This document shows, in pieces, positions 1 through 64,000 of a DNA stretch of 64,000 nt. Source of the stretch: Paenibacillus alvei DSM 29 (GTDB lineage: Bacteria; Bacillota; Bacilli; Paenibacillales; Paenibacillaceae). The notes beneath the pieces were generated by a model, which searched no databases, was not told the DNA's origin, and worked only from the letters and a program-made list of their open reading frames with translations. The stretch spans positions 62,001 to 126,000 of the forward strand of contig NZ_AMBZ01000011.1 in the NCBI RefSeq assembly GCF_000293805.1, given 5' to 3'. A program made the position numbers and the translations under genes. Numbering within the stretch: the stretch's first letter is position 1; every line of letters starts with the position of its first letter.

Positions 1-957
1 CTCTTCGACTGCGGATTGAACGGTAGATTCATCACCACTCACCTGCTCATCCTCAAAAACTTTATAATCCACATCAAAGATATTGTCAGACTCAATTCCA
101 TTGTCTTTTTTAGGCTTAAGAACTGCCTCGTCAAGCGCCAATTTCTCTTGCACTTCGATGCTGATTGGCATATATTTTGCCATTTCTTTGATGCATGTCT
201 TTTTGCACATGCTGTCAAAATGGTCCACCCACGGCCCTGTTAGCTTCCCGTTATATTTGGATTTGGAGAACTTATTGGCATGCTGTAGACTTTGTTCAAT
301 CGTCATTGTCGTGAAATCAAATGAACCATCCTTTAGCCGATACGCAGCATAATGCCGCACCGTCTTCCCCTGATCCTTTGGATTTCTGCTCTTAATCTCG
401 TTTATGGCTTCTGCAATCATCAAATCCATGAAGCTACCATTTTGATCTGGTACAAAGTTGTCTAATAGATGAAGCATATCGAATGGAACATGTACAAGCC
501 GTTTATCTTCTCCCTTGATGTACACAAACAAATCATTTTCATACACCGTCTCAGCGTATATTTTCGCCACATCACCAGTCCGCCGAATCAAATCTATTTG
601 TCCTTTGTATCCAATTTGGAACTGACATTCCATCGTGCCAGTTTTGTTGTTATAGAATGGAACCAGGTAGGCGTGGCCTATTAAATTAGGTTCTAGCCCC
701 AACGTTGCACAATTCATCACAGCCCCCACGATGGATGGCGGCGTACATTCTGTTAGTTTTGGAGTACGGCTAATCGCTGTTAATGTAATTCTGGCGAGCC
801 GTTCTGGTGTCATATGTTTAGGAACCAATGACTTGATAGCAGGGAAGTTGTCTGCTAGTTCCTTCTTAATTATCAAATTGAAATTTTCAAACTTGGTATT
901 CGTCTTCGCTGCCAATTGACTTGCTATATTTGATTGATCCACAGTTTTGTTCGCCAT
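1..957 (-). CDS. recT: RecT-family phage single-strand annealing protein (3' end off window)
   Basis: Single-strand DNA annealing protein that would pair resected phage ends made by the adjacent exonuclease. The frame is open from its ATG at 955-957 to the left edge (319 codons visible, no stop). The first 220 or so residues show RecT-type blocks: PKHMTPERLARITLTAI, the NCATLGLEPN segment, then YLVPFYNNK and QFQIGYKGQIDLIRRTG. The acidic tail after residue 290 is the usual poorly conserved end. The stop of the upstream exonuclease overlaps this start (TAATG), so the two are translationally coupled as in the YqaJ/YqaK pair of skin-like elements. Family assignment is from recognition of these motifs; only the extreme C-terminus is missing. 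Confidence 0.9.
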   Translation of the reverse strand, partial: MANKTVDQSNIASQLAAKTNTKFENFNLIIKKELADNFPAIKSLVPKHMTPERLARITLTAISRTPKLTECTPPSIVGAVMNCATLGLEPNLIGHAYLVPFYNNKTGTMECQFQIGYKGQIDLIRRTGDVAKIYAETVYENDLFVYIKGEDKRLVHVPFDMLHLLDNFVPDQNGSFMDLMIAEAINEIKSRNPKDQGKTVRHYAAYRLKDGSFDFTTMTIEQSLQHANKFSKSKYNGKLTGPWVDHFDSMCKKTCIKEMAKYMPISIEVQEKLALDEAVLKPKKDNGIESDNIFDVDYKVFEDEQVSGDESTVQSAVEE

Positions 958-1778
958 TAATCGTTACCTCCAATCACATTGAACACCCTTGTTCCTTTTG
1001 CGTTTGACTTCCAAGTAAATGCCAAATCACCTTGCCAGTATGCACACTCTGCCTCGCCCATAATAGCTTTGATTTGATTCTTGGCCGTCACTTCTTGTTC
1101 AGTAGCATTCACTTTTGCTTTACGCGCTTCATACAGTTGTTGTATAATCGGGTAAACATCTTCTGCCAAGTTGATGGATACCGGCTGTGAAGTCGGGTAC
1201 ATCTCGCTCAGACGTGCCGTGTCTTGATGCGAGAAAGCTGGAGGGACTTTCGCCAGAACGTGGTTCTGCCAAAACTCACGTTCAACTGTAACCAAGTTGC
1301 TTATTAAGTCATCATCTCTTTCGATGACTCTCCATTGAAAGTCCCATCCTCCAATTAATACCGCTATGAACCATCTATCAGCGCCAGTAACGGCCATGTA
1401 ATGATTGCATTGTAAAATGTATTCGGTCGGCGCTTGAGTGCCTGACCAATCATCGCGTCCATATTCGGACGTGTTTTTTATTTCTAAGCCTGCATTCATG
1501 CCTGGTAGCCAGCGGTCTATATTTGCAAACATAAACTCATGTTCTGGATGTTGGAAGATGTAATTCTGCCGCCAAACCTTATAACCTGTATCTTCTGCGA
1601 ACCAGTCAGCTATGAAAGGTTCAAGCCTTCTACCTGCTGCCATCTTGGGATTATCTTCGATTGGCGGAATATCCCCTAGTTTGTCTAAGTAAACTTCTAC
1701 CGGTGATCTGTATCTGCTCATTCCACAGATCGCTGCAACGTCTGAACCGCCTATCCCTTTTTTCTCCACTCCAACCAC
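957..1778 (-). CDS. YqaJ-type (lambda-exonuclease fold) viral recombinase
   Basis: Probable 5'-3' double-strand exonuclease partner of the RecT protein encoded just downstream. The 273-residue product opens with the YqaJ signature GIGGSDVAAICGMSRYRSP, followed by a PD-(D/E)XK-like core: LEPFIADWF near residue 52, then NIDRWLPG and LEIKNTSEYG near residues 85-105, where D and E-x-K are the expected metal ligands. Length fits the family. It overlaps recT by one base and lies 24 bases after the small gene upstream, so it belongs to the leftward early operon. Confidence 0.88.
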   Translation of the reverse strand: MVGVEKKGIGGSDVAAICGMSRYRSPVEVYLDKLGDIPPIEDNPKMAAGRRLEPFIADWFAEDTGYKVWRQNYIFQHPEHEFMFANIDRWLPGMNAGLEIKNTSEYGRDDWSGTQAPTEYILQCNHYMAVTGADRWFIAVLIGGWDFQWRVIERDDDLISNLVTVEREFWQNHVLAKVPPAFSHQDTARLSEMYPTSQPVSINLAEDVYPIIQQLYEARKAKVNATEQEVTAKNQIKAIMGEAECAYWQGDLAFTWKSNAKGTRVFNVIGGND

Positions 1779-1802
1779 TCGTCATGCGGCATATCCTTTG
1801 TG

Positions 1803-1994
1803 CTAATCAATCGAATGGCTTGCAAGTTCCTCACCTCTTCGCTTGTTTAAATCCCTGTACCGCTGCCACTGCATCTCACTATCGAAAACAAACATCTCTT
1901 TCCCTCGATGGTTAGCAATTCTTCCACCAACCTGTGACAACCGCCAGTGATCGAATTTATCAGCGCTGTACGATATTCGAATTGGCATTCTCAT
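1803..1994 (-). CDS. small phage protein of unknown function
   Basis: A 63-residue basic protein without a domain I recognise. The ATG at 1992-1994 follows a purine-rich GGAGGGAATGGGAGA stretch that can serve as ribosome-binding site. Its start overlaps the end of the upstream zinc-ribbon ORF by 35 bases. The support is position: it fills the gap between two recognised early genes on the same strand. Confidence 0.6.
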   Translation of the reverse strand: MRMPIRISYSADKFDHWRLSQVGGRIANHRGKEMFVFDSEMQWQRYRDLNKRRGEELASHSID

Positions 1995-2145
1995 TCTCCC
2001 ATTCCCTCCAATCTACTGGCACGTATACCATGACTCCGCCAACTGTCTCAGCGGCAATAAATGCACAATCTTTACAATGTGGTTCCATTTTATCTTCGTA
2101 CACCACACAATCTGCAAGCTTTCCGCATCCACAAGTTGGCCTCAT
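1960..2145 (-). CDS. small zinc-ribbon-like phage protein
   Basis: A 61-residue protein with CGCGK near residues 5-9 and CKDC near residues 25-28. This two-knuckle cysteine pattern suggests a structural zinc site. It overlaps the gene upstream by four bases (ATGA), which supports the start and co-translation. Function unknown. Confidence 0.6.
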   Translation of the reverse strand: MRPTCGCGKLADCVVYEDKMEPHCKDCAFIAAETVGGVMVYVPVDWREWENENANSNIVQR

Positions 2146-2384
2146 ATCGTAAACCCTGCCGGTATACCATATTTGCGTTCAATCTGCTTCATCTGCGCCT
2201 GATACTGTGCAGCTTCTACACTGTTCTTTGCATCGAGATACATCCGGTATACTGGCATATACTCTTTGATTGCGCGACCAATCATCTTCTCTCGCCAATC
2301 TGCTGTAATTTGCACCATCAAGTCAATTGCTGATTCTCTTTCACCTTTGTTAAGCGAACGCCATGATTTCCCCTTGATAATCAC
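2142..2384 (-). CDS. small helical phage protein, GTG start
   Basis: About 80 residues, mostly charged and helical, not recognised. A longer ATG-started reading back to 2462 is possible. The better start is the GTG at 2382-2384, because it overlaps the stop of the preceding gene as GTGA and has GGGGGTG just upstream. With that start the product begins IIKGKSWRSLNKGE. The short overlap matches the tight packing of the rest of this operon. Confidence 0.55.
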   Translation of the reverse strand: MIIKGKSWRSLNKGERESAIDLMVQITADWREKMIGRAIKEYMPVYRMYLDAKNSVEAAQYQAQMKQIERKYGIPAGFTI

Positions 2385-2578
2385 ACGATCACCCCCACAT
2401 CTCCGCGGCAGCGTCTGCCGGTTGTATAACGCTTGTTCATACGTTTGAACTGCTTGTACCACTGATGCTTGACAGTTTCTTTCACCGTAACCCAGTACAC
2501 TTTCTTTTTCTCAAGCTCAACAAACACTACTCCGCAGATTGTTAACTTATCCTTGGTGTAAGATTCATACATGTGCAT
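2381..2578 (-). CDS. small phage protein of unknown function
   Basis: A 65-residue, lysine- and arginine-rich protein, the first gene of the left arm after the divergent rightward gene at 2669. AAAGGGTGATTG precedes the ATG. No domain recognised. It is coupled to the next gene by the GTGA overlap at 2381-2384. Confidence 0.5.
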   Translation of the reverse strand: MHMYESYTKDKLTICGVVFVELEKKKVYWVTVKETVKHQWYKQFKRMNKRYTTGRRCRGDVGVIV

Positions 2579-2668
2579 TTACAATCACCCTTTCCTATAT
2601 TTGGCTTTAATATGGTTCTATTTCCCTATACAATAGAGTCGTATCTACTTTTTCTAGGAGGAATCGAT

Positions 2669-3139
2669 ATGAGTGAACTTAAAATCCCAAAATCGTTCGA
2701 CTATTTGATTGACTGTAAAGGCAACCATGTTGAAAGATTCTCTAATGCAATCGAGTTCTTAAAAACTTCCGAAAAATTCGATCAGTATCGAAATTCAAAA
2801 GTAGTATTGTTAACTCACTCCACACAAATTACTGGAGATGTATTTCACCTTGATGATGAAGATAGTGAAGATGATGAGTTTTCTTTTGCATTTACATCTG
2901 CAAAATCAATCGCAACTGCTACTAGAAATACGTTTAATGAAGCGATCATTGAGCACGAGAAAACACATACCGAGAAACCTATCTCATTCTCCAACGTTCA
3001 CAAGGTGATTCATTTAAGAAACGCAGTTGTTATGCCGTTGGCAAATCCTGCAAACAAATTCAACTACCACTATTTAGCGGTTTATACTGATCAAGTTGTT
3101 GGACTATCGTTTGGAGAAGTTGAGATTGAACATCGCTGA
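2669..3139 (+). CDS. prophage protein of unknown function, opposite strand to its neighbours
   Basis: A 156-residue protein on the plus strand inside an otherwise leftward early block. The start at 2669 is set by CTAGGAGGAATCGAT directly upstream; a longer frame beginning at 2573 lacks such a site. There is an acidic run (DDEDSEDDE) around residue 70. The rest looks like a compact soluble alpha/beta protein without a motif I know. Its 3' end overlaps the oppositely oriented gene at 3060 by 80 bases. Independently oriented genes inside an early operon are often lysogenic-conversion or defence genes, but nothing here shows that directly. Confidence 0.65.
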   Translation: MSELKIPKSFDYLIDCKGNHVERFSNAIEFLKTSEKFDQYRNSKVVLLTHSTQITGDVFHLDDEDSEDDEFSFAFTSAKSIATATRNTFNEAIIEHEKTHTEKPISFSNVHKVIHLRNAVVMPLANPANKFNYHYLAVYTDQVVGLSFGEVEIEHR

Positions 3140-3314
3140 TATCTCCATAATTCAAGATTCTTGGAGCTACTACCGTAACTGTGGTAGCTTCTTTTCTTAC
3201 TCCAACTTGCGCTACAGCTTCTTCATATTCTTTAACTGCCGATTCAAGTGATTCGATAGCCTTCTTCAATCTTTCCAAACCTTCGATTTCCACTTTCACT
3301 GATAATCTATTCAT
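3060..3314 (-). CDS. coiled-coil phage protein of unknown function
   Basis: About 84 residues with a strong heptad-like helix (LERLKKAIESLESAVKEYEE) near residues 13-32. AAAGGGGAA lies eight bases before the ATG at 3312-3314; an ATG six bases earlier is too close to that site. It starts 16 bases after the AbrB-like gene. The last third overlaps the convergent gene at 2669-3139, which is unusual but does not break either frame. Confidence 0.55.
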   Translation of the reverse strand: MNRLSVKVEIEGLERLKKAIESLESAVKEYEEAVAQVGVRKEATTVTVVAPRILNYGDISDVQSQLLQTIVQQLDQYKPLNSGS

Positions 3315-3330
3315 GTTCATTTCCCCTTTC

Positions 3331-3570
3331 TTAATTGGCTAACTCTTGAATGCACCGCTTGCAAATAGGCTTGTCCCTAAATGCTTCCAAGGCATCGGAA
3401 CAACCACAGAACGTACAGCCTGGTTCATACTTTTGAAAAACAATGCGGCTGCCGTCCGTGAATATCTCCAACGAGGCCTTTTCTTCGATTCCCATCGTGC
3501 GGCGAAGCTCCGCTGGAATAACTACACGTCCTAATTCATCGATCTTACGAACAATACCAGTTGCTTTCAT
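3331..3570 (-). CDS. AbrB/SpoVT-type DNA-binding protein with a C-terminal zinc knuckle
   Basis: The first 50 residues form a textbook AbrB swapped-hairpin domain: KATGIVRKIDELGRVVIPAE, then LRRTMGI. The C-terminal 30 residues carry CTFCGC and CKRC, a probable zinc knuckle in place of the AbrB multimerisation tail. AbrB-like proteins bind AT-rich, bent DNA and in Bacillus control transition-state and sporulation genes. Here it lies between the antirepressor and a coiled-coil gene, so it may tune either phage early promoters or host genes. AAGGAGG precedes the ATG at the standard distance. Confidence 0.85.
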   Translation of the reverse strand: MKATGIVRKIDELGRVVIPAELRRTMGIEEKASLEIFTDGSRIVFQKYEPGCTFCGCSDALEAFRDKPICKRCIQELAN

Positions 3571-3596
3571 TTCAAATCCTCCTTGGTTAATTAGTT

Positions 3597-4415
3597 TTAG
3601 TTGCTTACCAATTGTTCTGTATTAGCCCCTAGAATCGCATAACGCAATTCTTCACTAGGCTTCCAAGCCCTCAAAACTTCCTTGCCACGCTCGAACTCTA
3701 TAGATGGAGTGTCGCAATAACTTTCTATGTTGAAGGTATTCTTATAGTGCTTCCATAACTCATTGAAGGCTTTTGAAGCGAACTTCTTATATGCGACGCT
3801 GTTTTTACCACCAACTAAATCCATTACTACTGTATTGCCAAGCTTTCGCAACGACCGCTGCTGCCCATAGTCAATAGTCATGGTGTTTTCAAGCTTTCCA
3901 ATGCGGCCATCCATAACCTGAAGCTTTTCATCGTGTATAAAAATTGCTCTTATCTCAGGACTTAGATCCTCCGGTTTAAAAACATTCGACAAGAAGGCTG
4001 CTGCCAATACATCTTTTGCTTTCAATTGATACTGGACTAAATTCTCCTTCGCTTCCCCTTCCAATGTGTTTGGACTGATTTTGGCTAACCATATCGGTAA
4101 GAAATCTAGTTCTAAAACAAGTACCTCTTGTTCACCGCTTTTAGTGGGGAGTATGAATTTTCGTACCCCTTGTTTCAGAACTATATCTGATTGGATTTTA
4201 GATAATTGATTGTTTCGCTGCCCCTCACGTAATCCTAATCCATCACATACCCAGCGAACGCCAACATAGACTTTTCCGTTATTCGCTTTAATCCCAAGCA
4301 ACTCGGCTCCATTAAATGAAACTGCCTTGTGCTCTACTGGATAAATGGCAATCTCTTGTTCTTTTTGATTATCCATCCATCCTTGTATTGTTGATTCGAA
4401 TCGGTCTCTGTTCAT
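3597..4415 (-). CDS. phage antirepressor (P22_AR N-terminal plus ORF6C-type C-terminal domain)
   Basis: A 272-residue protein with two recognisable parts. Residues about 25-130 match the P22 antirepressor N-terminal domain (GVRWVCDGLGLREGQ and LELDFLPIWLAKIS). Residues about 165-260 match the ORF6C family (QQRSLRKLGNTVV, then YKKFASKAFNELWKHYK). Such proteins inactivate repressors or act as early regulators. It is transcribed leftward from the promoter at 4935-4963, after the Cro-like gene and a 48-residue ORF. AGAAAGGGGAA supports the start. Confidence 0.85.
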   Translation of the reverse strand: MNRDRFESTIQGWMDNQKEQEIAIYPVEHKAVSFNGAELLGIKANNGKVYVGVRWVCDGLGLREGQRNNQLSKIQSDIVLKQGVRKFILPTKSGEQEVLVLELDFLPIWLAKISPNTLEGEAKENLVQYQLKAKDVLAAAFLSNVFKPEDLSPEIRAIFIHDEKLQVMDGRIGKLENTMTIDYGQQRSLRKLGNTVVMDLVGGKNSVAYKKFASKAFNELWKHYKNTFNIESYCDTPSIEFERGKEVLRAWKPSEELRYAILGANTEQLVSN

Positions 4416-4459
4416 TCTGCTTTCCCCTTTCTATATGGGCTTGTCCCTCAAAGCAACTC

Positions 4460-4606
4460 TTACGAGCTGCTCGCTTCTAATAATTCAATTTCAGCATTAT
4501 CATCTGGCGGTTTATAAGTCCCGTTTTCAATTGCCCGGAGTATTGCATTTAGGCAAATACTATGCAAATACTCTTCAACATCGGGCGGAAAAAGTTTTCT
4601 ATCCAT
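4460..4606 (-). CDS. 48-residue phage ORF
   Basis: Short acidic protein starting MDRKLFPPDVEEYLHS and ending EASSS. It has a very strong ribosome-binding site (GGGAGGGGTG) before the ATG at 4604-4606. It sits between the Cro-like gene and the antirepressor with about 50-base gaps. No domain recognised; the leader signal is the main support. Confidence 0.55.
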   Translation of the reverse strand: MDRKLFPPDVEEYLHSICLNAILRAIENGTYKPPDDNAEIELLEASSS

Positions 4607-4658
4607 GATCACCCCTCCCTGAAATATAGTTATGATGCTAGGAAGATGGGACGACCCT

Positions 4659-4910
4659 CTAAATTGCTCGTCTCTTCATGATTTCGCTAAAAGCGGATTC
4701 CTTGCCAAAAAAAATATGGTCTCTCGGTGTTCGATACACTTTCTCGATCATCTCAACCTTGCTATAAGAGATGTTCCCAGAATCTTTTTCCCATAGCTGC
4801 AAGGTTCTTTTGCTTATATTCAAAAGTGTCGCTGCCTCTTCCTGCGAGTAACCGAACTTGATTCGTAATGATCGTAAAGTGTCTTTCATCCGTTCGGGAA
4901 TAGCACTCAT
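4659..4910 (-). CDS. Cro-like XRE helix-turn-helix regulator
   Basis: An 83-residue protein with one HTH near residues 14-45 (FGYSQEEAATLLNISKRTLQ). The start is the ATG at 4908-4910, which follows AAGGAGGTGAT at ideal spacing; an upstream GTG has no such site. First gene of the leftward operon, divergent from the repressor at 5066. By position it should act as the Cro counterpart. A fourth operator-like sequence (CGCTAAAAGCG, 4685-4695) lies inside its own coding sequence. Confidence 0.82.
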   Translation of the reverse strand: MSAIPERMKDTLRSLRIKFGYSQEEAATLLNISKRTLQLWEKDSGNISYSKVEMIEKVYRTPRDHIFFGKESAFSEIMKRRAI

Positions 4911-4934
4911 GTTCGTATCACCTCCTTGATTCAC

Positions 4935-4963
4935 ATTGTATTACGCTTAAAGCGGAATTGCAA
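4935..4963 (-). promoter_or_regulatory. leftward early promoter of prophage 1
   Basis: On the minus strand TTGCAA (4958-4963) and TACAAT (4935-4940) are separated by exactly 17 bases. The spacer holds operator copy 1 (4944-4954), so repressor bound there would block polymerase. It drives the Cro-like gene and the early operon. Confidence 0.7.
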
Positions 4964-5027
4964 GCACATATTTTCGTTTTAAGCGAATTTTTTTACATTT
5001 TTAGTGTTGTATATTTCGTTTAAAGCG
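4944..5027. promoter_or_regulatory. three repressor/Cro operator copies in the divergent switch
   Basis: Three near-palindromes with one pattern: CGCTTAAAGCG (4944-4954), CGTTTTAAGCG (4975-4985) and CGTTTAAAGCG (5017-5027). The outer two fill the spacers of the left and right promoters; the middle copy lies between them. This is the arrangement expected of a lambda-like switch served by the repressor and Cro-like genes on either side. Which protein prefers which site cannot be read from sequence. Confidence 0.75.
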
Positions 5028-5034
5028 GTATAAT
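5007..5034 (+). promoter_or_regulatory. rightward repressor promoter
   Basis: TTGTAT (5007-5012) and a perfect TATAAT (5029-5034) with a 16-base spacer. The spacer contains operator copy 3, implying autoregulation of the repressor gene that starts 32 bases later. Confidence 0.7.
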
Positions 5035-5065
5035 AATAAGTAAATAAAAAAACGAGGTGCGGATT

Positions 5066-5695
5066 GTGACTGATAGCAAACTTAAGGAAATATTCGCTAA
5101 AAACTTACATACTTTGAGAAAACAGAGGAACATGACGCAAGGTGATCTTGCTGAATTATTAGGCGTCGGAGTATCGACTGTATCAGATTGGGAAAAGGCT
5201 AAAAAGTTACCCCGAGCAGGAGTAATTGAAAACATCTCTTCTCATTTCAACATTCCCAAAAGCAAACTCTTTGAAGAAGAAAATGGTCGGAGTTATATGG
5301 GGGTCTCAGAAGTTGCAATGGTTCCTGTAATTAAGAATGTCCTAGCAAATGAAGATGTCGTGTCCCTTGAAAATGTCGAGAAGTTTGAAGCGACACCGCT
5401 TACATGGGTATCAAGTGGAGAATACTATTACATTAAAGCAAATGGAGATAGCATGGTAAATGCTCGAATTTTTGATGGTGATTTACTATTAATACAAGCC
5501 CAAGACGATGTTGAAGAAGGAGAAATTGCTGCTGTTCTTTTAAATGGGGAAATTGTATTAAAACGTATCTTCAAAAATGGAGGTATCGTGGTACTTCATT
5601 CTGAAAATCCTAACTACAGCCCCATCTTCGGTAATGACGAATCTTGTTCCTTTAAGATTATCGGAAAGCTAAAGAAAATTCTAATTGATATGTAG
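5066..5695 (+). CDS. prophage repressor: XRE HTH plus S24/LexA-like peptidase domain
   Basis: About 209 residues. An HTH (MTQGDLAELLGVGVSTVSDW, near residues 26-45) is followed by a LexA/S24-like domain with the serine in NGDSMVNARIFDGD and the lysine in IVLKRIF. The GTG at 5066 is preferred because GAGGTG lies seven bases upstream; the GTG at 5057 overlaps that site. No Ala-Gly or Cys-Gly pair stands in the linker between the domains, so classical self-cleavage is uncertain. It lies 11 bases before the recombinase gene, a common repressor-integrase pairing. Confidence 0.88.
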   Translation: MTDSKLKEIFAKNLHTLRKQRNMTQGDLAELLGVGVSTVSDWEKAKKLPRAGVIENISSHFNIPKSKLFEEENGRSYMGVSEVAMVPVIKNVLANEDVVSLENVEKFEATPLTWVSSGEYYYIKANGDSMVNARIFDGDLLLIQAQDDVEEGEIAAVLLNGEIVLKRIFKNGGIVVLHSENPNYSPIFGNDESCSFKIIGKLKKILIDM

Positions 5696-5706
5696 AGGTG
5701 GATTAA

Positions 5707-7123
5707 ATGGTTGTAGGTATTTACATTCGCGTATCCACTGAAGAACAAGCTCAGCACGGATTCTCAATTGATGCGCAAAAGGAGAAAATGATAGCTTATT
5801 GTAAATCTCAAGGATGGCCGGACTTTAAATTATACATAGATGACGGGTATACAGGCACAAATATGGATAGGCCAGCTCTAAATAGGCTAATCCGACATGT
5901 AGAAAATCAAAAAATCAATCTTGTTGTTGTATATAAACTAGACCGACTAAGCAGAAAACAACGGGACGTATTGTATCTTCTGGAAGAAGTATTTGAAAAA
6001 CATGATACTGGTTTCAAATCAGCAACCGAACCATTCGAAACAACAACACCATTTGGAAAAGCAATGATCGGGATTTTAGCAGTGTTCGCGCAGTTAGAAC
6101 GAGATATGATTGTAGAAAGAACCACAACCGGGAGGAGACAACGAATACGTCAAGGAAAATGGTATGGGGGCAGACAACCGTTAGGATATTATTGGGACAG
6201 AGAAAAAGAAAAGTTGATTATTATACCTGATGAGGCAATGCTAATTAAGGCAATCTTTGATAAATACAAAGATGGTGAATCACGTCTTTCTATAGCTGAA
6301 TGGGCACAGTCTCGTTGTAAAAGCCGAGTAATAGATCACGGAGTTGTTAGGGATATTCTATCCAGAAGAATATATATAGGCGAATTAAACGATTGTGGAA
6401 CTTGGATAAAGGGTAACCATGAACCCATTATCGATTTAAAAACATGGCAAGCAGTTCAAAAGGAGATACATAACCGTGAAGAAGGTTCTTCTCCAAAAGG
6501 CGAATATCTACTTACTGGTTTGCTGAAATGCGGGGTATGTGGTGAAAACGTCGTTCACGTAAAAAGAATAACTAGAAGGTATGGGAAAGTATATGAATAT
6601 CACTTGTATGCTTGTAAAAATCAGCATGTAAGGAGAAAAGACAGAAACAATAACTGCTCATTAGGATACCACAGGAGAGAAAATATAGAAAAATTTGTGA
6701 CTGATCGATTAAAAGCGTTATCGCTTTTTCCTGAGAAAATCAAAGAAGCTCAACAAGCTCTAAAGGTCGAAGACAGTACGGAGTCAGCACTGTTATCACT
6801 TGAAGAAAATTAAAAAAATCACATCAAGCCTGGATAATCTTTATGAGGCTATTCAAGAAGGAGATCTAAAAGCGTCGTCAGTGAGCAGTAGAATAAGGAC
6901 ACTTGAAGAACAGAGAGAAGCTATTGAAAACAGTATTGAGGATATAATTGATTCAAAGCCCGTAAATAGCAGTAATGAGGATTTGTTCGACATTCTTAAA
7001 AATGTCGGCATGGCATGGGATTACCTTACAGAAGATGAACAAAAAACCATCATACGAAAAGTCATTAAATCAGTTACCTTACAAAAGGAAGATGATCCGA
7101 TTGTTGAACTGAATTTTCTATAA
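5707..7123 (+). pseudogene. large serine recombinase (integrase), split by one frameshift
   Basis: Site-specific integrase/excisionase of prophage 1, ending next to the attachment junction in spoVR. The resolvase domain has the nucleophile serine in IYIRVSTEEQ (residue 10), YKLDRLSR and AQLERDMI. A recombinase domain follows (GGRQPLGYYW), then a zinc ribbon (LLKCGVCG, later YACK and NCSLGY) and a coiled coil. The first frame stops at 6811-6813 after 368 residues. The coiled coil continues in the next frame from about 6800 to 7123 (KKITSSLDNLYEAI). Adding one T in GAAAATTAAAAAAATC restores EENLKKIT and a protein of about 470 residues, normal for the family. So this is a recent lesion, a recoding site or a base-call error. 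GAGGTGG precedes the start. Confidence 0.85.
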
Positions 7124-7158
7124 GTTATTTTTCATATTTATTATGTTTCGCTAAATCC
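7124..7158. other. prophage 1 / spoVR junction (one att site)
   Basis: Between the recombinase stop (7121-7123) and recognisable spoVR codons (TTCGCTAAATCCTTCCAT, from 7147). The spoVR reading frame runs open across the junction into phage DNA. Host genes of this family encode F-G-K-(S/T)-F-H here, so crossover probably lies at or just before TTC-GCT-AAA-TCC. The exact core cannot be set without the other end. Confidence 0.6.
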
Positions 7159-8427
7159 TTCCATAAAATGAAGATACAATATGACTTCGGGCTAAGCAAA
7201 ATCTACGAGCTCGTCATTAATTCTAATCCGTGTTACGCCTTCCTGCTAGAAGGCAATTCACTCATCCAAAACAAGTTGATTGTGGCGCATGTGCTCGCTC
7301 ACTGCGATTTTTTCAAAAATAACGCCCGCTTCTCGAATACAAACCGTAATATGGTAGAGAGCATGTCCGTTACGGCTGAACGTATCAATCAATATGAGAT
7401 GGAGTATGGCACGCAAGCGGTGGAAAGCTTCATCGACGCAGTGCTCGGCATACAGGAGCATATCGATCCGAATGTCGTCAAGCCGCGCAATCTCGATAAG
7501 GAGCGTTATATGGAGCTGAAGCAGCGCGAGCTGCGGGAAGCACAGCCAAGCAAGCCTGGCCGATACGATGACTTGTGGGAGCTGGACAATGGAGGCTCTG
7601 CTGCTAAATCATCCAAGTCAAATCTCCATGAGTTTGCGAACCGCCCTTTCCCTCCAGAGCCGGAGAAGGACATCATCTGGTTCATCCAGCAGTTCTCGCC
7701 CGTTCTGGAGGATTGGCAGCGCGATATGATGTCCATGCTGCGCGATGAAATGCTCTACTTCTGGCCGCAAATCGAGACAAAGATCATGAACGAAGGCTGG
7801 GCTTCGTATTGGCATCAGCGTATTATCCGCGAACTTGATTTAAGCAGCGAAGAAACGATTGAGTATGCAAAGCTGAACAGCTCCGTCGTACAGCCGTCGC
7901 GCCATAGCCTGAACCCTTATTATTTGGGAATCAAGCTGTTCGAGGATATAGAGAAGCGCTGGGATAATCCTACCAAGGAAGAACGGGAACGGTATGGCCG
8001 TCAGCCCGGCCAAGGCCGCGCCAAAATCTTCGAGGTGCGTGAGCTCGAATCCGATCAATCGTTCCTTCGCAATTATTTGTCGAAGAAGCTGACCGAGGAA
8101 CTGGATCTGTACATCTTTGAGAAAAAGGGGCCAGAGTGGAAAATAACCGATAAGTCCTGGGAAAATATTCGTGATCAGCTCGTCTATTCACGCGTCAACG
8201 GGGGATTCCCCTACATTACAGTTGAGGATGGAGACTACCAGCGTTCCGGCGAGCTGTATCTCATGCATCAATATGAAGGCGTTGAGCTGGATTTGAAATA
8301 CGTAGAGCGGACGCTGCCTTATGTGTTTACCCTGTGGGGCAAGCCAGTACACGTAGAAACGACCGTCGATGACAAGCATGTTGTATTCACCTACGATGGC
8401 AAGAAGGTGTCACGGAAGTTTATTTAG
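7147..8427 (+). pseudogene. spoVR: stage V sporulation protein R, 3' part, interrupted by prophage 1
   Basis: Encodes the C-terminal 420 or so residues of SpoVR, linked to spore cortex formation in B. subtilis. From [18 protein letters not shown] the match in my memory of the family is continuous: [42 protein letters not shown] and INGGF-type C-terminal blocks. The first 60 or so residues, including any start, are missing and should lie beyond the left end of the prophage. An internal ATG at 7168 lacks a ribosome-binding site. The gene would be whole only if the element excises precisely. It ends at a two-way terminator. Confidence 0.92.
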
Positions 8428-8437
8428 CCCAGTAAAA

Positions 8438-8477
8438 AAGCTGGCTTTCCCTACCTCAAGGGCGCCAGCTTCTTTCA
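8438..8477. terminator. bidirectional terminator between spoVR and the deacetylase operon
   Basis: Stem AGCTGGC (8439-8445) with GCCAGCT (8464-8470). The minus strand ends in TTTTTT and the plus strand in TTCTTTCATTTT. It serves the convergent spoVR remnant and the long leftward operon. Confidence 0.75.
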
Positions 8478-8540
8478 TTTTGTAATCTATTGCGGAACGG
8501 TAATGTAACGGGACATCAAATTCTTCGCGTATTTCTAGTT

Positions 8541-9293
8541 TTAGTCCATCAAATCCAGCATCGGCAGCTCATCCAGCGGAAGTGCTGTCTTTTCCTGTCT
8601 AGGCTGACCGTTCGCACGGACTAACGTATAAAATTCATAATTGCAAATGACGGAATAATCGTTCTCCATGACGCCTGGGTAGGCGCGATTCACGGAGTAA
8701 ATCTGGCTTCGATATGCTTGAAGCGCCTTACCCTTATGCTCGCGATAATCGCTAATATCGATTCTGGCCGTGATTGGACACTTATCCTTCGGGCCCGATT
8801 CTTTGCAGTAATCATAATAATGCGGGATTGACGTGTAATATAGCGACGGCTGCTTATTTTGCGGAAAATGGGCCTCCGCCAACTGTGCTGCCATCACCGT
8901 TGCTTTGGAAATTGCTATATGATCGAGATGTCCGGTCACTCCATCTGGCGGGAAGGTCACAATCGCATCCGGCTGCAGCTCGATAATCGTCGATGTGATG
9001 CGCTGCGCCAATTCATTTATATCGAGAGACTGTAATTCGCCGTCAGGATAACGATACAGTGCAATATCGGCCACGCCTAAAATCGAGCAGGCACTGCGCA
9101 TCTCTTGTTCTCGAAATCGGGCGAGCTCTTCACGGGAAGAAAAATGGAATTCGCCTGATTTCCCCTTACATCCCGATGTGGCACATGCCAAATATACTTC
9201 ATGCCCTGTACTGCTAAGCTTGGCAATCGTCCCACCCGCTGCGAAGGTCTCATCGTCGGGATGGGCGAAAACGAATAGCCATCTTTTCTTCAT
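8541..9293 (-). CDS. cytosolic PIG-L family N-acetylglucosamine-type deacetylase
   Basis: A 250-residue zinc-dependent deacetylase of the PIG-L/LmbE family (relatives: BshB, MshB, diacetylchitobiose deacetylase). The metal motif AHPDDE is at residues 10-15 and the second ligand motif GVTGHLDHI near residue 118. No signal peptide, so it should act in the cytosol. Last gene of the operon that starts at 19127, 32 bases after the kinase. BshB is a possible alternative, but the context (importer, kinase, lyase, second secreted PIG-L protein) points to catabolism of an imported N-acetylated amino-sugar compound. Confidence 0.87.
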   Translation of the reverse strand: MKKRWLFVFAHPDDETFAAGGTIAKLSSTGHEVYLACATSGCKGKSGEFHFSSREELARFREQEMRSACSILGVADIALYRYPDGELQSLDINELAQRITSTIIELQPDAIVTFPPDGVTGHLDHIAISKATVMAAQLAEAHFPQNKQPSLYYTSIPHYYDYCKESGPKDKCPITARIDISDYREHKGKALQAYRSQIYSVNRAYPGVMENDYSVICNYEFYTLVRANGQPRQEKTALPLDELPMLDLMD

Positions 9294-9325
9294 GTTCCTT
9301 CAGCCCCTTGCTGTTCTTATCTTCC

Positions 9326-10318
9326 TTATGACCGAGCAGGCATCTTCTTCTGCAAATAGGAAATTCCCATGGCTGTTACGCCATCAATGGGCTCCCTGCT
9401 TGCTTCGTGAAAGGATACCTTCGGCGCATATGCTTCTATCTTATGCATGAGTCGATTGCGAACGTGTCCTTCATGTCGAAGGACGCCGCCCTGTAAAATC
9501 ATTGTAAACCGAGTATTCAACAAGGACAAGTGGTTTATTACCGCTGCTGCACCTTGAAATAGCTCATCTGCTGCCGCTACAAGGATTTGTGATGCCTCCC
9601 GATTGCCTGCAATCGCAGCTCGGTTCACAATTTCCGCTAGTTCACTTACCTTGTTAACGGAATATTCCTTGCTGTACGTCCAATTAAACAGCTCCTCCTC
9701 GTTGTTCACCCCCAAATGCAAAAGAATCCATTCTCCGAGCCCTGTGCTTGTTTCTCTACCGTCATACGATTTCAAAATGGTTCGTATCGCTTCCTTGCCG
9801 ATCCAATATCCGCTTCCCTCGTCTCCGACGCGATGACCCCAGCCGCCTGCCCTAGCGGTCTGCCCATCGTCATTGACGCCAAAAATAATCGAGCCTGTCC
9901 CGGCAATGACCAATACACCGGGCTCACCGCCTGTCGCGCCAAGAAGAGCTGCATAGCCGTCATTCTCCACAATAACGTGATCCGCTTCAAGGGACAGCTT
10001 ATTCAATACGCTCTGCACAAGGCCTGTTATGATTTGGCGATCATGCTCAGTGTCCAGACCAGCTAGGGCGAATACGGCACAATCGATCGCAACAGCCTCG
10101 TACGACATTCTGTATTCATGCCTGCGGCAGTAATCATGCAGTGCTGCTTCAATACCATGAGACAACGCGCGAATGACTTCGTCCCCGCCAACTCCCTGAT
10201 AGTTCGAGGATCCTCCCTTGCCCTGTCCAAGAACAGTCCCTTCTCGATCCAGCAGCCTCACCAGACATTTCGTTCCTCCGCCATCTACCGCCAGCAGAGG
10301 AATGCGGTATGTCTCCAT
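9326..10318 (-). CDS. BadF/BadG-type ATPase, probable N-acetylglucosamine kinase
   Basis: A 330-residue ASKHA-fold kinase. The phosphate 1 motif is LAVDGGGTKCLVRLLD; ALAGLDTEHDRQ, VIAGTGSIIFG and WGHRVGDEGSGYWIGKEAI match eukaryote-type GlcNAc kinases and their bacterial relatives. The start is the ATG at 10316-10318, overlapping the TGA of the lyase gene (TGATG); a longer upstream frame lies inside that gene. Likely role: ATP-dependent phosphorylation of a GlcNAc or glucosamine released by the neighbouring enzymes. Substrate is inferred. Confidence 0.82.
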   Translation of the reverse strand: METYRIPLLAVDGGGTKCLVRLLDREGTVLGQGKGGSSNYQGVGGDEVIRALSHGIEAALHDYCRRHEYRMSYEAVAIDCAVFALAGLDTEHDRQIITGLVQSVLNKLSLEADHVIVENDGYAALLGATGGEPGVLVIAGTGSIIFGVNDDGQTARAGGWGHRVGDEGSGYWIGKEAIRTILKSYDGRETSTGLGEWILLHLGVNNEEELFNWTYSKEYSVNKVSELAEIVNRAAIAGNREASQILVAAADELFQGAAAVINHLSLLNTRFTMILQGGVLRHEGHVRNRLMHKIEAYAPKVSFHEASREPIDGVTAMGISYLQKKMPARS

Positions 10319-11826
10319 CAAGAACCACTCCACTCCATGATGACTTGATCCAGATGGATCATTGCTGCTTGTATGCTTCCTTCCGCTTGACCGAGCCAAT
10401 TCGCATAACCGCTATGATCCTTCCATCGAAGCTCGATCATACGGCTGATCTCTTTCGGACTCGGCCCGCCTGGCAAGGAGCGTATATTTACAAAATGATC
10501 TGGATCGAGTGCTTCGCGCAGTGTCTTATCCGTTAGTGCAGTATCCCGTCCGATATGATGACGAGCACTTTCATTGACCATCGACAATGTAATTTCATTG
10601 GCTGCCAAGCCCTGCGCCACGGAATGCTGAACGACATCACTCACGATATGATGAGCCTTGCGGAAGGACAATCCATCAGTCCGAACTAGCGTATCCGCCA
10701 GCTCTGTTACCGTTGCGAAGCTGCCCCGTGTCCGTTCGCGCAGCACCTCTTTATTCACATCCATCGTGCCGATAACAGCAGCGAATAGCCGGTACATTTT
10801 ATCCATAATCGCCAGGCTTCTCCACACATAAGGCTGCATATCGTCTTCCGTATCGACGATGTCTCCGAACGGGGTATTGTGAATCATCGTCAGCACCGTA
10901 TTCGCATTCCCTACGCAGCTTGACAGCAATGCGCGCATATGCTCGAACGACACCGGGTTGCGCTTCTGCGGCATAATGGAGCTGATCTGTACGTAAGGGG
11001 CAGCCACCTTCAGCGCACTGAACTCCTGCGTACACCACAGCAGCATATCTTGAACGACACGGCCTAAATTAATCGCTGCCAGTTGAACACTAGTCGCTAC
11101 TTCACCCAAATAGTCGGCGCCTCCGATCGCATCGTATGAATTATCGATGAGCTCATCGAAGGCGAGCAACTCCATCATCTGCTCTCTGCTGATCGCAAAG
11201 CCTGATGTCGTAAGCGCCGCCGCTCCCATACTGCTTCGGTTGCAATTCTTGTATGCCGCAATCATTCGTCGAATGTCGCGATTGAGCGAATCGACAACAG
11301 CCATGAAATAGTGAGCAAGCGTCGTTGGCTGCGCCTGCTGTGTATGCGTATAGCCGATCATGAGCGTATCCTGATGCTCCTTAGCAAACAAAAGAAGCTG
11401 TTCATTAAGCTGCAGCGCGGAAGATAATGTGACGATCAGCTTCTCGCGCAACACCATTCGATAAATTGCAATTCCCATATCATTGCGGCTGCGAGCCAAA
11501 TGCAGGTTGCCCGCGATATCGCCTGCATGTTCAAGCAATTGATGCTCTACCTGAAAAAATAGATCCTCGAATTGTCCCGTATAGCTGGTCTGCTGGAGCG
11601 CCTTGAGGTCAATCGACTGAATGGCCCGAGCAATGGCTTCCGCTTCCTCATGCGTAATAAGCTGCTGCTTCTCCAGCATGATCAGATGCGCCTTATTGAT
11701 CGCCATCATGGGATCAAGCAGGTGAGCTTTCGCTTCATTAAAAGCTGGTTCAAGCACAACCTCGGTATATGTTTTCCCCGGGAAAGCAGTCCCTTCTGTT
11801 TCCATCCATGTCTCACGGTATCCCAT
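10318..11826 (-). CDS. argininosuccinate lyase-like (fumarase/aspartase superfamily) enzyme
   Basis: A 502-residue protein with superfamily regions in order: HLARSRNDMGIAIYR near residue 108, GYTHTQQAQPTTLAHY near residue 160, and the signature loop SSIMPQKRNPVSFEH near residue 285, which carries the catalytic serine. These enzymes break a C-N or C-O bond next to a carboxylate and usually release fumarate. Genomic setting is not arginine synthesis: it lies between a creatininase-like remnant (3-base gap) and a sugar kinase (1-base overlap). It may cleave an N-succinyl-type conjugate, as reported for the ArgH-like EDDS lyase. That is an inference. Confidence 0.83.
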   Translation of the reverse strand: MGYRETWMETEGTAFPGKTYTEVVLEPAFNEAKAHLLDPMMAINKAHLIMLEKQQLITHEEAEAIARAIQSIDLKALQQTSYTGQFEDLFFQVEHQLLEHAGDIAGNLHLARSRNDMGIAIYRMVLREKLIVTLSSALQLNEQLLLFAKEHQDTLMIGYTHTQQAQPTTLAHYFMAVVDSLNRDIRRMIAAYKNCNRSSMGAAALTTSGFAISREQMMELLAFDELIDNSYDAIGGADYLGEVATSVQLAAINLGRVVQDMLLWCTQEFSALKVAAPYVQISSIMPQKRNPVSFEHMRALLSSCVGNANTVLTMIHNTPFGDIVDTEDDMQPYVWRSLAIMDKMYRLFAAVIGTMDVNKEVLRERTRGSFATVTELADTLVRTDGLSFRKAHHIVSDVVQHSVAQGLAANEITLSMVNESARHHIGRDTALTDKTLREALDPDHFVNIRSLPGGPSPKEISRMIELRWKDHSGYANWLGQAEGSIQAAMIHLDQVIMEWSGS

Positions 11827-11829
11827 CGC

Positions 11830-12279
11830 TTAATAAGCCTCCTTGTTCATCTGTAACATAGTTCTCCTATCGAGCCACTCTCGTATGAGCAGGTTCATAT
11901 TTCGGTTAGCCTCTTCTGCAATAAGCTGGCCTGACTCTAAAGAGCATTGATGTATATTTCTGGTATATCCATCCCAGCCTTGAGGGGTTCCTTTTACCAA
12001 CACATAAGGCAGTGAAGATAAAGGAGGACATGAATCTAATTCCAAGTCCGACTCCTTCACGGTTACCTTCTCCGGATGCAGCGCCTTCACGGCAGACATT
12101 TCATACGGCCCGCCATGTCCTCTTCCTGCCGGGCCTTTGAACAGTCCGCATCGCTGCGTATATTCGACAATTTCCATCTGCTACTAGTTGATCAGAAGGA
12201 AGCTGGCATCGGGATAGGCTCCAGTTGCTGATTCTGCAACCGTTCGTGATGGGCCCATGAACTCCGATATTACATCCAT
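11830..12279 (-). pseudogene. creatininase-family amidohydrolase remnant with two in-frame stops
   Basis: The last 115 codons read as the C-terminal part of a creatininase-type protein (GRGHGGPYEMSAVKAL, GYTRNIHQCSLESGQLI). In the same frame upstream there is a good start (ATG 12277-12279 after GGAGGAAGGAG) and 31 codons, then two consecutive TAG codons (12184-12186 and 12181-12183). The family is normally about 240-260 residues, and the metal-binding N-terminal half (E-Q-H-G type) is absent, so the gene is deleted internally as well as stopped. It sits 3 bases before the ArgH-like gene. Confidence 0.6.
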
Positions 12280-12329
12280 ATGCTCCTTCCTCCTCTGAGG
12301 TCTGCATCGTGCAGGGAGAAACCCTGCCT

Positions 12330-12376
12330 CGGCTTCGCTTCCCGTTGTACCAGCCATTGTAGTACGTGTGTAGCCC
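12330..12376 (-). other. 47-base fragment resembling 16S rRNA
   Basis: The minus strand reads GGGCTACACACGTACTACAA and continues TGGCTGGTACAACGGGAAGC then GAAGCCG. This is the 16S rRNA segment around E. coli position 1220-1270, matching Paenibacillus-type sequence as I remember it. Flanks do not match rRNA. It lies in the gap between the secreted deacetylase gene and the creatininase remnant, next to a GCAGGG/CCCTGC hairpin (12311-12327). Far too short to function as rRNA. Confidence 0.75.
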
Positions 12377-12468
12377 CGGCCCATGGGATCTCCCTGCCGA
12401 TATCCTGATGGATAAAGCTCAATGAGACAATTTACTATACGATTCCAGTGATCCGTGAAGAACCACGA

Positions 12469-15009
12469 TTACTGGTGCTGACTAATCATGTTCACGAACA
12501 TTCGAATAGAGCCCGGAACCAGTGCCGGAATCTCGCGATACCACACGAGTGAACTGTACGTATATACACCTTTGCCATAGTTCGCGGTCAGAAATGTACC
12601 TGTAAATTCCTTCTCGCCCGGATCGCCATTGGATATAAGCTCCGTGTATTCCTTGCCCCACTCCGACGGATTATAGGCCGAGCGATCTTGAATCCAGTTG
12701 TTCCAATCCTGATCTGAGATTTTGTTCGGAGCGCTGAACATTGGATGTTCCGAAGCAAGCGTTGTAACCTTGGAATTCTCGTCCGTCACCCGCCATTGAA
12801 TGAGCGGCGAACCGATCTTGATTGGGTACGGTGCAAGATCCGGCGACCACTTATCCTCCGGCTTATGATATTGCACGACCAGATTTCCGCCATTTTTCAC
12901 ATAATTCAATAAGCGCTGATTGCTCGGAATCAGCTCTGGACGGAAGGCATAGGCGCGAATGCCAAGCACAATCGCATTGTATGGAGAGAGATCGCCCGAC
13001 TCAATATCCTTCGCATCCAAATTGACCACATTGACGCCTACTTGACGCAAATATTGATCAATATTATCAAAGCCGCTGGATACATAGCCTACCTTCCACT
13101 TCTCCGGTGTTTTCAAATCGAAGGCTTGAATTTGGAGCTCTGCGGGCTGCACGAGATAGGTCTTGCCGATATGCGGATATTGAATGACCTGCGTGCCTTG
13201 CGTGCTCTGCACATTGCCGTTCTTTGCAGTTGCTGTAACCGTGAACTTGCCTGGTCTTACATTCGACGCTGCCTTAACAGAGAAAGCAACAGACTTCGTC
13301 TCTCCCTTCGCTGCAAAGCTTAGCTCCTCAGCGGCAGGCTCGGATGTCCAGCCTGCTGGAACATTTAGAGAGACAGTCGCCTTAGATGCACCCGGCGTAT
13401 AATTGCGTACCGTAACTTTCACAGGAATCGGCTCTCCCGGCTTCAGCGTATTCAGAATCGTAGCACTTGGGCTGAGTGTCATTGAGTATGGAGGCAGCAC
13501 CGCAACTGCATTTTGCGGTGTTGCCTGCAAGGTTGTTGCCGTCTTATACGCTTCATAATCAACCTTCCCTTGGAACACTGAAGCCTCGTATGATTTGAAT
13601 AATGGAGCATCTGCCGGAACCTTGACCTCGAATACAGCTGAAGCTGTCTCATTATAGCCAAGCTTCCCTGCGCTGGTCGTTCCGACTGGCGTTGCTGTCC
13701 AGCCTGCGGGCACGTTCAAACTGAGCTTTAAGCTGTTCAACTGGGTAGAACCGCCATTAAATGCTGTGACGACGACCTTCGTCGTCTGGCCAGCTACAAG
13801 TTCGTTGGCATCTGGCTTAACCTTCACCACAACAGATGCCGCTTCCATACTCGCCTTGTTCAACTGCTCTTCCTTCACATGAAGGCGGTGGAGCAAATCC
13901 TCCTTCGTCACTGCATCCAAGCTTGATTTCTTGACATCAGCAAGCGCAGTCTGCACGTCTGCCTTCATGCCGTGGACTTCCTTCAAGACGTTGGCGAAGC
14001 TTGGGTAAGCCGCCACAATCCTGTCTGCATCCTGCTGTAGAGCTTGCAAATCCTTCGCAATTTGATTGTCCTTGCTCTTCACGCTAATTTCCTTCGCCAA
14101 ATCTGCAAAGGTAAATGCGATGCCGTCGAAGAAATCTTGCTCCTTTTCCTTCGTCTTCACCGTGCTCAAATCGAGCTTATAGTAGCTATCCCCTTGAGAG
14201 GCCCCCTCGTCATACACCCTTCCCATTCCTTGGCTCTTGTGCATGAAGCGCGACTCTTCCCCGAGCTGCAGGTAAGAGGCCCCATAGATGTTGTTGTACT
14301 CCCCAATTGGCGCTCTTACGGTATAATCCTTGTCGTTAGCAGGCAAATACAGCTTCTTGATCTGCCACGGCTGAAGCCCCTGCTTCAGATGCTCAGGATA
14401 TACGTCAGGATTTGCTGCATCCTTGAACGCACGCACCGTAAGCACGTTAATCGTCCGATGATGACCATGCGTAGAGTTTTCATTCAAGAATGCAGGAATG
14501 ATGACATCTGGGCGAAGCTCGCGTATTTTGCGAATTAAGCGCTCGTACGCAACTGATTCCCCCCATTTCTCCAGCGTTTCCTCTACACTCTTCGAGAACC
14601 CGAAGTCGAAGATTGGATCATTCAGTTGCTCGCCGAGCATTCCCAATGTCACATTCGTGATCTTGGATGCCTCCTGCAGTTCCCGAGTTCGTATAACCCC
14701 AAGACCCTGTCCAAGCTCACTTCCAATCTCGTTCTGTCCCCCTTCCCCTCTGACAGCGATCACACTTGACGTATTGATTCCTCTTCCCAGGGAAAGGTAC
14801 GCCAAGGTCGCGCTGTGCTCATCATCAGGGTGAGCTCCCGTGTTCATCGCACTTGCGATCGTCGTCAGCGGCTTGATCGACTTCCATAAATCAACAATCC
14901 CCCGATCCGCTGATACGGTCTCGGCTTGCGTGGACAGCAGCACACTGCTTCCCAATACAACGCTTAATACGATGGAACAGAACGTTGAGGCCGACTTACC
15001 TTTGATCAT
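12469..15009 (-). CDS. secreted PIG-L deacetylase with NEW3-type beta domains
   Basis: A protein of about 846 residues. A signal peptide (hydrophobic SIVLSVVLGSSVLLSTQA) is followed by a PIG-L catalytic domain: TGAHPDDEHSATLAY near residue 60 and STHGHHRTINVL near residue 180. Two NEW3-like immunoglobulin-fold domains follow with the VPAGWT motif (near residues 435 and 550). A C-terminal class I glutamine-amidotransferase-like domain begins near YLVQPAE and includes YNAIVLGIRAYA. The ATG at 15007-15009 is chosen because GAGGAGGG lies just upstream. Expected to deacetylate an N-acetyl amino sugar outside the cell before import by the neighbouring ABC system. Confidence 0.85.
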   Translation of the reverse strand: MIKGKSASTFCSIVLSVVLGSSVLLSTQAETVSADRGIVDLWKSIKPLTTIASAMNTGAHPDDEHSATLAYLSLGRGINTSSVIAVRGEGGQNEIGSELGQGLGVIRTRELQEASKITNVTLGMLGEQLNDPIFDFGFSKSVEETLEKWGESVAYERLIRKIRELRPDVIIPAFLNENSTHGHHRTINVLTVRAFKDAANPDVYPEHLKQGLQPWQIKKLYLPANDKDYTVRAPIGEYNNIYGASYLQLGEESRFMHKSQGMGRVYDEGASQGDSYYKLDLSTVKTKEKEQDFFDGIAFTFADLAKEISVKSKDNQIAKDLQALQQDADRIVAAYPSFANVLKEVHGMKADVQTALADVKKSSLDAVTKEDLLHRLHVKEEQLNKASMEAASVVVKVKPDANELVAGQTTKVVVTAFNGGSTQLNSLKLSLNVPAGWTATPVGTTSAGKLGYNETASAVFEVKVPADAPLFKSYEASVFQGKVDYEAYKTATTLQATPQNAVAVLPPYSMTLSPSATILNTLKPGEPIPVKVTVRNYTPGASKATVSLNVPAGWTSEPAAEELSFAAKGETKSVAFSVKAASNVRPGKFTVTATAKNGNVQSTQGTQVIQYPHIGKTYLVQPAELQIQAFDLKTPEKWKVGYVSSGFDNIDQYLRQVGVNVVNLDAKDIESGDLSPYNAIVLGIRAYAFRPELIPSNQRLLNYVKNGGNLVVQYHKPEDKWSPDLAPYPIKIGSPLIQWRVTDENSKVTTLASEHPMFSAPNKISDQDWNNWIQDRSAYNPSEWGKEYTELISNGDPGEKEFTGTFLTANYGKGVYTYSSLVWYREIPALVPGSIRMFVNMISQHQ

Positions 15010-15123
15010 CAAATCCCTCCTCGAATGGTGGAATAGTTATTCTGCTGGAAATGGCCATTTCCCAGCTGTATATCATAACGTGGAAAGTGAACCCCTAGGC
15101 GGTTCCCACGCAATGACCATCGA

Positions 15124-16872
15124 TTATATAGCCGTGTTGTCGCCCGTTATTTTGCGGGATACGAACAGCACAATGATGATCAATGTAATTTGCAGAACAC
15201 CATAGGCACAAGCCGTGCCAAATTCGAATGAATACATCCGTTGGAAAATTTCGACCGAAAGCGGCGTGCTCTTGGCAGTAAAGAGCAAGATGGAAGAAAC
15301 GAATTCCCCAATCCCCTGAACGAAAGCGAGCAGCGTTCCCGCCAAGATGCCGCTTAATGCCATTGGGAACACGACTCTCCGGAAGCTGTACCACCACGAT
15401 GCGCCCAAATTGCGCGCCGCTTCCTCGACAGATGCATCCATTTGCACCAAGATTGCCGAAGTCGAACGGAACACAAGCGGCAAGTGACGCACGAAATACG
15501 CCAGCGGCAAAATCCAGAAGCTTCCGATCAGGACTTGATTAAAGCTGAATACAGTAGGCTCGCTAAAGGCCGCAATCAGGTTGACCGCGACGACGGTACC
15601 CGGCAGTGCCCATGGCAGCATAATCAAGACATCCAGCAGCGTCTTTCCTTTAAACCTTAAGCGAACCATCGCATATGCAGCCGCGACGCCAAAAATGACG
15701 TTTCCGATCGTCGCCACGAAGCTCATCTGGAAGCTGTTCGCTATTGGTCTCCATGTTTTACTGTCCGTGAACAGCTTCATATAATGCTCAAATGTGTATT
15801 CTGGCGGTAATATTTGCGTCGTCCATGTGCCATTCGTTGATAAAGAGATCAGCACCAGCACAAAGATCGGAAGCAGCAAAATGATGACACCAATAATCGA
15901 TAAAATCATCGCCATGTACTTGCCGAATGCACTCTTCACCTCAGTACGGTGAACACTGATGCCCTTGCTCATGTTCTGGTAGTTGCGCAATCCTTGATAC
16001 CAACGCATGACAAGCAGAAATACGATGGAAACAACGGAAAGAATCGTCGATTGCGCAGCAGCCATATCCAAATTGCCGTTCGTTCGGGACAAATAAATCT
16101 GCATCGTCATCGTTCGTTCAATGCCGAAAATGAGCGGCGCTGTATATGATGCCATAGCGATCATGAACACAAGGAGCGATGACGCAACGAGTGCCGGCGT
16201 GAGCATCGGCAGGATTACTCGCCGCCAAATATACAATCTCCCAGCGCCAAGACTTGCTGCCGCTTCTTCGAGCGAAGGATCGAGCCCTCGAATTGCAGAT
16301 GAAGCCGTCATGTAAAAATAGGTGTACATTGTAAACGTATGTACCACCAGCACGCCCCAAATCCCTTTCAAATAGAAAGGAACTTGGTCGAGATGCAGCA
16401 GTTCCTTAAGTGCTCGCGGAATGATCCCGCTCTCCCCATATAAGAACGTAAATGACAATACGCCGACAAGCGGCGGCAGCGCCATCGGAACGAGCACAAG
16501 CACAGCCAGCACCTTCCTGCCGGGAAACTCATACCGCTCCAGCAAAAATGCCATCGATACACCCACAATCGCGCACGTAATCACACTTAACACCGAAATA
16601 TAAATGCTGGTCCACAATGCTTCCAAATTAGACGTATGCTCCAGACTGAAAAATCTCGTGTAGTTCGCCAGCGAAAATGCGTCCTCGACTTGAATACTTT
16701 GTACAAATGTTTGAAATAGCGGATAGACGACATATGCCAAGAGAACAAGAAAGAGCGGCGCTACGAGTACATATACAAAATACGGCGATTGCGTAATCGG
16801 GCCCGATCGGCGGAGTACGCCCACTCTTGGCTTGGATGGACGAGGCGCGTTAGGTGTGTTCGTTATCATCAT
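15124..16872 (-). CDS. ABC transporter permease, two fused membrane domains (FbpB/PhnV-like)
   Basis: A 582-residue inner-membrane permease with about 12 hydrophobic segments. It carries two coupling loops: EEAAASLGAGRLYIWRRVIL near residue 200 and VEEAARNLGASWWYSFRRVV near residue 490. Each half would contact the ATPase, so one gene supplies the whole channel, as in the Fe(III)/thiamine/2-aminoethylphosphonate group. Eleven bases after the ATPase gene. The substrate cannot be read from the permease. Confidence 0.88.
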   Translation of the reverse strand: MMITNTPNAPRPSKPRVGVLRRSGPITQSPYFVYVLVAPLFLVLLAYVVYPLFQTFVQSIQVEDAFSLANYTRFFSLEHTSNLEALWTSIYISVLSVITCAIVGVSMAFLLERYEFPGRKVLAVLVLVPMALPPLVGVLSFTFLYGESGIIPRALKELLHLDQVPFYLKGIWGVLVVHTFTMYTYFYMTASSAIRGLDPSLEEAAASLGAGRLYIWRRVILPMLTPALVASSLLVFMIAMASYTAPLIFGIERTMTMQIYLSRTNGNLDMAAAQSTILSVVSIVFLLVMRWYQGLRNYQNMSKGISVHRTEVKSAFGKYMAMILSIIGVIILLLPIFVLVLISLSTNGTWTTQILPPEYTFEHYMKLFTDSKTWRPIANSFQMSFVATIGNVIFGVAAAYAMVRLRFKGKTLLDVLIMLPWALPGTVVAVNLIAAFSEPTVFSFNQVLIGSFWILPLAYFVRHLPLVFRSTSAILVQMDASVEEAARNLGASWWYSFRRVVFPMALSGILAGTLLAFVQGIGEFVSSILLFTAKSTPLSVEIFQRMYSFEFGTACAYGVLQITLIIIVLFVSRKITGDNTAI

Positions 16873-16883
16873 TCATCCCCTCT

Positions 16884-17963
16884 CTATCCTAAGAAGTAAA
16901 TGCTTTCTTTCGGAATGAGCAGGGAGATGGCTTCGCCACGCCCGCGAACCCGATGCCCTTGATTGACGAACATCGCCTTCAGCTGCTGATCCGCCACCTG
17001 CGATACATAGTTCACGCTAACACCAGTGAATTCAGATATAACCACATTGCCCGTTACGATGTTGTCGCCGATGTCATCTTGCCGCGCCTCGCGGATCGAT
17101 TCTGGGCGAATCGACAATGTCACCTTCCTGCCTGCTTCCAACGTGCAGTCTGGAGATACATTCGCTGCGAGCCCTCTCAAGCTCAGCCCGGGTGCTACGC
17201 GAACGACCGCCTCATCATTTTCAATCTGCTCTACCGTACCTTCCCACAGATTGGACTCCCCAATAAAGGAGGCAACGAATCGGTTAACAGGCCGATTATA
17301 TATTTCTTCAGGACTGCCTATCTGCTGCACAACCCCGCCCTGCATCACCATAATGCGATCAGACATTGCCATTGCCTCGGCCTGATCATGAGTGACGTAG
17401 ATAGTCGTGATCCCCAATTCTAATTGCAGTCTCTTAATTTCGATTCTCGTTTCTTCACGGAGCTTCGCATCCAGATTGGACAGCGGCTCATCAAGAAGCA
17501 AAATTTGCGGTTCTATGACCAGCGCTCGCGCCAAGGCAACACGCTGCTGCTGTCCACCGGACAATTGGTCGATGCGGCGATTGCCGTAGCCCTCCAAATG
17601 AACCTGCCGCTGCGCGCGTTCCACGCGCTCCACGACTTCTGATTTTGGAACCTTTCGCACCTGAAGGCCAAATGCAATATTTTCAAACACAGTCATGTGC
17701 GGAAATAAAGCGTAATTTTGAAATACCATTCCTGTATTGCGCTTATTCGGCGGAACCGTTGTCACATCCTGATTGCCAAATGCGATTCGCCCCTCGCTCG
17801 GAAAATAAAATCCTGCAATCATGCGCAGTGTTGTCGTTTTGCCACAGCCGCTCGGTCCGAGGAAAGTAAAAAATTCCCCCGGCTGAATTCGGATATTCAC
17901 GTCCGTAACTCCCTTAACGTTCCCGAATTGCTTACTTACATGCTCTAGTGCAACCTCTATCAA
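16884..17963 (-). CDS. ABC transporter ATP-binding protein (PotA/FbpC type)
   Basis: A 359-residue ATPase. Walker A is LGPSGCGKTTTLRMIAGF, Q-loop VFQNYALFPHMTV, signature QLSGGQQQRVALARAL, Walker B ILLLDEPLSNLDAKLR, and switch histidine IYVTHDQAEAMAM. The C-terminal 120 residues form a TOBE-like regulatory domain. Lies 66 bases after the substrate-binding protein and 11 before the permease, completing one importer. Confidence 0.93.
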   Translation of the reverse strand: MIEVALEHVSKQFGNVKGVTDVNIRIQPGEFFTFLGPSGCGKTTTLRMIAGFYFPSEGRIAFGNQDVTTVPPNKRNTGMVFQNYALFPHMTVFENIAFGLQVRKVPKSEVVERVERAQRQVHLEGYGNRRIDQLSGGQQQRVALARALVIEPQILLLDEPLSNLDAKLREETRIEIKRLQLELGITTIYVTHDQAEAMAMSDRIMVMQGGVVQQIGSPEEIYNRPVNRFVASFIGESNLWEGTVEQIENDEAVVRVAPGLSLRGLAANVSPDCTLEAGRKVTLSIRPESIREARQDDIGDNIVTGNVVISEFTGVSVNYVSQVADQQLKAMFVNQGHRVRGRGEAISLLIPKESIYFLG

Positions 17964-18029
17964 GCTGGCTCCCTCCTGTCGGTAAACTGATCAAGGTCAG
18001 GCGAAGGGCCCATCCTCCGCCTGAACACT

Positions 18030-19127
18030 TTATTTTGAACCTTTGCCCTTGATGTTCTCGTCCCAATGCTGCATCCATTCTTTTTCCTTCTGCGCCATTA
18101 CCGCCCAATCCATGTCAAGCGGCTTCAATTCCAAGCCCTTCAGCCAAGCAGGAAGCGTATCCTTGCTGATATCTGTACGCGTTGGAATCTGGAACAACTT
18201 CTCAGCCAGCTCTACCCGCAATTTAGAGTCAAAGAGGAATTCATAGAACTTCATAGCTGCCTCTTTATTCTTGGCCCCCTTCACCACACCGACGCCGTCA
18301 ACCAAAATTGGCGCTCCGCTAGCCGGATAAATAAAATCAAACGGCTGATTCTGCAATTCCTTCTGAATCATAATGTCCTGCAGGTTCCACAGTGACAGGG
18401 TGCCTTCCTCGCGAGCCAACTTCAAATACAGATTAGTCGGATCTTGAGCGTACTCCTTCGTATTGGCATCCAGCTTTTTCAGCCAGTCAAAGCCTTTCGC
18501 CGGGTCATTGGCATCCTGCTTATAAATCATCGACGAATAAATCGTTCTCATCGTGCCGGAGGCAAGCACCCCGCGAATGATGATTTTGTCCTTGTATTTT
18601 GGATCGAGCAAATCGTCCCAGTCTTTTGGGGCGTCTTCTTTTTTCAAGGCATGGGAATTGTACATAATGACCTCAGGCAGCAGCATCTCTCCATACCAGC
18701 GATCCTGGCTGTCCTTGTACAAAGCAGGAATGCTGTCAGCGAAGCTTGGCTTCACGCTTTCCAGCAGGTCTTCACCTGCTGCGGTCATCAGCGCCGATTG
18801 CGTACCGCCCCACCAGAAATCCGCCTGCGGGTTCGCCTTTTCCCCACGTACGCGCTCCAAGATTTGCTGCGCACCCATCGTGAGCACTTCTACTTCCATA
18901 TCCGGGTATTTCGCTTCGAACTTCGGGATAATTTCATCAACGACGTTTTTGTCTCTCGCTGTGTAGATAACCAGCTTTTCTTTGCCTGATGATGCTTTTT
19001 CTCCCGCTTGTTGTCCGCCTTCAGATGCAGTCCCGGAACCGCCGCCGCAAGCCGTAAGTGCCAGCATTGCAAGGACAAGCACAGAGCTCATCAACCAAGT
19101 TTTTGCGTTCCCCTTCGAATGTTTCAT
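18030..19127 (-). CDS. ABC transporter substrate-binding lipoprotein (FbpA/PotD-like)
   Basis: A 365-residue lipoprotein. Signal peptide SVLVLAMLALTACGGGSG has a lipobox LTAC near residue 27. The mature part begins with LVIYTARDKNVVDEIIPKFE, typical of the FbpA-like family that also binds organic anions, phosphonates and sugar phosphates. The start is the ATG at 19125-19127 with GGGGGAAC upstream. First gene of the leftward operon running to 8541. In this context its ligand is probably the partially deacetylated compound, but that is inferred. Confidence 0.88.
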   Translation of the reverse strand: MKHSKGNAKTWLMSSVLVLAMLALTACGGGSGTASEGGQQAGEKASSGKEKLVIYTARDKNVVDEIIPKFEAKYPDMEVEVLTMGAQQILERVRGEKANPQADFWWGGTQSALMTAAGEDLLESVKPSFADSIPALYKDSQDRWYGEMLLPEVIMYNSHALKKEDAPKDWDDLLDPKYKDKIIIRGVLASGTMRTIYSSMIYKQDANDPAKGFDWLKKLDANTKEYAQDPTNLYLKLAREEGTLSLWNLQDIMIQKELQNQPFDFIYPASGAPILVDGVGVVKGAKNKEAAMKFYEFLFDSKLRVELAEKLFQIPTRTDISKDTLPAWLKGLELKPLDMDWAVMAQKEKEWMQHWDENIKGKGSK

Positions 19128-19661
19128 GACGTTCCCCCTACCATTCATTTTTTTGATTCTGGTTTCGCACTGTATCGAATGAATTCATCTTCAATGGACG
19201 AAATGAATCTAAGCAATATGGATAAAAGCTATGCGAATGCACAATACAATAGCCTGAATTTATCCAACTAAACAGCCATGTGTGCTTGTTATTCGTCATG
19301 CGGGCAATCCCTTTTCACCCTAAAAAATCACGATTGAATTCGCCTTGCTGTTGCAGGAATACAGGGATGATCTGCTTTTTCTCTATGATGAGTGTCGGTG
19401 TGAGTAAATGCGAAGTGTGTGTATGTGTAAAATATGTAAGATGCGTAAGGTGGTAAAGTGACTAAGTAGAATATCGATCAAATGAGTAGTCGTTCTACGT
19501 TGATAAAAGGGAGAGTTGCATTTGTGAGTAGTGCATCCATCTAAGTTGGATTTCTGCAATAGAAGTAGAGTTGACTTGATGTCAATGTGATAGGTGTGAT
19601 TCTTACAAATTCTGAAGCCAGCTATGTCATAAAGCAATATGTGCGGGAAATATCGCATCAT
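19128..19661. other. 534-base gap between the operon and the ROK gene
   Basis: Holds the upstream region of the leftward operon and the 3' flank of the ROK gene. It is AT-rich, with TGTGTGTATGTGT-like low-complexity sequence around 19415-19430. Open frames here (for example 19383-19661 minus) lack a ribosome-binding site and look like chance. No clear promoter or terminator hairpin identified. Confidence 0.5.
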
Positions 19662-20840
19662 TTATCTTTGAAATTTGGCCGTAGAGGGGAAAGCCTCCAG
19701 CGTGCAATGAATAGCCCCGATCAAGCCGGCCTGATCGCCAAGCAATGCCATCTTCATGATCGGAACAGAAGGAACCCATTCATTCAGCCAATGTTGCATT
19801 TTGCGAATGCCTTCGTCCCCAATATGCAGCATTTCACCGCTTAAGATAAGCAGCGCCGGATCCATCACACTTGTTACATTCGCAATCCCATATGTCCAAT
19901 GCCGGCAGACATCATCGAATAACAATTGGGCTGCTTCGTTTCCTTGATTGGACAAATCAACAATCTGCTTGATGATGCTTGTTCCTGTCTCCATAGAAGG
20001 GAGAAGCTTAATAGCTTTATCGTAGATCGCCCTTACCGAATAATTGCGCTCGAACACGCCATACTCGCCTTTGACTTGATTGCCAATGGGCCCGATCATC
20101 ATGTATCCAATCTCGCCGCTTGCCTCATTAGCTCCTCGATATAGCTGTCCGTCAATAATCATGCCAGCGCCGATTCCCGTACCTGCATACATGTAGATGA
20201 GATTGGAATGACCTACGCCGATCCCCTTATGAAATTCACCCAGTGTCATCAAGTTTACGTCATTCTCAATGACAACAGGCAGACCCAGCGCTTCCTCGAT
20301 CTCCTTCTGCACCGGAAGTCCCATCCAGCCTGTACTGGGGGCGTAGCTGACGGTTCCGGCAGTACGTTGGGTAATTCCCGGCAGACCAAGTCCCATTCCA
20401 AGCAGACGCTCCTTCGGAAAGCCGCTTGCGGCAAGCAGTGTGTCTAGGCCCCGCCGAATGCTCTGAATTGCCGTCTCGCCATTCATGGAATGCTGTAAGT
20501 TCGTCGTGCGCGAAACGAGCATTTCCCCCTTTAAGTTCGCAATCGCCAATTGCAAAGCGCTGCCTTCAAATACCGCGCCGATGACACCATATGCATCGAA
20601 GTTATATTCCAGAAGAATCGGCTTTCTGCCGCCCTTCGATTCGCCGTAGCCGACTTCGCTGATCAAGCCTTCCATAATCATTTCATCCACTAGTGCGGAT
20701 ACGCATGGCCGGCTTAATTCCGTTAACTTCGCCAAATCGGCTCGCGATACTCGAGGGTTATCTCGCAATTGATGAAGAATTCCCTCACGGTTAATATGCT
20801 TCACCAATTTTGCGTTTCCCGTTTGGCCCCTGCCAATCAA
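19662..20840 (-). CDS. ROK-family transcriptional regulator (NagC/XylR type)
   Basis: A 392-residue protein with an N-terminal winged helix (SRADLAKLTELSRPCVSALV near residue 32) and a C-terminal ROK sugar-kinase-like domain (GLGLPGITQ, VVIENDVNLMTLGEF, IYMYAGTGIGAGMIIDG). The usual cysteine zinc motif after the E-x-G helix is replaced by NEASGEIGYMMIG, so the zinc site is absent or altered. TTG start at 20838-20840 follows GGGAGGGGGAGGG. It sits between the importer operon and the divergent MFS/oxidoreductase pair, so it probably controls one or both in response to a sugar. Confidence 0.88.
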   Translation of the reverse strand: MIGRGQTGNAKLVKHINREGILHQLRDNPRVSRADLAKLTELSRPCVSALVDEMIMEGLISEVGYGESKGGRKPILLEYNFDAYGVIGAVFEGSALQLAIANLKGEMLVSRTTNLQHSMNGETAIQSIRRGLDTLLAASGFPKERLLGMGLGLPGITQRTAGTVSYAPSTGWMGLPVQKEIEEALGLPVVIENDVNLMTLGEFHKGIGVGHSNLIYMYAGTGIGAGMIIDGQLYRGANEASGEIGYMMIGPIGNQVKGEYGVFERNYSVRAIYDKAIKLLPSMETGTSIIKQIVDLSNQGNEAAQLLFDDVCRHWTYGIANVTSVMDPALLILSGEMLHIGDEGIRKMQHWLNEWVPSVPIMKMALLGDQAGLIGAIHCTLEAFPSTAKFQR

Positions 20841-20867
20841 AAAGCCCTCCCCCTCCCATCTAAGTTA

Positions 20868-20882
20868 GTTAAAATTATTAAC
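20868..20882. promoter_or_regulatory. inverted repeat, candidate ROK operator
   Basis: GTTAA-AATTA-TTAAC, a perfect 5-base inverted repeat with a 5-base AT spacer, 28 bases upstream of the ROK start. Position and shape fit autoregulation by the ROK protein, and the site lies in the ROK-MFS divergent region. Confidence 0.5.
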
Positions 20883-21137
20883 AAAGTCTTGTTGGAGATA
20901 GTTTATTGTATGCGCTTACAAATTGTCAATCGTAAATTTCCTAAAATTTCGTATTTTTATTTTTTATCTTTTTTTGCTTCATAACAAGCTGCTGCCAGCG
21001 TCCAACACTGCAGCTATCTCCCCTACAAAGCCAAGTTATACGTTTCATGCCTAGTAGACAATGATGCTGAATATGAATATTAATAGCGTTACAGCCTAGA
21101 CATTCATCCTTTGAAAACCATGTTGAGGAGGATACAC

Positions 21138-22390
21138 ATGCAGCAAAGGCTCGTCATTCCACGCTTATCCGTCATGATGTTCATGCAGTTTTTTGTGTGG
21201 GGAGCATGGTACGCAACCGCGGGCCTCGCGCTCAGCAAATACGGCTTGTCGTCCATTATTGGAACCGCTTACTCCGTTGGTGCGATTGCATCCATTATTG
21301 CTCCATTCTTTCTTGGCATGATTGTTGACCGCTTTTTCGCCTCGGAGCAAGTAATGGGGCTCCTTCATTGCGTTGGAGGCCTGCTTCTCTGGGTAGTTGG
21401 CAAGCAAGTCGAAGCTGGCAGCGGAACGACGCTGCTGTGGATATTATTTTTGTATATGCTGTGTTATATGCCCACTCTCGCGTTAAGCAACAATGTAGCT
21501 TTTCACCATATTGCGGATGCTGCGAAGACGTTCCCTATGATCCGCGTGTTCGGCACAATCGGCTGGATTGTCGCAGGCATTTTAATTGGACAACTGGGCT
21601 ATTCGGACAGCTCCGTCATCTTCTATATTTCCGCCATCGCTTCCGTGCTTCAGGGCGTATTTAGCTTTACACTGCCTCACACCCCCGCACCTGCTAAAGG
21701 GAAGCCTTTGTCTGCCCGCGATCTGCTTTGCCTGGATGCACTCTATATGCTGAAGGATCGCAGCTACTGTATCTTTATCGTCTGTTCCATGTTGATCTGC
21801 ATCCCGCTGGCCGCCTACTATTCATTCGCTTCCCCATTTTTAGAGGCCGCTGGATTCGCCAATGTGGGCATTGTCATGACAATTGGCCAAATGTCAGAGA
21901 TCGCCTTCATGCTGCTCATTCCCTTCTTTTTCTCCGTTTCGGCATAAAAGTGATGCTTTTGGTAGGCATGCTTGCTTGGACACTCCGATACGCACTGTTT
22001 GCCTTCGGCGCGCCTGATCAGCTTGCACCGCTCATGATAATAGGCATTGCCCTTCACGGCATTTGTTATGACTTTTTCTTTGTAACCGGTTTTATTTATG
22101 CAGAGCAGCAAGCAGGCGACAAAGTAAAAGGCCAAGCGCAAAGCTTGTTGCTCCTCTTCACCCAGGGCATCGGAATCTACTTCGGTTCGCTCATTGCCGG
22201 AAGCCTGTTCAATCAGACCGTGACGACCAACGGAGCGGCGGCGCTCGAGCAATGGAAGGGATTCTGGTTGTATCCAGCTGGAGCTGCGCTCGTCGTAGCG
22301 CTGTTGTTCTTGCTGCTATTCAAGTCGAAAGAAGCAGCACCTGCTGCACATCAGCAAGGTGCTACATTAGAAAGGAGAGGAACAAAATGA
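21138..22390 (+). pseudogene. MFS transporter (nucleoside:H+ symporter-like), one frameshift
   Basis: Twelve-helix permease of about 417 residues, read in two frames. Residues 1-267 or so (FMQFFVWGAWYATAGLAL, FFLGMIVDRFFASEQV) end at a TAA near 21947. The rest (RFGIKVMLLVGMLAWTLRYA, then FFVTGFIYAEQQ) continues in another frame to 22390. One extra T in the CTTCTTTTTCTCC run near 21926-21933 joins them as PFFFLRFGIK with normal family length. GAGGAGG precedes the ATG at 21138. It overlaps the oxidoreductase start (ATGA). Likely imports a nucleoside or sugar; broken unless the base call is wrong. Confidence 0.8.
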
Positions 22391-23478
22391 ATCGTACAAA
22401 AGTAAAAGTAGCGATTTTCGGAGCGGGCTTCGTGGCAGATATACATATGGAATCCTATGCTCGATTCGTTCCAGAAGCAGAGGTTGTTGCTGTATATGCC
22501 CGAAATCGTGAAAAAGGAGAGGCCTTCGCAGCTCGGCATGGAATTCCGCAGGTGTATACAGCTATAACTGAACTGTTATCGCATTCCGAATGTGATGTGG
22601 TCGATATTTGTCTGCCGAATTCCCTTCACCATCGCGCATGCATTTCAGCCGCAAAGGCCGGCAAGCATGTCATTGTGGAGAAGCCGCTCTGCGTCACCCT
22701 GGAAGAAGCCGATGATATGATCGATGCCTGCCGAAGCGCTGGGGTAAAGCTTATGTATGCGGAGGAACTGTGCTTCGCGCCGAAATTCGAGCGGGTACGC
22801 AAGCTGGTTGAGTTGGGCGCTGTTGGTGATGTTTATATGCTGAAGCAAACAGAAAAGCATTCGGGGCCGCACAGCGACTGGTTCTATGATATCGAGCAAT
22901 CAGGCGGCGGCGTACTCATGGATCTGGGCTGCCATGCACTGCAGTGGTTCCGCTGGATGCTGGGCGGAGCCAAAGTGAAAAGCGTATATGCAACAATGTC
23001 TACGGTACGGCATGGAGCGATAACGAAGGGAGAAGATAATGCGATCACGATAGTGGAGTTCGAGAATGGCGTTACGGCCATAGCGGAGGATAGCTGGGCG
23101 AAACCTGGCGGCATGACGGACAACATAGAGGTATATGGTACGAAAGGGGTTAGCTATGCAGACTTGTTTCAAGGCAACTCTGCGCTGACCTACAGTGAGC
23201 ATGGATATGACTATGCGATGGAGAAGGCTGGCTCCACGCAGGGGTGGTCATTTACGATCTATGAAGAAGCATTTAATCAAGGATATCCACAGGAGCTGAA
23301 GCATTTCATTGCATGCGTGCAAAATGATTTGGAGCCTTGCGTGACAGGAGAGGACGGGCGAGCCGTACTCGAAATCATCTATGCGGCTTATGCATCCGCC
23401 AGATTAGGCCGCAAGATCGAGCTGCCGTTCCATGCAGAAGTGAAACGCCCTGTAGAGCTATGGCTCGAAACAGAATGA
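22387..23478 (+). CDS. Gfo/Idh/MocA-family NAD(P)-dependent oxidoreductase
   Basis: A 363-residue sugar or inositol dehydrogenase-like protein. The Rossmann motif is VAIFGAGFVADIH near residue 8 and the family EKP motif is in HVIVEKPLCVTLEEA near residue 97. A histidine in GGVLMDLGCHALQW (near residue 180) is in the usual catalytic helix. AAAGGAGAGG precedes the ATG at 22387, which overlaps the MFS stop by four bases; a longer frame beginning at 22252 lies inside the transporter. Probably oxidises the sugar taken up by the MFS partner. Confidence 0.88.
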   Translation: MNRTKVKVAIFGAGFVADIHMESYARFVPEAEVVAVYARNREKGEAFAARHGIPQVYTAITELLSHSECDVVDICLPNSLHHRACISAAKAGKHVIVEKPLCVTLEEADDMIDACRSAGVKLMYAEELCFAPKFERVRKLVELGAVGDVYMLKQTEKHSGPHSDWFYDIEQSGGGVLMDLGCHALQWFRWMLGGAKVKSVYATMSTVRHGAITKGEDNAITIVEFENGVTAIAEDSWAKPGGMTDNIEVYGTKGVSYADLFQGNSALTYSEHGYDYAMEKAGSTQGWSFTIYEEAFNQGYPQELKHFIACVQNDLEPCVTGEDGRAVLEIIYAAYASARLGRKIELPFHAEVKRPVELWLETE

Positions 23479-23523
23479 TAAGCTAAGACATCTGCTCTTG
23501 TAACAAAAAATAATGGACAAATA

Positions 23524-23572
23524 AAAAGGCTGCTGCTCTCCTGCTCGTAAGGAATGCACCAGCCTCTTTAAC
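23524..23572. terminator. terminator after the MFS/oxidoreductase pair
   Basis: Stem AAAGGCTG (from 23525) with CAGCCTCTTT near 23562-23571, enclosing a long loop. Flanked by A and T runs, so it may work on both strands. Weak but in the expected place. Confidence 0.5.
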
Positions 23573-23646
23573 GTTCCAACATTAGATATATAGTTAATTA
23601 ATTGCATTAATCTTCTCTCGTTTCATTTTCCAAGAAGACTCCCCGT

Positions 23647-24123
23647 CTACAAATTGTCCTGAATCGACTTTTGATGCCGCTTCATGTGCATTCTCCATTC
23701 GTTCATCTCTTGGTCAGACAATGTGTGGAAGGTATCTACTTTCTTGCTTGAACCGTCCTTGAAAAGGACGACGAACTTAGGAAATACGGGTATGAACAAA
23801 ATTCCTACACGTCCTTGCTCTATACGAATATCTGCTACATCAGTCCACGCGGCACGAAGCCCATATTCATTCCATATAGTCTCGTCATCGTAGGACAATA
23901 TCTTATTGTTTCGTGCAGTCAATGCCCGTAATGATACAACAAGATTGCTGCCGCAATAGGCAAACCCAATGCATGCAGCAGCTGCAAGAGCAATCCGCAA
24001 GCTGAGCGTCAATTTGAAATCGAGAATGGCCAGAGTAAGAAGGACTGCCGAAAATAGAATACAAATAAGTGCAATGAACAATTGGGCAACTGCTTTTTGT
24101 TTCCGATACACCACATGATGCAT
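23647..24123 (-). CDS. small membrane protein with two helices and a PH-like cytosolic part
   Basis: A 158-residue protein. Two hydrophobic helices (AQLFIALICILFSAVLLTLA and IALAAAACIGFAYCGSNLVV) lie near residues 13-60. A soluble beta-rich tail follows (TWTD-like WTDVADIRIEQG, VVLFKDGSSKKVDTF). Similar architecture is found in small uncharacterised Bacillales membrane proteins with bacterial PH-like domains. Not recognised by name. Monocistronic and convergent with the oxidoreductase. Confidence 0.65.
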   Translation of the reverse strand: MHHVVYRKQKAVAQLFIALICILFSAVLLTLAILDFKLTLSLRIALAAAACIGFAYCGSNLVVSLRALTARNNKILSYDDETIWNEYGLRAAWTDVADIRIEQGRVGILFIPVFPKFVVLFKDGSSKKVDTFHTLSDQEMNEWRMHMKRHQKSIQDNL

Positions 24124-24245
24124 GTTCGCATTTCTCCCTTTTCCACATGTTGTTCAGTTACTTAGCTTTCATTTCGACAGCGTGTCCCCATTCCCCTTCT
24201 CACTCCACTTGACATTGCTGCGAAGTTATGCCATATACTTCCTAA

Positions 24246-25160
24246 TTATGCGCCTGCACATTCTGTCACGTCTTCAGTATTCAATCTTTTCTGTTGGAAT
24301 AGCGTCAACTGCGGCAAACAAATACCTGCAAAAATAAGCACGATCCCTGCCCACTGCAATACGGTTACCTGCTCCCTAAGAACAAGTACAGACATAATTA
24401 CCGCCGCAGGCAGTTCAGCCGCTCCCAATATGGTTCCTAGTCCAGATCCAATCTTCGGAACTCCGATTCCGAAAAAGATGACGGGAATAATAATGCCGAG
24501 CAAGCCCATTGGCAGGCCGAACTTCCACAGGCCACTGCTCAGGGTGCCGTCAAAAATGAAGGCTGGAGGAAACATAACGAATACAACCAGCATCGCTCCA
24601 GTAATCATCGACAGGCTTTTCGTTAAAATTGGTACATCGGTTGCAACCCTTCCACTTGCGAAAATATAAACGGCAAAGGAGATCGCGGAAATCATTCCGA
24701 ATATCGCCCCTTTCCAGCTCAGCCCAGACAGTCCATGATCAGCCAAACCTCCCGCGAAGACAGTTCCCACAAGCAAAATGACAACCGAAATGACCTTCAT
24801 GCGCTCAGGGCGTGTCCGCGTAACAATAGACTCAAGCAATACACCAATCCATGTAAATTGAAATAGAAATACAACAGCGATAGATGCTGGCAATTCCCCG
24901 ACGGCAAGACCGTACGTAATTGATGTGCAGCTAACAGACAAACCACAAGCCAGCAAAACCGCTGCTTGCTTCCAACGAAGCTTATACCGTGAGAAAAGTA
25001 ATGCCATTCCAACTAGCATTAGCCATCCAAAGAAATATTGTCCCCCTACAATTTCCGGAACAGTAAATCCTTCTCTGATTCCCAGCTTCATGATCGATGA
25101 TAAGGTTCCATAGCTGCAAGCACCAAGGAATACAAGAAGTGCATACTGAAGCAATTTCAT
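24246..25160 (-). CDS. EamA/DMT-family transporter
   Basis: A 304-residue membrane protein with ten hydrophobic segments and the two-repeat layout of drug/metabolite transporters. The second repeat begins near SWKGAIFGMISAISFAVYIF. The family exports or imports amino acids, nucleobases and other small metabolites; the substrate is not evident. It is preceded by a structured leader ending in a strong terminator (25194-25224), so expression is probably controlled by transcription attenuation. Confidence 0.85.
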   Translation of the reverse strand: MKLLQYALLVFLGACSYGTLSSIMKLGIREGFTVPEIVGGQYFFGWLMLVGMALLFSRYKLRWKQAAVLLACGLSVSCTSITYGLAVGELPASIAVVFLFQFTWIGVLLESIVTRTRPERMKVISVVILLVGTVFAGGLADHGLSGLSWKGAIFGMISAISFAVYIFASGRVATDVPILTKSLSMITGAMLVVFVMFPPAFIFDGTLSSGLWKFGLPMGLLGIIIPVIFFGIGVPKIGSGLGTILGAAELPAAVIMSVLVLREQVTVLQWAGIVLIFAGICLPQLTLFQQKRLNTEDVTECAGA

Positions 25161-25193
25161 AATGATGTTAGGCTCCTCTCACTATATGCACGC

Positions 25194-25224
25194 AAAAAAG
25201 CCCCCTGCGCTATTGGCAGGGGGC
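25194..25224 (-). terminator. intrinsic terminator in the EamA leader
   Basis: On the minus strand GCCCCCTG, a 9-base loop, CAGGGGGC and TTTTTT. It stands only 34 bases before the EamA start codon, as an attenuator would. No other minus-strand gene upstream would need it. Confidence 0.85.
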
Positions 25225-25345
25225 GAACGAAACCAAAGGGATCGGGCTATGGCATTACGAGTCAGTACGTTATACCTGAGAACGCGGCCATTCACACGCC
25301 TTTGCAAAATTTCGCCTCTCTCTCCGCTGCCGGGGCTGCGAACAG
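25225..25345 (-). promoter_or_regulatory. candidate riboswitch-like leader of the EamA gene
   Basis: About 120 bases upstream of the attenuator terminator. On the minus strand it carries GGAGAGAGAGGCG (complement of 25314-25326) and TTCTCAGGTATAACG further on (CTCAGG complement at 25275-25280). The spacing GGAGAG...CTCAGG recalls half of a glycine riboswitch, but the central GCACCGAAGG-type core is not clearly present. It could be another class or a degenerate copy. Length and attenuator position support regulation; the ligand is unknown. Confidence 0.4.
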
Positions 25346-25522
25346 AGTTTGGTGCATACCGTTCTATTTATGCAACTCCATTGTAGTAAGCATCGTTCAC
25401 GATGTCAATCAATTGCTTCCCCTCCGGGCGACAGTGGAATCCAAGTAGTTCCTCCAACGACCGGCGCAACTTGTGTTACAATAGAACCATCATACGCTGT
25501 CAAAAAGGATAGGAGCGGCATC

Positions 25523-26197
25523 ATGTTAGCAATTATTTATGATTTGGAAATGACCGTGAAGCGTAAAAAAGGGGCGTTTGCCGAAATCATTGAAATTGGA
25601 GCGGTTAAGGTAACGGAGAGCGACGATAAATTCGTCATTGCCGATACGTTTCAAGCCTTCGTCAAACCGACTCTTTCCCCAAAGTTGACGGAAGATACGG
25701 TTAATTTTACAGGTATTACACAAGAGGATATTACAAACGCATCAACCCTGCAGGATGTACTGGATCAATTCATCGCATGGATCGATACAGATGACTATGC
25801 ACTCTGCTCCTGGGGCCCTGATGACAAAACACAATTTCTTAAAGAATGCCGCCAGAAGAAGATTCCTTTGCACTGGCTGCGCAACCATAACAATTTGCAG
25901 AAGCAAGTATCGACCGCTATGAAGCGTGAGCATAACCAGCAAATTGGACTCAAGTCTGCGCTGGAGGCATTGGACGTCCCGTTCGTCGGTAATCAGCATC
26001 GGGCGCTGGATGATGCCTACAACACGGCACTCATATATATCCGCATGCAGGAACACATACAACTGACTCGCAATGATGTTCAGGAGCATCCAAGCTATGA
26101 AAGCAATGTCGTATACCGGGACGATACAGGCGACGAAGAGCGAGACAATCCTTTCGCAGCGCTTGCCAATTGGAATAAGGACGAAGAAGACAAATAA
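25523..26197 (+). CDS. DEDD-type 3'-5' exonuclease (KapD-like)
   Basis: A 224-residue exonuclease of the DnaQ/RNase T fold. Motif I is IIYDLEMTVKR (D-x-E) near residue 6, motif II near residues 90-110 and motif III HRALDDAYNTA near residue 165. In Bacillus the closest type, KapD, affects the KinA sporulation pathway. The start is the ATG at 25523 after ATAGGAGCGG; a longer frame runs back into the leader of the divergent EamA gene without a site. The acidic tail after residue 190 is not conserved in the core family. Confidence 0.82.
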   Translation: MLAIIYDLEMTVKRKKGAFAEIIEIGAVKVTESDDKFVIADTFQAFVKPTLSPKLTEDTVNFTGITQEDITNASTLQDVLDQFIAWIDTDDYALCSWGPDDKTQFLKECRQKKIPLHWLRNHNNLQKQVSTAMKREHNQQIGLKSALEALDVPFVGNQHRALDDAYNTALIYIRMQEHIQLTRNDVQEHPSYESNVVYRDDTGDEERDNPFAALANWNKDEEDK

Positions 26198-26240
26198 AAC
26201 ACGGTTTGTCCCAACATATGGGGCAAACCGTGTTTTATTT
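26197..26240. terminator. strong bidirectional terminator
   Basis: AAAACACGGTTTG and CAAACCGTGTTTT flank a short loop, with A and T runs on both sides. It separates the exonuclease from the convergent aldo/keto reductase. Confidence 0.9.
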
Positions 26241-26286
26241 AAATGTTATATCTATGATTCCGTCTCAGTGTGATTGCTTTTAGCTT

Positions 26287-27111
26287 TTACAAAACAGCAA
26301 ACTCATCCGGATTCGGGCCCACTCGCTTGTCCTCATTCAGTGCATCAATGCTGCTCAGCTCCGTGCTGCTTAACTCAAAATCAAATACGTCGAAGTTCTC
26401 GCGGATGCGCGACGGTGTAATCGATTTTGGAATCACGACATGTCCGTGCTGCAAGTGCCAGCGTATCACGACTTGAGCTGGTGTTTTGCCGTGTGCGGCA
26501 GCAATTGCTGTGATTTTTTCGTTCTGCAAAATGTCTCCGCCCTGCATAAGAGGGCTCCAAGCCTCCAAATAGATATCATGGCGTTGGCAAAATTCACGGA
26601 GTTCGTTCTGAGCCAAGCGAGGATGGCATTCCACCTGGTTCACAACCGGCTTCACGCTGCACTCCTGCATGAGGCGTTCCAAATGCGGAACATGGAAGTT
26701 GGATACACCGATCGAACGTACGCGACCGTCTGCATACAGCTTCTCCAACGCTTTGTACGTATCTACATACAAATCTTGAGAAGGTACTGGCCAATGAATC
26801 AAATACAAATCAAGATAGTCTGTCCCCAACTTATGTAAGCTCTCTTCAAATGCCTTCAGGGTAGCATCGTATCCTTGATCAGAATTCCATACCTTCGTTG
26901 TCAAGAATATATCTTCGCGCTTCACGCCTGACTCTTGAATCGCTTCGCCAACGCCTGCTTCATTCTTGTAGATAGCGGCCGTATCAATCAAGCGATAGCC
27001 TGTTTGCAATGCAGTCTTCACCGCATCCTTCACCTGCTGTCCTTCCTCTACGCGCCATACCCCAAGTCCTAGCTGCGGCATGCTCAAGCCATTATTCAAC
27101 GTAATTTGCAT
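26287..27111 (-). CDS. aldo/keto reductase
   Basis: A 274-residue NADPH-dependent reductase of the AKR5-like group. It shows GYRLIDTAAIYKNEAGVG (catalytic D and Y), TTKVWNSDQG (catalytic K), LYLIHWPVP (catalytic H), and the C-terminal cofactor loop VIPKSITPSRIREN. The start is the ATG at 27109-27111, eight bases after GGAGG; two upstream ATGs are less well placed. Broad-specificity carbonyl reduction such as methylglyoxal is usual. Monocistronic. Confidence 0.9.
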   Translation of the reverse strand: MQITLNNGLSMPQLGLGVWRVEEGQQVKDAVKTALQTGYRLIDTAAIYKNEAGVGEAIQESGVKREDIFLTTKVWNSDQGYDATLKAFEESLHKLGTDYLDLYLIHWPVPSQDLYVDTYKALEKLYADGRVRSIGVSNFHVPHLERLMQECSVKPVVNQVECHPRLAQNELREFCQRHDIYLEAWSPLMQGGDILQNEKITAIAAAHGKTPAQVVIRWHLQHGHVVIPKSITPSRIRENFDVFDFELSSTELSSIDALNEDKRVGPNPDEFAVL

Positions 27112-27482
27112 GTTCATTGCCTCCTTCATCCCTGTAACGAACTCGGTCATTAATCCGACCTATCCGCTCCATCTTCTTGAATCGCTCTAGGCACCGCCAA
27201 GCAGATTGATTCATCCATTTTAGTATAGTATTAAACCGCAGTCTGGTGCAAACCATCATGTCGGATCTCCTTACAAAGATATGGCAAATGCGTACAACAT
27301 CGTTGCACCCGGCACATCTGAAGAACTTAATATAACTTTGGAAATAAGTAGACTACTGCATTGACTTCCCAATCGGATGCTGATAACATACTGCCATAAC
27401 ACCAATATCTCAGTTATCTTATAGGAAATATAATAATTAATCAACCCAACAACGACGACTTATGATTTCAGTCGACCGGATC
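27112..27482. other. gene-free upstream region of the sulfate operon
   Basis: About 370 bases without a convincing ORF. It holds a TATAAT at 27429-27434, which would start a leader RNA of about 120 bases before yezD; the -35 box is poor, so an activator or a different promoter is possible. A CGACT/AGTCG hairpin and a CCGG-ATCA-CCGG palindrome precede the terminator at 27483. No known riboswitch consensus seen. Confidence 0.4.
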
Positions 27483-27531
27483 ACCGGAGACGCATACCTA
27501 ACTGCATGATTAGGGGTGTCTTCGGTTTTTT
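27483..27531 (+). terminator. leader terminator before the sulfate operon
   Basis: ACCGGAGAC (27483-27491) pairs with GTCTTCGGT (27518-27526), with an inner CCTAA/TTAGG helix, then T6. It lies 33 bases before the yezD start and has no plus-strand gene directly upstream that needs it. Probably an attenuator for sulfur control. Confidence 0.7.
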
Positions 27532-27563
27532 GTATTTATTACAACGATAAGGGAGGAACATGC

Positions 27564-27761
27564 ATGAACAGTCAACCATCGCAGCTTGAATTGAACAGCA
27601 TCCATCCGAAATGGCTGGATCGCATCGCAGAACAATTGAAAGGCTTGAACTACGGATCACTGACCATTACGATTCATGACGGCCACATTGTACAAATGGA
27701 ACGTACAGAACGCACCCGCTTCGAGCTGGAAAGTACGAAGGGAAGGAGGCATTCTCGATGA
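27564..27761 (+). CDS. YezD-family small protein (DUF2292)
   Basis: A 65-residue protein with the family core [22 protein letters not shown] split across residues 33-54. ATG at 27564 follows GGGAGGAAC; a longer frame lacks a site. YezD proteins are often found with cysteine or sulfate genes in Bacillales, which matches this place as first gene of a sulfate importer operon. Its stop overlaps the next start (ATGA). Biochemical role unknown. Confidence 0.75.
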
Positions 27762-28825
27762 AGACACAACGATTGCCGGTGCGCTTCGTAATCATGCTGT
27801 CCGTATTGACGCTAGCCTTTCTCGCCTCCTGCGGCCGAACAGAAGCAGGCAAGCCGGAAGCAGCGGAAGGCGCCAAGCAGCCTGCCTCCGAGGAGACGGT
27901 TGAACTGCAGAACGTATCCTACGATCCGACTCGCGAGTTGTACGCAGACTTCAATAAAGCTTTTGCTGCACATTGGAAGGAGGTCGCTGGACAAAATGTC
28001 GTCATAAAGCAATCTCATGGCGGCAGCGGCAAGCAGGCTCGTGCTGTCATCGACGGCTTAAAGGCCGATGTCGTAACCTTGGCGCTCGCGTACGATATCG
28101 ATGCAATTCGCAAGGCTGGCCTAATCCAGGACGGCTGGCAGTCCCAATTTAGGCATAATAGCGCCCCGTATTACTCCACGATTGTATTTCTGGTGCGTAA
28201 GGGCAATCCGAAGGAAATTCATGATTGGGATGATTTAATCAAGCCCGGTATTCAAGTAATCACGCCGAACCCCAAGACTTCCGGAGGAGCACGTTGGAAC
28301 TATCTTGCTGCATGGGGCTATGCGTTGTCAGAGAACAATCAGGATGAAAAAAAGGCGAAGCAATTTCTCTCAGCTCTATATGCCAATGTCCCTGTATTGG
28401 ATTCGGGAGCGCGCGGGGCAACAACCACCTTCGTCGAACGAGGGATTGGCGATGTTCTCATCTCATGGGAAAACGAAGCATTTCTGGCCACGAACGAGCT
28501 GGGGCAGGACAAATTCGAAATCGTGGTGCCGAAGCTGAGTGTGTTGGCAGAGCCGCCTGTATCTGTCGTCGACAAAACCGTCGATAAGCGAGGAACACGT
28601 AAAGTTGCAGAGGCATACTTAACGTATCTCTATTCAGAGGAAGGACAAGAGATCGCTGCGAAGCATTATTATCGCCCACGGCTTGAGGCTGTTGCTGCCA
28701 AGCATACGTCTCAGTTCCCAGAGTTGAAGCTGTTGACCATGCAAGATGACTTTGGCGGTTGGGAAGAGGCACATCAAAAGCACTTCGCGGATGGAGCATT
28801 ATTCGATCAAATCTATAAAAAGTAG
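27758..28825 (+). CDS. sbp: sulfate/thiosulfate ABC transporter substrate-binding lipoprotein
   Basis: A 355-residue lipoprotein with signal [15 protein letters not shown] (lipobox LASC near residue 24). Sulfate-binding family motifs are [35 protein letters not shown] and [20 protein letters not shown]. Overlaps YezD by four bases and is followed by the two membrane subunits. Confidence 0.92.
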
Positions 28826-28842
28826 AAGGGAGCACGGTAATC

Positions 28843-29712
28843 ATGACCTCACACTCCACCGCCCTGAGCCGCTCTCCAGAACCGCCGCGGAAGCGCCCCT
28901 ACTCCGTGCTTCCCGGCTTCCGTTTTACATTGGGTTATACTTTACTGTATATGTCCCTTATTGTGCTTATCCCATTATCAGCGATTGTCTTGAAAACATC
29001 GGAACTGAGCTGGAATGAGTTTTGGAACACGATTCTTGATGAGCGCGTCATCGCTGCTTATCGAATCAGCTTTATCGTTTCCTTTGCCGCGGGGCTCTTG
29101 AATGTTGGATTTGGGCTCATCGTCGCTTGGGTGCTTGTCCGCTATTCATTTCCCGGAAAACGGTGGATCGACGGACTGATTGACCTGCCGTTCGCGCTGC
29201 CTACCGCAGTAGCAGGCATTGCTCTTACATCCATTTACGCGGAGAACGGTTGGGTTGGCCAACTGCTGTACCCACTCGGCATTCACAGCGCTTATTCACT
29301 GCTTGGCATTATGATAGCACTTACCTTTATTGGATTTCCCTTCGTCGTTCGCACGGTTCAGCCTGTTCTGGAACAATGGGGTACAGAAGTCGAAGAAGCA
29401 GCTGCCACATTAGGCGCCAAGCGCTCCTCCGTATTTATGAAAATTATTCTTCCCGAGTTGGTTCCACCGCTGCTGACAGGCTTTGCGCTCGCCTTCGCGC
29501 GAGGAATTGGCGAATATGGTTCTGTCGTATTCATATCCGGCAATATGCCGTATAAGACCGAGATTGCTCCGCTGCTCATTATGACGAAGCTGGAACAATA
29601 CGACTATGCCGCAGCCACTGCAATCGCGCTTATTTTACTGGTCATTTCCTTCATCCTCCTCTTCCTGATCAATCTGATTCAATGGCGGATGAGCGCTCGA
29701 ACTTTCAGCTAG
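28843..29712 (+). CDS. cysT: sulfate ABC transporter permease CysT
   Basis: A 289-residue inner-membrane subunit with six helices. The ATPase-coupling loop is VEEAAATLGAKRSSVFMKII near residue 190, and GIGEYGSVVFISGNMPYKTE is the family C-terminal block. Eighteen bases after sbp. Forms the channel with CysW. Confidence 0.92.
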   Translation: MTSHSTALSRSPEPPRKRPYSVLPGFRFTLGYTLLYMSLIVLIPLSAIVLKTSELSWNEFWNTILDERVIAAYRISFIVSFAAGLLNVGFGLIVAWVLVRYSFPGKRWIDGLIDLPFALPTAVAGIALTSIYAENGWVGQLLYPLGIHSAYSLLGIMIALTFIGFPFVVRTVQPVLEQWGTEVEEAAATLGAKRSSVFMKIILPELVPPLLTGFALAFARGIGEYGSVVFISGNMPYKTEIAPLLIMTKLEQYDYAAATAIALILLVISFILLFLINLIQWRMSARTFS

Positions 29713-29773
29713 AACAAATTACCCAGATCTGTCTTATTTCATAAATCTATTTCCTAAGGAGGAGAACATCTGA

Positions 29774-30688
29774 ATGACGCATATTCCCTTGCTGCACGGC
29801 CATTCCAAGTCTCAGCCCAAACTCCTGCAGGAATTGGAGTCGCATCGCAATCATCGCCCACCGTCAGCCTCTCAAGCTAACAACTGCACCACGGAATCAC
29901 CCGTCGTCCGATATACACTTATTGTGATTGCACTTGGTTTTATTAGTCTCGTCCTGCTGCTCCCATTAGCGGCCGTATTCGTGCAAGCCTTCAAGCGAGG
30001 TGCGGATGTCTATTTGGCAGCACTTCTTGATCCGGATGCCTTGCAAGCTATCCAGCTTACGCTGTTCACTGCGGCAATTACTGTGCCCTTGAATGCCCTA
30101 TTCGGTCTAGCTGCAGCTTGGTGCATAACCAAGTTCTCCTTTCGCGGCAAACAATGGCTTATTACCTTAATGGATCTCCCCTTCTCTATATCGCCTGTCA
30201 TTGCAGGTTTTTTATTTATTCTGATCTTTGGCGCTAACGGGTGGTTCGGTGAATGGCTGGATGATCATAACATTCGGATCGTATTTGCGCTGCCTGGCAT
30301 TGTGCTAGCTACTCTATTTGTTACATTTCCCTTCGTGGCAAGAGAACTCATCCCGCTTATGCAGACGCAGGGCATACAGGAAGAAGAGGCAGCCGCAACC
30401 TTAGGAGCTAGTGGATGGCGCATGTTCTGGCGCGTAACGTTGCCGAACATAAAATGGGGGCTGTTGTACGGTATAATCATTTGCAATGCAAGGGCAATGG
30501 GGGAATTTGGAGCAGTATCCGTCGTATCGGGTCATATACGAGGCGAGACGAACACGATGCCGCTCCATATTGAAATTCTATATAACGAATATCAATTTTC
30601 TGCCGCGTTCGCCGTTTCTTCGCTGCTTGTATGTGTAGCTTTATTGACCATTGCGGCTAAGCATTGGCTTGCCCGCAAACAAGAATGA
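29774..30688 (+). CDS. cysW: sulfate ABC transporter permease CysW
   Basis: A 304-residue permease with a 45-residue hydrophilic N-terminal extension, then six helices. The coupling loop is EEEAAATLGASGWRMFWRVT near residue 205 and ARAMGEFGAVSVVSGHIRGE near residue 240. AAGGAGGAG precedes the ATG. No cysA ATPase gene follows: the next gene is on the other strand and overlaps by 48 bases, so the ATPase must come from elsewhere. Confidence 0.91.
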   Translation: MTHIPLLHGHSKSQPKLLQELESHRNHRPPSASQANNCTTESPVVRYTLIVIALGFISLVLLLPLAAVFVQAFKRGADVYLAALLDPDALQAIQLTLFTAAITVPLNALFGLAAAWCITKFSFRGKQWLITLMDLPFSISPVIAGFLFILIFGANGWFGEWLDDHNIRIVFALPGIVLATLFVTFPFVARELIPLMQTQGIQEEEAAATLGASGWRMFWRVTLPNIKWGLLYGIIICNARAMGEFGAVSVVSGHIRGETNTMPLHIEILYNEYQFSAAFAVSSLLVCVALLTIAAKHWLARKQE

Positions 30689-31864
30689 GTACGGCCTTTC
30701 CGTCGTAATCGTATCCAGGATGTCAACTGCGATCCGCTGTGCAGCATGCGGGTGCGTTAGACTCGCCATACTGCGTTTCATCGTTTCTAGCAGTGAAGGC
30801 TGATTGTACGCATCGCACAATCTTATCGCCAGCTCTATATCTTGCCGCGCAACAAGGGCTGCCCCATGTCGGGCGAAATATCGAGCATTCTCTCGCTCTT
30901 GACCCGGTTGGGGACGTGCAATAAATAGCGGAACCTGCAGGGCAAGTGCTTCGGTCAACGTAACGCCTCCTGCCTTCGTCACCATCGCATCGGCGCAAGA
31001 CATAAGCTCGTGAATTGCTGTCACATAGCCGAATATATGGACATTCCCAGCATAGATAAACTTCGCCCGAAGCTCTGATTCCCGGCGTTCATTTCTGCCG
31101 CATACGATCGCAGTCTGATGATTCGGTATTCTTTCAAGCAAGCGAAGAAATCGATTCGATAACGCCTGAGTTCCGAGTCCACCTGACATGATTAAAGTGG
31201 TGCGAAGATTCGAATTTAATCCATATTTACGGTACATAGCTTCTGATTTCAAATGGCTAGAACAAAGAAAATGCTGCTTGTTCGAGGCTGCTGGCTGCAT
31301 CTCAAATTCATCGCGAATGGGAATCCCACTTACATGCACAAGCTCTGGAGAGATGCCTGAGAGAATCATTTGTTCAGCTAGATCGTCCGTAGCGACGTAG
31401 TACCGATCCGTTGTGGACAATATCCAGCGATGATGCAGATCATAATCAGTTATTACTGTAAACGTAGGGATATGCTTGTTCATTTTGCGGACAACAGAGG
31501 ATACATCAAAATAGGGAAAAGTACTAATAATGCCATCTGGCCGATGCTCCACCAGAAGCTGCTTGAGTTTTCGCTTGCCTAGCGTAAAGCCAGTTCGTAC
31601 AAGAGGATGTGTTCGTTCTATTCGACGGGTTGAATAGTAGCTCCATCCATAATAATGAATGCCGTATTGCGACAACGTCTGACTTTGCACAAATAAAAAA
31701 CGAAACATCGCATCCATCATCGGATGCGCCTCTGCCATTAAATCTACAACGATAACCTGCGCCCCCAGCCTTTCCAACTGACCTTTGAGTGCGTGTGTAA
31801 CCATCCAATGCCCCTCCCCGAATCGGGACGTTAAGATCATGATCTTGTAAGCAGCATTCTGCAT
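30641..31864 (-). CDS. MGDG-synthase/UgtP-type diacylglycerol glycosyltransferase
   Basis: A 407-residue GT28-type enzyme. The N-terminal MGDG-synthase domain starts IMILTSRFGEGHWMVTHAL and includes HRPDGIISTFPYFDVSSVV. The C-terminal nucleotide-sugar domain has GGLGTQALSNRF, GYVTAIHELMSCADAMVTKAG and GGVTLTEALALQVP. Expected to add hexose from UDP-sugar to a lipid at the membrane. Its 3' end overlaps cysW tail to tail. AAAGGAGG precedes the start, in a duplicated segment (31867-31922). Confidence 0.85.
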   Translation of the reverse strand: MQNAAYKIMILTSRFGEGHWMVTHALKGQLERLGAQVIVVDLMAEAHPMMDAMFRFLFVQSQTLSQYGIHYYGWSYYSTRRIERTHPLVRTGFTLGKRKLKQLLVEHRPDGIISTFPYFDVSSVVRKMNKHIPTFTVITDYDLHHRWILSTTDRYYVATDDLAEQMILSGISPELVHVSGIPIRDEFEMQPAASNKQHFLCSSHLKSEAMYRKYGLNSNLRTTLIMSGGLGTQALSNRFLRLLERIPNHQTAIVCGRNERRESELRAKFIYAGNVHIFGYVTAIHELMSCADAMVTKAGGVTLTEALALQVPLFIARPQPGQERENARYFARHGAALVARQDIELAIRLCDAYNQPSLLETMKRSMASLTHPHAAQRIAVDILDTITTERPYSFLFAGKPMLSRNGQ

Positions 31865-31866
31865 TC

Positions 31867-31922
31867 TTTATTTTTCCTCCTTTCCTTCGGATATTTTATT
31901 TTTCTCTCCTTTCCTTCGGATT
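31867..31922. repeat. tandem duplication of a ribosome-binding-site segment
   Basis: Two near-identical copies of a 27-28 base unit (TTTATTTTTCCTCCTTTCCT then TCGGAT, and TTTATTTTTCTCTCCTTTCC then TTCGGAT) in tandem before the glycosyltransferase start. Each contains a Shine-Dalgarno-like AAAGGAG on the minus strand. Only the proximal one is near the start codon. Confidence 0.75.
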
Positions 31923-31985
31923 ATAACGCTTCATCCTCATCAGAGATTTAACGGAAGTTGGATGTTTTGTGAATAGAAAGCAAAG

Positions 31986-32016
31986 AGCCGCCCAGTCCCT
32001 CTGAGAGGCGGCGGCT
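31986..32016 (-). terminator. terminator downstream of gerQ
   Basis: Stem AGCCGCC (31986-31992) with GGCGGCT (32010-32016). The minus-strand side runs into CTTTGCTTTC. It lies 30 bases after the gerQ stop. Confidence 0.65.
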
Positions 32017-32045
32017 TGCTGGCGGATTTACCTTCTATTCATTGA

Positions 32046-32732
32046 TTATTGCTCTTCTGTGGATTCAGTCTCACGGAAAGGATACTGATAGTTAAGAGGC
32101 TCATCAAATGTGGCATAATCGAAGTTAACCATCAACAGCATAATGCGCTGACCTGTTCTTGGATCGCTAATAATGAGATGGTCACGGCCAGCAGCCTCAA
32201 TTTTTCCACGGAATATCTTAGCGTTCCATTCCGAGTTGTTCTCATATGTCATATAGAACGTCCCGACCTTGCCAATGTTCAAACGTAAAATATTTTCGAT
32301 GAAAGATTGCTCTTGAGGAAGCCCCGTAATTGTGCCGGAAGGTGTCATCAAATCTCCGCTGGAAACCATAGGCGGTGTAGCTTGCTGCATAGCAATTGGT
32401 TGTTGCATTGTCGTAGGCTGTTGCATCGCCATAGGCTGCTGCATTGACATAGGCTGCTGCATTGACATAGGCTGTTGCATGGCCATAGGCTGCATTGACA
32501 TGGGCTGCATTCCCATCGGCTGCATCGCCATAGGCTGATTTGCAGTAGGGTGGTGCATTGCCATATGCTGCATCGTTACACCTTGCGTCCACGGAGCAGG
32601 ATATGGTGTCGGTGTTGGGCTAGTCGGAGCTGTTGAGCCGCAGCAAGACCCGCCTTTTGACATGCTCATTGGAGAAATCGAATGAAAATCGGATTGGTTT
32701 GGAGTTGGATTACCATAACTCATGTAATTCAT
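32046..32732 (-). CDS. gerQ: GerQ spore coat protein
   Basis: A 228-residue spore coat protein. The C-terminal 90 residues are the conserved GerQ domain: QSFIENILRLNIGKVGTFYM, WNAKIFRGKIEAAGRDHLII, LLMVNFDYATFDEPLNYQYP. The N-terminal half is low complexity, rich in Met-Gln-Pro repeats of the type MQQPMS/MQQPMA (residues 60-115), longer than in B. subtilis as I recall. GerQ is cross-linked into the coat and is needed there to hold CwlJ. AAAGGAGAG precedes the ATG. The cwlJ copy directly upstream is broken. Confidence 0.92.
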   Translation of the reverse strand: MNYMSYGNPTPNQSDFHSISPMSMSKGGSCCGSTAPTSPTPTPYPAPWTQGVTMQHMAMHHPTANQPMAMQPMGMQPMSMQPMAMQQPMSMQQPMSMQQPMAMQQPTTMQQPIAMQQATPPMVSSGDLMTPSGTITGLPQEQSFIENILRLNIGKVGTFYMTYENNSEWNAKIFRGKIEAAGRDHLIISDPRTGQRIMLLMVNFDYATFDEPLNYQYPFRETESTEEQ

Positions 32733-32787
32733 GCAACACTCTCTCCTTTACAGTCTCTACATGGACTGATTTTATAATGACTAACCA

Positions 32788-33209
32788 TTACCCACTGTAT
32801 ACTTCTGGACAGTCGTCTCCAGATGGAGAAAAGAAACTATGTGCCCTATAGCGACCTGAATTTTGTTGATTGAACCACGTATCCGGGCAATCTCCAACTG
32901 GTCTGAAGAACATAGTGCATTATGAAGCAGGCCAGGTGCGTTTCCATTAATCGCTCGCTGCGCCAACCGAATATCGGCATCACGGGCACGCTGATCGGAA
33001 TAACCCTTCTGCGCCGCCTCAATCCCCTGGATTTTGATACCATATCCCTCATTGAGCGAATATCCTGGAAATCTAAGCAGTCCCCACGGATTCGGTTTAC
33101 CCGACATTGCCTACCGTGAGCATGCCAGGCTCCCCCTCATCTTCTGCTTCAGCCCGCATAAGCGTGCAAGGAGCCTGACATCTTCTGAATTCACCTTAAT
33201 GACCGCCAT
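32788..33209 (-). pseudogene. cwlJ: cwlJ cell-wall hydrolase pseudogene, several frameshifts
   Basis: Good start (AGGAGGAAGGAGG, ATG 33207-33209) and MAVIKVNSEDVRLLARL. The family text then jumps frames: MRAEAEDEGEPGMLTVGNVG, VNRIRGDCLDFQDIRSMRDM, QRARDADIRLAQRAING, and in another frame FFRPVGDCPDTWFNQQNSGR to the TAA at 32788-32790. Total span equals about 141 codons, the normal CwlJ length, so it is nearly complete but has at least four indels plus a stop near the W-P-A-S segment. CwlJ is the cortex hydrolase of Ca-dipicolinate germination, and adjacency to gerQ is conserved. Confidence 0.83.
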
Positions 33210-33280
33210 CTGCAACCTCCTTCCTCCTGTCACTCGATACCATCATATGTGCAAGAGCCCATTTGGTGACAACGAAAAAT

Positions 33281-33307
33281 AAGCCGGCTCCAATTGGAGC
33301 CGACTTA
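33281..33307. terminator. terminator of azoR
   Basis: AAGCCGGCTCC-AATT-GGAGCCGACTT, with TTATTTTT following on the minus strand. It lies about 40 bases after the azoR stop. Confidence 0.8.
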
Positions 33308-33345
33308 TAGTGAAGTGCGAACTTTCATCATTTGTTACAATTTAT

Positions 33346-33984
33346 TTATTTCATAGATGCTGCCAAGCTTTTAGCGCTTTGCTCAGCACGTTGCTTCGCG
33401 GAAGCAAGAATTTCTTCTGCACGATCAGGTGTCGCAGCCATGCCTTCTACAACGATATTTTCGTAATCGCTAATGCCGATGAAGCCCATAATCGCTTGCA
33501 GATAAGTGTCTGCGAAGCGAAGACCAGCTGTAGGACCTTCGGAGTATACGCCGCCGCGCGCTTCGATGTGTACCACTTTCTTCCCTCCGAGCAAGCCTTG
33601 TGGGCCTTCTGCTGTGTACTTGAATGTACGGCCAGCGATAATCACGTTATCGATATATGCTTTAAGAAGCGGCGGATAGCTCAAGTTCCACATTGGAGTA
33701 ATGAATACAACAACATCTGCTGCAATAAATTGCTCCAAAATCTCATTCATGCGGCCCAATGTGTTTGTTTGTTCAGCAGACAAAGCTTCGCCTGCTCCAG
33801 CTTTACCCCAAGCATCCAATACTGTGCCGTCGATCAATGGAATGTTTTCTTCATACAAATTTACGCGTTCGACTTGAACATTAGCTTCTGCTTGAAGAGC
33901 AGCCAAATAGTGCTCACCAAGACGAAGACCGAAAGACAATTCAGTTGGTTTTGGATTGGAGTTAATAACAAGTACCTTTTTCAT
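33346..33984 (-). CDS. azoR: FMN-dependent NADH-azoreductase/quinone reductase
   Basis: A 212-residue flavodoxin-fold protein. N-terminal FMN phosphate loop VLVINSNPKPTELSFGLRLG, then VFITPMWNLSYPPLLKAYID and HIEARGGVYSEGP, all AzoR blocks. Reduces quinones and azo compounds and protects against thiol-reactive electrophiles. The upstream region carries a near-consensus promoter flanked by two TACTTAC-type palindromes, so it is probably repressed by a redox-sensing MarR/DUF24 or TetR protein. Confidence 0.92.
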   Translation of the reverse strand: MKKVLVINSNPKPTELSFGLRLGEHYLAALQAEANVQVERVNLYEENIPLIDGTVLDAWGKAGAGEALSAEQTNTLGRMNEILEQFIAADVVVFITPMWNLSYPPLLKAYIDNVIIAGRTFKYTAEGPQGLLGGKKVVHIEARGGVYSEGPTAGLRFADTYLQAIMGFIGISDYENIVVEGMAATPDRAEEILASAKQRAEQSAKSLAASMK

Positions 33985-34110
33985 CAGTTCACCTCAAAAA
34001 TGAATTTGTTTCGTTAACTTACGGATACATGCTCATTCCGATAGGACAACTCATAGCATGCGGCAAATTGTTGATGTTGACTCAGCATTGTCCGCCTATT
34101 TAATAACATT

Positions 34111-34160
34111 TACTTACTTTATGTAAGTATAATAAACTCCATACTTACTTTTGTCAAGTA
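34111..34160 (-). promoter_or_regulatory. azoR promoter with two operator palindromes
   Basis: Minus-strand TTGACA (34152-34157), 17 bases, TATTAT (34129-34134). A perfect palindrome TACTTAC-TTTAT-GTAAGTA (34111-34129) abuts the -10 box. A partial copy TACTTAC-TTTTG-TCAAGTA (34142-34160) covers the -35 box. Binding at either would block transcription. Confidence 0.7.
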
Positions 34161-34218
34161 AATGAGTTAAATTTATTTTCACGACCAAAGCAATGAACCA
34201 TTTGAGAATCTTTAATTG

Positions 34219-35459
34219 TTATTTTGCTGCACTTATGGAGGTACCATCAGTGCTTTCCTCTCCACTAAACTGTGAAGCCCGATCACGTATCACTACGGAC
34301 ATATAAATAAGAAGCAAGATTACAGCGGACATGGAAGACACCAGATATGTGTTGCTATACGTCGTTACAGAAGCAATTGCCCCGAGCGCTAATGAGCCAA
34401 TCGCAACACCTAGGTCGATGGAGTTATAGAACATCCCTGTAGCAGCAGCATGTCGATCGGCAGGCACTCGCTGAACAGCCCATGCTTGAAATGCCGGCTG
34501 AAGGCTTCCATAACCAAGTCCATATAGGATAGCGGCAGCACAGAGCATCCAAGTGGATGTACTGTAAGCTAGAACGACTAGCGAGACAGCCAAAACAATT
34601 CCTCCCGCAGGTACCACTGCAATATGGCCCTTACTGTCATACAGTTTGCCAGCAAACGTACGAACAACCAATATCGAAATAGCATTGAATAAGAAGAAAA
34701 GACTCACATGGCCAATCCCCTTCTCTTGACCGAACATCGTGATGAATGACAATATGCCTCCGTATGTTATTGTGACTAGAAAGTTAAGAATACACGGCAG
34801 CAATGCCCTTCGGTCAATCCATGAACCTGTCGCTCGAACCGTTGCATGGCTCTTTGCTGTTTTTCTGTTCTTCAACAAGGGCAGCATTGGAAAAATAATA
34901 ATGATTAGTACAAAAGTCGTTCCAATTAAGTACTCATACCCGAAGCTTTGCAGCAGCCACAAGCCGATAATTGGAGCAATTGCCATCGATAGGCTATTGG
35001 ACAGGCCATAGTAACCCATTCCTTCACCCATTCGGCGTGGCGGAATAATGCGAGTGGCCAGCGTTCCTAGTGCGGTGCTCGCAATGCCAAATCCAGCGCC
35101 GTAAATCATGCGAACTAACATGAACAAGGCTAAGGACGGAACAAATGCATAGGCACCCGTCGACAACGCATAAATGAGCAGGCCAGCAATCAATATGCTC
35201 ATTGCTTGGAATCGATCAAAAATCGCCCTGCGAACAAGCGGGTTACGATAGCCGATAACGCAAATAAGCTCACGACGAAGCTTACGGTCATGCTGTCTGC
35301 TTGATAAGCTTCCTTCACATAAGCTGGAAGAGCTGGGGTAATCATCAGCAGATTCAACGACACTAGAAAATTCGATCCGGCTAACACAATAAAGGACTTT
35401 GTCCATAAGGGCTGCCTTTCCTCGCTCTGGGGATTACATTTTTCAATATTTGCCCTCAT
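34219..35459 (-). pseudogene. MFS drug-efflux-type transporter, one frameshift
   Basis: About 412 residues in two frames. The first helices (FIVLAGSNFLVSLNLLMITP, SLFALSAIVTRLFAGRF) read from 35459 to about 35205. The remainder (FDRFQAMSILIAGLLIYALS to the acidic C-terminus) reads in another frame to 34219. One extra T in the T5 run at 35218-35222 (minus strand) joins them as AGRFFDRFQAM. The start overlaps the marR stop by four bases, the usual MarR-efflux pairing. Real lesion or base-call error cannot be decided here. Confidence 0.78.
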
Positions 35460-35935
35460 CTATCCTCACCGCTTTCGTTACTGGAAGCGGTCAAGCGTTC
35501 CTTCTCCGCCAATGCTGCGTTATTCTGGATTCGCTGCAGAGACTCCAGCAATCGCTGCTCCTCTTCACTTGTGAACCCCGCCATTACTTGTGCGATGCAT
35601 TCCTGCTCGATCGGCACAAGCTGCTCCACAACACTTCGGCCAGCAGGGGTAGCTGCTAATCGATATGCACGTCGATCCTGCTTACAGATCGCTCGTTCTA
35701 CCCAGCCTTTGCGCATCAATAACTGTATAATTCGCGTTAAAGTCGGCTGATCTTTGCCGCATCGTTCTGCTAATTTCTTTTGCGTAATGCCTTCCTCTTC
35801 AATGAGTCGGATCAGCACTCCCCACTGCTCAATCGTCATATCATATGGACGGAATCGTGCCCCTAACTCTGCACATAGCCTTCTGTGGGTTTGACCGAGC
35901 ATATACCCTACCCTACGTTCCAAATGAAATATCAT
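35456..35935 (-). CDS. MarR-family regulator
   Basis: A 159-residue winged-helix protein: YDMTIEQWGVLIRLIEEEG, then ITQKKLAERCGKDQPTLTRI (recognition helix) and AICKQDRRAYRLAATPAGR (wing with D-x-R). Cysteines at two positions could allow redox sensing. Co-transcribed with the MFS gene. A perfect palindrome and a promoter lie directly upstream, so autorepression is likely. Confidence 0.9.
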   Translation of the reverse strand: MIFHLERRVGYMLGQTHRRLCAELGARFRPYDMTIEQWGVLIRLIEEEGITQKKLAERCGKDQPTLTRIIQLLMRKGWVERAICKQDRRAYRLAATPAGRSVVEQLVPIEQECIAQVMAGFTSEEEQRLLESLQRIQNNAALAEKERLTASSNESGEDR

Positions 35936-35973
35936 GATGTTATGTTCCTCCTAACCATTCACTTGCGTTTGAA

Positions 35974-36033
35974 TTAGTTGTTACAACAACTAATAATTTG
36001 TCATAACAACTATTATAACAACATCTCAGTCAA
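35974..36033 (-). promoter_or_regulatory. marR promoter and operators
   Basis: Perfect palindrome TTAGTTGTT-AC-AACAACTAA (35974-35993). A related half-site ATAACAACTA lies at 36003-36012. Minus-strand TATAAT (36012-36017) with TTTACA 16 bases upstream (36034-36039 side) forms the promoter. The palindrome covers the transcription start region. Confidence 0.7.
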
Positions 36034-36079
36034 TGTAAATAGTTATATATAAATAACTTCATATACATACATTTACATA

Positions 36080-36113
36080 AAGAAAGACGGCTCATTTCTG
36101 AACCGTCTTTCTT
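36080..36113. terminator. strong terminator after the repeat-protein gene
   Basis: AAGAAAGACGG (36080-36090) pairs with CCGTCTTTCTT (36103-36113). It lies six bases beyond the stop of the minus-strand repeat gene. Confidence 0.85.
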
Positions 36114-36118
36114 GCTTA

Positions 36119-37039
36119 TTACGAAGTGTACGATTGATCGGAAACGCTTTGGACAATGCTCGATGAGCTATACTCATTCGCAGCTTCCTGAGTGGAAGCT
36201 GTAATGCTGCCTACTGGGCCTCTGGATTGGTATTGAGTCGGAACCACGTTTTGTTGTGCTCCATGCGTTTGCGCTGTAATGCTTTGCACTTGGCCTGTTG
36301 GCTGGAAGCTATTCGGCACTACATTTTGATGCGCTCCATGTGTTTGCGCTGTAATGCTTTGCACTTGACCTGTTGGCTGGAAGCTGTTTGGCACTACATT
36401 TTGATGCGCTCCATGCGTTTGTGCTGTAATACTTTGTACTTGACCTGTTGGCTGGAAGCTGTTCGGCACTACATTTTGATGCGCTCCATGCGTTTGTGCT
36501 GTAATCTTTGCACTTGACCTGTTGGCTGGAAGCTGTTTCGGCACTACATTTTGATGCGCTCCATGCGTTTGCGCTGTAATGCTTTGCACTTGACCTGTTG
36601 GCTGGAAGCTGTTCGGCACTACATTTTGATGCGCTCCATGCGTTTGCGCTGTAATGCTTTGCACTTGGCCTGTTGGCTGGAAGCTGTTCGGCACTACATC
36701 TTGATGCGCCCCATGCGTTTGCGCTGTAATGCTGCCAACATAACCACTTGTTTGAAAATTATTTGGAACTACGCTTTGTTGCGAATCTTGCGCAGTATAA
36801 CTATGTACATATCCAGTCGACTGTTGTGAGCTATTTCTAGCCACGCCACCACTTAACGTTCCATAGTTTCCTGTCCCCGCATAGTTGCTCATTCCGTAAC
36901 CCGAAGTAGTTCCCGTACCATAGCTGTTGCTGCTATCGCTTGTATAAGATACCGGGTTGGACGTTCTTGCGTTCACTTGCTGCTCCAAATCCCGAAATTG
37001 CTGTTGACCTGGCTGACGCAAGTAGTATTCGTTCGACAT
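36119..37039 (-). CDS. 25-residue-repeat protein, possibly spore or surface associated
   Basis: About 306 residues, no signal peptide, no membrane segment. A Ser/Gly/Tyr-rich head (residues 1-75) is followed by about seven tandem 25-residue units of the form SITAQTHGAHQNVVPNSFQP-TGQVQ, with degenerate units at both ends. The start at 37037-37039 has AGGAGGAA upstream. One unit reads VVPKQLPANRSSAKITAQ because a one-base gain and a one-base loss 35 bases apart shift and restore the frame. The repeat style suggests a structural coat or exosporium-like protein; this is inference from composition and from gerQ lying nearby. Confidence 0.7.
   Translation of the reverse strand: MSNEYYLRQPGQQQFRDLEQQVNARTSNPVSYTSDSSNSYGTGTTSGYGMSNYAGTGNYGTLSGGVARNSSQQSTGYVHSYTAQDSQQSVVPNNFQTSGYVGSITAQTHGAHQDVVPNSFQPTGQVQSITAQTHGAHQNVVPNSFQPTGQVQSITAQTHGAHQNVVPKQLPANRSSAKITAQTHGAHQNVVPNSFQPTGQVQSITAQTHGAHQNVVPNSFQPTGQVQSITAQTHGAHQNVVPNSFQPTGQVQSITAQTHGAQQNVVPTQYQSRGPVGSITASTQEAANEYSSSSIVQSVSDQSYTS
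36230..36760 (-). repeat. 75-base tandem repeats inside the repeat-protein gene
   Basis: About seven copies of a 75-base unit, each containing CATTTTGATGCGCTCCATG or close variants on the plus strand. Copies are over 90 percent alike by eye, so copy number can vary by slippage and assembly may collapse them. Confidence 0.85.
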
Positions 37040-37174
37040 TTGCCTATTCCTCCTATACGTTCTCATCTTATCCGCATGCCGTTCTCATCTTCACGGCGCA
37101 CGATGTTAGTATGTGAACAGGAGGAACAATTATGTATTTCATACTAAATTTTATACGGCGTCTTTCTTACGCAC

Positions 37175-37651
37175 TTATTTCTTTTCGCGTGGTTGGCTCA
37201 TACGCTGGCGAGCTCCATGATATTCCCCATCCGCTGGTATAAGCTGGCCTGCCTTTCCTAGCCCAAATGCTGGCATATGATTGTATACCGCTTCGTACTG
37301 CCCAGGTTCAATGCGATAGGTTTCATGAAAAATACCGACCTTCCCACCCTTGCCTGTCTGATGGAATTTGCGCCATGTTTCCTTATGGAATCCCTTTTTG
37401 GCATACTGCTCCAAGTGATCGAAGGATCGCCAGTACTGCACCAGCATCGGACCATTTCGACCTATAAAATATTCAGCATGCAAAAATCCGTGCTCCTTAT
37501 CCTGATACAGCTCCTTCATCATGCGCGGCATTGCTTGCATGACCGGAAGCCATTTATGAATGGCAAACCAGCGGTTGACCCGCATTCCAATAATGAATAC
37601 GACGAACGATCCTTCCATCCTTGCAGCAAAACGACCTACATGAATCCCCAT
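37175..37651 (-). CDS. DUF4188-family protein
   Basis: A 158-residue protein with family blocks GSFVVFIIGMRVNRWFAIHK, RNGPMLVQYWRSFDHLEQYA and GIFHETYRIEPGQYEAVYNH. These resemble heme- or dimeric ferredoxin-like monooxygenase folds; function unproven. The start at 37649-37651 has GGGGGGAGAG upstream. It follows the TetR gene by 13 bases, so it is probably the regulated target. Confidence 0.8.
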   Translation of the reverse strand: MGIHVGRFAARMEGSFVVFIIGMRVNRWFAIHKWLPVMQAMPRMMKELYQDKEHGFLHAEYFIGRNGPMLVQYWRSFDHLEQYAKKGFHKETWRKFHQTGKGGKVGIFHETYRIEPGQYEAVYNHMPAFGLGKAGQLIPADGEYHGARQRMSQPREKK

Positions 37652-37664
37652 ATTCTCTCCCCCC

Positions 37665-38315
37665 CTATTTAACAAGAACCTCTAAATGCTCCATATAACA
37701 AGCCATAATCTCATGACTCCTCATCATGAGATGGGCTGTTAAATACCCTCCATAAAAAATCGTAAACAACATTTCCGTCATCTGCTTGATACTGTAACGT
37801 TCCGTGGCTTCTCCTTTTGAAATCGCCTCCTCCGCAATCCGCTTCATGAGAATATATAAATTCGGATCTATCTCCCGGGCCTGCTGTTCTTTTTCCGGAA
37901 AAAGCAGAGATATCTCTGCATCCGACAAAAGGGGCATAGATGGATGCATTTTCTCTTCAGCGAGCAGTCCAACTAAGCGAAGCATAATACCTGGCCTTTG
38001 ACGGTCATCTTCTGCTACGCAGGCGAATAAATGCTTCGCTGCTTCCCATCCTTGAAGACCTTGCTCATCAATTTCCAGCCAACGCTTCGTCAACCAGACA
38101 CACATGTAATAAACAAGCACATCTTCCTTTTTCGGAAAACATTTAAAAAAGGTAACCTTCGACACTTCTGCTCGAGCGCAAATTTCTTCCACCTTCATGT
38201 CGCGAAATGATTGCTCTATGCTCATATCTAAACAAGCTTCATATAGAGCAACTTTAATTTTCGCTTTTTTCCGCTCTCTCAGCGGGATATTCGTCATCCC
38301 CATCGGGTAGTTCAA
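37665..38315 (-). CDS. TetR-family regulator
   Basis: A 216-residue protein with an N-terminal TetR HTH (MKVEEICARAEVSKVTFFKC, then FPKKEDVLVYY) near residues 40-70 and a variable ligand domain. Transcribed with the DUF4188 gene. The divergent region shared with the DUF368 gene has no obvious palindrome that I can assign to it. Confidence 0.88.
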   Translation of the reverse strand: MNYPMGMTNIPLRERKKAKIKVALYEACLDMSIEQSFRDMKVEEICARAEVSKVTFFKCFPKKEDVLVYYMCVWLTKRWLEIDEQGLQGWEAAKHLFACVAEDDRQRPGIMLRLVGLLAEEKMHPSMPLLSDAEISLLFPEKEQQAREIDPNLYILMKRIAEEAISKGEATERYSIKQMTEMLFTIFYGGYLTAHLMMRSHEIMACYMEHLEVLVK

Positions 38316-38399
38316 TCCTTTCTTGCCGGCAATAGAATAAATATACCTAAGTATTTAAATTAACTCAAGTAAAGTTTTCTAATAGGAGTCACCCTTCGT

Positions 38400-38428
38400 T
38401 TGGACTCGGCGTCCTTTTTATGTACAAT
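38400..38428 (+). promoter_or_regulatory. promoter of the DUF368 gene
   Basis: TTGGAC (38400-38405), 17-base spacer, TACAAT (38423-38428). The spacer starts with a GGAC/GTCC hairpin followed by T5. The start codon lies 33 bases downstream. Confidence 0.65.
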
Positions 38429-38461
38429 GGAGTGATAAGTACTAGAAAAGGAGATAGATAC

Positions 38462-39280
38462 GTGTTTGAGTGGAAAAATATTATTCGCGGGATTCTAATA
38501 GGGGCAAGTGACCTAATTCCCGGAGTAAGCGGTGGTACAATTGCGGTTGTACTCGGATTTTATGAGAAACTGATCGCCTCGATCAGCGGGTTCTTCAGCC
38601 GGGAATGGAAGAAGCATCTTGGCTTCCTTATCCCGCTTGGTATCGGTGTTGGTTCAGCTATTTTGCTGCTTAGCAAAGTGATGAAATGGCTTTTGGCGGA
38701 ACATCCTCAGCCAACCTTCTTCTTTTTCCTTGGACTAATCGTTGGTATATTGCCGTTTTTATGGAGAGAAGCTAATGGATCCCGTAACTTTAAGCCTATC
38801 CACTATATTTTACTGCTTATTGCAGCTGCGGCCGTGGCGGGTACTGCATTTTTCAAACCAGACGATCACAACACAATTATCGAGCTTACTGCATCGTCTG
38901 GTATATTTCTATTTTTCGCTGGATGGCTTGGCAGCATGGCGATGATACTGCCTGGTGTAAGCGGATCGTTCGTATTGCTTCTGCTTGGCGCATATCCGAC
39001 GGCTATTCACGCCTTGTCTACGCTGAACTTGCCGCTCATTGCCATTATTGGTGCGGGTGTCATAGTCGGATTTGTTGTCAGCACCAAGTTCATCCGGTTC
39101 TTGCTTGCTAAATTCCCGTCTATTATGTATGCCATTATTATTGGGATGGTGGTCGGCTCGTTAGTCGTGGTCTATCCTGGGCTTAATGGCTCGCTTGGAA
39201 CGTTGGCTGTGAGCGTTATTACGATGATACTCGGATTTATTGCAGCTTACGTGTTAGGAAAGCAGCAGCCACAACAATAA
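38462..39280 (+). CDS. DUF368 membrane protein, PopT-type undecaprenyl-phosphate translocase candidate
   Basis: A 272-residue membrane protein with about eight helices and two inverted signature repeats: ASDLIPGVSGGTIAVVLGFY near residue 16 and AMILPGVSGSFVLLLLGAYP near residue 160. DUF368 proteins (PopT) have been shown to recycle undecaprenyl phosphate across the membrane. The GTG at 38462 is chosen because AAAGGAGATAG lies just upstream. Monocistronic with its own promoter and terminator. Confidence 0.85.
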   Translation: MFEWKNIIRGILIGASDLIPGVSGGTIAVVLGFYEKLIASISGFFSREWKKHLGFLIPLGIGVGSAILLLSKVMKWLLAEHPQPTFFFFLGLIVGILPFLWREANGSRNFKPIHYILLLIAAAAVAGTAFFKPDDHNTIIELTASSGIFLFFAGWLGSMAMILPGVSGSFVLLLLGAYPTAIHALSTLNLPLIAIIGAGVIVGFVVSTKFIRFLLAKFPSIMYAIIIGMVVGSLVVVYPGLNGSLGTLAVSVITMILGFIAAYVLGKQQPQQ

Positions 39281-39317
39281 AGCTGGCTTCGAACAAATTG
39301 TTATAAATAAACGACAG

Positions 39318-39363
39318 CAAGGCACCTTATCTTATTTGCAAAAGCAAAAGATCAGGTGCCTTG
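39318..39363 (+). terminator. terminator of the DUF368 gene
   Basis: CAAGGCACCT (39318-39327) pairs with AGGTGCCTTG (39354-39363), followed by TTGTATG. An inner CTT/AAG helix extends it. Confidence 0.75.
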
Positions 39364-39428
39364 TTGTATGAATGCACGGTATAGGTTTTCAGTTAGGTAA
39401 GTGACATTCTACTTGTTGTGCTGCTCCT

Positions 39429-39971
39429 CTAACGGGCATCTGACAGTTGATGATACTGGCTATGCAGCGGACGCAATTCCAGCCAGCGTTGGAACGATAG
39501 ACCATCCCGCTGCTCATCATAGAGCGGATGCTCGGTCTCGCCAAGATGCGCCTCTGGCAGGTTCGATGAGCCTTGGAATGTCAATTGCACAGGCAAGGTC
39601 AGCGTGTCTGGGTAACCAGGAATTGCGGAAGATAAGCGGCCCTTCACATGGCGCACCTTGCTGGACGAAGAATGCTGCGCATGCTCCGGCTCAATTTGAA
39701 CCCATACGTCCCAACTCACTTGCCCTCTTCCATTGCGGAACGGGACGGTCAATCAGCTGTGTATATAGTAATATTCATCGTCCATAATGCACTCATCCGG
39801 TGTAATCTGACACCGTTCTTCCCGCTCCCACGGCTCAATTTCTGTTACATAAAATGGTGCGGAACAATCCGTATACACACTGAGCAATGGGGCATCGCTT
39901 GGCTTTCTTAATCGTGCGCGGTGTCTCCGCCTCTTCCATTGCAATGCTGCTCTAGTTTCTCTCTCTTCCAT
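39429..39971 (-). pseudogene. DUF2199 protein with an in-frame UGA at a usually cysteine position
   Basis: One continuous frame of about 180 codons broken by a single TGA at 39753-39755. The N-terminal part has ITPDECIMDDEYYYIHS and the C-terminal part has GQVSWDVWVQIEPEH, SSAIPGYPDTLTLPVQL and HPLYDEQRDGLSFQRWLEL, which are DUF2199 blocks. In the family, as I recall it, the interrupted position reads R-G-C-L-E-I-P, so UGA replaces a cysteine codon. The N-terminal zinc-type cysteines are also lost, which favours simple decay over selenocysteine. Confidence 0.65.
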
Positions 39972-40222
39972 ATCTCTCCACTCCTTCTACTTATTTTTTA
40001 CGCGAAAATAAGAGAAATGAAAGAGGATATTTGTGAACATTTTTCAACATTATTCTACAAAGTACAACAAATAAGATGTCTATTCATGTCGAAAGAAGTG
40101 TAATTTCGCCTTTCACACTACTTTTACCGTTTTATTCAATTCGTAGATTCGATTTACAGTGCAATTCGGCATCCCTCACTCGTCATTGCCTTACAGTTCT
40201 TGCCTCAGTCGAACTCATAAAA

Positions 40223-40248
40223 AACCTGCAAGCATTAAGCTGCAGGTT
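40223..40248. terminator. terminator after prkA
   Basis: AACCTGCA (40223-40230) pairs with TGCAGGTT (40241-40248), with AGC/GCT inside the loop. It lies 23 bases after the prkA stop on the minus strand. Confidence 0.7.
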
Positions 40249-40270
40249 AAAGTTACAGTTATTCATTAAA

Positions 40271-41308
40271 TTAGCGATTAAGCAAGCTCCCCACATAACG
40301 AAGCAATTCATTTGCACAGACCGGGCAGTAGCCGTGCTCCTCCATCAGTCTGGCCGAGACCTCATTAATGCGTTTCAGCTGCGTTTCATCCGGCGTTTTC
40401 GTGGACGTCGTAATTTTGACAATGTCCTTCAGATCAGAGAATAGCTTCTTCTCCACGGCTTCGCGCAGCCGGTCATGACTGTTATAGTCGAACTTGCGTC
40501 CTTTGCGAGAGTATGAGGACAACCGTATGAGAATTTCCTCACGGAACGCTTTTTTTGCATTTTCCGATACGCCAATCTGCTCCTCGATGGAACGCATCAG
40601 CCGCTCATCCGGATCCAGCTCCTCGTCTGTAAGCGGATCACGTAACTTCTTCCAATTGCAGAACGCCTCAATATTGTCCAAATAATTCTCGAACAGTGTT
40701 TTCGCCGACTCCTCGAACGAATAGACGAATGCCTTCTGCACTTCCTTCTTCGCAAGACTGTCATATTCTTTGCGAGCAATCGAGATGTAGTTGAGGTAGC
40801 GTTCCCGCTCTTCCTTGGTAATTGAAGCATGCTGATCCAATCCATCCTTTAGGGCACGCAATACATCTAATGCGTTAATGCATTGAAGGTTCTGCTTAAT
40901 AAGCGCACTCGATATCCGATTAATGACATACCGAGGATCTACGCCTGACATTCCTTCTTCGGTGAATTCACTTTGCATTTCCTTCAGATCATTTTCCTTA
41001 TAGCCTTCCACCTCTTCACCGTCGTACATTCGCATCTTCTTCACCAAATCCATACCCTGCTTCTTGCTTTCCTTCAAACGGGTCAAAATAGAGAAAATGG
41101 CGGCTGCCTTCAAGGCATGAGGTGCTATATGAACATGCCCCATGTCGCTCTGACCGATCAGCTTGGAATAGATACGCTCTTCCTGCGATACCTTCAAGTT
41201 ATACGGAATCGGCATGACAATCATACGAGATTGCAGCGCCTCATTTTTCTTATTGGCGATAAAACCTTTATACTCGGCCTCATTCGTGTGTGCGATAATG
41301 AGTTCATC
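40271..41308 (-). pseudogene. prkA: PrkA serine protein kinase, C-terminal half, interrupted by prophage 2
   Basis: About 345 C-terminal residues of the 631-residue PrkA family. Recognisable from DELIIAHTNEAEYKGF through NKKNEALQSRMIVMPIPYN, DPRYVINRISSALI and KAFVYSFEESAKTLFENYLD to the conserved end LLRYVGSLLNR. The P-loop half is missing; the frame becomes foreign just upstream of 41308 (minus strand). PrkA is a sporulation-associated AAA+ protein in B. subtilis. The missing half should lie past the other end of prophage 2, outside the window. Confidence 0.93.
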
Positions 41309-41416
41309 TACTGTTCTATGATATTACCAAATTAAATTCCTTGCTGCAAAAGACTTTTGTGTCATTCGCATACTTGATGTCAACGATCATACCTATAATT
41401 TAAAGGAGTGAATCAG
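41309..41416. other. prkA / prophage 2 junction (one att site) and first phage promoter
   Basis: Recognisable prkA codons end at 41308 on the minus strand. The following AT-rich 100 bases hold TATAAT (41394-41399) before the first phage gene. No integrase gene lies at this end. The crossover core cannot be fixed without the other junction. Confidence 0.6.
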
Positions 41417-41572
41417 ATGGACAAGACGGTAAAGCGCGTCGCGTATTATATGAAGAAAGCCAATCAATACTCAACTGCCAGCATCGGTGCGGTAAAGGGG
41501 AAGAATCCCAAACCTAAGGCGAACCGCTTCAAACGGTTAATGCTGCTTAAACAATCAATTAAACGAGCATAA
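41417..41572 (+). CDS. 51-residue basic protein at the prophage 2 edge
   Basis: A Lys/Arg-rich small protein (MDKTVKRVAYYMKKANQYST start, KRLMLLKQSIKRA end). AAAGGAG lies nine bases before the ATG and TATAAT further up. Rightward, opposite to the rest of the early block. Size, charge and place beside the attachment site would suit an excision factor or a small DNA-binding protein, but no motif shows it. Confidence 0.6.
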   Translation: MDKTVKRVAYYMKKANQYSTASIGAVKGKNPKPKANRFKRLMLLKQSIKRA

Positions 41573-41578
41573 AAAATA

Positions 41579-41596
41579 GGCCGCTAAACAGCGGCC
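41579..41596. terminator. bidirectional terminator at the end of the early operon
   Basis: GGCCGC-TAAACA-GCGGCC, with TTTGCTTG on the plus side and TATTTTTTA on the minus side. It ends both the 51-residue gene and the leftward early operon. Confidence 0.85.
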
Positions 41597-41751
41597 TTTG
41601 CTTGTTCCTTATCCTGTTTGTTCTCAAATGAGTCTAATAATGCAGCAGCGCAAGCAGCGTGGAGGTCTTCCATAACCTTCTGCGGGTCTTCGTTGCCGAA
41701 ACTGATAATAATAGGACCATAATCGCCCTCTAATACGACAGGTTCGCGCAT
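41584..41751 (-). CDS. 55-residue acidic phage protein
   Basis: Starts MREPVVLEGDYGPIIISFGN after GGAGGGGAGG; longer upstream starts overlap the ArpU-like gene. C-terminal half is helical and charged. Last gene of the early operon, with its stop inside the terminator stem. Not recognised. Confidence 0.55.
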   Translation of the reverse strand: MREPVVLEGDYGPIIISFGNEDPQKVMEDLHAACAAALLDSFENKQDKEQAKAAV

Positions 41752-41771
41752 CTCCTCCCCTCCTGCTACAT

Positions 41772-42209
41772 TCATACTCGACAACGCTCGTCCATTATGA
41801 CGACTTCCAGAAGCACGTACAATTTTTCCAGTGCTGCATCTCTGCGCCGTCGATATGTGGGGTGGCCTATCCCCAGTTGATCCCGTACATGATAATCGCA
41901 AATGTAATCCTTTTCCATATAACGCATCTGTATAATTTCACTTTCACGCTCGTCCAACAACTCAACCGCTTGCTCTACCGTAGCTATCATCATTCTACGT
42001 TGCTCCGTGATCTCCATCTCACGAATGACCGCATCTTCGACTGGCTTACTAATAGCGTTCGTATTCCCGTGGAATCGCGGTTCATATGAAGGCGTGATCT
42101 TTGTCTCTGGCGTAACGCTCCCCATACGTTCCAACCGCTTAAACAGGCGATAGCGCGAGAATACCTTTTCTACTGCTGCACGTTTTTCTTTCAAATCATC
42201 AGGCATCAT
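41772..42209 (-). CDS. ArpU-family phage transcriptional regulator (late-gene regulator)
   Basis: About 145 residues. The C-terminal 70 have the sigma-factor-like layout of the ArpU family: AVELLDERESEIIQMRYMEK, DQLGIGHPTYRRRRDAALEK. Such proteins stand at the end of Gram-positive phage early operons and switch on packaging and structural genes. The start is the first of two ATGs at 42207-42209, after GGAAGGAG. In most phages the terminase follows; here the prophage ends instead. Confidence 0.8.
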   Translation of the reverse strand: MMPDDLKEKRAAVEKVFSRYRLFKRLERMGSVTPETKITPSYEPRFHGNTNAISKPVEDAVIREMEITEQRRMMIATVEQAVELLDERESEIIQMRYMEKDYICDYHVRDQLGIGHPTYRRRRDAALEKLYVLLEVVIMDERCRV

Positions 42210-42660
42210 TGCTATCTCCTTCCTGAAGGTTATGGTGTTCGTGTATGACTTCGTACTCAATCCACCATTCTTCATCAGTCCATTTGCGTAATGGGAATCT
42301 ATCAACTGTAAAGCATCCATCCTCACACAATTTAACTTCACGCTTGTTAATTACATCTAAATAAAATCCACACTCCACATCGTCCCATTTAACTATTGCT
42401 TTTTCGTTCCATCGGAATGTGTAGCCATAATCTAGTTCTTGTTCTCCAGTAATTAAGACTACAGCGTTATCATAGATCTCTTTGCCATTCCGGTCTGGAA
42501 GGCCTGTGTATTGACCTACTGTTTCAGGATCGACAATCGATCCATTAATAAAGATGAGATATCCTTCAGCAAACAAATTTTTGACCTTCCGATATGATTC
42601 ACCGCAAATCCATTCACCGTTTTCTTTCTTCCCACGGAACTTGATTGGTCTACTCATCAC
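42199..42660 (-). CDS. YopX-family phage protein
   Basis: A 153-residue protein opening RPIKFRGKKENGEWICGE and containing VGQYTGLPDRNGKEIYDNAV, the YopX signature. Common in early regions of Bacillales phages; function unknown. Overlaps the ArpU gene by 11 bases. Confidence 0.88.
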   Translation of the reverse strand: MMSRPIKFRGKKENGEWICGESYRKVKNLFAEGYLIFINGSIVDPETVGQYTGLPDRNGKEIYDNAVVLITGEQELDYGYTFRWNEKAIVKWDDVECGFYLDVINKREVKLCEDGCFTVDRFPLRKWTDEEWWIEYEVIHEHHNLQEGDSNDA

Positions 42661-42828
42661 CTATGCCCTCCCTTGAGAGATTTCCAACAATGCATGGAAT
42701 GTCTTCCGCTTTATATCTTCAAGCACTTCGAATACTTCATGAGGCGATAATCCTTCATCAACCATGCCCGTGAGTGCAGCCATGATAAGTTGGTGATTAA
42801 CATTGTTCATGTCCAATTGTTTACTCAT
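42661..42828 (-). CDS. 55-residue phage protein
   Basis: Helical acidic protein (MSKQLDMNNVNHQLIMAALT start). Fills the space between YopX and the next gene, whose stop it overlaps by eight bases. GGGGATCAGGGGATG-like purines precede the ATG. Not recognised. Confidence 0.6.
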   Translation of the reverse strand: MSKQLDMNNVNHQLIMAALTGMVDEGLSPHEVFEVLEDIKRKTFHALLEISQGRA

Positions 42829-43147
42829 CCCCTGATCCCCCCAGAATATTGATGATTGCTTTCAACTGATCCGTTGTGCATGAATGCCATTTGACGTTGG
42901 TCAATTTGCCGATCATACAACCTCTATTGATTTCGTCTCTTCGTTCCGGTGTAGCTTCCCAAATCGAACTCAAATTCCAACTTTGGCCTGTTTCTGTTCC
43001 GGTTGGTTTAAAAGTTGTATTTCCAATTTTGAAGCGCCTTGTTGGGGTAATACGATCTATCTTGGCGATGTACTTTCGGTAGGAGCTTGAAACAACTACC
43101 TCATCACCTTCTTGCAATGAATCAAGCCATTCCTGACGCTCATTCAT
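42821..43147 (-). CDS. phage protein of unknown function
   Basis: A 108-residue protein with a beta-rich start (LQEGDEVVVSSSYRKYIAKI), suggesting an SH3-like barrel. Overlaps the next gene downstream by eight bases and the upstream one by four (ATGA). Not recognised. Confidence 0.6.
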   Translation of the reverse strand: MNERQEWLDSLQEGDEVVVSSSYRKYIAKIDRITPTRRFKIGNTTFKPTGTETGQSWNLSSIWEATPERRDEINRGCMIGKLTNVKWHSCTTDQLKAIINILGGSGDE

Positions 43148-43419
43148 TCCATCCCCTCCAATGCGTTCTCGATGTCCAAAATTGCCGCCCGCGCTATATC
43201 TTCTATATAGAATGAATCCGTGTGTGTAATGATTGCTTCAAGTTCATCAATCGTGCCTTTGATTACTTTTTTCAAGCGTTCAACCTCTTTCCACGCTGAA
43301 AACTCAGCTCCAAGCACTCGTTCAACCTGTGCATCAAAGATAGGCATGTTGTACTTCGTGTAAGTCGTGAATCTCTTGCGAATGTGCTGCCGTTCTTCGA
43401 CTGTAAGTTGCTTGCTCAT
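43144..43419 (-). CDS. phage protein of unknown function
   Basis: A 91-residue, largely helical protein (VEERQHIRKRFTTYTKYN near the start). Start overlap ATGA with the next gene; GGGAGGG lies just before its own ATG. Not recognised. Confidence 0.6.
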   Translation of the reverse strand: MSKQLTVEERQHIRKRFTTYTKYNMPIFDAQVERVLGAEFSAWKEVERLKKVIKGTIDELEAIITHTDSFYIEDIARAAILDIENALEGME

Positions 43420-43442
43420 CCCGTTCCCTCCCTAGGGGCGCA

Positions 43443-44111
43443 TTAAGCGCCCACCGTATACATTCCGTCGTTGTAACGTCCGTCGCGGGAATCGTCAATT
43501 ACTTTGATCTGCTTTGATCCAAGCCAACCACTGTCATATGTGTGTCTAAATGCAGTGCCGTTCACGTACGTGTCATACTTTGGTGCTTTACCGATCAATG
43601 TCATTTGCTGACCTTTGATACATCCGGTTATAACCTCTACAACATCCCTTACTTGCGGCGCATCCGGTTGCGGCGCATTAACGAACTCCGTTGGAACCTC
43701 CTTGCCCAACGCCTTTGCCAACGCAATTGCCATGCCGATGTGGACATTGAACGCGTCTCCTTGCATGCATTTGGCGATTCCTCGACACGAAACTTTCTTG
43801 TCTCCAAATTCTCGAAGCAGACAAACGACGGTTCGCAACTTTCGATTTATTTTGAATTCTGCTTTATGCAAGAATATTCCACGTGTGAAAACCGTCTCTT
43901 CTGGATACCAATGATGCGGTTTGCCCAAACTCTTCACAAACTCCTTCGCCTTCTCAATCACCTGTTCACGTTTCAATGGCTCGGATTCAATCGTTGCAGC
44001 TTCTTCCAAATGCTTGCCCATTTCAGCCCATGCCGTTCTCATATCCGTAAATGTTTGTTCCATAATTCTCAATTGCTCCTGTACCTTTTCGATAATCGCA
44101 GTTGTATTCAT
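43443..44111 (-). CDS. phage early protein of unknown function
   Basis: A 222-residue protein with a helical N-terminal third (EQLRIMEQTFTDMRTAWAEM), a mixed middle containing KPHHWYPEETVFTRGIFLHK, and a small beta C-terminus. I do not recognise a family. TAGGAGGATC precedes the ATG. A copy of the phage operator (44141-44157) lies about 30 bases upstream, in the gap after the previous gene. Confidence 0.6.
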   Translation of the reverse strand: MNTTAIIEKVQEQLRIMEQTFTDMRTAWAEMGKHLEEAATIESEPLKREQVIEKAKEFVKSLGKPHHWYPEETVFTRGIFLHKAEFKINRKLRTVVCLLREFGDKKVSCRGIAKCMQGDAFNVHIGMAIALAKALGKEVPTEFVNAPQPDAPQVRDVVEVITGCIKGQQMTLIGKAPKYDTYVNGTAFRHTYDSGWLGSKQIKVIDDSRDGRYNDGMYTVGA

Positions 44112-44140
44112 AGTGATCCTCCTATTATTTTGGTTCTATG

Positions 44141-44157
44141 ACCAATAATTTTGGTGT
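44141..44157. promoter_or_regulatory. distant operator copy (prophage 2)
   Basis: ACCAATAATTTTGGTGT, matching the switch-region palindrome ACACCAAAATTTTTGGTGT except at its edge and centre. It lies in a gap inside the early operon, about 8 kb from the repressor gene. Confidence 0.6.
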
Positions 44158-44198
44158 TCAAGGCACAGAAGTGCCCATGTTACTCTGTATCACAAATG

Positions 44199-44522
44199 CT
44201 ATGCATTATCGTCCACAATCACCGTGCCGTCTTTCAATCGAATCGGCTTCAATGTACCAGAATAACTCCTTTTCAGCGCTCTAAGGCCATTTCTACATTC
44301 TTTCAAACTATTGTATACTCGGATCGTCGAAGGTCTCCCGCTGGAAGCAAAGGTATACAAGTTACCTTCTTCATCAAATACCCCAAGAATGTACAATTCA
44401 TTAATTTGAACAATTGGATTACAAGGTGTCACATGACCGCAATCCTCACACACAAATTTGATTCCTGTTTTGAAATCACCAACTAGTCTTTCATCACCAT
44501 AACACTCTGGGCAAATATCCAT
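44199..44522 (-). CDS. zinc-ribbon phage protein
   Basis: A 107-residue protein starting MDICPECYGDERLVG and containing CEDCGH near residue 25: a four-cysteine ribbon. The C-terminal part is beta-rich. Overlaps the upstream gene by one base. Not recognised further. Confidence 0.6.
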   Translation of the reverse strand: MDICPECYGDERLVGDFKTGIKFVCEDCGHVTPCNPIVQINELYILGVFDEEGNLYTFASSGRPSTIRVYNSLKECRNGLRALKRSYSGTLKPIRLKDGTVIVDDNA

Positions 44523-45370
44523 TATATAGCTGCCTCCTTTGCCTTCGCTTCCGCTGCAAGCCCCACATAGGCCGCTGCGTCCTCGTAGCTGTCCGCATGA
44601 TATGCTTCACGCTGCGCCGTTCTTACAAGCTTTAATAGCGTCATGAACGTCCACCCTTGTGCTTCCGTTAACTCCGTGCCATGAATCGCATTGAACGCTT
44701 GTACGGTTGCCTTCATGCTGCGTTCGCCATCTGGACTGTCATACGTTGCCGCGCGGTCTAACATGTGCTTTCGTGCAGCTTCCAACACGCCGTATGGTGT
44801 TACAGGCTTTTGCCAAGATGGATCAGGTGCATTCTCTTGTACTGGTATCGCCACTGGCGTTGCTGAAACGTCTTGTATATCTCCGATTGCTTTAGATTCT
44901 TCACAAGGTTCAGCCTCTTTAACTGATAGAAGCGTTTTGTACTCACGATTATAAAGAAATTCGCCAGCACCGTTACCGTAATGTCTATTACCGTACATGA
45001 TTTTTGTACATTCCAACACATCATGCATTTTGTATTGCTTTCCCTCAGGTGCTGGGTCTGGGTCAATCACAAGCATCAACTCACCTTTATAAGCGTGACG
45101 ATCCACCACATCATACAACTTCCCTTTGTATCCCCATTGACGGTCTGGCTGCTCTCCGTCAGCGAGTACGAGCCATTCCGGTGACCATTGGAAATTATAT
45201 TTGTCTTCCTTCAAAACGTAATTCCCTTTTTCGGTGATTCTCTCAATCTCATGTTGCTGCCCATTATAAGTCTTCATGGTGAAGTTGATATTAACGCCGT
45301 TGGAAATTCCCCCAAGCTCAGAATGTTCTAGGTTAATAATTACCTTTTGTCCAATCTTGAACTTTTTCAT
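44522..45370 (-). CDS. phage protein with a C-terminal DUF6378-like domain
   Basis: A 282-residue protein. The last 90 residues (ATYDSPDGERSMKATVQAFN, then FMTLLKLVRTAQREAYHADS and YEDAAAYVGLAAEAKAKEA) match the DUF6378 pattern found in many phages. The first 140 residues contain beta-rich segments with KGKLYDVVDRHAYKGELML, resembling a small barrel. It may be a fusion of two phage domains. Role unknown. Confidence 0.68.
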   Translation of the reverse strand: MKKFKIGQKVIINLEHSELGGISNGVNINFTMKTYNGQQHEIERITEKGNYVLKEDKYNFQWSPEWLVLADGEQPDRQWGYKGKLYDVVDRHAYKGELMLVIDPDPAPEGKQYKMHDVLECTKIMYGNRHYGNGAGEFLYNREYKTLLSVKEAEPCEESKAIGDIQDVSATPVAIPVQENAPDPSWQKPVTPYGVLEAARKHMLDRAATYDSPDGERSMKATVQAFNAIHGTELTEAQGWTFMTLLKLVRTAQREAYHADSYEDAAAYVGLAAEAKAKEAAI

Positions 45371-45383
45371 TGCTCACCCTCCG

Positions 45384-45758
45384 TTATTCGAATAGCTTTA
45401 TCTGTCCTTGCCCTAGATAAATGTTCGGGAAATACGGTTCTATCAAGGCACGTCGTTCGGTTAATTCATTTCGAATGAAATCATTTGCCGCTTGTATGGC
45501 GCCCTTTTCACTAAATAAACCAATATGGCATGTTGTTGCTTCACCATCCTGTGTGAAATGACCAATCACCGTAATACCAGCCTTATCCTTAGAAATGCGA
45601 ACCGCAATTCTATCTATTCCGTAACGCAGCTCGTAAGCTCCAATATAAGGGTAGTGCTGCCGTGCATCGTCCTGAACAATAACCACTGTGTGTGGATTGC
45701 CGATTGCGATATACACCGGATCAAAGCGCGTGTATATGTAGTTAATTGCTATTTCCAT
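45384..45758 (-). CDS. phage protein of unknown function
   Basis: A 124-residue alpha/beta protein (MEIAINYIYTRFDPVYIAIG start). Shares a one-base stop-start junction with the gene upstream. Not recognised. Confidence 0.58.
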   Translation of the reverse strand: MEIAINYIYTRFDPVYIAIGNPHTVVIVQDDARQHYPYIGAYELRYGIDRIAVRISKDKAGITVIGHFTQDGEATTCHIGLFSEKGAIQAANDFIRNELTERRALIEPYFPNIYLGQGQIKLFE

Positions 45759-46150
45759 CAGCGCTTGCCCTCCTTGTGGAACCGCGAAGTTAATTCTGTC
45801 TTGACGCGCGGCGTATACTTCCGACGTTCCATTTTTCGAATCGTCTTGTCCGTTTCCTGTGCCAGTTGTTTAAGCGCAATGTATGCCTTGTTCCAAGTCT
45901 CTGCCCACTGATTCAGCGGTTCTAGTAATTCCGCTGTCTCCTTGAATACACGGCGTTCCCGTCTGCACCTTTTCATATCAGCCGCCGTCTTAACCAATTC
46001 AACTGCATTCATTTCTAACAATTCGAGAGCATGATTGATATCGTTATATTCCAGCTCACAACGGCTCTGCCCCTCTTTAGCTGCTTCATACTCGTTCATA
46101 GCTTCATGGAGCAATTCAATGATTTCGGCTGCATAGTTACGCTTTGGCAC
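45758..46150 (-). CDS. coiled-coil phage protein
   Basis: A 130-residue helical protein with long charged heptads (NDINHALELLEMNAVELVKT) and a basic C-terminus. Overlaps the RuvC-like gene by 14 bases. Not recognised. Confidence 0.58.
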   Translation of the reverse strand: MPKRNYAAEIIELLHEAMNEYEAAKEGQSRCELEYNDINHALELLEMNAVELVKTAADMKRCRRERRVFKETAELLEPLNQWAETWNKAYIALKQLAQETDKTIRKMERRKYTPRVKTELTSRFHKEGKR

Positions 46151-46646
46151 TCTGCAACACCTTCCTTACAACTTCCTCCTGCTTCTTATTTGCGAATACC
46201 CCTGTGCGTACCGAACGCGCAATTTGAGCAAGCCCATACGCATCTCGAATATTATCGTCGCTATTCTCGTAACCGTAATTCTTGAATAGAGGTAAAATGA
46301 ACGCTTCTTTCTTAGCTTGATGATGTCCGGTAACGAATTTCTTCAATTGAGTTGGAGCAGCGTTGATATATGTCATTCCCATGCTCATAATCTTGCTACG
46401 CAGCATGTATTGCAATCCACACATCTGGTTAGCAAAGGAACCTTTCGAAGCAATGGAAAGCGACTCTATGCAAATCACATCATCATGATTGAGTTCGATC
46501 ACAATTTGTTCAACAAGATCACTTAAGCGTTTTACGTCTTCCGTGTGTTCGCTGGTGATCAACTTTTCAACCAATACCGTGCCATCAAGTCCGATCCGTA
46601 CAAACCCCGTCTTCGTGCTTGGGTCAATTCCTACAAAGTGTGTCAT
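46137..46646 (-). CDS. RuvC-like Holliday junction resolvase
   Basis: A 169-residue protein with an RNase H-fold resolvase pattern: VGIDPSTKTGFVRIG (first acidic residue), VICIESLSIASKGSFANQ (second), a KKEAFILPLFKNYG helix and NIRDAYGLAQIA (last acidic residue). Phage homologues debranch replication intermediates before packaging. Start overlaps the downstream end of its neighbour by four bases. Confidence 0.82.
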   Translation of the reverse strand: MTHFVGIDPSTKTGFVRIGLDGTVLVEKLITSEHTEDVKRLSDLVEQIVIELNHDDVICIESLSIASKGSFANQMCGLQYMLRSKIMSMGMTYINAAPTQLKKFVTGHHQAKKEAFILPLFKNYGYENSDDNIRDAYGLAQIARSVRTGVFANKKQEEVVRKVLQSAKA

Positions 46647-46969
46647 AGCGCCTTCCGCCCCCGTTCCTGCTTGTACCGATTGATCTTGTCAACGTGCAGT
46701 TGATTTACTTCACCCAACAACACTTCCAGCATTGCAACGGCCTTTTCAGGATCAATCGTTCTAGCTAATCCGTCATAAGCCAATCCAATTGCCGTCTGCA
46801 TGACGTCCTGCGCTTCAAGAAGAACCTTCAAAATACTAACCTTCTTACCGTCTGCCGTTTCGAAAGCAACCTCTGCCAGTTCCTCATGAACCTTCTGCAG
46901 CCGCTGCCGTAGCGTGTCATTTGTGTCGTAAAGCGGAAATTCCATTTTCACAGTCCGTAAAGCTGGCAT
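46643..46969 (-). CDS. MazG-like phage protein
   Basis: A 108-residue helical protein containing LQKVHEELAEVAFET and LLEAQDVMQTAIGLAYDGL. The E-E-L-x-E-x plus later E-x-x-D arrangement resembles MazG-type nucleotide pyrophosphohydrolases, which would sanitise the nucleotide pool. AAGGAGG precedes the ATG. The assignment is tentative. Confidence 0.5.
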   Translation of the reverse strand: MPALRTVKMEFPLYDTNDTLRQRLQKVHEELAEVAFETADGKKVSILKVLLEAQDVMQTAIGLAYDGLARTIDPEKAVAMLEVLLGEVNQLHVDKINRYKQERGRKAL

Positions 46970-47316
46970 ATAGAATCCTCCTTGATGTACTCTTTTTCAA
47001 TTTCCTTGAACAGCCGTTCATAGAAATGCTTCTTCTTCCGGTCTTGCTCTTGTTCAATCATTGCCGCCCCATTATCCATGCGTTGTGCGAGTCTTCGACG
47101 TAGTATTGCAGCTTCAAGCAGTCGAAACCCTTCCAAAAGCTCATCCATAAGGCTCATAATGGCGTCGCTTTCCGGTTCGGTGACGTCCCCATTCAGCAGG
47201 GCGAGAGTAGTTAAACGTTCTAAGGAAAGCCTATTCTCGCGCTCACTGCGTTCTAGGAGTGCTTCTATCTCTGCTTTGCATGCTGCTAGAATACGTTCGG
47301 CGGTCACTGGATACAT
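46948..47316 (-). CDS. phage protein of unknown function
   Basis: A 122-residue charged helical protein (LERLTTLALLNGDVTEPESD). Overlaps the MazG-like gene by 22 bases and follows the helicase by 17 bases. Not recognised. Confidence 0.55.
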   Translation of the reverse strand: MYPVTAERILAACKAEIEALLERSERENRLSLERLTTLALLNGDVTEPESDAIMSLMDELLEGFRLLEAAILRRRLAQRMDNGAAMIEQEQDRKKKHFYERLFKEIEKEYIKEDSICQLYGL

Positions 47317-47333
47317 CCTTTCCTTGCAAACTA

Positions 47334-48617
47334 CTATATGCGTTCCCTCATTCTTTGGATTGGTTTGACGAATGTAAGCCCGAATGTACCAATACCAGTC
47401 TGTCTACCTTTTGCCACGATAAAATCCACCTTTGTCTCAATCTTCTCCTTGTCGTTCTCGTCATGGTCGTAAAGGAAGATAATCATATCCGCGTCCTGTT
47501 CGATTGCACCGGAACCGCGAAGGTCTGACATGATTGGTGGTCGCTTCTCTCGTTCACTAGCTCGGTTGAGTTGTGCCAATAGAAAGATAGAACAACCAAT
47601 TTCACTAGCGAATATTTTCAGTTCCCGTGTTACTCTCGCAATCGCTTCGTGCGGCGCTTCGTTCTTGCCTGTCTGCATGTCAATCAAACCGAGATAATCT
47701 ATAAAGATGCAGGATAGTTTTCCGTGCTTTCGCTTGAGGGCTAGGCACTTTCGTTTGATGTAGTTCACATTGATTCTCGATCTATCGTCGATGTGAAATG
47801 TCATGCTGCGCAATGCATCAACCGCCTTTGCAAACCGTTCACGCTGTTCGTCGTTGAACTCGTTTCTCATCACCATTTTGGCGTTCAGTCCACCTATGGA
47901 TGCTACCAATCTGTCCGTAAGTTCTTTCCTAGCCATCTCCAAGGAGAAGAATACTGGAACGCCGAATTCCTTCTGCTTCGCTATGTTTCGCAGTATCTGC
48001 AATGCTATAGCTGTCTTACCTGTTCCTGGCCTTGCCGCCAAAACGATTAGGCGATTGTCACCGATGCCTTGCATCCATTTGTCGATATCTTGGAATCCTG
48101 TCAGCGGTGTATTTTTGATTTCACCAGACAATTTGTCTTCGTAATATTCCAATAAGTAATCTTTGAACGTCTGCTCATCTGCTGCATACTCAGGCATTGC
48201 ACGCGCTGCCAGTTCAATAACTCCTTGCGGTGTGAAATCGTCCGTTTGTGCATATTCGAAAATCTCTTGTGCAACCGCTGCTGCCTTGCGTCTCATGGAC
48301 AACTCTTTTACCTGATTGGCGTAGTCCATCACCAGTTCCCCGCTCACCGGAGTGTTAAGAATCATCTTTTGCAACCCTTCTGGTTCTGCCACTCCTTGGA
48401 ATGCGCCGTTGCGTTTTGCGTGAAGTATGAGTTTTGGTGTTGTCAGCTCATCTTTTGATGCAAGCTCGGTCGCAATTTCAAACATTTTCGAAAAACACAT
48501 TTCTTGGAAGTCGTCTGCCGTGATTAAAGCAGCCACTTCCTCGAATCTTAACGGGTGCTTACCGCACGCTGCGATAAGCGACATTTCATACTGGAAAGTG
48601 TCATTCGTCGAAGCCAT
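47334..48617 (-). CDS. replicative DNA helicase (DnaB family)
   Basis: A 427-residue helicase. The N-terminal helical domain runs to about residue 110. The RecA-like core has Walker A VLAARPGTGKTAIALQI near residue 195, Walker B CIFIDYLGLIDM and the DnaB signature SDLRGSGAIEQDADMIIFL near residue 365. It unwinds phage DNA at the fork; the gene upstream encodes the likely loader/initiator. Overlaps that gene by 17 bases. Confidence 0.93.
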   Translation of the reverse strand: MASTNDTFQYEMSLIAACGKHPLRFEEVAALITADDFQEMCFSKMFEIATELASKDELTTPKLILHAKRNGAFQGVAEPEGLQKMILNTPVSGELVMDYANQVKELSMRRKAAAVAQEIFEYAQTDDFTPQGVIELAARAMPEYAADEQTFKDYLLEYYEDKLSGEIKNTPLTGFQDIDKWMQGIGDNRLIVLAARPGTGKTAIALQILRNIAKQKEFGVPVFFSLEMARKELTDRLVASIGGLNAKMVMRNEFNDEQRERFAKAVDALRSMTFHIDDRSRINVNYIKRKCLALKRKHGKLSCIFIDYLGLIDMQTGKNEAPHEAIARVTRELKIFASEIGCSIFLLAQLNRASEREKRPPIMSDLRGSGAIEQDADMIIFLYDHDENDKEKIETKVDFIVAKGRQTGIGTFGLTFVKPIQRMRERI

Positions 48618-49128
48618 AGTCCTTCACCTCTGTTTCATCCGGTCTCGGTGGAAGCTGTGGGTGCTTCTGTTCTTCTGTCTTCTGCTCCGGTGCTTCGTTC
48701 AAATATCCTTCGAATTTAGAAGCTGCGAACAATGTTGCAGGACGTAGATACTTCCGCATATTGGAGTCATTCAGCCATTCCGCGCATTTGTGGTCAATCA
48801 CTCGCTTGAAGTCGTCAACGCTGAATCCTTCCTTCAAACGTGCCGTTACAAGTGACTTTGTCGCTGACGTGTTTGACTTGTACTTCGTCCCTGCCTTCTC
48901 ATTCAAGTAAGCAATAATTTCCGCAATCGAATCATCTTTATTGGTTTTTGAACCAATATTTTTGGTGTTCTGGGTATGAGTAGACGCAACATCACCAGTA
49001 GCAAGGACTTCGGGCAGAATGTACCAACCGTTGTCATCCAGTGCAACCAACCCTGTTGCCATAAGGTCAAATTGCGTAGAAGTGTGCAGCTTGTGGAACA
49101 AATCCCACTTCAAATATACTTGTTGCAT
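48601..49128 (-). CDS. phage replication initiator with conserved phage C-terminal domain
   Basis: A 175-residue protein. Residues about 68-145 match the conserved phage replisome-organiser C-terminal domain (AEIIAYLNEKAGTKYKSNTS, then KEGFSVDDFKRVIDHKCAEW and LRPATLFAASKFEGYLN). The N-terminal 50 residues look like half of a winged helix. An operator-like palindrome and a second ATTGGTT/AACCAAT repeat lie inside the gene at 48941-48969; in many phages the replication origin is embedded in this gene, so this may be origin DNA. Confidence 0.85.
   Translation of the reverse strand: MQQVYLKWDLFHKLHTSTQFDLMATGLVALDDNGWYILPEVLATGDVASTHTQNTKNIGSKTNKDDSIAEIIAYLNEKAGTKYKSNTSATKSLVTARLKEGFSVDDFKRVIDHKCAEWLNDSNMRKYLRPATLFAASKFEGYLNEAPEQKTEEQKHPQLPPRPDETEVKDYGFDE
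48951..48969. promoter_or_regulatory. operator-like palindrome inside the replication gene
   Basis: AACCAATATTTTTGGTGTT, the same core as the switch operators, next to ATTGGTTTTTGAACCAAT (48940-48957). Either a dispersed repressor site or part of the replication origin. Confidence 0.6.
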
Positions 49129-49140
49129 AGGAATCTCCTC

Positions 49141-49545
49141 CTAGAATGGCATGTCATCATCAGAAATTTCGATTGGCTTACCATCATCTCCGAATGGGTC
49201 ACCAGCATGAGCGTTATTCATCACATCGCCCCACTCAATCACTCGAATATTGTCCGCTACAACCTCCGTCACGAAAACCTTCTTGCCTTCGGTGTTCTCG
49301 TAATTACGAACTTGGATGCGTCCAGTTACTGCTTGCAACTTGCCTTTCTTGACGTTGTTGGCTGCGAACTCTGCCGATGCTCTCCATAATACTACAGGAA
49401 TGAAGTCCGTTTCTTTCTTGCCATCAGAACCAGTGAATGGTCTGTCACACGCTAATGTGAATGTTGCAACCGCTGTTCCGTTTCCTGTGTATTTCAATTC
49501 TGGTTCCCTTACTGCGCGTCCTATCAGCGTAACGTTATTAATCAT
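49141..49545 (-). CDS. ssb: single-stranded DNA-binding protein
   Basis: A 134-residue OB-fold SSB: MINNVTLIGRAVREPELKYT, ATFTLACDRPF, DFIPVVLWRASAEFAANNVK, and the acidic tip DDDMPF that docks partner proteins. Thirteen bases after the Rad52-like gene. Works with the annealing protein and helicase. Confidence 0.95.
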   Translation of the reverse strand: MINNVTLIGRAVREPELKYTGNGTAVATFTLACDRPFTGSDGKKETDFIPVVLWRASAEFAANNVKKGKLQAVTGRIQVRNYENTEGKKVFVTEVVADNIRVIEWGDVMNNAHAGDPFGDDGKPIEISDDDMPF

Positions 49546-49558
49546 ATGTTAATTCCCC

Positions 49559-50323
49559 CTATCTTTTAGATGCTCTCTGGCAAATATCAAGCATAGTTTT
49601 GTAATCACGTTTCTGTTCCTTCTGCTTGTCGATCCAAGCTTGTGCCTGAGCATCATCCAGACCGCCAGCTTTCAACAGCCTAACAACCTCCCAACGCTGC
49701 TTTTGCTTTTCGGTCATTTGCCTTTTCTGTGTGCCTGTATCATTGGAAGATTGTTGACTACCACCATCATTGTTAGAAGGGGAATTGTTCTCCTGCTTCC
49801 CTTGTGTCTTTTGCGTGCTTCTCTGTGTTTTGTTGCCCGTATTAGTTTGTTGGCCTGTATACCCCGTAGGAAGTGCCCACTGTGGCAATTTAGGCGTTTG
49901 TGCTAACCTGTAGCTCTTACCTATCGGTTCAATAGGAACCCACACATTTTCAAGCTTGTACAGGTATCGACCAATGCCCCACTGGTATCCAGCGCGCTTC
50001 ATTGAATCTGATAGTCCACCCTTTACCGCTTCTGTCTGGCTGTCGTCAGCTCCATCCCATTTCCATATCCAGTCCTCACCGAAACGAATACCGATGCCGC
50101 ACAGTTGAGAATGTCCCTTCCACTCTCTATAATTGTTCTGCCAATTGAATGCACCAACCACCGAATCCAGACGGTTCATGATAGCTCGGTTCGTCACATA
50201 AGCAAGGGCAATTCCTTTCGTTTTTCCCCCGTTCGTGCTGCCCACACGCCATTCAATATCTTCGGGCGGGAATGGCTCTGCTAGCTCTGCCATGACCTGT
50301 TCAACCGTTTTGCCGTTAATCAT
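49559..50323 (-). CDS. Rad52/Rad22-family single-strand annealing protein
   Basis: A 254-residue protein. Residues 1-140 carry the Rad52-type pattern: EWRVGSTNGGKTKGIALAYV, GAFNWQNNYREW, GIGIRFGEDWIWKWDGADDS and AVKGGLSDSMKRAGYQWGIG followed by RYLY. The remainder is a Gln/Asn/Thr-rich linker and a short helical end. It gives prophage 2 a recombination system unlike the RecT pair of prophage 1. Overlaps the Gp157 gene by four bases. Confidence 0.88.
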   Translation of the reverse strand: MINGKTVEQVMAELAEPFPPEDIEWRVGSTNGGKTKGIALAYVTNRAIMNRLDSVVGAFNWQNNYREWKGHSQLCGIGIRFGEDWIWKWDGADDSQTEAVKGGLSDSMKRAGYQWGIGRYLYKLENVWVPIEPIGKSYRLAQTPKLPQWALPTGYTGQQTNTGNKTQRSTQKTQGKQENNSPSNNDGGSQQSSNDTGTQKRQMTEKQKQRWEVVRLLKAGGLDDAQAQAWIDKQKEQKRDYKTMLDICQRASKR

Positions 50324-50805
50324 CGGATCATCAACCCCAGTTCACCTTGCACAATAGTTACCCCGCGTACCTTCTTGCCAGCCTTCCAAGCATCCATAAT
50401 GGCCTTCTTATTTACGGTTGGTTCAGGTTTAGTCTTGAATTCAAGCGGCACTGCTTTGATATTCAAAACTTCTACACGCTCCCGTGGTTTAGTCACGGAC
50501 ACGGTGAACATAGGTGATTTATGCTTATCCATACCGATGCGCATCATATTAACCTTGATAGCGTCTTTCATACGTTTTGCTTCGTTTTCAAGACTCGTCT
50601 TGCGTTGTGCAAGTCTTGTTGACTCATTTGCCACTGCTTCTGCCTCGGCTTCAAGGGTGCGAATCACTTTGCAATATCCGTCCAGCTTGTCGGAAATAGC
50701 TCCTTCCATACCTTCCAGCATTGCAGCATAGTCCACACCTTCGCCGCCTTCTTGCGCCATTTCCAGCAAGTCGCGGTATTGTTCTGTCAGGTCGTACAAT
50801 CTCAT
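50320..50805 (-). CDS. siphovirus Gp157-family protein
   Basis: A 161-residue protein with a long coiled coil (CKVIRTLEAEAEAVANESTR) and the family C-terminal block KVNMMRIGMDKHKSPMFTVS, then VPLEFKTKPEPTVNKKAIMD. Usually sits beside annealing proteins in phage recombination cassettes, as here; linked by some to phage resistance in streptococci, mechanism unclear. Confidence 0.85.
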   Translation of the reverse strand: MRLYDLTEQYRDLLEMAQEGGEGVDYAAMLEGMEGAISDKLDGYCKVIRTLEAEAEAVANESTRLAQRKTSLENEAKRMKDAIKVNMMRIGMDKHKSPMFTVSVTKPRERVEVLNIKAVPLEFKTKPEPTVNKKAIMDAWKAGKKVRGVTIVQGELGLMIR

Positions 50806-50841
50806 ATGCGTTGATCCCCTTTCAATTTGTTTGTTCGTTTT

Positions 50842-51555
50842 TCAGACGAGTATGAATATATAACAGCCCTTTACGTGTAACCATCGTTTGATGGTTTGGC
50901 GGTAGTGAATCAATTGGTCTTTTTTCGTTGCTAGTTCTAGGTAGCCCGATCTAATTGCCGATTGAGTAGGGAGGTTGAAAATGCTCTTTCTCCCGACCAT
51001 CCCCCAATCTCGTAGTTTCTTAAATAATTGAATTGGACCAATAACATGCCCGTGCTCACTGATCCATTTTGAAGCTTCGCTCACTGACATGCTTCCTTCT
51101 GACTCCGTGATAGCGAGTGCAAATGAAACATATGGCTCTTGTGTGTCAATGACGGCTTGCAACTCTTTATTTCGCTCCTTCTCATTCTTCAAACGTTGCA
51201 ACGTCTCGATGAATAAGTCGGGATTGTCCAATAGCTCGTCAGCGGCGTAGACGCCATGCTTGCGAATAGAAGGAATAACTTCATAAGTTACCCACCGCTT
51301 GAATTGTTTTGCTTCTGGCTTCCTGCTGCCCAAGACCAACGAATAAAGTCCCGATTCGTTAACAATGTTTGATTCTCCATAAAGACCACCTAAGTTGAAC
51401 TTAGCCACCTCGTCATTATCGAGTCGTTGAAGCGCAACTGTTGTGTTCGTGATATCAAGTGCCTTACAAACATCTTTCGCAACCCACCAAGGGTTGCCGT
51501 CCTTCAAAACAACACGCACCTTATGAATTCCGAAATTGAACAATTGAGTTGTCAT
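50842..51555 (-). CDS. phage antirepressor: BRO-N plus KilAC-type domain
   Basis: A 237-residue protein. BRO-N domain, residues 1-110: FNFGIHKVRVVLKDGNPWWV, AKDVCKALDITNTTVALQRL, ESGLYSLVLGSRKPEAKQFK. The C-terminal domain (SMSVSEASKWISEHGHVIGP, LFKKLRDWGMVGRKSIFNLP) is of KilAC type. Antirepressor or early DNA-binding role expected. Overlaps the small gene upstream by four bases. Confidence 0.87.
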   Translation of the reverse strand: MTTQLFNFGIHKVRVVLKDGNPWWVAKDVCKALDITNTTVALQRLDNDEVAKFNLGGLYGESNIVNESGLYSLVLGSRKPEAKQFKRWVTYEVIPSIRKHGVYAADELLDNPDLFIETLQRLKNEKERNKELQAVIDTQEPYVSFALAITESEGSMSVSEASKWISEHGHVIGPIQLFKKLRDWGMVGRKSIFNLPTQSAIRSGYLELATKKDQLIHYRQTIKRWLHVKGCYIFILV

Positions 51556-51794
51556 TTGTGAACCTCCGTTCTAAGTGGATAAACTTTAGTACCGTGCAAC
51601 TTGAAATGGTGATTGTAAAGCGTATACTGCCAACCTTTGATAAACTCACTTGAAACTAGCTCCCTATTTACGAAAAACAAGTAAGATTCATATTGCTTGT
51701 GCAACGTATCCGTGATCAACTCCCATGCAGCTTGCAATTGTTCTTGTTCACGCTGCTTGCGCTGTTGCTGCTTTTTTGCAATTCGTTTTTTCAC
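51552..51794 (-). CDS. small basic phage protein
   Basis: An 80-residue protein with a Lys/Arg/Gln-rich first 20 residues (KKRIAKKQQQRKQREQEQL). GTG start (51792-51794) preceded by TATGGAGGTG. Not recognised. Confidence 0.6.
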   Translation of the reverse strand: MKKRIAKKQQQRKQREQEQLQAAWELITDTLHKQYESYLFFVNRELVSSEFIKGWQYTLYNHHFKLHGTKVYPLRTEVHK

Positions 51795-51812
51795 AGCTAC
51801 ACCTCCATAAAG

Positions 51813-51911
51813 TTAGGCAATCAATGCCAAGGTAAATCCAGTACCTAAAAGTACCCCAATCAAGAACGTCAACACAAGATGGACACAGTGCTTTGTCTCT
51901 TGATACGTCAC
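51813..51911 (-). CDS. 32-residue single-helix membrane peptide
   Basis: GTG at 51909-51911 after GGGAGGTG; encodes MTYQETKHCVHLVLTFLIGV ending LGTGFTLALIA, one hydrophobic helix. First gene after the operator pair at 51927-52022. A 61-codon ORF in another frame over the same bases lacks a site. The leader and the helix are the support. Confidence 0.5.
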   Translation of the reverse strand: MTYQETKHCVHLVLTFLIGVLLGTGFTLALIA

Positions 51912-51926
51912 GCTTCGCACCTCCCA

Positions 51927-52022
51927 ACACCAAAATTTTTGGTGTATTGAATAAAAAATATTAAAATTATTTAAAACCATTTAAAACATAATGAAAAAAT
52001 ATTGCACCAAAAATGTTGGTGT
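51927..52022. promoter_or_regulatory. pair of switch operators upstream of the early operon
   Basis: Perfect 19-base palindrome ACACCAAAATTTTTGGTGT (51927-51945) and a close copy GCACCAAAAATGTTGGTGT (52004-52022), separated by a very AT-rich 58 bases. They frame the presumed leftward early promoter between the Cro-like gene and the operon. Confidence 0.75.
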
Positions 52023-52084
52023 GATATACTTCATTTGTAATTAAAAGTAACCTTTAATAATAACACCGATATATGAGCGATCAC

Positions 52085-52285
52085 TCATACATTTCGGTAA
52101 AGATCATGGAACAGTTCATCAACACTTGCGCCTAGCTTCTTAGCTATCTGGAACGCTCCCAACATTGTTGGTGTAGATGACCCGCAGCAGATGTTACGAA
52201 CGGTTTTCTCAGTTTTGCCAATATCAGCAGCAAAGCGAGTATAACCACCATACGCCAAAATTAATTGATTAAGACGATCACGCAC
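52085..52285 (-). CDS. Cro-like small XRE regulator
   Basis: A 66-residue HTH protein (GYTRFAADIGKTEKTVRNIC near residues 14-33). GTG start at 52283-52285, seven bases after AAAGGAGG; an upstream ATG frame lacks a site. Divergent from the repressor gene with one operator in between. Likely Cro of prophage 2. Confidence 0.75.
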   Translation of the reverse strand: MRDRLNQLILAYGGYTRFAADIGKTEKTVRNICCGSSTPTMLGAFQIAKKLGASVDELFHDLYRNV

Positions 52286-52340
52286 CTTTCGTCCTCCTTT
52301 CTTTTTGGGTATAAAATTTTGGGTTCGTGGGAACAACTAA

Positions 52341-52370
52341 AGAATATCACACCAATATTTTTGGTGTCAA
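52341..52370 (-). promoter_or_regulatory. leftward Cro promoter overlapping an operator
   Basis: Minus-strand TTGACA (52365-52370) and TATTCT (52341-52346), 18-base spacer. The operator ACACCAATATTTTTGGTGT (52349-52367) fills the spacer exactly. Confidence 0.7.
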
Positions 52371-52410
52371 CACTTTATTCTATTTTTTTTGAAAAAGGAG
52401 AATATTGCAG

Positions 52411-52791
52411 ATGGATATCGACAATATGGATGTGAAGGAATACAGAAAATTGGTGGGTATTCGAATTGAAGAATTGCGTATGAAATACGGATTACAAAAA
52501 AATGAGGTTGCAGCCAAGTTAGGGGTAGTTCCGGGGAATATATATAACTACGAAGTGGGAAAGGCTTCACCACCACCGCAAATATTAGTTCAAATGGCAG
52601 AACTGTTTCATACTACAGTTGATTATCTTACTTTGAAAACGGACGATCCTGCACCGCGGGGAGAAACGGACGATATCGACGTAGAACAACTGGTCAACAA
52701 GGTTTGGAAATATAAAGGCGTAGAACTGACAGAAGAAGAGAAAATGAAAGTTTATAACTTATTGAAAAACGGGCTTGACCTTATCAAATAA
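52411..52791 (+). CDS. prophage repressor, XRE HTH without peptidase domain
   Basis: About 126 residues. HTH near residues 18-55 (YGLQKNEVAAKLGVVPGNIY, then NYEVGKASPPPQ), then an acidic linker and a short helical C-terminus (IDVEQLVNKVWKYKGVELTE). There is no S24/LexA domain, so DNA damage cannot act through self-cleavage. ATG at 52411 lies after AAAAAGGAG. Expected to bind the ACACCAA/TTGGTGT operators. Confidence 0.8.
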   Translation: MDIDNMDVKEYRKLVGIRIEELRMKYGLQKNEVAAKLGVVPGNIYNYEVGKASPPPQILVQMAELFHTTVDYLTLKTDDPAPRGETDDIDVEQLVNKVWKYKGVELTEEEKMKVYNLLKNGLDLIK

Positions 52792-52808
52792 AGGTTAAGC
52801 CCCTTTCT
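52772..52808 (+). terminator. terminator overlapping the repressor 3' end
   Basis: GGGCTTGACCTT pairs with AAGGTTAAGCCC, followed by CTTTCTTT. The 5' half of the stem is inside the last codons of the repressor gene. Confidence 0.75.
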
Positions 52809-52922
52809 TTATGTATCATTTTCCCTCCTTGACTCGACGATGGTTTCTAGGACTTCTACTGCCTCTGTAGTGTCATATCCTGCTTCCTCTAGCGTTTTCA
52901 GTAGTTGTTCCACGTCAAGCAT
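52809..52922 (-). CDS. 37-residue acidic peptide opposite the repressor, candidate antirepressor
   Basis: MLDVEQLLKTLEEAGYDTTE, ending ESRRENDT. GGGGAGG lies six bases before the ATG at 52920-52922. Its D-V-E-Q-L start resembles the I-D-V-E-Q-L segment in the C-terminal part of the adjacent repressor. A near-consensus SOS box (52950-52963) lies 28 bases upstream. The inferred role is damage-induced interference with the repressor; the sequence shows only the ORF, its leader and the box. Confidence 0.5.
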   Translation of the reverse strand: MLDVEQLLKTLEEAGYDTTEAVEVLETIVESRRENDT

Positions 52923-52949
52923 ATTTAGCCTCCCCGCGACATATATATA

Positions 52950-52963
52950 CGAACATGAGTTCT
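52950..52963. promoter_or_regulatory. LexA/DinR-like SOS box
   Basis: CGAACATGAGTTCT, against the Bacillus consensus CGAAC-N4-GTTCG; the inner GAAC-ATGA-GTTC is a perfect inverted repeat. A TTGACA (minus strand, near 52995-53000) and TATAAT-like sequence lie upstream for leftward transcription, though their spacing is not canonical. Confidence 0.5.
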
Positions 52964-53152
52964 CTTTTGTGTATGTTTATTATACCACGTACTGTCAAGT
53001 TTCATTTTATATGTGTTCATAGTTTCGTCATAAAACGAAAGAAGGATTTCATGAATGGGTGTCGAATCTATAATTCATTATTGAAAAACGGGGCGGGGTC
53101 TTTTTTAGAAAAAGACTATGTGTCTTTAAAAGCACATCAGGGGTGAGTATCT

Positions 53153-53365
53153 ATGAAGAATACTTTCAAAGTAAGAATGTGGATGCCAATAGAACAATTC
53201 AAGAAGTATAGATACAGAAAAGGTGGAGGAGGATGGGCAAGCCTTACTCCTATTGAGGGAGCAATGGAAATTCGTATAGATGAATTCCAACTGAGTTTGC
53301 AACGTGTAGATGATGAAGGTAATCCAATTCCAGATGGTTGTTTGTTGATCGATCCAGAATTTTAA
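53153..53365 (+). CDS. 70-residue protein of unknown function near the repressor
   Basis: Rightward gene between the switch and the lysis cassette: MKNTFKVRMWMPIEQFKKYR, later EIRIDEFQLSLQRVDDEGNP. Small beta-strand-rich protein. AGGGGTGAG precedes the ATG. Such isolated genes near repressors are often expressed in the lysogen; function not evident. Confidence 0.6.
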   Translation: MKNTFKVRMWMPIEQFKKYRYRKGGGGWASLTPIEGAMEIRIDEFQLSLQRVDDEGNPIPDGCLLIDPEF

Positions 53366-53375
53366 TATACATAAC

Positions 53376-53416
53376 AAGAGAGAGCCGAAGGAGATTAATC
53401 CTACAGCTCTCTTTTT
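53376..53416. terminator. terminator between the 70-residue gene and the lysis cassette
   Basis: GAGAGAGC pairs with GCTCTCTTTTT, with AGGA/TCCT inside. A-rich on one side and T-rich on the other, so usable by both convergent genes. Confidence 0.8.
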
Positions 53417-53426
53417 CTATATAATG

Positions 53427-54071
53427 TTAATTCATCGTAATATCTACTCTCTTCGTATTGGGATCAAAAACTACATATGCACCCAACGCTTGAGCCACAG
53501 AACGAACAGGACAGCGTGTAACGCCGTTTATGATATCACCCTTTCCAACATTCACTCCATTTACGTAAACGTCCACAGCAGGGGCTACAGTAGGCGCAGG
53601 AGTTCCCTTGATGAGTTTGACAAGATAATCCCACCGTTTGAGCAGCCTTTGAGGGCAGTTCTTGCCGCTCCAATGCTTATGTGGGACTACATTCTCCAAT
53701 GGGATGCTGTGATCATTCATAAGCTTAGAAACAAGCCACGCAACGTTCTGCAATGTCTTCTCGTAATCTCCATCACTATTCACACATGTTTCAATGCCGA
53801 TGGATTGCGTGTTCCCTTTGCCTGTACCGTCACCAGCATGCCAACCTTGTTCATTGGTACGCAAATGTTGGTATACCTGCTTATCATCAACAGTATAATG
53901 CCATGATGCTTGACGCCCACCACTTCCATTCAATATGTAGTTGGCATGTCGTTCCGCGTCAGCTCCTGCATCTGTGTTATCCGTTTCGTGAACTGTGATG
54001 TACATCGGTTTCATTGGCTTGTCCGGTTTATTGCTTCTTCCATCTGGTAATAAACGTTGTTTAATTTCCAT
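53427..54071 (-). CDS. endolysin: N-acetylmuramoyl-L-alanine amidase with a stalk-type domain
   Basis: A 214-residue lysin. Amidase_2 domain, residues 20-150: MYITVHETDNTDAGADAERH, SWHYTVDDKQVYQHL, GNTQSIGIETCVN, and HKHWSGKNCPQRLL with the zinc His and Cys. The C-terminal 45 residues (VYVNGVNVGKGDIINGVTRC, VRSVAQALGAYVVFD) are a copper-amine-oxidase-N-like stalk domain common in Paenibacillus surface enzymes. Overlaps the holin gene by 11 bases. Confidence 0.9.
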   Translation of the reverse strand: MEIKQRLLPDGRSNKPDKPMKPMYITVHETDNTDAGADAERHANYILNGSGGRQASWHYTVDDKQVYQHLRTNEQGWHAGDGTGKGNTQSIGIETCVNSDGDYEKTLQNVAWLVSKLMNDHSIPLENVVPHKHWSGKNCPQRLLKRWDYLVKLIKGTPAPTVAPAVDVYVNGVNVGKGDIINGVTRCPVRSVAQALGAYVVFDPNTKRVDITMN

Positions 54072-54474
54072 TTTTGCTGCCTCCCTTTCCTTTCAAAACT
54101 TCTACCGCTTCTTTGATTACAGGGGGCAATGGAACACCAATACGCCCACCATTTTCGATAATCGAAAGCAATTCATTAGACATGTAAAAGAAGATCGTTG
54201 CATCTCGCAAGAGATGTTGGCCTCCTAGAATCGTGTCTACTTGGTGCGCTATTGCAACAATGACGAAAATAAATACCTTACGAGCGATTCCAATTAACCC
54301 AACCTTGCTTTTCAATTTTCCTTCTACACCACTTGCAATGAATCCAGTGATAAAATCAGCAATTGACATGATCAATAACACTTGCAAAAGCAAAGGCCAC
54401 TCGCCGAACAAAAATGCAACCACACCACCACTGGCTGCTATAGTCGTTTTAATGACAATATCCAATCTTTCCAT
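54061..54474 (-). CDS. phage holin (Holin_4/phi29-like family)
   Basis: A 137-residue membrane protein with three hydrophobic segments (TIAASGGVVAFLFGEWPLLL, then LIMSIADFITGFIASGVEG and KVFIFVIVAIAHQVDTILG). The GLIGIARKVFIF and FFYMSNELLSIIENGGRIGV blocks are family-typical. Start at 54472-54474 with GAGGGGGAA upstream. It releases the endolysin. Confidence 0.88.
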   Translation of the reverse strand: MERLDIVIKTTIAASGGVVAFLFGEWPLLLQVLLIMSIADFITGFIASGVEGKLKSKVGLIGIARKVFIFVIVAIAHQVDTILGGQHLLRDATIFFYMSNELLSIIENGGRIGVPLPPVIKEAVEVLKGKGGSKNGN

Positions 54475-54499
54475 GTCATTTCCCCCTCGAATTAAAATA

Positions 54500-54521
54500 G
54501 CCCCCGACATTAGCCGAGGGC
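54500..54521 (-). terminator. terminator between XkdX and holin
   Basis: Minus-strand GCCCTCGGC-TAAT-GTCGGGGGC with wobble pairs, followed by TATTTTAAT. It would separate tail from lysis transcription or allow partial read-through. Confidence 0.65.
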
Positions 54522-54555
54522 ACAAAAATACGCTGACCGTCTATGCGATAGCGCC

Positions 54556-54696
54556 TTATTCTGTAGTTCCACTGATTATTCCATTTACGACCTCTTTTAA
54601 ATTGAATAGCTTCGGAACTTGTTCCATTTTGTAAACTCCAACCATGACCAGTCCAACCCATACCTTCACAAGCCCACTATCTTTCGTAAAATTCAT
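54556..54696 (-). CDS. xkdX: XkdX-family protein
   Basis: A 46-residue protein, MNFTKDSGLVKVWVGLVMVG followed by VYKMEQVPKLFNLKEVV, the XkdX pattern found just before holin genes in PBSX-like phages. GGGGTGATTTGA precedes the ATG. A 61-codon ORF overlapping in another frame is not the real gene. Confidence 0.85.
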   Translation of the reverse strand: MNFTKDSGLVKVWVGLVMVGVYKMEQVPKLFNLKEVVNGIISGTTE

Positions 54697-54711
54697 TCAA
54701 ATCACCCCTTC

Positions 54712-55080
54712 TTATTGCGGTGGCGCAATCATGATTGTCAATTCTGCAACCGACTGTTTAAGCTCGTCCACTTCTTCGCTTAAAGGCTTTTGATATGTTG
54801 GTTTCTCTGGCTCTGGTTGATTTGGATCAGGATACGAAAATTCAATTTCTTTTATCATTGGATTGACTCGGTAGCCATTACTCATCGCAAAGTCTTTGGC
54901 GTACTGTTTATATTCCAATTCAATGTAATCAAAAGACTCTCGATTGCGTTCAGACAGGGCTGTATAGACTTTAATGTCGTGTTCGATGGTTGTCACGAAC
55001 ACATCCCCCGAACGTTCGCCAGTATCAACCAGTTTTTCGCCTGTTACTATGTCATAAAAGATTCTACGACCGATTTTCAA
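54712..55080 (-). CDS. XkdW-like phage protein
   Basis: A 122-residue protein in the position of PBSX xkdW. Beta-rich start with KIGRRIFYDIVTGEKLVDTG, Pro-rich linker, and a short coiled coil (LSEEVDELKQSVAELTIM). Possibly tail-fibre associated. Assignment is mainly by order. Confidence 0.65.
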   Translation of the reverse strand: MKIGRRIFYDIVTGEKLVDTGERSGDVFVTTIEHDIKVYTALSERNRESFDYIELEYKQYAKDFAMSNGYRVNPMIKEIEFSYPDPNQPEPEKPTYQKPLSEEVDELKQSVAELTIMIAPPQ

Positions 55081-55091
55081 CCGTATCCCTC

Positions 55092-55961
55092 CTAACCATA
55101 GACTATTACGCTTGCTGGTCTATTGCTATCGTCTTCGTAGCGCGATACTGGTACTACAAAACTGGTAGGTGTAATCGTAGCTAATATAGACCACTCGTTT
55201 AGTTGCGGTAGTGTATCCCTATACACTACCTGATGATTATACGTCGCTCCGCTTACCGAAATTCTTGGGTTAGTATAAAAATCAAATGCTGCCAATGAAT
55301 AAAAATTTTCACCAAAAACGACAATGCCTTTTGCTTGGAAACTCAGTCCGGTGACTATAATGTAATAAAGTCCCCACGTAGTTGTGTCACCTTCTGAAAT
55401 AAGGAAATTTTTTTGCGACTCAGATACGGACGTCGTAATCCTTGCCATTGGCACGCCCGTAGTAATTTGCCCAATCTTCCACGCGAGCGTAGGCCATTCA
55501 TCGGCTGCGGATGCAGGAACCCCCTTGGCGCTGACCGCACCCGCAATGCGATTTTTCGCGTCAACGCCAGATTGCTTTACCGAATCTAGTTCAGTAATGA
55601 TATTTCGCCCCGCGACCGTGAGCGCATTACTTACAGCGAGATTGCCCGAAATCGTTCCGCCAGTACGTGGCAGGCTGGCATTTTTGGCGTTAGACTCCGC
55701 AGCATTTGCCTTCTGTTGTGCCCCCTCAGGCGTTTCCTTGGCATTCCATGTGTTACGTTCTTCTACAGTAACGTGCTTTGTCGTATCTTGTACGTGGGCA
55801 TCTAAGTCTGCCTTTTTTGCTGCTCCTATTTCTTCTGGTGTGACCTTGATATTAGAAATAGCTGTATCAATTTTTCGATAGTTTTCATTATGAATATCAA
55901 TGTCATAGTTGTCGTTCTGCCCTTGAATAGCAAGTCCAAGGTTAGGCGTTTGTTCAGCCAT
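55092..55961 (-). CDS. tail fibre protein
   Basis: A 289-residue protein. N-terminal baseplate-attachment part (PNLGLAIQGQNDNYDIDIHN), a helical segment with THHVT-like DTTKHVTVEERNTWNAKETP, collagen-free middle with LPRTGGTISGNLAVSNALTV, and a beta-rich tip. It would make receptor contact. Overlaps xkdU-like gene by eight bases. Confidence 0.8.
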   Translation of the reverse strand: MAEQTPNLGLAIQGQNDNYDIDIHNENYRKIDTAISNIKVTPEEIGAAKKADLDAHVQDTTKHVTVEERNTWNAKETPEGAQQKANAAESNAKNASLPRTGGTISGNLAVSNALTVAGRNIITELDSVKQSGVDAKNRIAGAVSAKGVPASAADEWPTLAWKIGQITTGVPMARITTSVSESQKNFLISEGDTTTWGLYYIIVTGLSFQAKGIVVFGENFYSLAAFDFYTNPRISVSGATYNHQVVYRDTLPQLNEWSILATITPTSFVVPVSRYEDDSNRPASVIVYG

Positions 55962-56493
55962 TTAAACCCGCCCCCTCTCTAATCTGTACATGTGTAAACT
56001 TGGATAGCTCTGCATGAGTCTTCCCCCTCAAATCCCCATGTGTCGCATACTTGAACACAAAGCCGTAGCCTAGATGAGCTGGCTTGATCTGCTCAATGAT
56101 TGCTTTCACATCTTCAATTCGCGGCGGCCTTCCGTACTTATTCACGAATTTGATTTCGAATCTGTATTCGGCTGGATGTTCAATGATTTCGACTTCACCA
56201 TTCGTATACGCTTCGATCACATTTTTAATATGGGCTTTTGTCACTGTACCAGCGCCGCGCGCCTTCGCCTTGACCTGTTCGCGCCGCTGCTCAATTGGCT
56301 TCTGTGGATCGGGCACAATGCCAAAAATCCGTTCCCACCGTTCAATTGTGTATGTAACTGTGTCAATGATCGGTTGTGCCTTGAATTCTGTATAATGACC
56401 TTTTATTTCTTCGATTACAATAGTTTCAGCCGTTCGCAGCTCCTGCATAATCCGACTATTGTCATAGTAAGCTGGTAATCTAGGTAGTGACAT
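55954..56493 (-). CDS. xkdU: baseplate wedge protein, YmfQ/DUF2313 family (XkdU)
   Basis: A 179-residue protein: LPAYYDNSRIMQELRTAE, YTIERWERIFGIVPDPQKPI and RREQVKAKARGAGTVTKAHI, all DUF2313 blocks. Connects the baseplate J protein to the fibre. Overlaps xkdT by 14 bases. Confidence 0.88.
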   Translation of the reverse strand: MSLPRLPAYYDNSRIMQELRTAETIVIEEIKGHYTEFKAQPIIDTVTYTIERWERIFGIVPDPQKPIEQRREQVKAKARGAGTVTKAHIKNVIEAYTNGEVEIIEHPAEYRFEIKFVNKYGRPPRIEDVKAIIEQIKPAHLGYGFVFKYATHGDLRGKTHAELSKFTHVQIREGAGLNG

Positions 56494-57520
56494 TTATCTC
56501 ACCTACAACTGGAATCTCATTTTCTGCTAGTGGAATATTGGACACCATACCGTTGAGCGCCATGTCTGTATAATCTACCACCCCAACAGTATCAAGCAGC
56601 ACAGCACCAATAAGGGCATAGGAAACGCTTGAACGCTTGAACACAATGGAACGGAAGTGTTCGGCAATCGCTGCTGATATAGCGACCTTAACTTGTTCTA
56701 GCGAACCCCCAGAATCAAGCGTCAATTTAGCTGATATGTTCACCAGCTTTTCATTTGCACTCTCTACTGTTACAGTGGCGCCAATTGGTCGGGCTATTTC
56801 AATGTGATCATAAACAGTCTTGACCAACTCATCATCAGCAGCCAATTTGTTTGAATTTACAATGACTACCTTTACTGTTCCATTCCCCGACCATAATGGG
56901 AACACTTTTGCATCACCGACGCCTGTCACTTCTCTCGCCCAATTTAGATAGTGCTGTGCGTTCCCACTTGTTGCTGGCGTTCTAGCGCGGTCATAAATGC
57001 GCTGCCGATATTCTTCGTCACCTTCTGCATCGTATCCATTTGTAACCGGAACTGTGTTTGTAACACTTTCAAACCCTGCGGGGGGATCAGACATGTTCAA
57101 AATTGTATTAGCTGGGACGTTACCGATTGTACCAGCTTCCTCACATTCCACTAGGACAAACCCGCTTCCCGTAATTTCCACGTCATATAAAGACACATAG
57201 AATACCGCTTCCGATTCAGCATAGAAACGTGAATCCTTGGGAATTTTGACGGTTCCAACAGTGGTTACAATAAGATCAACCTTCGCACGTGTCGCTGGCT
57301 TTCTTGTAACGCCCAGTATGGATGCTACTGCGTCCAAATCCTCACCTACGGCTGTATCAAGTAAATAACGGCCTTCCTGCATGCTCATGTCCAAATAGAC
57401 ATCCTCCAACACGGTTGCAACTCCTGCCACTGCATCATACACATAACTACCCTCAGACTTGTCCACGTCTACCGATACGTTCGCAAGCATGATGTTAATT
57501 AATTCTTGTCTGCTTTTCAA
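56480..57520 (-). CDS. xkdT: baseplate J-like protein (XkdT)
   Basis: A 346-residue protein of the gp47/baseplate J family: YVYDAVAGVATVLEDVYLDM, GRYLLDTAVGEDLDAVASIL, ADEDSE-like YDAEGDEEYRQRIYDRARTP and YLNWAREVTGVGDAKVFPLW. Structural wedge of a contractile tail. Confidence 0.92.
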   Translation of the reverse strand: MKSRQELINIMLANVSVDVDKSEGSYVYDAVAGVATVLEDVYLDMSMQEGRYLLDTAVGEDLDAVASILGVTRKPATRAKVDLIVTTVGTVKIPKDSRFYAESEAVFYVSLYDVEITGSGFVLVECEEAGTIGNVPANTILNMSDPPAGFESVTNTVPVTNGYDAEGDEEYRQRIYDRARTPATSGNAQHYLNWAREVTGVGDAKVFPLWSGNGTVKVVIVNSNKLAADDELVKTVYDHIEIARPIGATVTVESANEKLVNISAKLTLDSGGSLEQVKVAISAAIAEHFRSIVFKRSSVSYALIGAVLLDTVGVVDYTDMALNGMVSNIPLAENEIPVVGEINVTT

Positions 57521-57939
57521 AGCGTCACCCCCTCATTGCCGTATACCGTTTCCAGCACAAATGAAATATGTAGCTTATCTTTTATCAAAGCTGCTTCAAA
57601 CTCACGTATTCCTGTCACCCAAGGTATGCCTTCTAGTGCCTCTCGCGTGTATCTCTCGGCTTCTGCATTTGTCGCTTGCCTCGAAAAAGAGTTTCCAATC
57701 AAACTCGTATAATCAACGCCGTATGCAAATGAGTACATTTCATAGATATAGCGTTCAGTCATGAGCGCCTTTCTCACCTTTATCAAAACCGCTGGAAGCT
57801 CTGTAACAACAAATTGCTTGCCGTTTCGAAGTTCAAATTCACCGCGTTCAAAATTAAACGCATATTCCTTACATATTGGAAGGGAATTTGCTTCCTCAAT
57901 TGCTTCTGGCTCAGGAAAAATGAATGGAAACACGCTCAT
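57517..57939 (-). CDS. xkdS: DUF2634 baseplate protein (XkdS)
   Basis: A 140-residue protein, gp25-lysozyme-like fold family: AFNFERGEFELRNGKQFVVT, YEMYSFAYGVDYTSLIGNSF. Start and stop overlap neighbours by four bases each. Confidence 0.88.
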   Translation of the reverse strand: MSVFPFIFPEPEAIEEANSLPICKEYAFNFERGEFELRNGKQFVVTELPAVLIKVRKALMTERYIYEMYSFAYGVDYTSLIGNSFSRQATNAEAERYTREALEGIPWVTGIREFEAALIKDKLHISFVLETVYGNEGVTL

Positions 57940-58178
57940 GGCTCAAGCTCAACCACCCTTGCAACGACATACTGGTTCTCGTCGGAAGTGGGGAAAACAA
58001 CCACATCATCCCCTTTTTCAAGCACGGTTATTGTGAAGAACTGCGTCGAATCCAAGGAAAGATCACCGACCTTGATGACAATTGGTGATCGTGATACAAC
58101 AGTGCCGATTGATGGAGCAGGAAGGTTGTACGCCTTCCCCTCTTGTCGTATGATGCTGACTAATTCGGGAAAACTCAT
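57936..58178 (-). CDS. xkdR: DUF2577 protein (XkdR)
   Basis: An 80-residue barrel-like protein: PAPSIGTVVSRSPIVIKVGD, LEKGDDVVVFPTSDENQYVV. Order and size match XkdR of PBSX. Confidence 0.85.
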   Translation of the reverse strand: MSFPELVSIIRQEGKAYNLPAPSIGTVVSRSPIVIKVGDLSLDSTQFFTITVLEKGDDVVVFPTSDENQYVVARVVELEP

Positions 58179-59125
58179 CCCCCTTCGCCTCCGTCCATGA
58201 TATTTGAAAAATTCAGTTTCAATTGCATCGTGTGTGTGTCGTCTTTAAAAGTGTGTATATCCTCATCAATATAGAATTTCCCTTTTAGCTTCGTGAATGG
58301 CTCTACAACCGCCACAGAACGACCCGTGATGCATTCCATATCCCCAAGTGCTGTTACCCTTGTTTCGTACTCAACAGGCCGCAATAGCGCCTTGGCCTTG
58401 CCCTTGTAATCCTTCTCTTTTTTGGCCTTTGTGTAGACATCCTGTAGGATACCGTATTGCCGTTGTCCGCTGCCGTCTATTTTCCCTAGTGATACGCCTT
58501 TTTCATTTACGATTACTACACGGTTTACAACGTTCTCGATACTCTCTGAATGCGCAGAATCAAGAATATTGATTTCATCTTCCAACTTGGTTGCCACGGT
58601 TACATAACCCTTACGGATAACGTTCAATTTTCCGTTACTAACAAGCGGAATATAGCGCCGCCCCGTCTTCTGTGCAGTCAAATTGCATGCTTTCATTACA
58701 ACATCGTAAAAGCTAGATGATTGAATGGGCGGCATCTTGATGGATGTACCCCCATCCGAAACGGATGCAACCTGTATACCCGCAAGCTTTGCAATTGTTT
58801 GAACAACGTTATTCAAGGTTGTACCCTTAAAGTTGAATGTTCCTTTCGATTTCATGAGATACACCAAATGATCGTATGCAACGACATGTCTATTTGAACG
58901 AGAGAACGACACGTCCTGAGCGAATATGAAGCCCATGAACGCCATCTGACCACGTTCATCGAACATCTTGACCACTTGGCCTAACTGAAAACCATAAGGC
59001 TTATACTGGTCATCTGTACCGCTTTCTGGCACATCAAACTCTAGTATTCGAGACGGTGAATATACGCTCCCACGCCACGTCGCAGATTTAATTACAATAT
59101 CCTTGCCGTTTACCTGTATTTTCAT
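58175..59125 (-). CDS. xkdQ: XkdQ-type baseplate hub protein
   Basis: A 316-residue protein of the gpD/gp27-like hub family: GRGD-free N-terminus IKSATWRGSVYSPSRILEFD, VAYDHLVYLMKSKGTFNFKG, TLNNVVQTIAKLAGI. Overlaps neighbours by four bases on each side. Confidence 0.88.
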   Translation of the reverse strand: MKIQVNGKDIVIKSATWRGSVYSPSRILEFDVPESGTDDQYKPYGFQLGQVVKMFDERGQMAFMGFIFAQDVSFSRSNRHVVAYDHLVYLMKSKGTFNFKGTTLNNVVQTIAKLAGIQVASVSDGGTSIKMPPIQSSSFYDVVMKACNLTAQKTGRRYIPLVSNGKLNVIRKGYVTVATKLEDEINILDSAHSESIENVVNRVVIVNEKGVSLGKIDGSGQRQYGILQDVYTKAKKEKDYKGKAKALLRPVEYETRVTALGDMECITGRSVAVVEPFTKLKGKFYIDEDIHTFKDDTHTMQLKLNFSNIMDGGEGG

Positions 59126-59718
59126 CGTGGCAACCTCAAAACTGTTCCTGTTTTGATTTTGTCAGGATTTTTGATGCCGTTAGCTTTGCAGATAGTAAGA
59201 AATTTTTGGGCATCACCATAGTAAGTCCTAGCAACCTTATAAATCGTATCTGTACTCTTAAATGTGTAGGTTGCGGGCAAAGGTCTTCCTTGCTTGGCTG
59301 CTGCTTTCTCTTGACTCAAATACCGATACTCGCAAAGTGATAATTCAAACTCTACATCACGCGAACCCGGTCTTTCGTAATATGAAAATGACTCTATCAA
59401 ACACGCAAAATTGACACTTGTATTTGTAATGAAGAAACGGCATGTAACTGTATCGTTTTTCCATCTTTCCAGCTCGTCTATAAACTCGTATGCCAGTGGA
59501 TAGTTGGGATACTGTGCATAGCGATTACGTGGAGCTGCTGGAATCCAAGACGAAAAAGAGATTGTCGTAAGCTGCTTCTTGCCAGCCAACGCAATCTCCC
59601 CTGATCCATTCACGTATTCTTTTGTGATATGCCGTGTCCCATCAATCCGGAACTCACGGGCAGGAATAGGAAACCATAGCTTTTCAACCCCGTTTTTACG
59701 TGTCAACCAAAATTCCAT
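59122..59718 (-). CDS. xkdP: LysM-containing tail protein (XkdP)
   Basis: A 198-residue protein with a C-terminal LysM module (STDTIYKVARTYYGDAQKFL and TGTVLRLPR) and a beta-rich body. Start at 59716-59718 follows GGAGGGTGA; the longer frame runs into the tape measure gene. Spans the tail hub and binds cell wall or stabilises the tape measure. Confidence 0.88.
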   Translation of the reverse strand: MEFWLTRKNGVEKLWFPIPAREFRIDGTRHITKEYVNGSGEIALAGKKQLTTISFSSWIPAAPRNRYAQYPNYPLAYEFIDELERWKNDTVTCRFFITNTSVNFACLIESFSYYERPGSRDVEFELSLCEYRYLSQEKAAAKQGRPLPATYTFKSTDTIYKVARTYYGDAQKFLTICKANGIKNPDKIKTGTVLRLPR

Positions 59719-59722
59719 AGAA

Positions 59723-61480
59723 TCACCCTCCTGCTGCCGTGATAGCCATTTTGTATTGCCGCACAAATTCAGCAGCCACCTTTTGTATGTCTGCTTCTTC
59801 ACGGACAGTCATGCTCTGAATATTGATGATAGGCATGTCGTTTGCTGATCGGGACTTTTCAGCATTGACTTCCCTTTTCGTTCTTACTTCTTCCCCTTCA
59901 TGCAACATAGCAGGCATGTCCCTTGGAATACGGCGGGAACCAACTGCGAAGCCGAAAAAGTCCTTTGTTTTGTCCCAAAGTGACGGACTTCGATATTCGG
60001 ATATGTCTTTCATTTCGGATGTCGGCTTGATCATCGGCGTATTGCTACCGTTTGCTGCTGCGTGTGCTTGTAGTTTATCTGAGAAGTTAGCTGCGTTTTT
60101 AAACTCGGCTCCATCTGTTCCCAACAAACCTTGCAACGGGCCACCTATAGCACCCTTAAGACCATCTAGCGCCCCCATTGCCAAGCCTTTGCCGATTCCA
60201 GTACCGATGGATATGATTGCTGGCATGTTGTCCTCTATGCCCTGCACAACGACCTTGATCATGCCACTAACCATGTTCTGGATCGTCTCTGACCCACCAT
60301 TCGAGAGCCAATTGGAGAAACTGTCTCGGATTGAAGTCAATACAAAGTAGAACTTTTCCCCCATTGTCGGTAAGTTTGCAAATGCAGGATTATTTATAAT
60401 TCCGTCAATCCACTTGCCAGCACCGCTTGCAAGCTCTGTGAATGCTTCGGACATGCCTGTCAACATCTGTTGACCAAATTTCACGTAAGGCGCCATGCGT
60501 TCATCTGTTAATGCATCTTGAAAACCTTGTAACCACGGTCTAATAACCTTATCAACCGCTGGCTTACCCATGATTTTGAAAGACTTGCCCAAGGTTTCGT
60601 CAATTTGATTCATCAAGCCTCGGGACGTGCCAGCAACAAGGTCAACCGTTTCGCGCGTGATACCCTTAGACTCAAGCAGCTTGATCATTCCGTCGAGCTT
60701 CTTTTGCATTGGTAAATCTTTAATTCGGTTTAAATCCTTTTTCCCAAAGTCAAAGCGGTCAGCCATAGAAACAGCGTCACCGCTAAGCAATTCACGCATA
60801 CTAAAAACCGCGCCTTCAACACCTTGGAATGGATTTTTTGCAATCAATCGTTCTGTGATATCCCACATCTGCGCTAGTTGTTTCATATCTCTAGTTTCAG
60901 CAAGATAGGATGACGAACCCTGTATCATCTCTTGGCTGTTGAGTACGGGCGATGTCAATGCATAAGTTTCAGCCCAATTCATGTATGTGTCGGCCTGTTT
61001 CTTGTTCTTCATGCCGAACGTACCATAAATCATGGCTTGTGCCTGTTCAAAGTCCATGTAGCTGCCGATTGTCTTATCATATCCAACCTTCATGGCTGCG
61101 CCAGTGGCAAGACCTATCAATGCCGTTTGCAAGGAGAATACCTTGCTTGTAATGGAGCCAATGCCAGAACCAACCTTGTCCACATGCTTGCGAACGCTTG
61201 AGAATGCCGTAGAAGCTCTGGAACCCATGCGAGACACGGCGGCACTAGCGCGTTCAACCTTGCTTTGCAGCTTGCCGAAACTACCGCCAACCCTCGATAC
61301 GCTCTTATCCAACGATGAAACAGTGCTGCTTGTTCGGGATATCTGCCCCTGCATGTTCTTCAACTTGCCATTTGAGCCAGCAACGGAACCGCTTAGTTTG
61401 TCGGCGGCTTTTGCCATCAATTTAAGAGTATTTAAGGCTTTTGCATCTATCTCGAAGGTGGTTGAAGCGACTTTTGCCAT
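59723..61480 (-). CDS. tail tape measure protein (XkdO-like)
   Basis: A 585-residue protein, short for the family. Helical N-terminus with KLKNMQGQISRTSSTVSSLD, hydrophobic centre (VFSLQTALIGLATGAAMKVG), TMP block EQAQAMIYGTFGMKNKKQAD, and a C-terminal segment with IPRDMPAMLHEGEEVRTKRE, a DUF-like motif seen near phage tape measure ends. At about 1.5 Angstrom per residue a tail near 90 nm would follow if wholly helical. It follows the frameshifted chaperone as expected. Confidence 0.9.
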   Translation of the reverse strand: MAKVASTTFEIDAKALNTLKLMAKAADKLSGSVAGSNGKLKNMQGQISRTSSTVSSLDKSVSRVGGSFGKLQSKVERASAAVSRMGSRASTAFSSVRKHVDKVGSGIGSITSKVFSLQTALIGLATGAAMKVGYDKTIGSYMDFEQAQAMIYGTFGMKNKKQADTYMNWAETYALTSPVLNSQEMIQGSSSYLAETRDMKQLAQMWDITERLIAKNPFQGVEGAVFSMRELLSGDAVSMADRFDFGKKDLNRIKDLPMQKKLDGMIKLLESKGITRETVDLVAGTSRGLMNQIDETLGKSFKIMGKPAVDKVIRPWLQGFQDALTDERMAPYVKFGQQMLTGMSEAFTELASGAGKWIDGIINNPAFANLPTMGEKFYFVLTSIRDSFSNWLSNGGSETIQNMVSGMIKVVVQGIEDNMPAIISIGTGIGKGLAMGALDGLKGAIGGPLQGLLGTDGAEFKNAANFSDKLQAHAAANGSNTPMIKPTSEMKDISEYRSPSLWDKTKDFFGFAVGSRRIPRDMPAMLHEGEEVRTKREVNAEKSRSANDMPIINIQSMTVREEADIQKVAAEFVRQYKMAITAAGG

Positions 61481-61483
61481 TCT

Positions 61484-62067
61484 TTATACCCCCATAAGAG
61501 GACAGCCAGCAGGGTTCTTGCTCTCGTCCTCCAATTCCATCTCATAGAATGCGTAAAGAGTGATCAATTCACCTTCTCCCATGGACTGGAAGTAGGAAGG
61601 TGGATGCCCTCTCTTCTTCCAATTCCAATATAAAAAGTTTGAATGGTAATCACTCTTTACGGCTTTTTTACTTCCTCAATCGCTTCCACGCCGTAACCTG
61701 TCAACATGCCGATTTCTGCATATAGCGCCTCTTGCTCTCCGATGTTCAGAAGGGCGTTGAGGACTTCGTGCGGAGTCACTGCGCCGTAATGCTTCAGCAA
61801 CTGCTCATCGCGCAAATTCGGCTCCACAATGCCTGTCAGCAGCATCTCTGCCTGAACCTTGTCAAAGTCAACCTCAACTTCCTTCGTCTCAGGATTCAAG
61901 CGTTTATTCATTTCACGTAGCTCTCGCATTCGTTCCGGTGAAATACCGGACACTTTGAATTCAACAACCTTTCCAGCGACTTGCGACAAGCGGTTGATTT
62001 TAACCATTTTCGTAGGTAGTTCCAATTGGCTTTTATCCAATTCGAGCAAAGTATTAATGATAGACAT
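61484..62067 (-). CDS. tail assembly chaperone, long form made by -1 frameshift (194 residues)
   Basis: Reading XkdN to the heptamer A AAA AAG (complement of 61663-61669) and slipping back one base gives K-K-A-V-K-S-D-Y-H, then YWNWKKRGHPPSYFQSM and ends GCPLMGV at the TAA 61484-61486. The extension adds 59 residues with no internal stop and no start or ribosome-binding site of its own. This is the G/GT arrangement found before tape measure genes in tailed phages; the W-K-K-R-G-H-P-P block matches XkdN-type extensions. Confidence 0.85.
61657..62067 (-). CDS. xkdN: tail assembly chaperone, short form (XkdN)
   Basis: A 136-residue protein: INRLSQVAGKVVEFKVSGIS, VDFDKVQAEMLLTGIVEPNL, EVLNALLNIGEQEALYAEIG. 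Occupies the chaperone slot between tube and tape measure. Ends three residues after the slippery site (E-V-K-K-P). Confidence 0.87.
   Translation of the reverse strand: MSIINTLLELDKSQLELPTKMVKINRLSQVAGKVVEFKVSGISPERMRELREMNKRLNPETKEVEVDFDKVQAEMLLTGIVEPNLRDEQLLKHYGAVTPHEVLNALLNIGEQEALYAEIGMLTGYGVEAIEEVKKP
61663..61669 (-). promoter_or_regulatory. -1 programmed frameshift heptamer A AAA AAG
   Basis: Canonical X XXY YYZ sequence on the minus strand, in phase with the XkdN frame and six bases before its stop codon. Downstream stem-loop not modelled. Confidence 0.85.
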
Positions 62068-62079
62068 TGTGAGTCCTCC

Positions 62080-62511
62080 TTAGTTAATCAGATCAATAAA
62101 TTCGTAATCGTCGAACGTAAATGGCGCTTCGACTTGTTGGAGCTTGTTTGCTTCCCAATCGATAAGTGTTACGTCATCAAAAGAGCAGTTATGCAACGCA
62201 ATGCGTTCTGCACCTCGTGCGGATGGGTCAGCAAGCTTGGAAATGATCGTAAACACAATATCCTTGCCATCCTTGATGCTTTGACCAACTTCACGCATTA
62301 AACGGGAATTGATTTTGTTGTAACGGACTGTGCCTGTGCCATCCCAACCCATGCTTTTCTTACCACGACCGTTACGAGTTCCGCACATCGGAACATCTTC
62401 TTTAATCGCGTTTACTTTCGCTTGCAAACCGTAGACCTCGGCGAATTTCTCGCCATTGATCCACACTTCACCATGCGTACCGCTTATAACTTCATTTGCT
62501 TTGTAAGACAT
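62080..62511 (-). CDS. xkdM: tail tube protein (XkdM)
   Basis: A 143-residue protein: VISGTHGEVWINGEKFAEVY, VPMCGTRNGRGKKSMGWDGT, GTVRYNKINSRLM. XkdM forms the inner tube of the contractile tail. Thirteen bases after the sheath gene. Confidence 0.92.
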   Translation of the reverse strand: MSYKANEVISGTHGEVWINGEKFAEVYGLQAKVNAIKEDVPMCGTRNGRGKKSMGWDGTGTVRYNKINSRLMREVGQSIKDGKDIVFTIISKLADPSARGAERIALHNCSFDDVTLIDWEANKLQQVEAPFTFDDYEFIDLIN

Positions 62512-62524
62512 CTATTTCCCTCCC

Positions 62525-63580
62525 TTAGACTCCAATAGTGATTTCGATATCTTCCATCGCGTCCAAAGGGCGAAGCTTGCCACGCAGGAACACTTTGGAG
62601 CGTGTATTTGCTTCCTTCAATTGCTGTTCTGTCATCTTGGAAGTGTCAACGCCGATACCCTCCAAGAAATTTCGCTGCTTGTCCAAGTCGATGCCGATTT
62701 CACTACCTTTATCAAGTAATGCGTCGGTTTCCAGACCAGCGTTGTATGCTTTGATTGCCATGATAAGCAACACTTTGTTGTCGTAGCTGTTTGGATATTT
62801 ACCAATGTAATTATCCTCAAGCGTGCGGCGAATGTCGGAATACCACATGTCCAGAATCTCGACAACCTTGATTTTTTTGAAATCCTCACCCTTGTCCTTT
62901 GTGACTGTAACTAAACTGTTAACGCCGCGACCAACTTTGACCTTTTCACCATCATGGAAAAGTACGAATTCGCCCTTGTCGATTGCTTGATCCAACTCTT
63001 GTTTCGGCATAGCTTTGACGCTCTCGACTTCCATAAGCGGCTGGTATGTAACGGATACGGAAGGATTAGTGCCAGCAATGATACCAGCGATACGAGAACA
63101 ATATTCAGCAGTCGTATAAGTCACATTGCCAACCTTGATATCCTCGGTTGTAAAGTTAATTACGCCCTCATGGTCGGCTGCGTGGTTTGGCAGGACAGTT
63201 TTCACCATCTTACCTTCCTTGCGTTCGCTCTTGATCCACGTAGCGACTTTAACCTTTTCATCCTCGGCAATCTCTGGGTAAACAAGGTAATCGAAGCGGA
63301 TTTTTTCAAGCTCGGTCAACACATCGTTAATAGCTGCATCACGCTTCACGATAACCAAATAGATTTTTGAAGGCGTAGACTCTGCGCCCATGAACGCTAG
63401 CTCTATTTGCTTCGTATTCACATCAGACAAGCCACTAGGAGCGTCAGTGGGTTTATACAGTGTAAATGTTCCATTGTGGTTATCTTCCTTTAAAACAATG
63501 GCTAGAGCGCCCCTAGCACCGCGCATGAACGCAGATGCGCCAAGTCCTTGGAACATGATGTTAATCTTGGGAAGCCCCAT
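62525..63580 (-). CDS. xkdK: tail sheath protein (XkdK)
   Basis: A 351-residue sheath protein, short subtype: GASAFMRGARGALAIVLKED, QIELAFMGAESTPSKIYLVI, and the C-terminal block NTRSKVFLRGKLRPLDAMED. Contractile tail, so the phage is a myovirus-type particle. Confidence 0.92.
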   Translation of the reverse strand: MGLPKINIMFQGLGASAFMRGARGALAIVLKEDNHNGTFTLYKPTDAPSGLSDVNTKQIELAFMGAESTPSKIYLVIVKRDAAINDVLTELEKIRFDYLVYPEIAEDEKVKVATWIKSERKEGKMVKTVLPNHAADHEGVINFTTEDIKVGNVTYTTAEYCSRIAGIIAGTNPSVSVTYQPLMEVESVKAMPKQELDQAIDKGEFVLFHDGEKVKVGRGVNSLVTVTKDKGEDFKKIKVVEILDMWYSDIRRTLEDNYIGKYPNSYDNKVLLIMAIKAYNAGLETDALLDKGSEIGIDLDKQRNFLEGIGVDTSKMTEQQLKEANTRSKVFLRGKLRPLDAMEDIEITIGV

Positions 63581-63582
63581 GT

Positions 63583-64000
63583 TTATCCCTCCTTAATTTC
63601 CACATCATCAATGTAGATTTCGCGCATTGGCTCGTATTCGCCCGCGCTTCTATCGCCGTAAATGGCTACAATGTTCGTGTTAAGTGTCATGTGCAACACA
63701 TCATCCACGATTTCTGTATCAACACTCTCGATGTTGATCGTCAATTCATCACTTTCAACCGTCTGGAAGTGGTATTGCAGCAGCTCACACACTTTGTACA
63801 TATCGTCATAACTGTCATCCAGCGGATAATAGGAGACTAACACCTGTGGAGTGGAAGTCATCATGACAGGCGTAAGCCATTGTGAACGGCTCGGAAACAC
63901 TCGGACAAGGAAGCAGTCTCTTTCGAAGCCTTGCTCCATGTTCTCCGTGTAAATATCGCTGTCTGGGTGCAGCATATCCAACTTGTTAATGACAGCCTGT
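63583..64000 (-). CDS. tail terminator-type protein (5' end off window)
   Basis: Open to the right edge; the visible 139 codons include INKLDMLHPDSDIYTENMEQ then GFERDCFLVRVFPSRSQWL, the pattern of phage tail terminator/minor tail proteins placed before the sheath gene in PBSX-like modules. A TTG at 63979 is not taken as the start because the frame continues upstream with phage-like sequence (Q-A-V-I-N-K). Confidence 0.75.
   Translation of the reverse strand, partial: QAVINKLDMLHPDSDIYTENMEQGFERDCFLVRVFPSRSQWLTPVMMTSTPQVLVSYYPLDDSYDDMYKVCELLQYHFQTVESDELTINIESVDTEIVDDVLHMTLNTNIVAIYGDRSAGEYEPMREIYIDDVEIKEG

Follow-up and report, generated by a model that had tools for sequence, protein, structure and literature searches.

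When a sporulation gene runs without warning into phage DNA, has it been lost, or is it kept in a form from which it can be rebuilt? prkA poses this question in the stretch of 64,000 nucleotides analysed here (C15:62001-126000, referred to hereafter as the window, from a genome of 6.83 Mb in 25 contigs). We describe where the gene is broken and by what, how often the same break recurs in other genomes, and which genes the relatives of the integrase beside it have entered.

prkA is carried in three pieces on two contigs

The gene is interrupted by two phage elements at two exact points, leaving three pieces on two contigs (Table 1). On the minus strand, homology to intact relatives stops at about 41308, much as a first-pass annotation of the window had read it, and the phage genes of the first element (element A) follow; the crossover itself is placed at 41304-41305, the apparent prkA match up to 41308 being a GAT of element A that resembles the host codon. 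A search of the strain's own genome with the PrkA AAA domain recovered one match in the window (C15:103060-103425), two more at C15:136088-136591 and C20:10145-10513, and a fourth, weak one (25.1 bits, in a 783-residue frame on C8). A complete prkA elsewhere, which the annotation had named as the finding that would speak against an interruption, was absent from this search of all contigs.

The annotation had further expected the first half of prkA, together with the integrase, beyond position 64000. The integrase of element A and the middle piece do lie there on C15, but the first half is itself split, with the N-terminal piece on C20; prkA is thus in three pieces because a second element (element B) divides the missing 5' part at Glu141. 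Precise recombination at both GA cores joins the pieces into 631 codons and a stop, with no internal stop codon. This is the length of intact PrkA in a relative (G015), and the joined protein has Glu at positions 141 and 288, as relatives do. In another relative, G001, one unbroken run of host genes has its counterparts on C15 as far as prkA and on C20 past it (matches below 55% identity left out), from which we take C15 and C20 to be neighbours.

Close to the 3' piece, at 36119-37066 of the window, is an ORF with many near-identical repeats (ITAQTHGAHQNVVPNSFQPTGQVQS); Paenibacillus agilis (G005) has a repeat-rich ORF at the corresponding place beside prkA.

Table 1. Coordinates of the prkA and spoVR pieces, the site 2 cores and selected genes of the elements (window positions unless a contig is named)
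Feature	Position	Strand	Remarks
Serine recombinase of spoVR element (element C), 368 aa	5707..6813	+	frame seems broken at A7 run
spoVR 3' piece	7168..8427	+	
spoVR 5' piece	C15:17458-17625		about 51.5 kb from 3' piece
prkA 3' piece	40271..41305	-	codons 288-631 and stop; end of AAA domain and PrkA C-terminal domain PF06798
Site 2	41304..41305	-	two-base crossover GA (TC on + strand), first two bases of codon Glu288
Site 2, other core copy	C15:136116-136117		outside window
Element A	C15:103306-136117; window part 41306..64000		temperate phage, 32,812 bp
54-aa basic ORF at element A edge	41408..41572	+	
Small ORF (MREPVV...) near right att	41584..41751	-	weakly like ~70-aa ORF of five other elements
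ArpU-like transcription activator, element A	41772..42191	-	phrog_248, E 1.7e-23
RuvC-like resolvase, element A	46137..46646	-	phrog_159, E 3.7e-26
DnaB-like helicase, element A	47334..48617	-	phrog_19, E 5.7e-75
Baseplate wedge protein, element A	56480..57520	-	phrog_6, E 7e-77
prkA middle piece	C15:136118-136558		codons 141-287
prkA N-terminal piece	C20:10157-10576		codons 1-140

Element A and the two attachment sites

The genes of element A include those for the terminase small and large subunits, portal, major head and baseplate wedge proteins, DnaB, and RuvC-like and ArpU-like proteins; judged by eye from its ORFs, the element reads as a complete contractile-tail phage. Its integrase gene is intact (544 aa), lies beside the middle prkA piece and ends 16 bp from the crossover. 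The product is a large serine integrase, which across 97% of its length shares 36.8% identity with YokA of SPBc2; its closest solved relatives are YokA (PDB 9dxh, E 3.6e-104) and a YokA-YotN fusion (9dxd). A resolvase domain is present, and Ser31, presumably the catalytic serine of this domain, is invariant in all seven aligned integrases of the clade; by full-length homology and this conserved serine, the protein is assigned to the SprA/YokA clade.

Site 1 is the codon of Glu141, and the crossover there falls at a GA dinucleotide as it does at site 2. Because the core shared by the two ends of element A is short, the dyad of attP locates the crossover better than direct repeats do. With attP inferred by taking one arm from each junction, 18 of 30 arm positions are symmetric about GA for element A (6 of 10,000 shuffles were as good) and 25 of 30 for element B (none of 10,000).

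Five other elements have an ORF of about 70 residues next to the right att, with identities of 91, 96, 54 and 42% to the first of the five. The small ORF near the right att of element A is 30% identical to that same member; it matches no PHROG or Pfam family, and the G193 member of the set, the one compared with solved structures, has no match in the PDB and none to solved YotN up to E 10. The small ORF is only a candidate directionality factor. The 54-residue ORF at the element A edge was also considered as a shared directionality factor and set aside: among the tblastn matches listed it has no clear relative, the best in other elements being at E 1.3 or worse.

Glu288 is a recurrent phage attachment site

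Within the genus, prkA is split in two of 19 genomes. A census of the family found a PrkA match in 379 of 394 genomes (15 have none), and the check for splits covered, among the matches listed, nine new genomes that had two matches, the better of them at an E weaker than 1e-100; genomes with two matches of which the best is strong (for example G297, 3.8e-126) were taken as having paralogues or as outside the check. At least eight of the 379 are split at site 2 (G000, G005, G153, G159, G193, G196, G212 and G311). All eight are broken at the GA of codon 288, the automatic alignment of G159 setting its right side one codon off. Five of the seven others have both prkA halves on one contig, and rejoining yields 631 residues in six of the seven, the DNA of G153 ending at residue 619. 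Three further candidates (G125, G249 and G270) were excluded, as their pieces touch or overlap and look frameshifted. Among the split genomes examined, the split at site 1 occurs in this strain only.

A clade integrase adjoins the att site in seven of the eight split genomes. The exception is G196, whose left contig stops after 58 bp of the element; its clade integrase is found on a different contig, next to an attP junction. Identity between integrase A and the six others in the alignment is 52-56%. When 18-38 kb were fetched for each of the eight elements and compared by megablast, 24 of the 28 pairs shared no DNA, and the remaining four pairs, all among G153, G159, G193 and G196, shared 2-6 kb. 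Since the phage DNA is unrelated in 24 of the 28 pairs, the insertions at site 2 are largely independent. Glu288 is a recurrent phage attachment site and, if the reading favoured below holds, its codon offers a reusable landing site to many phages across Paenibacillus and Terribacillus. The integrase of the P. agilis element (L045:14548-16203) sits on the opposite att side and in the opposite orientation relative to those of the other six elements whose integrase adjoins the junction.

Element B and phages of Paenibacillus larvae

Element B occupies Glu141, between the N-terminal and middle pieces of prkA. Only its two ends are visible, because the contigs end 3.3 kb (C15) and 10.2 kb (C20) from the junctions and do not overlap; no middle or structural genes could be assigned to it from C21-C25, which were read by eye and of which C21 and others contain phage-like genes. 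Its integrase adjoins the site and reads frameshifted, with about four shifts (at A7, at A8 and at two more A-rich spots) relative to the intact integrase of P. larvae phage Riker. The unshifted part of 296 residues is 73% identical to the integrases of the P. larvae phages Riker, Likha and phiERICV and 72.6% identical to that of Norbert; other matches in the genus reach at most 38%, and viral contigs gave nothing beyond three loci at 29%. The attP of Riker contains ATGCATGAGGAGCC, which occurs once each in five of 30 loci of relatives, in four of them at prkA site 1, the fifth being unplaced (L037), and the phiERICV record has ATGCATGAGGA at both of its ends. Read from attP, this suggests that Riker-type phages of P. 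larvae also use prkA site 1.

The shifts in integrase B may come from sequencing error or from real decay. The integrase of the spoVR element (at its A7 run) and a host transporter also look shifted, while the long ORFs of C15 and C20 contain 14 A/T runs of exactly seven that are unbroken, and in alignments with G001 all 12 other host genes compared (three of them in part) keep their frame. The transporter, at 21111-22390 of the window, consists of two overlapping frames and looks like a single frameshift. As integrase B reads frameshifted, the rebuilding of prkA in this particular strain is uncertain.

Near its att, element B encodes a LytTR regulator, an AgrB-like protein, a membrane protein and a resolvase of about 130 residues (C15:137129-139656, equivalent to L005:17129-19656), a set that may be a phage-borne agr-like signalling cassette. 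Resolvase ORFs of similar length (129-134 aa) occur at C15:20304, C5:909938, C9:460432, C17:25 and C24:221; one of these is near the left end of the spoVR element, and the surroundings of C24:221, the only ones read, are similar to the LytTR/AgrB-like set.

Relatives of the integrase lie in other mother-cell genes

Scanning species genomes with the alignment of the seven prkA-site integrases returned 18 loci. Nine adjoin a prkA fragment, four of them already in the alignment and five new (P. albiflavus, P. tyrfis, P. ginsengihumi, P. sp. J31TS4 and Terribacillus aidingensis); at each of L110, L116, L117, L118 and L120 a single junction was seen. The remaining nine comprise two attP junctions, two loci in spoVFB, three in spsM, one in gerE and one at a transporter fragment. 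Both attP junctions lie within contigs, in P. ottowii (L113, L114) and P. terrae PIC167 (L112). P. ottowii has a second copy 38 kb away, identical over 7,651 bp, so its attP would represent a tandem double lysogen, a circular phage form or an effect of assembly.

In two species of Siminovitchia (L121/L160/L162 and L123/L159/L161), spoVFB, encoding dipicolinate synthase B, is split beside clade integrases, the two halves being on the same contig in each species, at distances of about 24 and 95 kb. spsM stands beside three Bacillus loci (L122, L125 and L126, read by eye; the L122 match to PseB is below the cut-off). In P. selenitireducens the integrase adjoins the first residues of gerE (1fse, E 4.3e-7) and, going by coordinates, the remaining half of the gene may be a short GerE-like segment on C12 (L127). 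These three genes are named as mother-cell genes interrupted by elements in the passages cited from earlier work (PMC4191935, PMC6957869).

Taken together, mother-cell sporulation genes account for 15 of the 16 host junctions (prkA 9, spsM 3, spoVFB 2, gerE 1), and six of these 15 loci are outside Paenibacillus. Because a scan seeded with prkA-site integrases biases the share of prkA, the fairer count leaves prkA out, and then six of seven host junctions are in mother-cell genes; counted by distinct target, the clade has entered four mother-cell genes and one transporter. The Paenibacillus prkA set and its two attP copies form one group of 13 rows in a tree of 21 integrases, whereas the prkA integrase of Terribacillus clusters with those from spoVFB (98/96); prkA may therefore have been entered on more than one occasion. 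These integrase and junction sequences support the view that the clade targets mother-cell genes non-randomly. Such a leaning would give a testable answer to the question of whether sporulation genes are hit by chance or are safe to enter because the mother cell is discarded.

spoVR and its link to prkA

A further sporulation gene, spoVR, is split in this genome by element C (Table 1). The break is at the same place in three of 19 genomes of the genus, and the two others (G008 and G010) have open recombinase frames of 489 and 478 residues beside spoVR. The first-pass annotation had argued that two prophages in two sporulation genes 34 kb apart are unlikely to reflect neutral chance. The junctions of the integrase clade described above support the thrust of this argument; the spacing adds nothing to it. 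prkA and spoVR share a contig in 13 of 18 other genomes of the genus (at a distance of 11-91 kb in 12 of them and of 209 kb in the other), and since this gene order is ancestral, their distance is no evidence of targeting.

We take PrkA and SpoVR to belong to the families of E. coli YeaG and YcgB, and the Pfam models of both match in E. coli. YeaG, YeaH and YcgB are described in the cited part of PMC2375023 as a co-conserved triplet, on which ground prkA and spoVR may act together. An extended reading would have a PrkA-SpoVR module split by three independent elements, with three excisions by different serine integrases, two of which would act in the same gene, forming a multi-input gate, at the level of DNA, on a late sporulation function, and a single integrase clade that radiated over mother-cell genes as its preferred niche. 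We consider this extension rather unlikely.

Excision as a proposed route to an intact prkA

The reading we favour, and consider fairly probable, is that prkA, with its two occupied sites, is rebuilt by excision of phage in the mother cell. The anatomy is established by the sequence itself; judging from position and homology, we infer that each element was inserted by its own integrase: element A would have entered Glu288 by means of the large serine integrase of the SPbeta YokA/SprA clade, and element B would have entered Glu141 through the integrase akin to those of the P. larvae phages. Each insertion is a conservative crossover at GA, so that excision would restore the frame without a scar. 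As in skin and SPbeta, integrase and directionality factor would together excise the phage in the mother cell; because that cell is discarded, PrkA would be rebuilt while the spore genome keeps its prophage. prkA would need two excisions here, and three would be needed if spoVR is counted, a gene whose family and that of prkA are conserved together.

Several observations are consistent with this proposal. The elements lie within the coding sequence of a sporulation gene (codons 141 and 288), with a site-specific recombinase gene beside att, and the attP junctions in two related assemblies point to a circular or tandem form of the phage. The link of PrkA to sporulation, on which the first-pass annotation relied, agrees with work in Bacillus subtilis, where the cited section reports that prkA is under sigma-E control and that a knockout sporulates less well (PMC4415436); deletion of prkA in B. 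anthracis is likewise reported to give heat-sensitive spores (PMC13001217, in the part cited). That excision would take place in the mother cell during sporulation is drawn by analogy with SPbeta, which has a related integrase and is described as excising there (PMC4191935, as excerpted). Two points speak against it: a crude scan of six elements turned up nothing resembling a sigma-E or sigma-K promoter ahead of either the integrase or the small ORF, and integrase B reads frameshifted. If the proposal holds, prkA becomes one of the few genes that are put back together when a phage excises, and the doubly split gene raises the question of whether a cell can time several excisions within one developmental window.

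Other explanations of the locus have to be set against this one. A misassembly at 41308, a possibility raised by the first-pass annotation, has next to no credibility: the assembly is broken into 25 contigs, and the two contig ends at which element B is cut off do not overlap, but the same GA/codon junction recurs in seven other genomes of the family, five of which carry both halves on one contig, the att architecture is exact, and flanking gene order is conserved. The phages might instead be ordinary lysogens that use a conserved stretch of a gene dispensable for growth, with prkA restored only on stress induction or phage loss and no link to sporulation, an account we regard as possible but somewhat unlikely. 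It would explain element A too, because that element carries a wide range of phage genes and looks like a complete phage. The attP junctions in two assemblies may equally reflect plain induction or tandem lysogeny, the promoter scan found nothing specific to sporulation, one integrase of the clade sits in a transporter gene, and the cited part of a study of P. larvae phages places Fern_IDv1 in lepA, which is not a sporulation gene (PMC12453123). Against it stand the repeated presence of one clade in mother-cell genes, at 15 of 16 junctions or six of seven without prkA, and the mother-cell excision described for SPbeta and its related integrase (PMC4191935, in the portion cited).

It is also conceivable, if slightly less so than plain lysogeny, that the elements are trapped and decaying: with the integrase of element B lost, prkA would be a permanent null and PrkA dispensable in this lineage. 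The broken state of integrase B, when set beside its intact counterpart in Riker, fits such a loss, as do the 14 seven-base A/T runs that stay unbroken in the long ORFs of both contigs and the constant frame of all 12 host genes compared with G001 (three in part). The shifted integrase of the spoVR element and the shifted host transporter would, however, be in keeping with homopolymer sequencing error; each of the three prkA pieces is an open frame, and together they join perfectly; and an integrase could act on element B from elsewhere.

Comparison with known systems

Abe et al. reportedly described, in 2013, two intervening elements in mother-cell genes, vrin and vfbin. These occupy spoVR of Geobacillus thermoglucosidasius and spoVFB of B. 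weihenstephanensis, respectively, according to the excerpt cited (PMC4191935), and the present data resemble them by target gene: spoVR is split in the window too, and spoVFB is split beside clade integrases in two species of Siminovitchia. Neither vrin nor vfbin is in prkA.

The nearest likeness is to SPbeta in spsM of B. subtilis, with its integrase SprA/YokA and directionality factor SprB/YotN: in both cases a prophage sits in a mother-cell gene, excision restores (or here would restore) the frame, and the integrases are related (36.8% over 97%, PDB 9dxh). The two differ in that the target here is prkA, the host gene has a second insertion, and the directionality factor is a candidate only. 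The likeness observed between the prkA elements and SPbeta is in the integrase.

Other mobile elements in sporulation genes are skin (sigK), gin (gerE), phi12-5 (kamA) and yin (yabG), as set out in the parts cited of four reports (PMC4191935, PMC6957869, PMC5595907, PMC10747680), rejoining being shown there for skin and gin (PMC4191935, PMC6957869, PMC5595907). None of these papers names prkA, and the cited portions describe no gene that is split twice. Xeni_IDv2 of P. larvae, placed in gerE in the section cited, is a further phage in a sporulation gene (PMC12453123); Riker, Norbert, Likha and phiERICV differ in that their integration into prkA of P. larvae is deduced from attP. Our search of the open-access literature found no report of prkA as an interrupted gene. 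Relative to elements of the skin and SPbeta kind, what is new here is the target gene prkA, the occupation of two sites within one gene, and an integrase clade that appears to lean towards genes of the mother cell.
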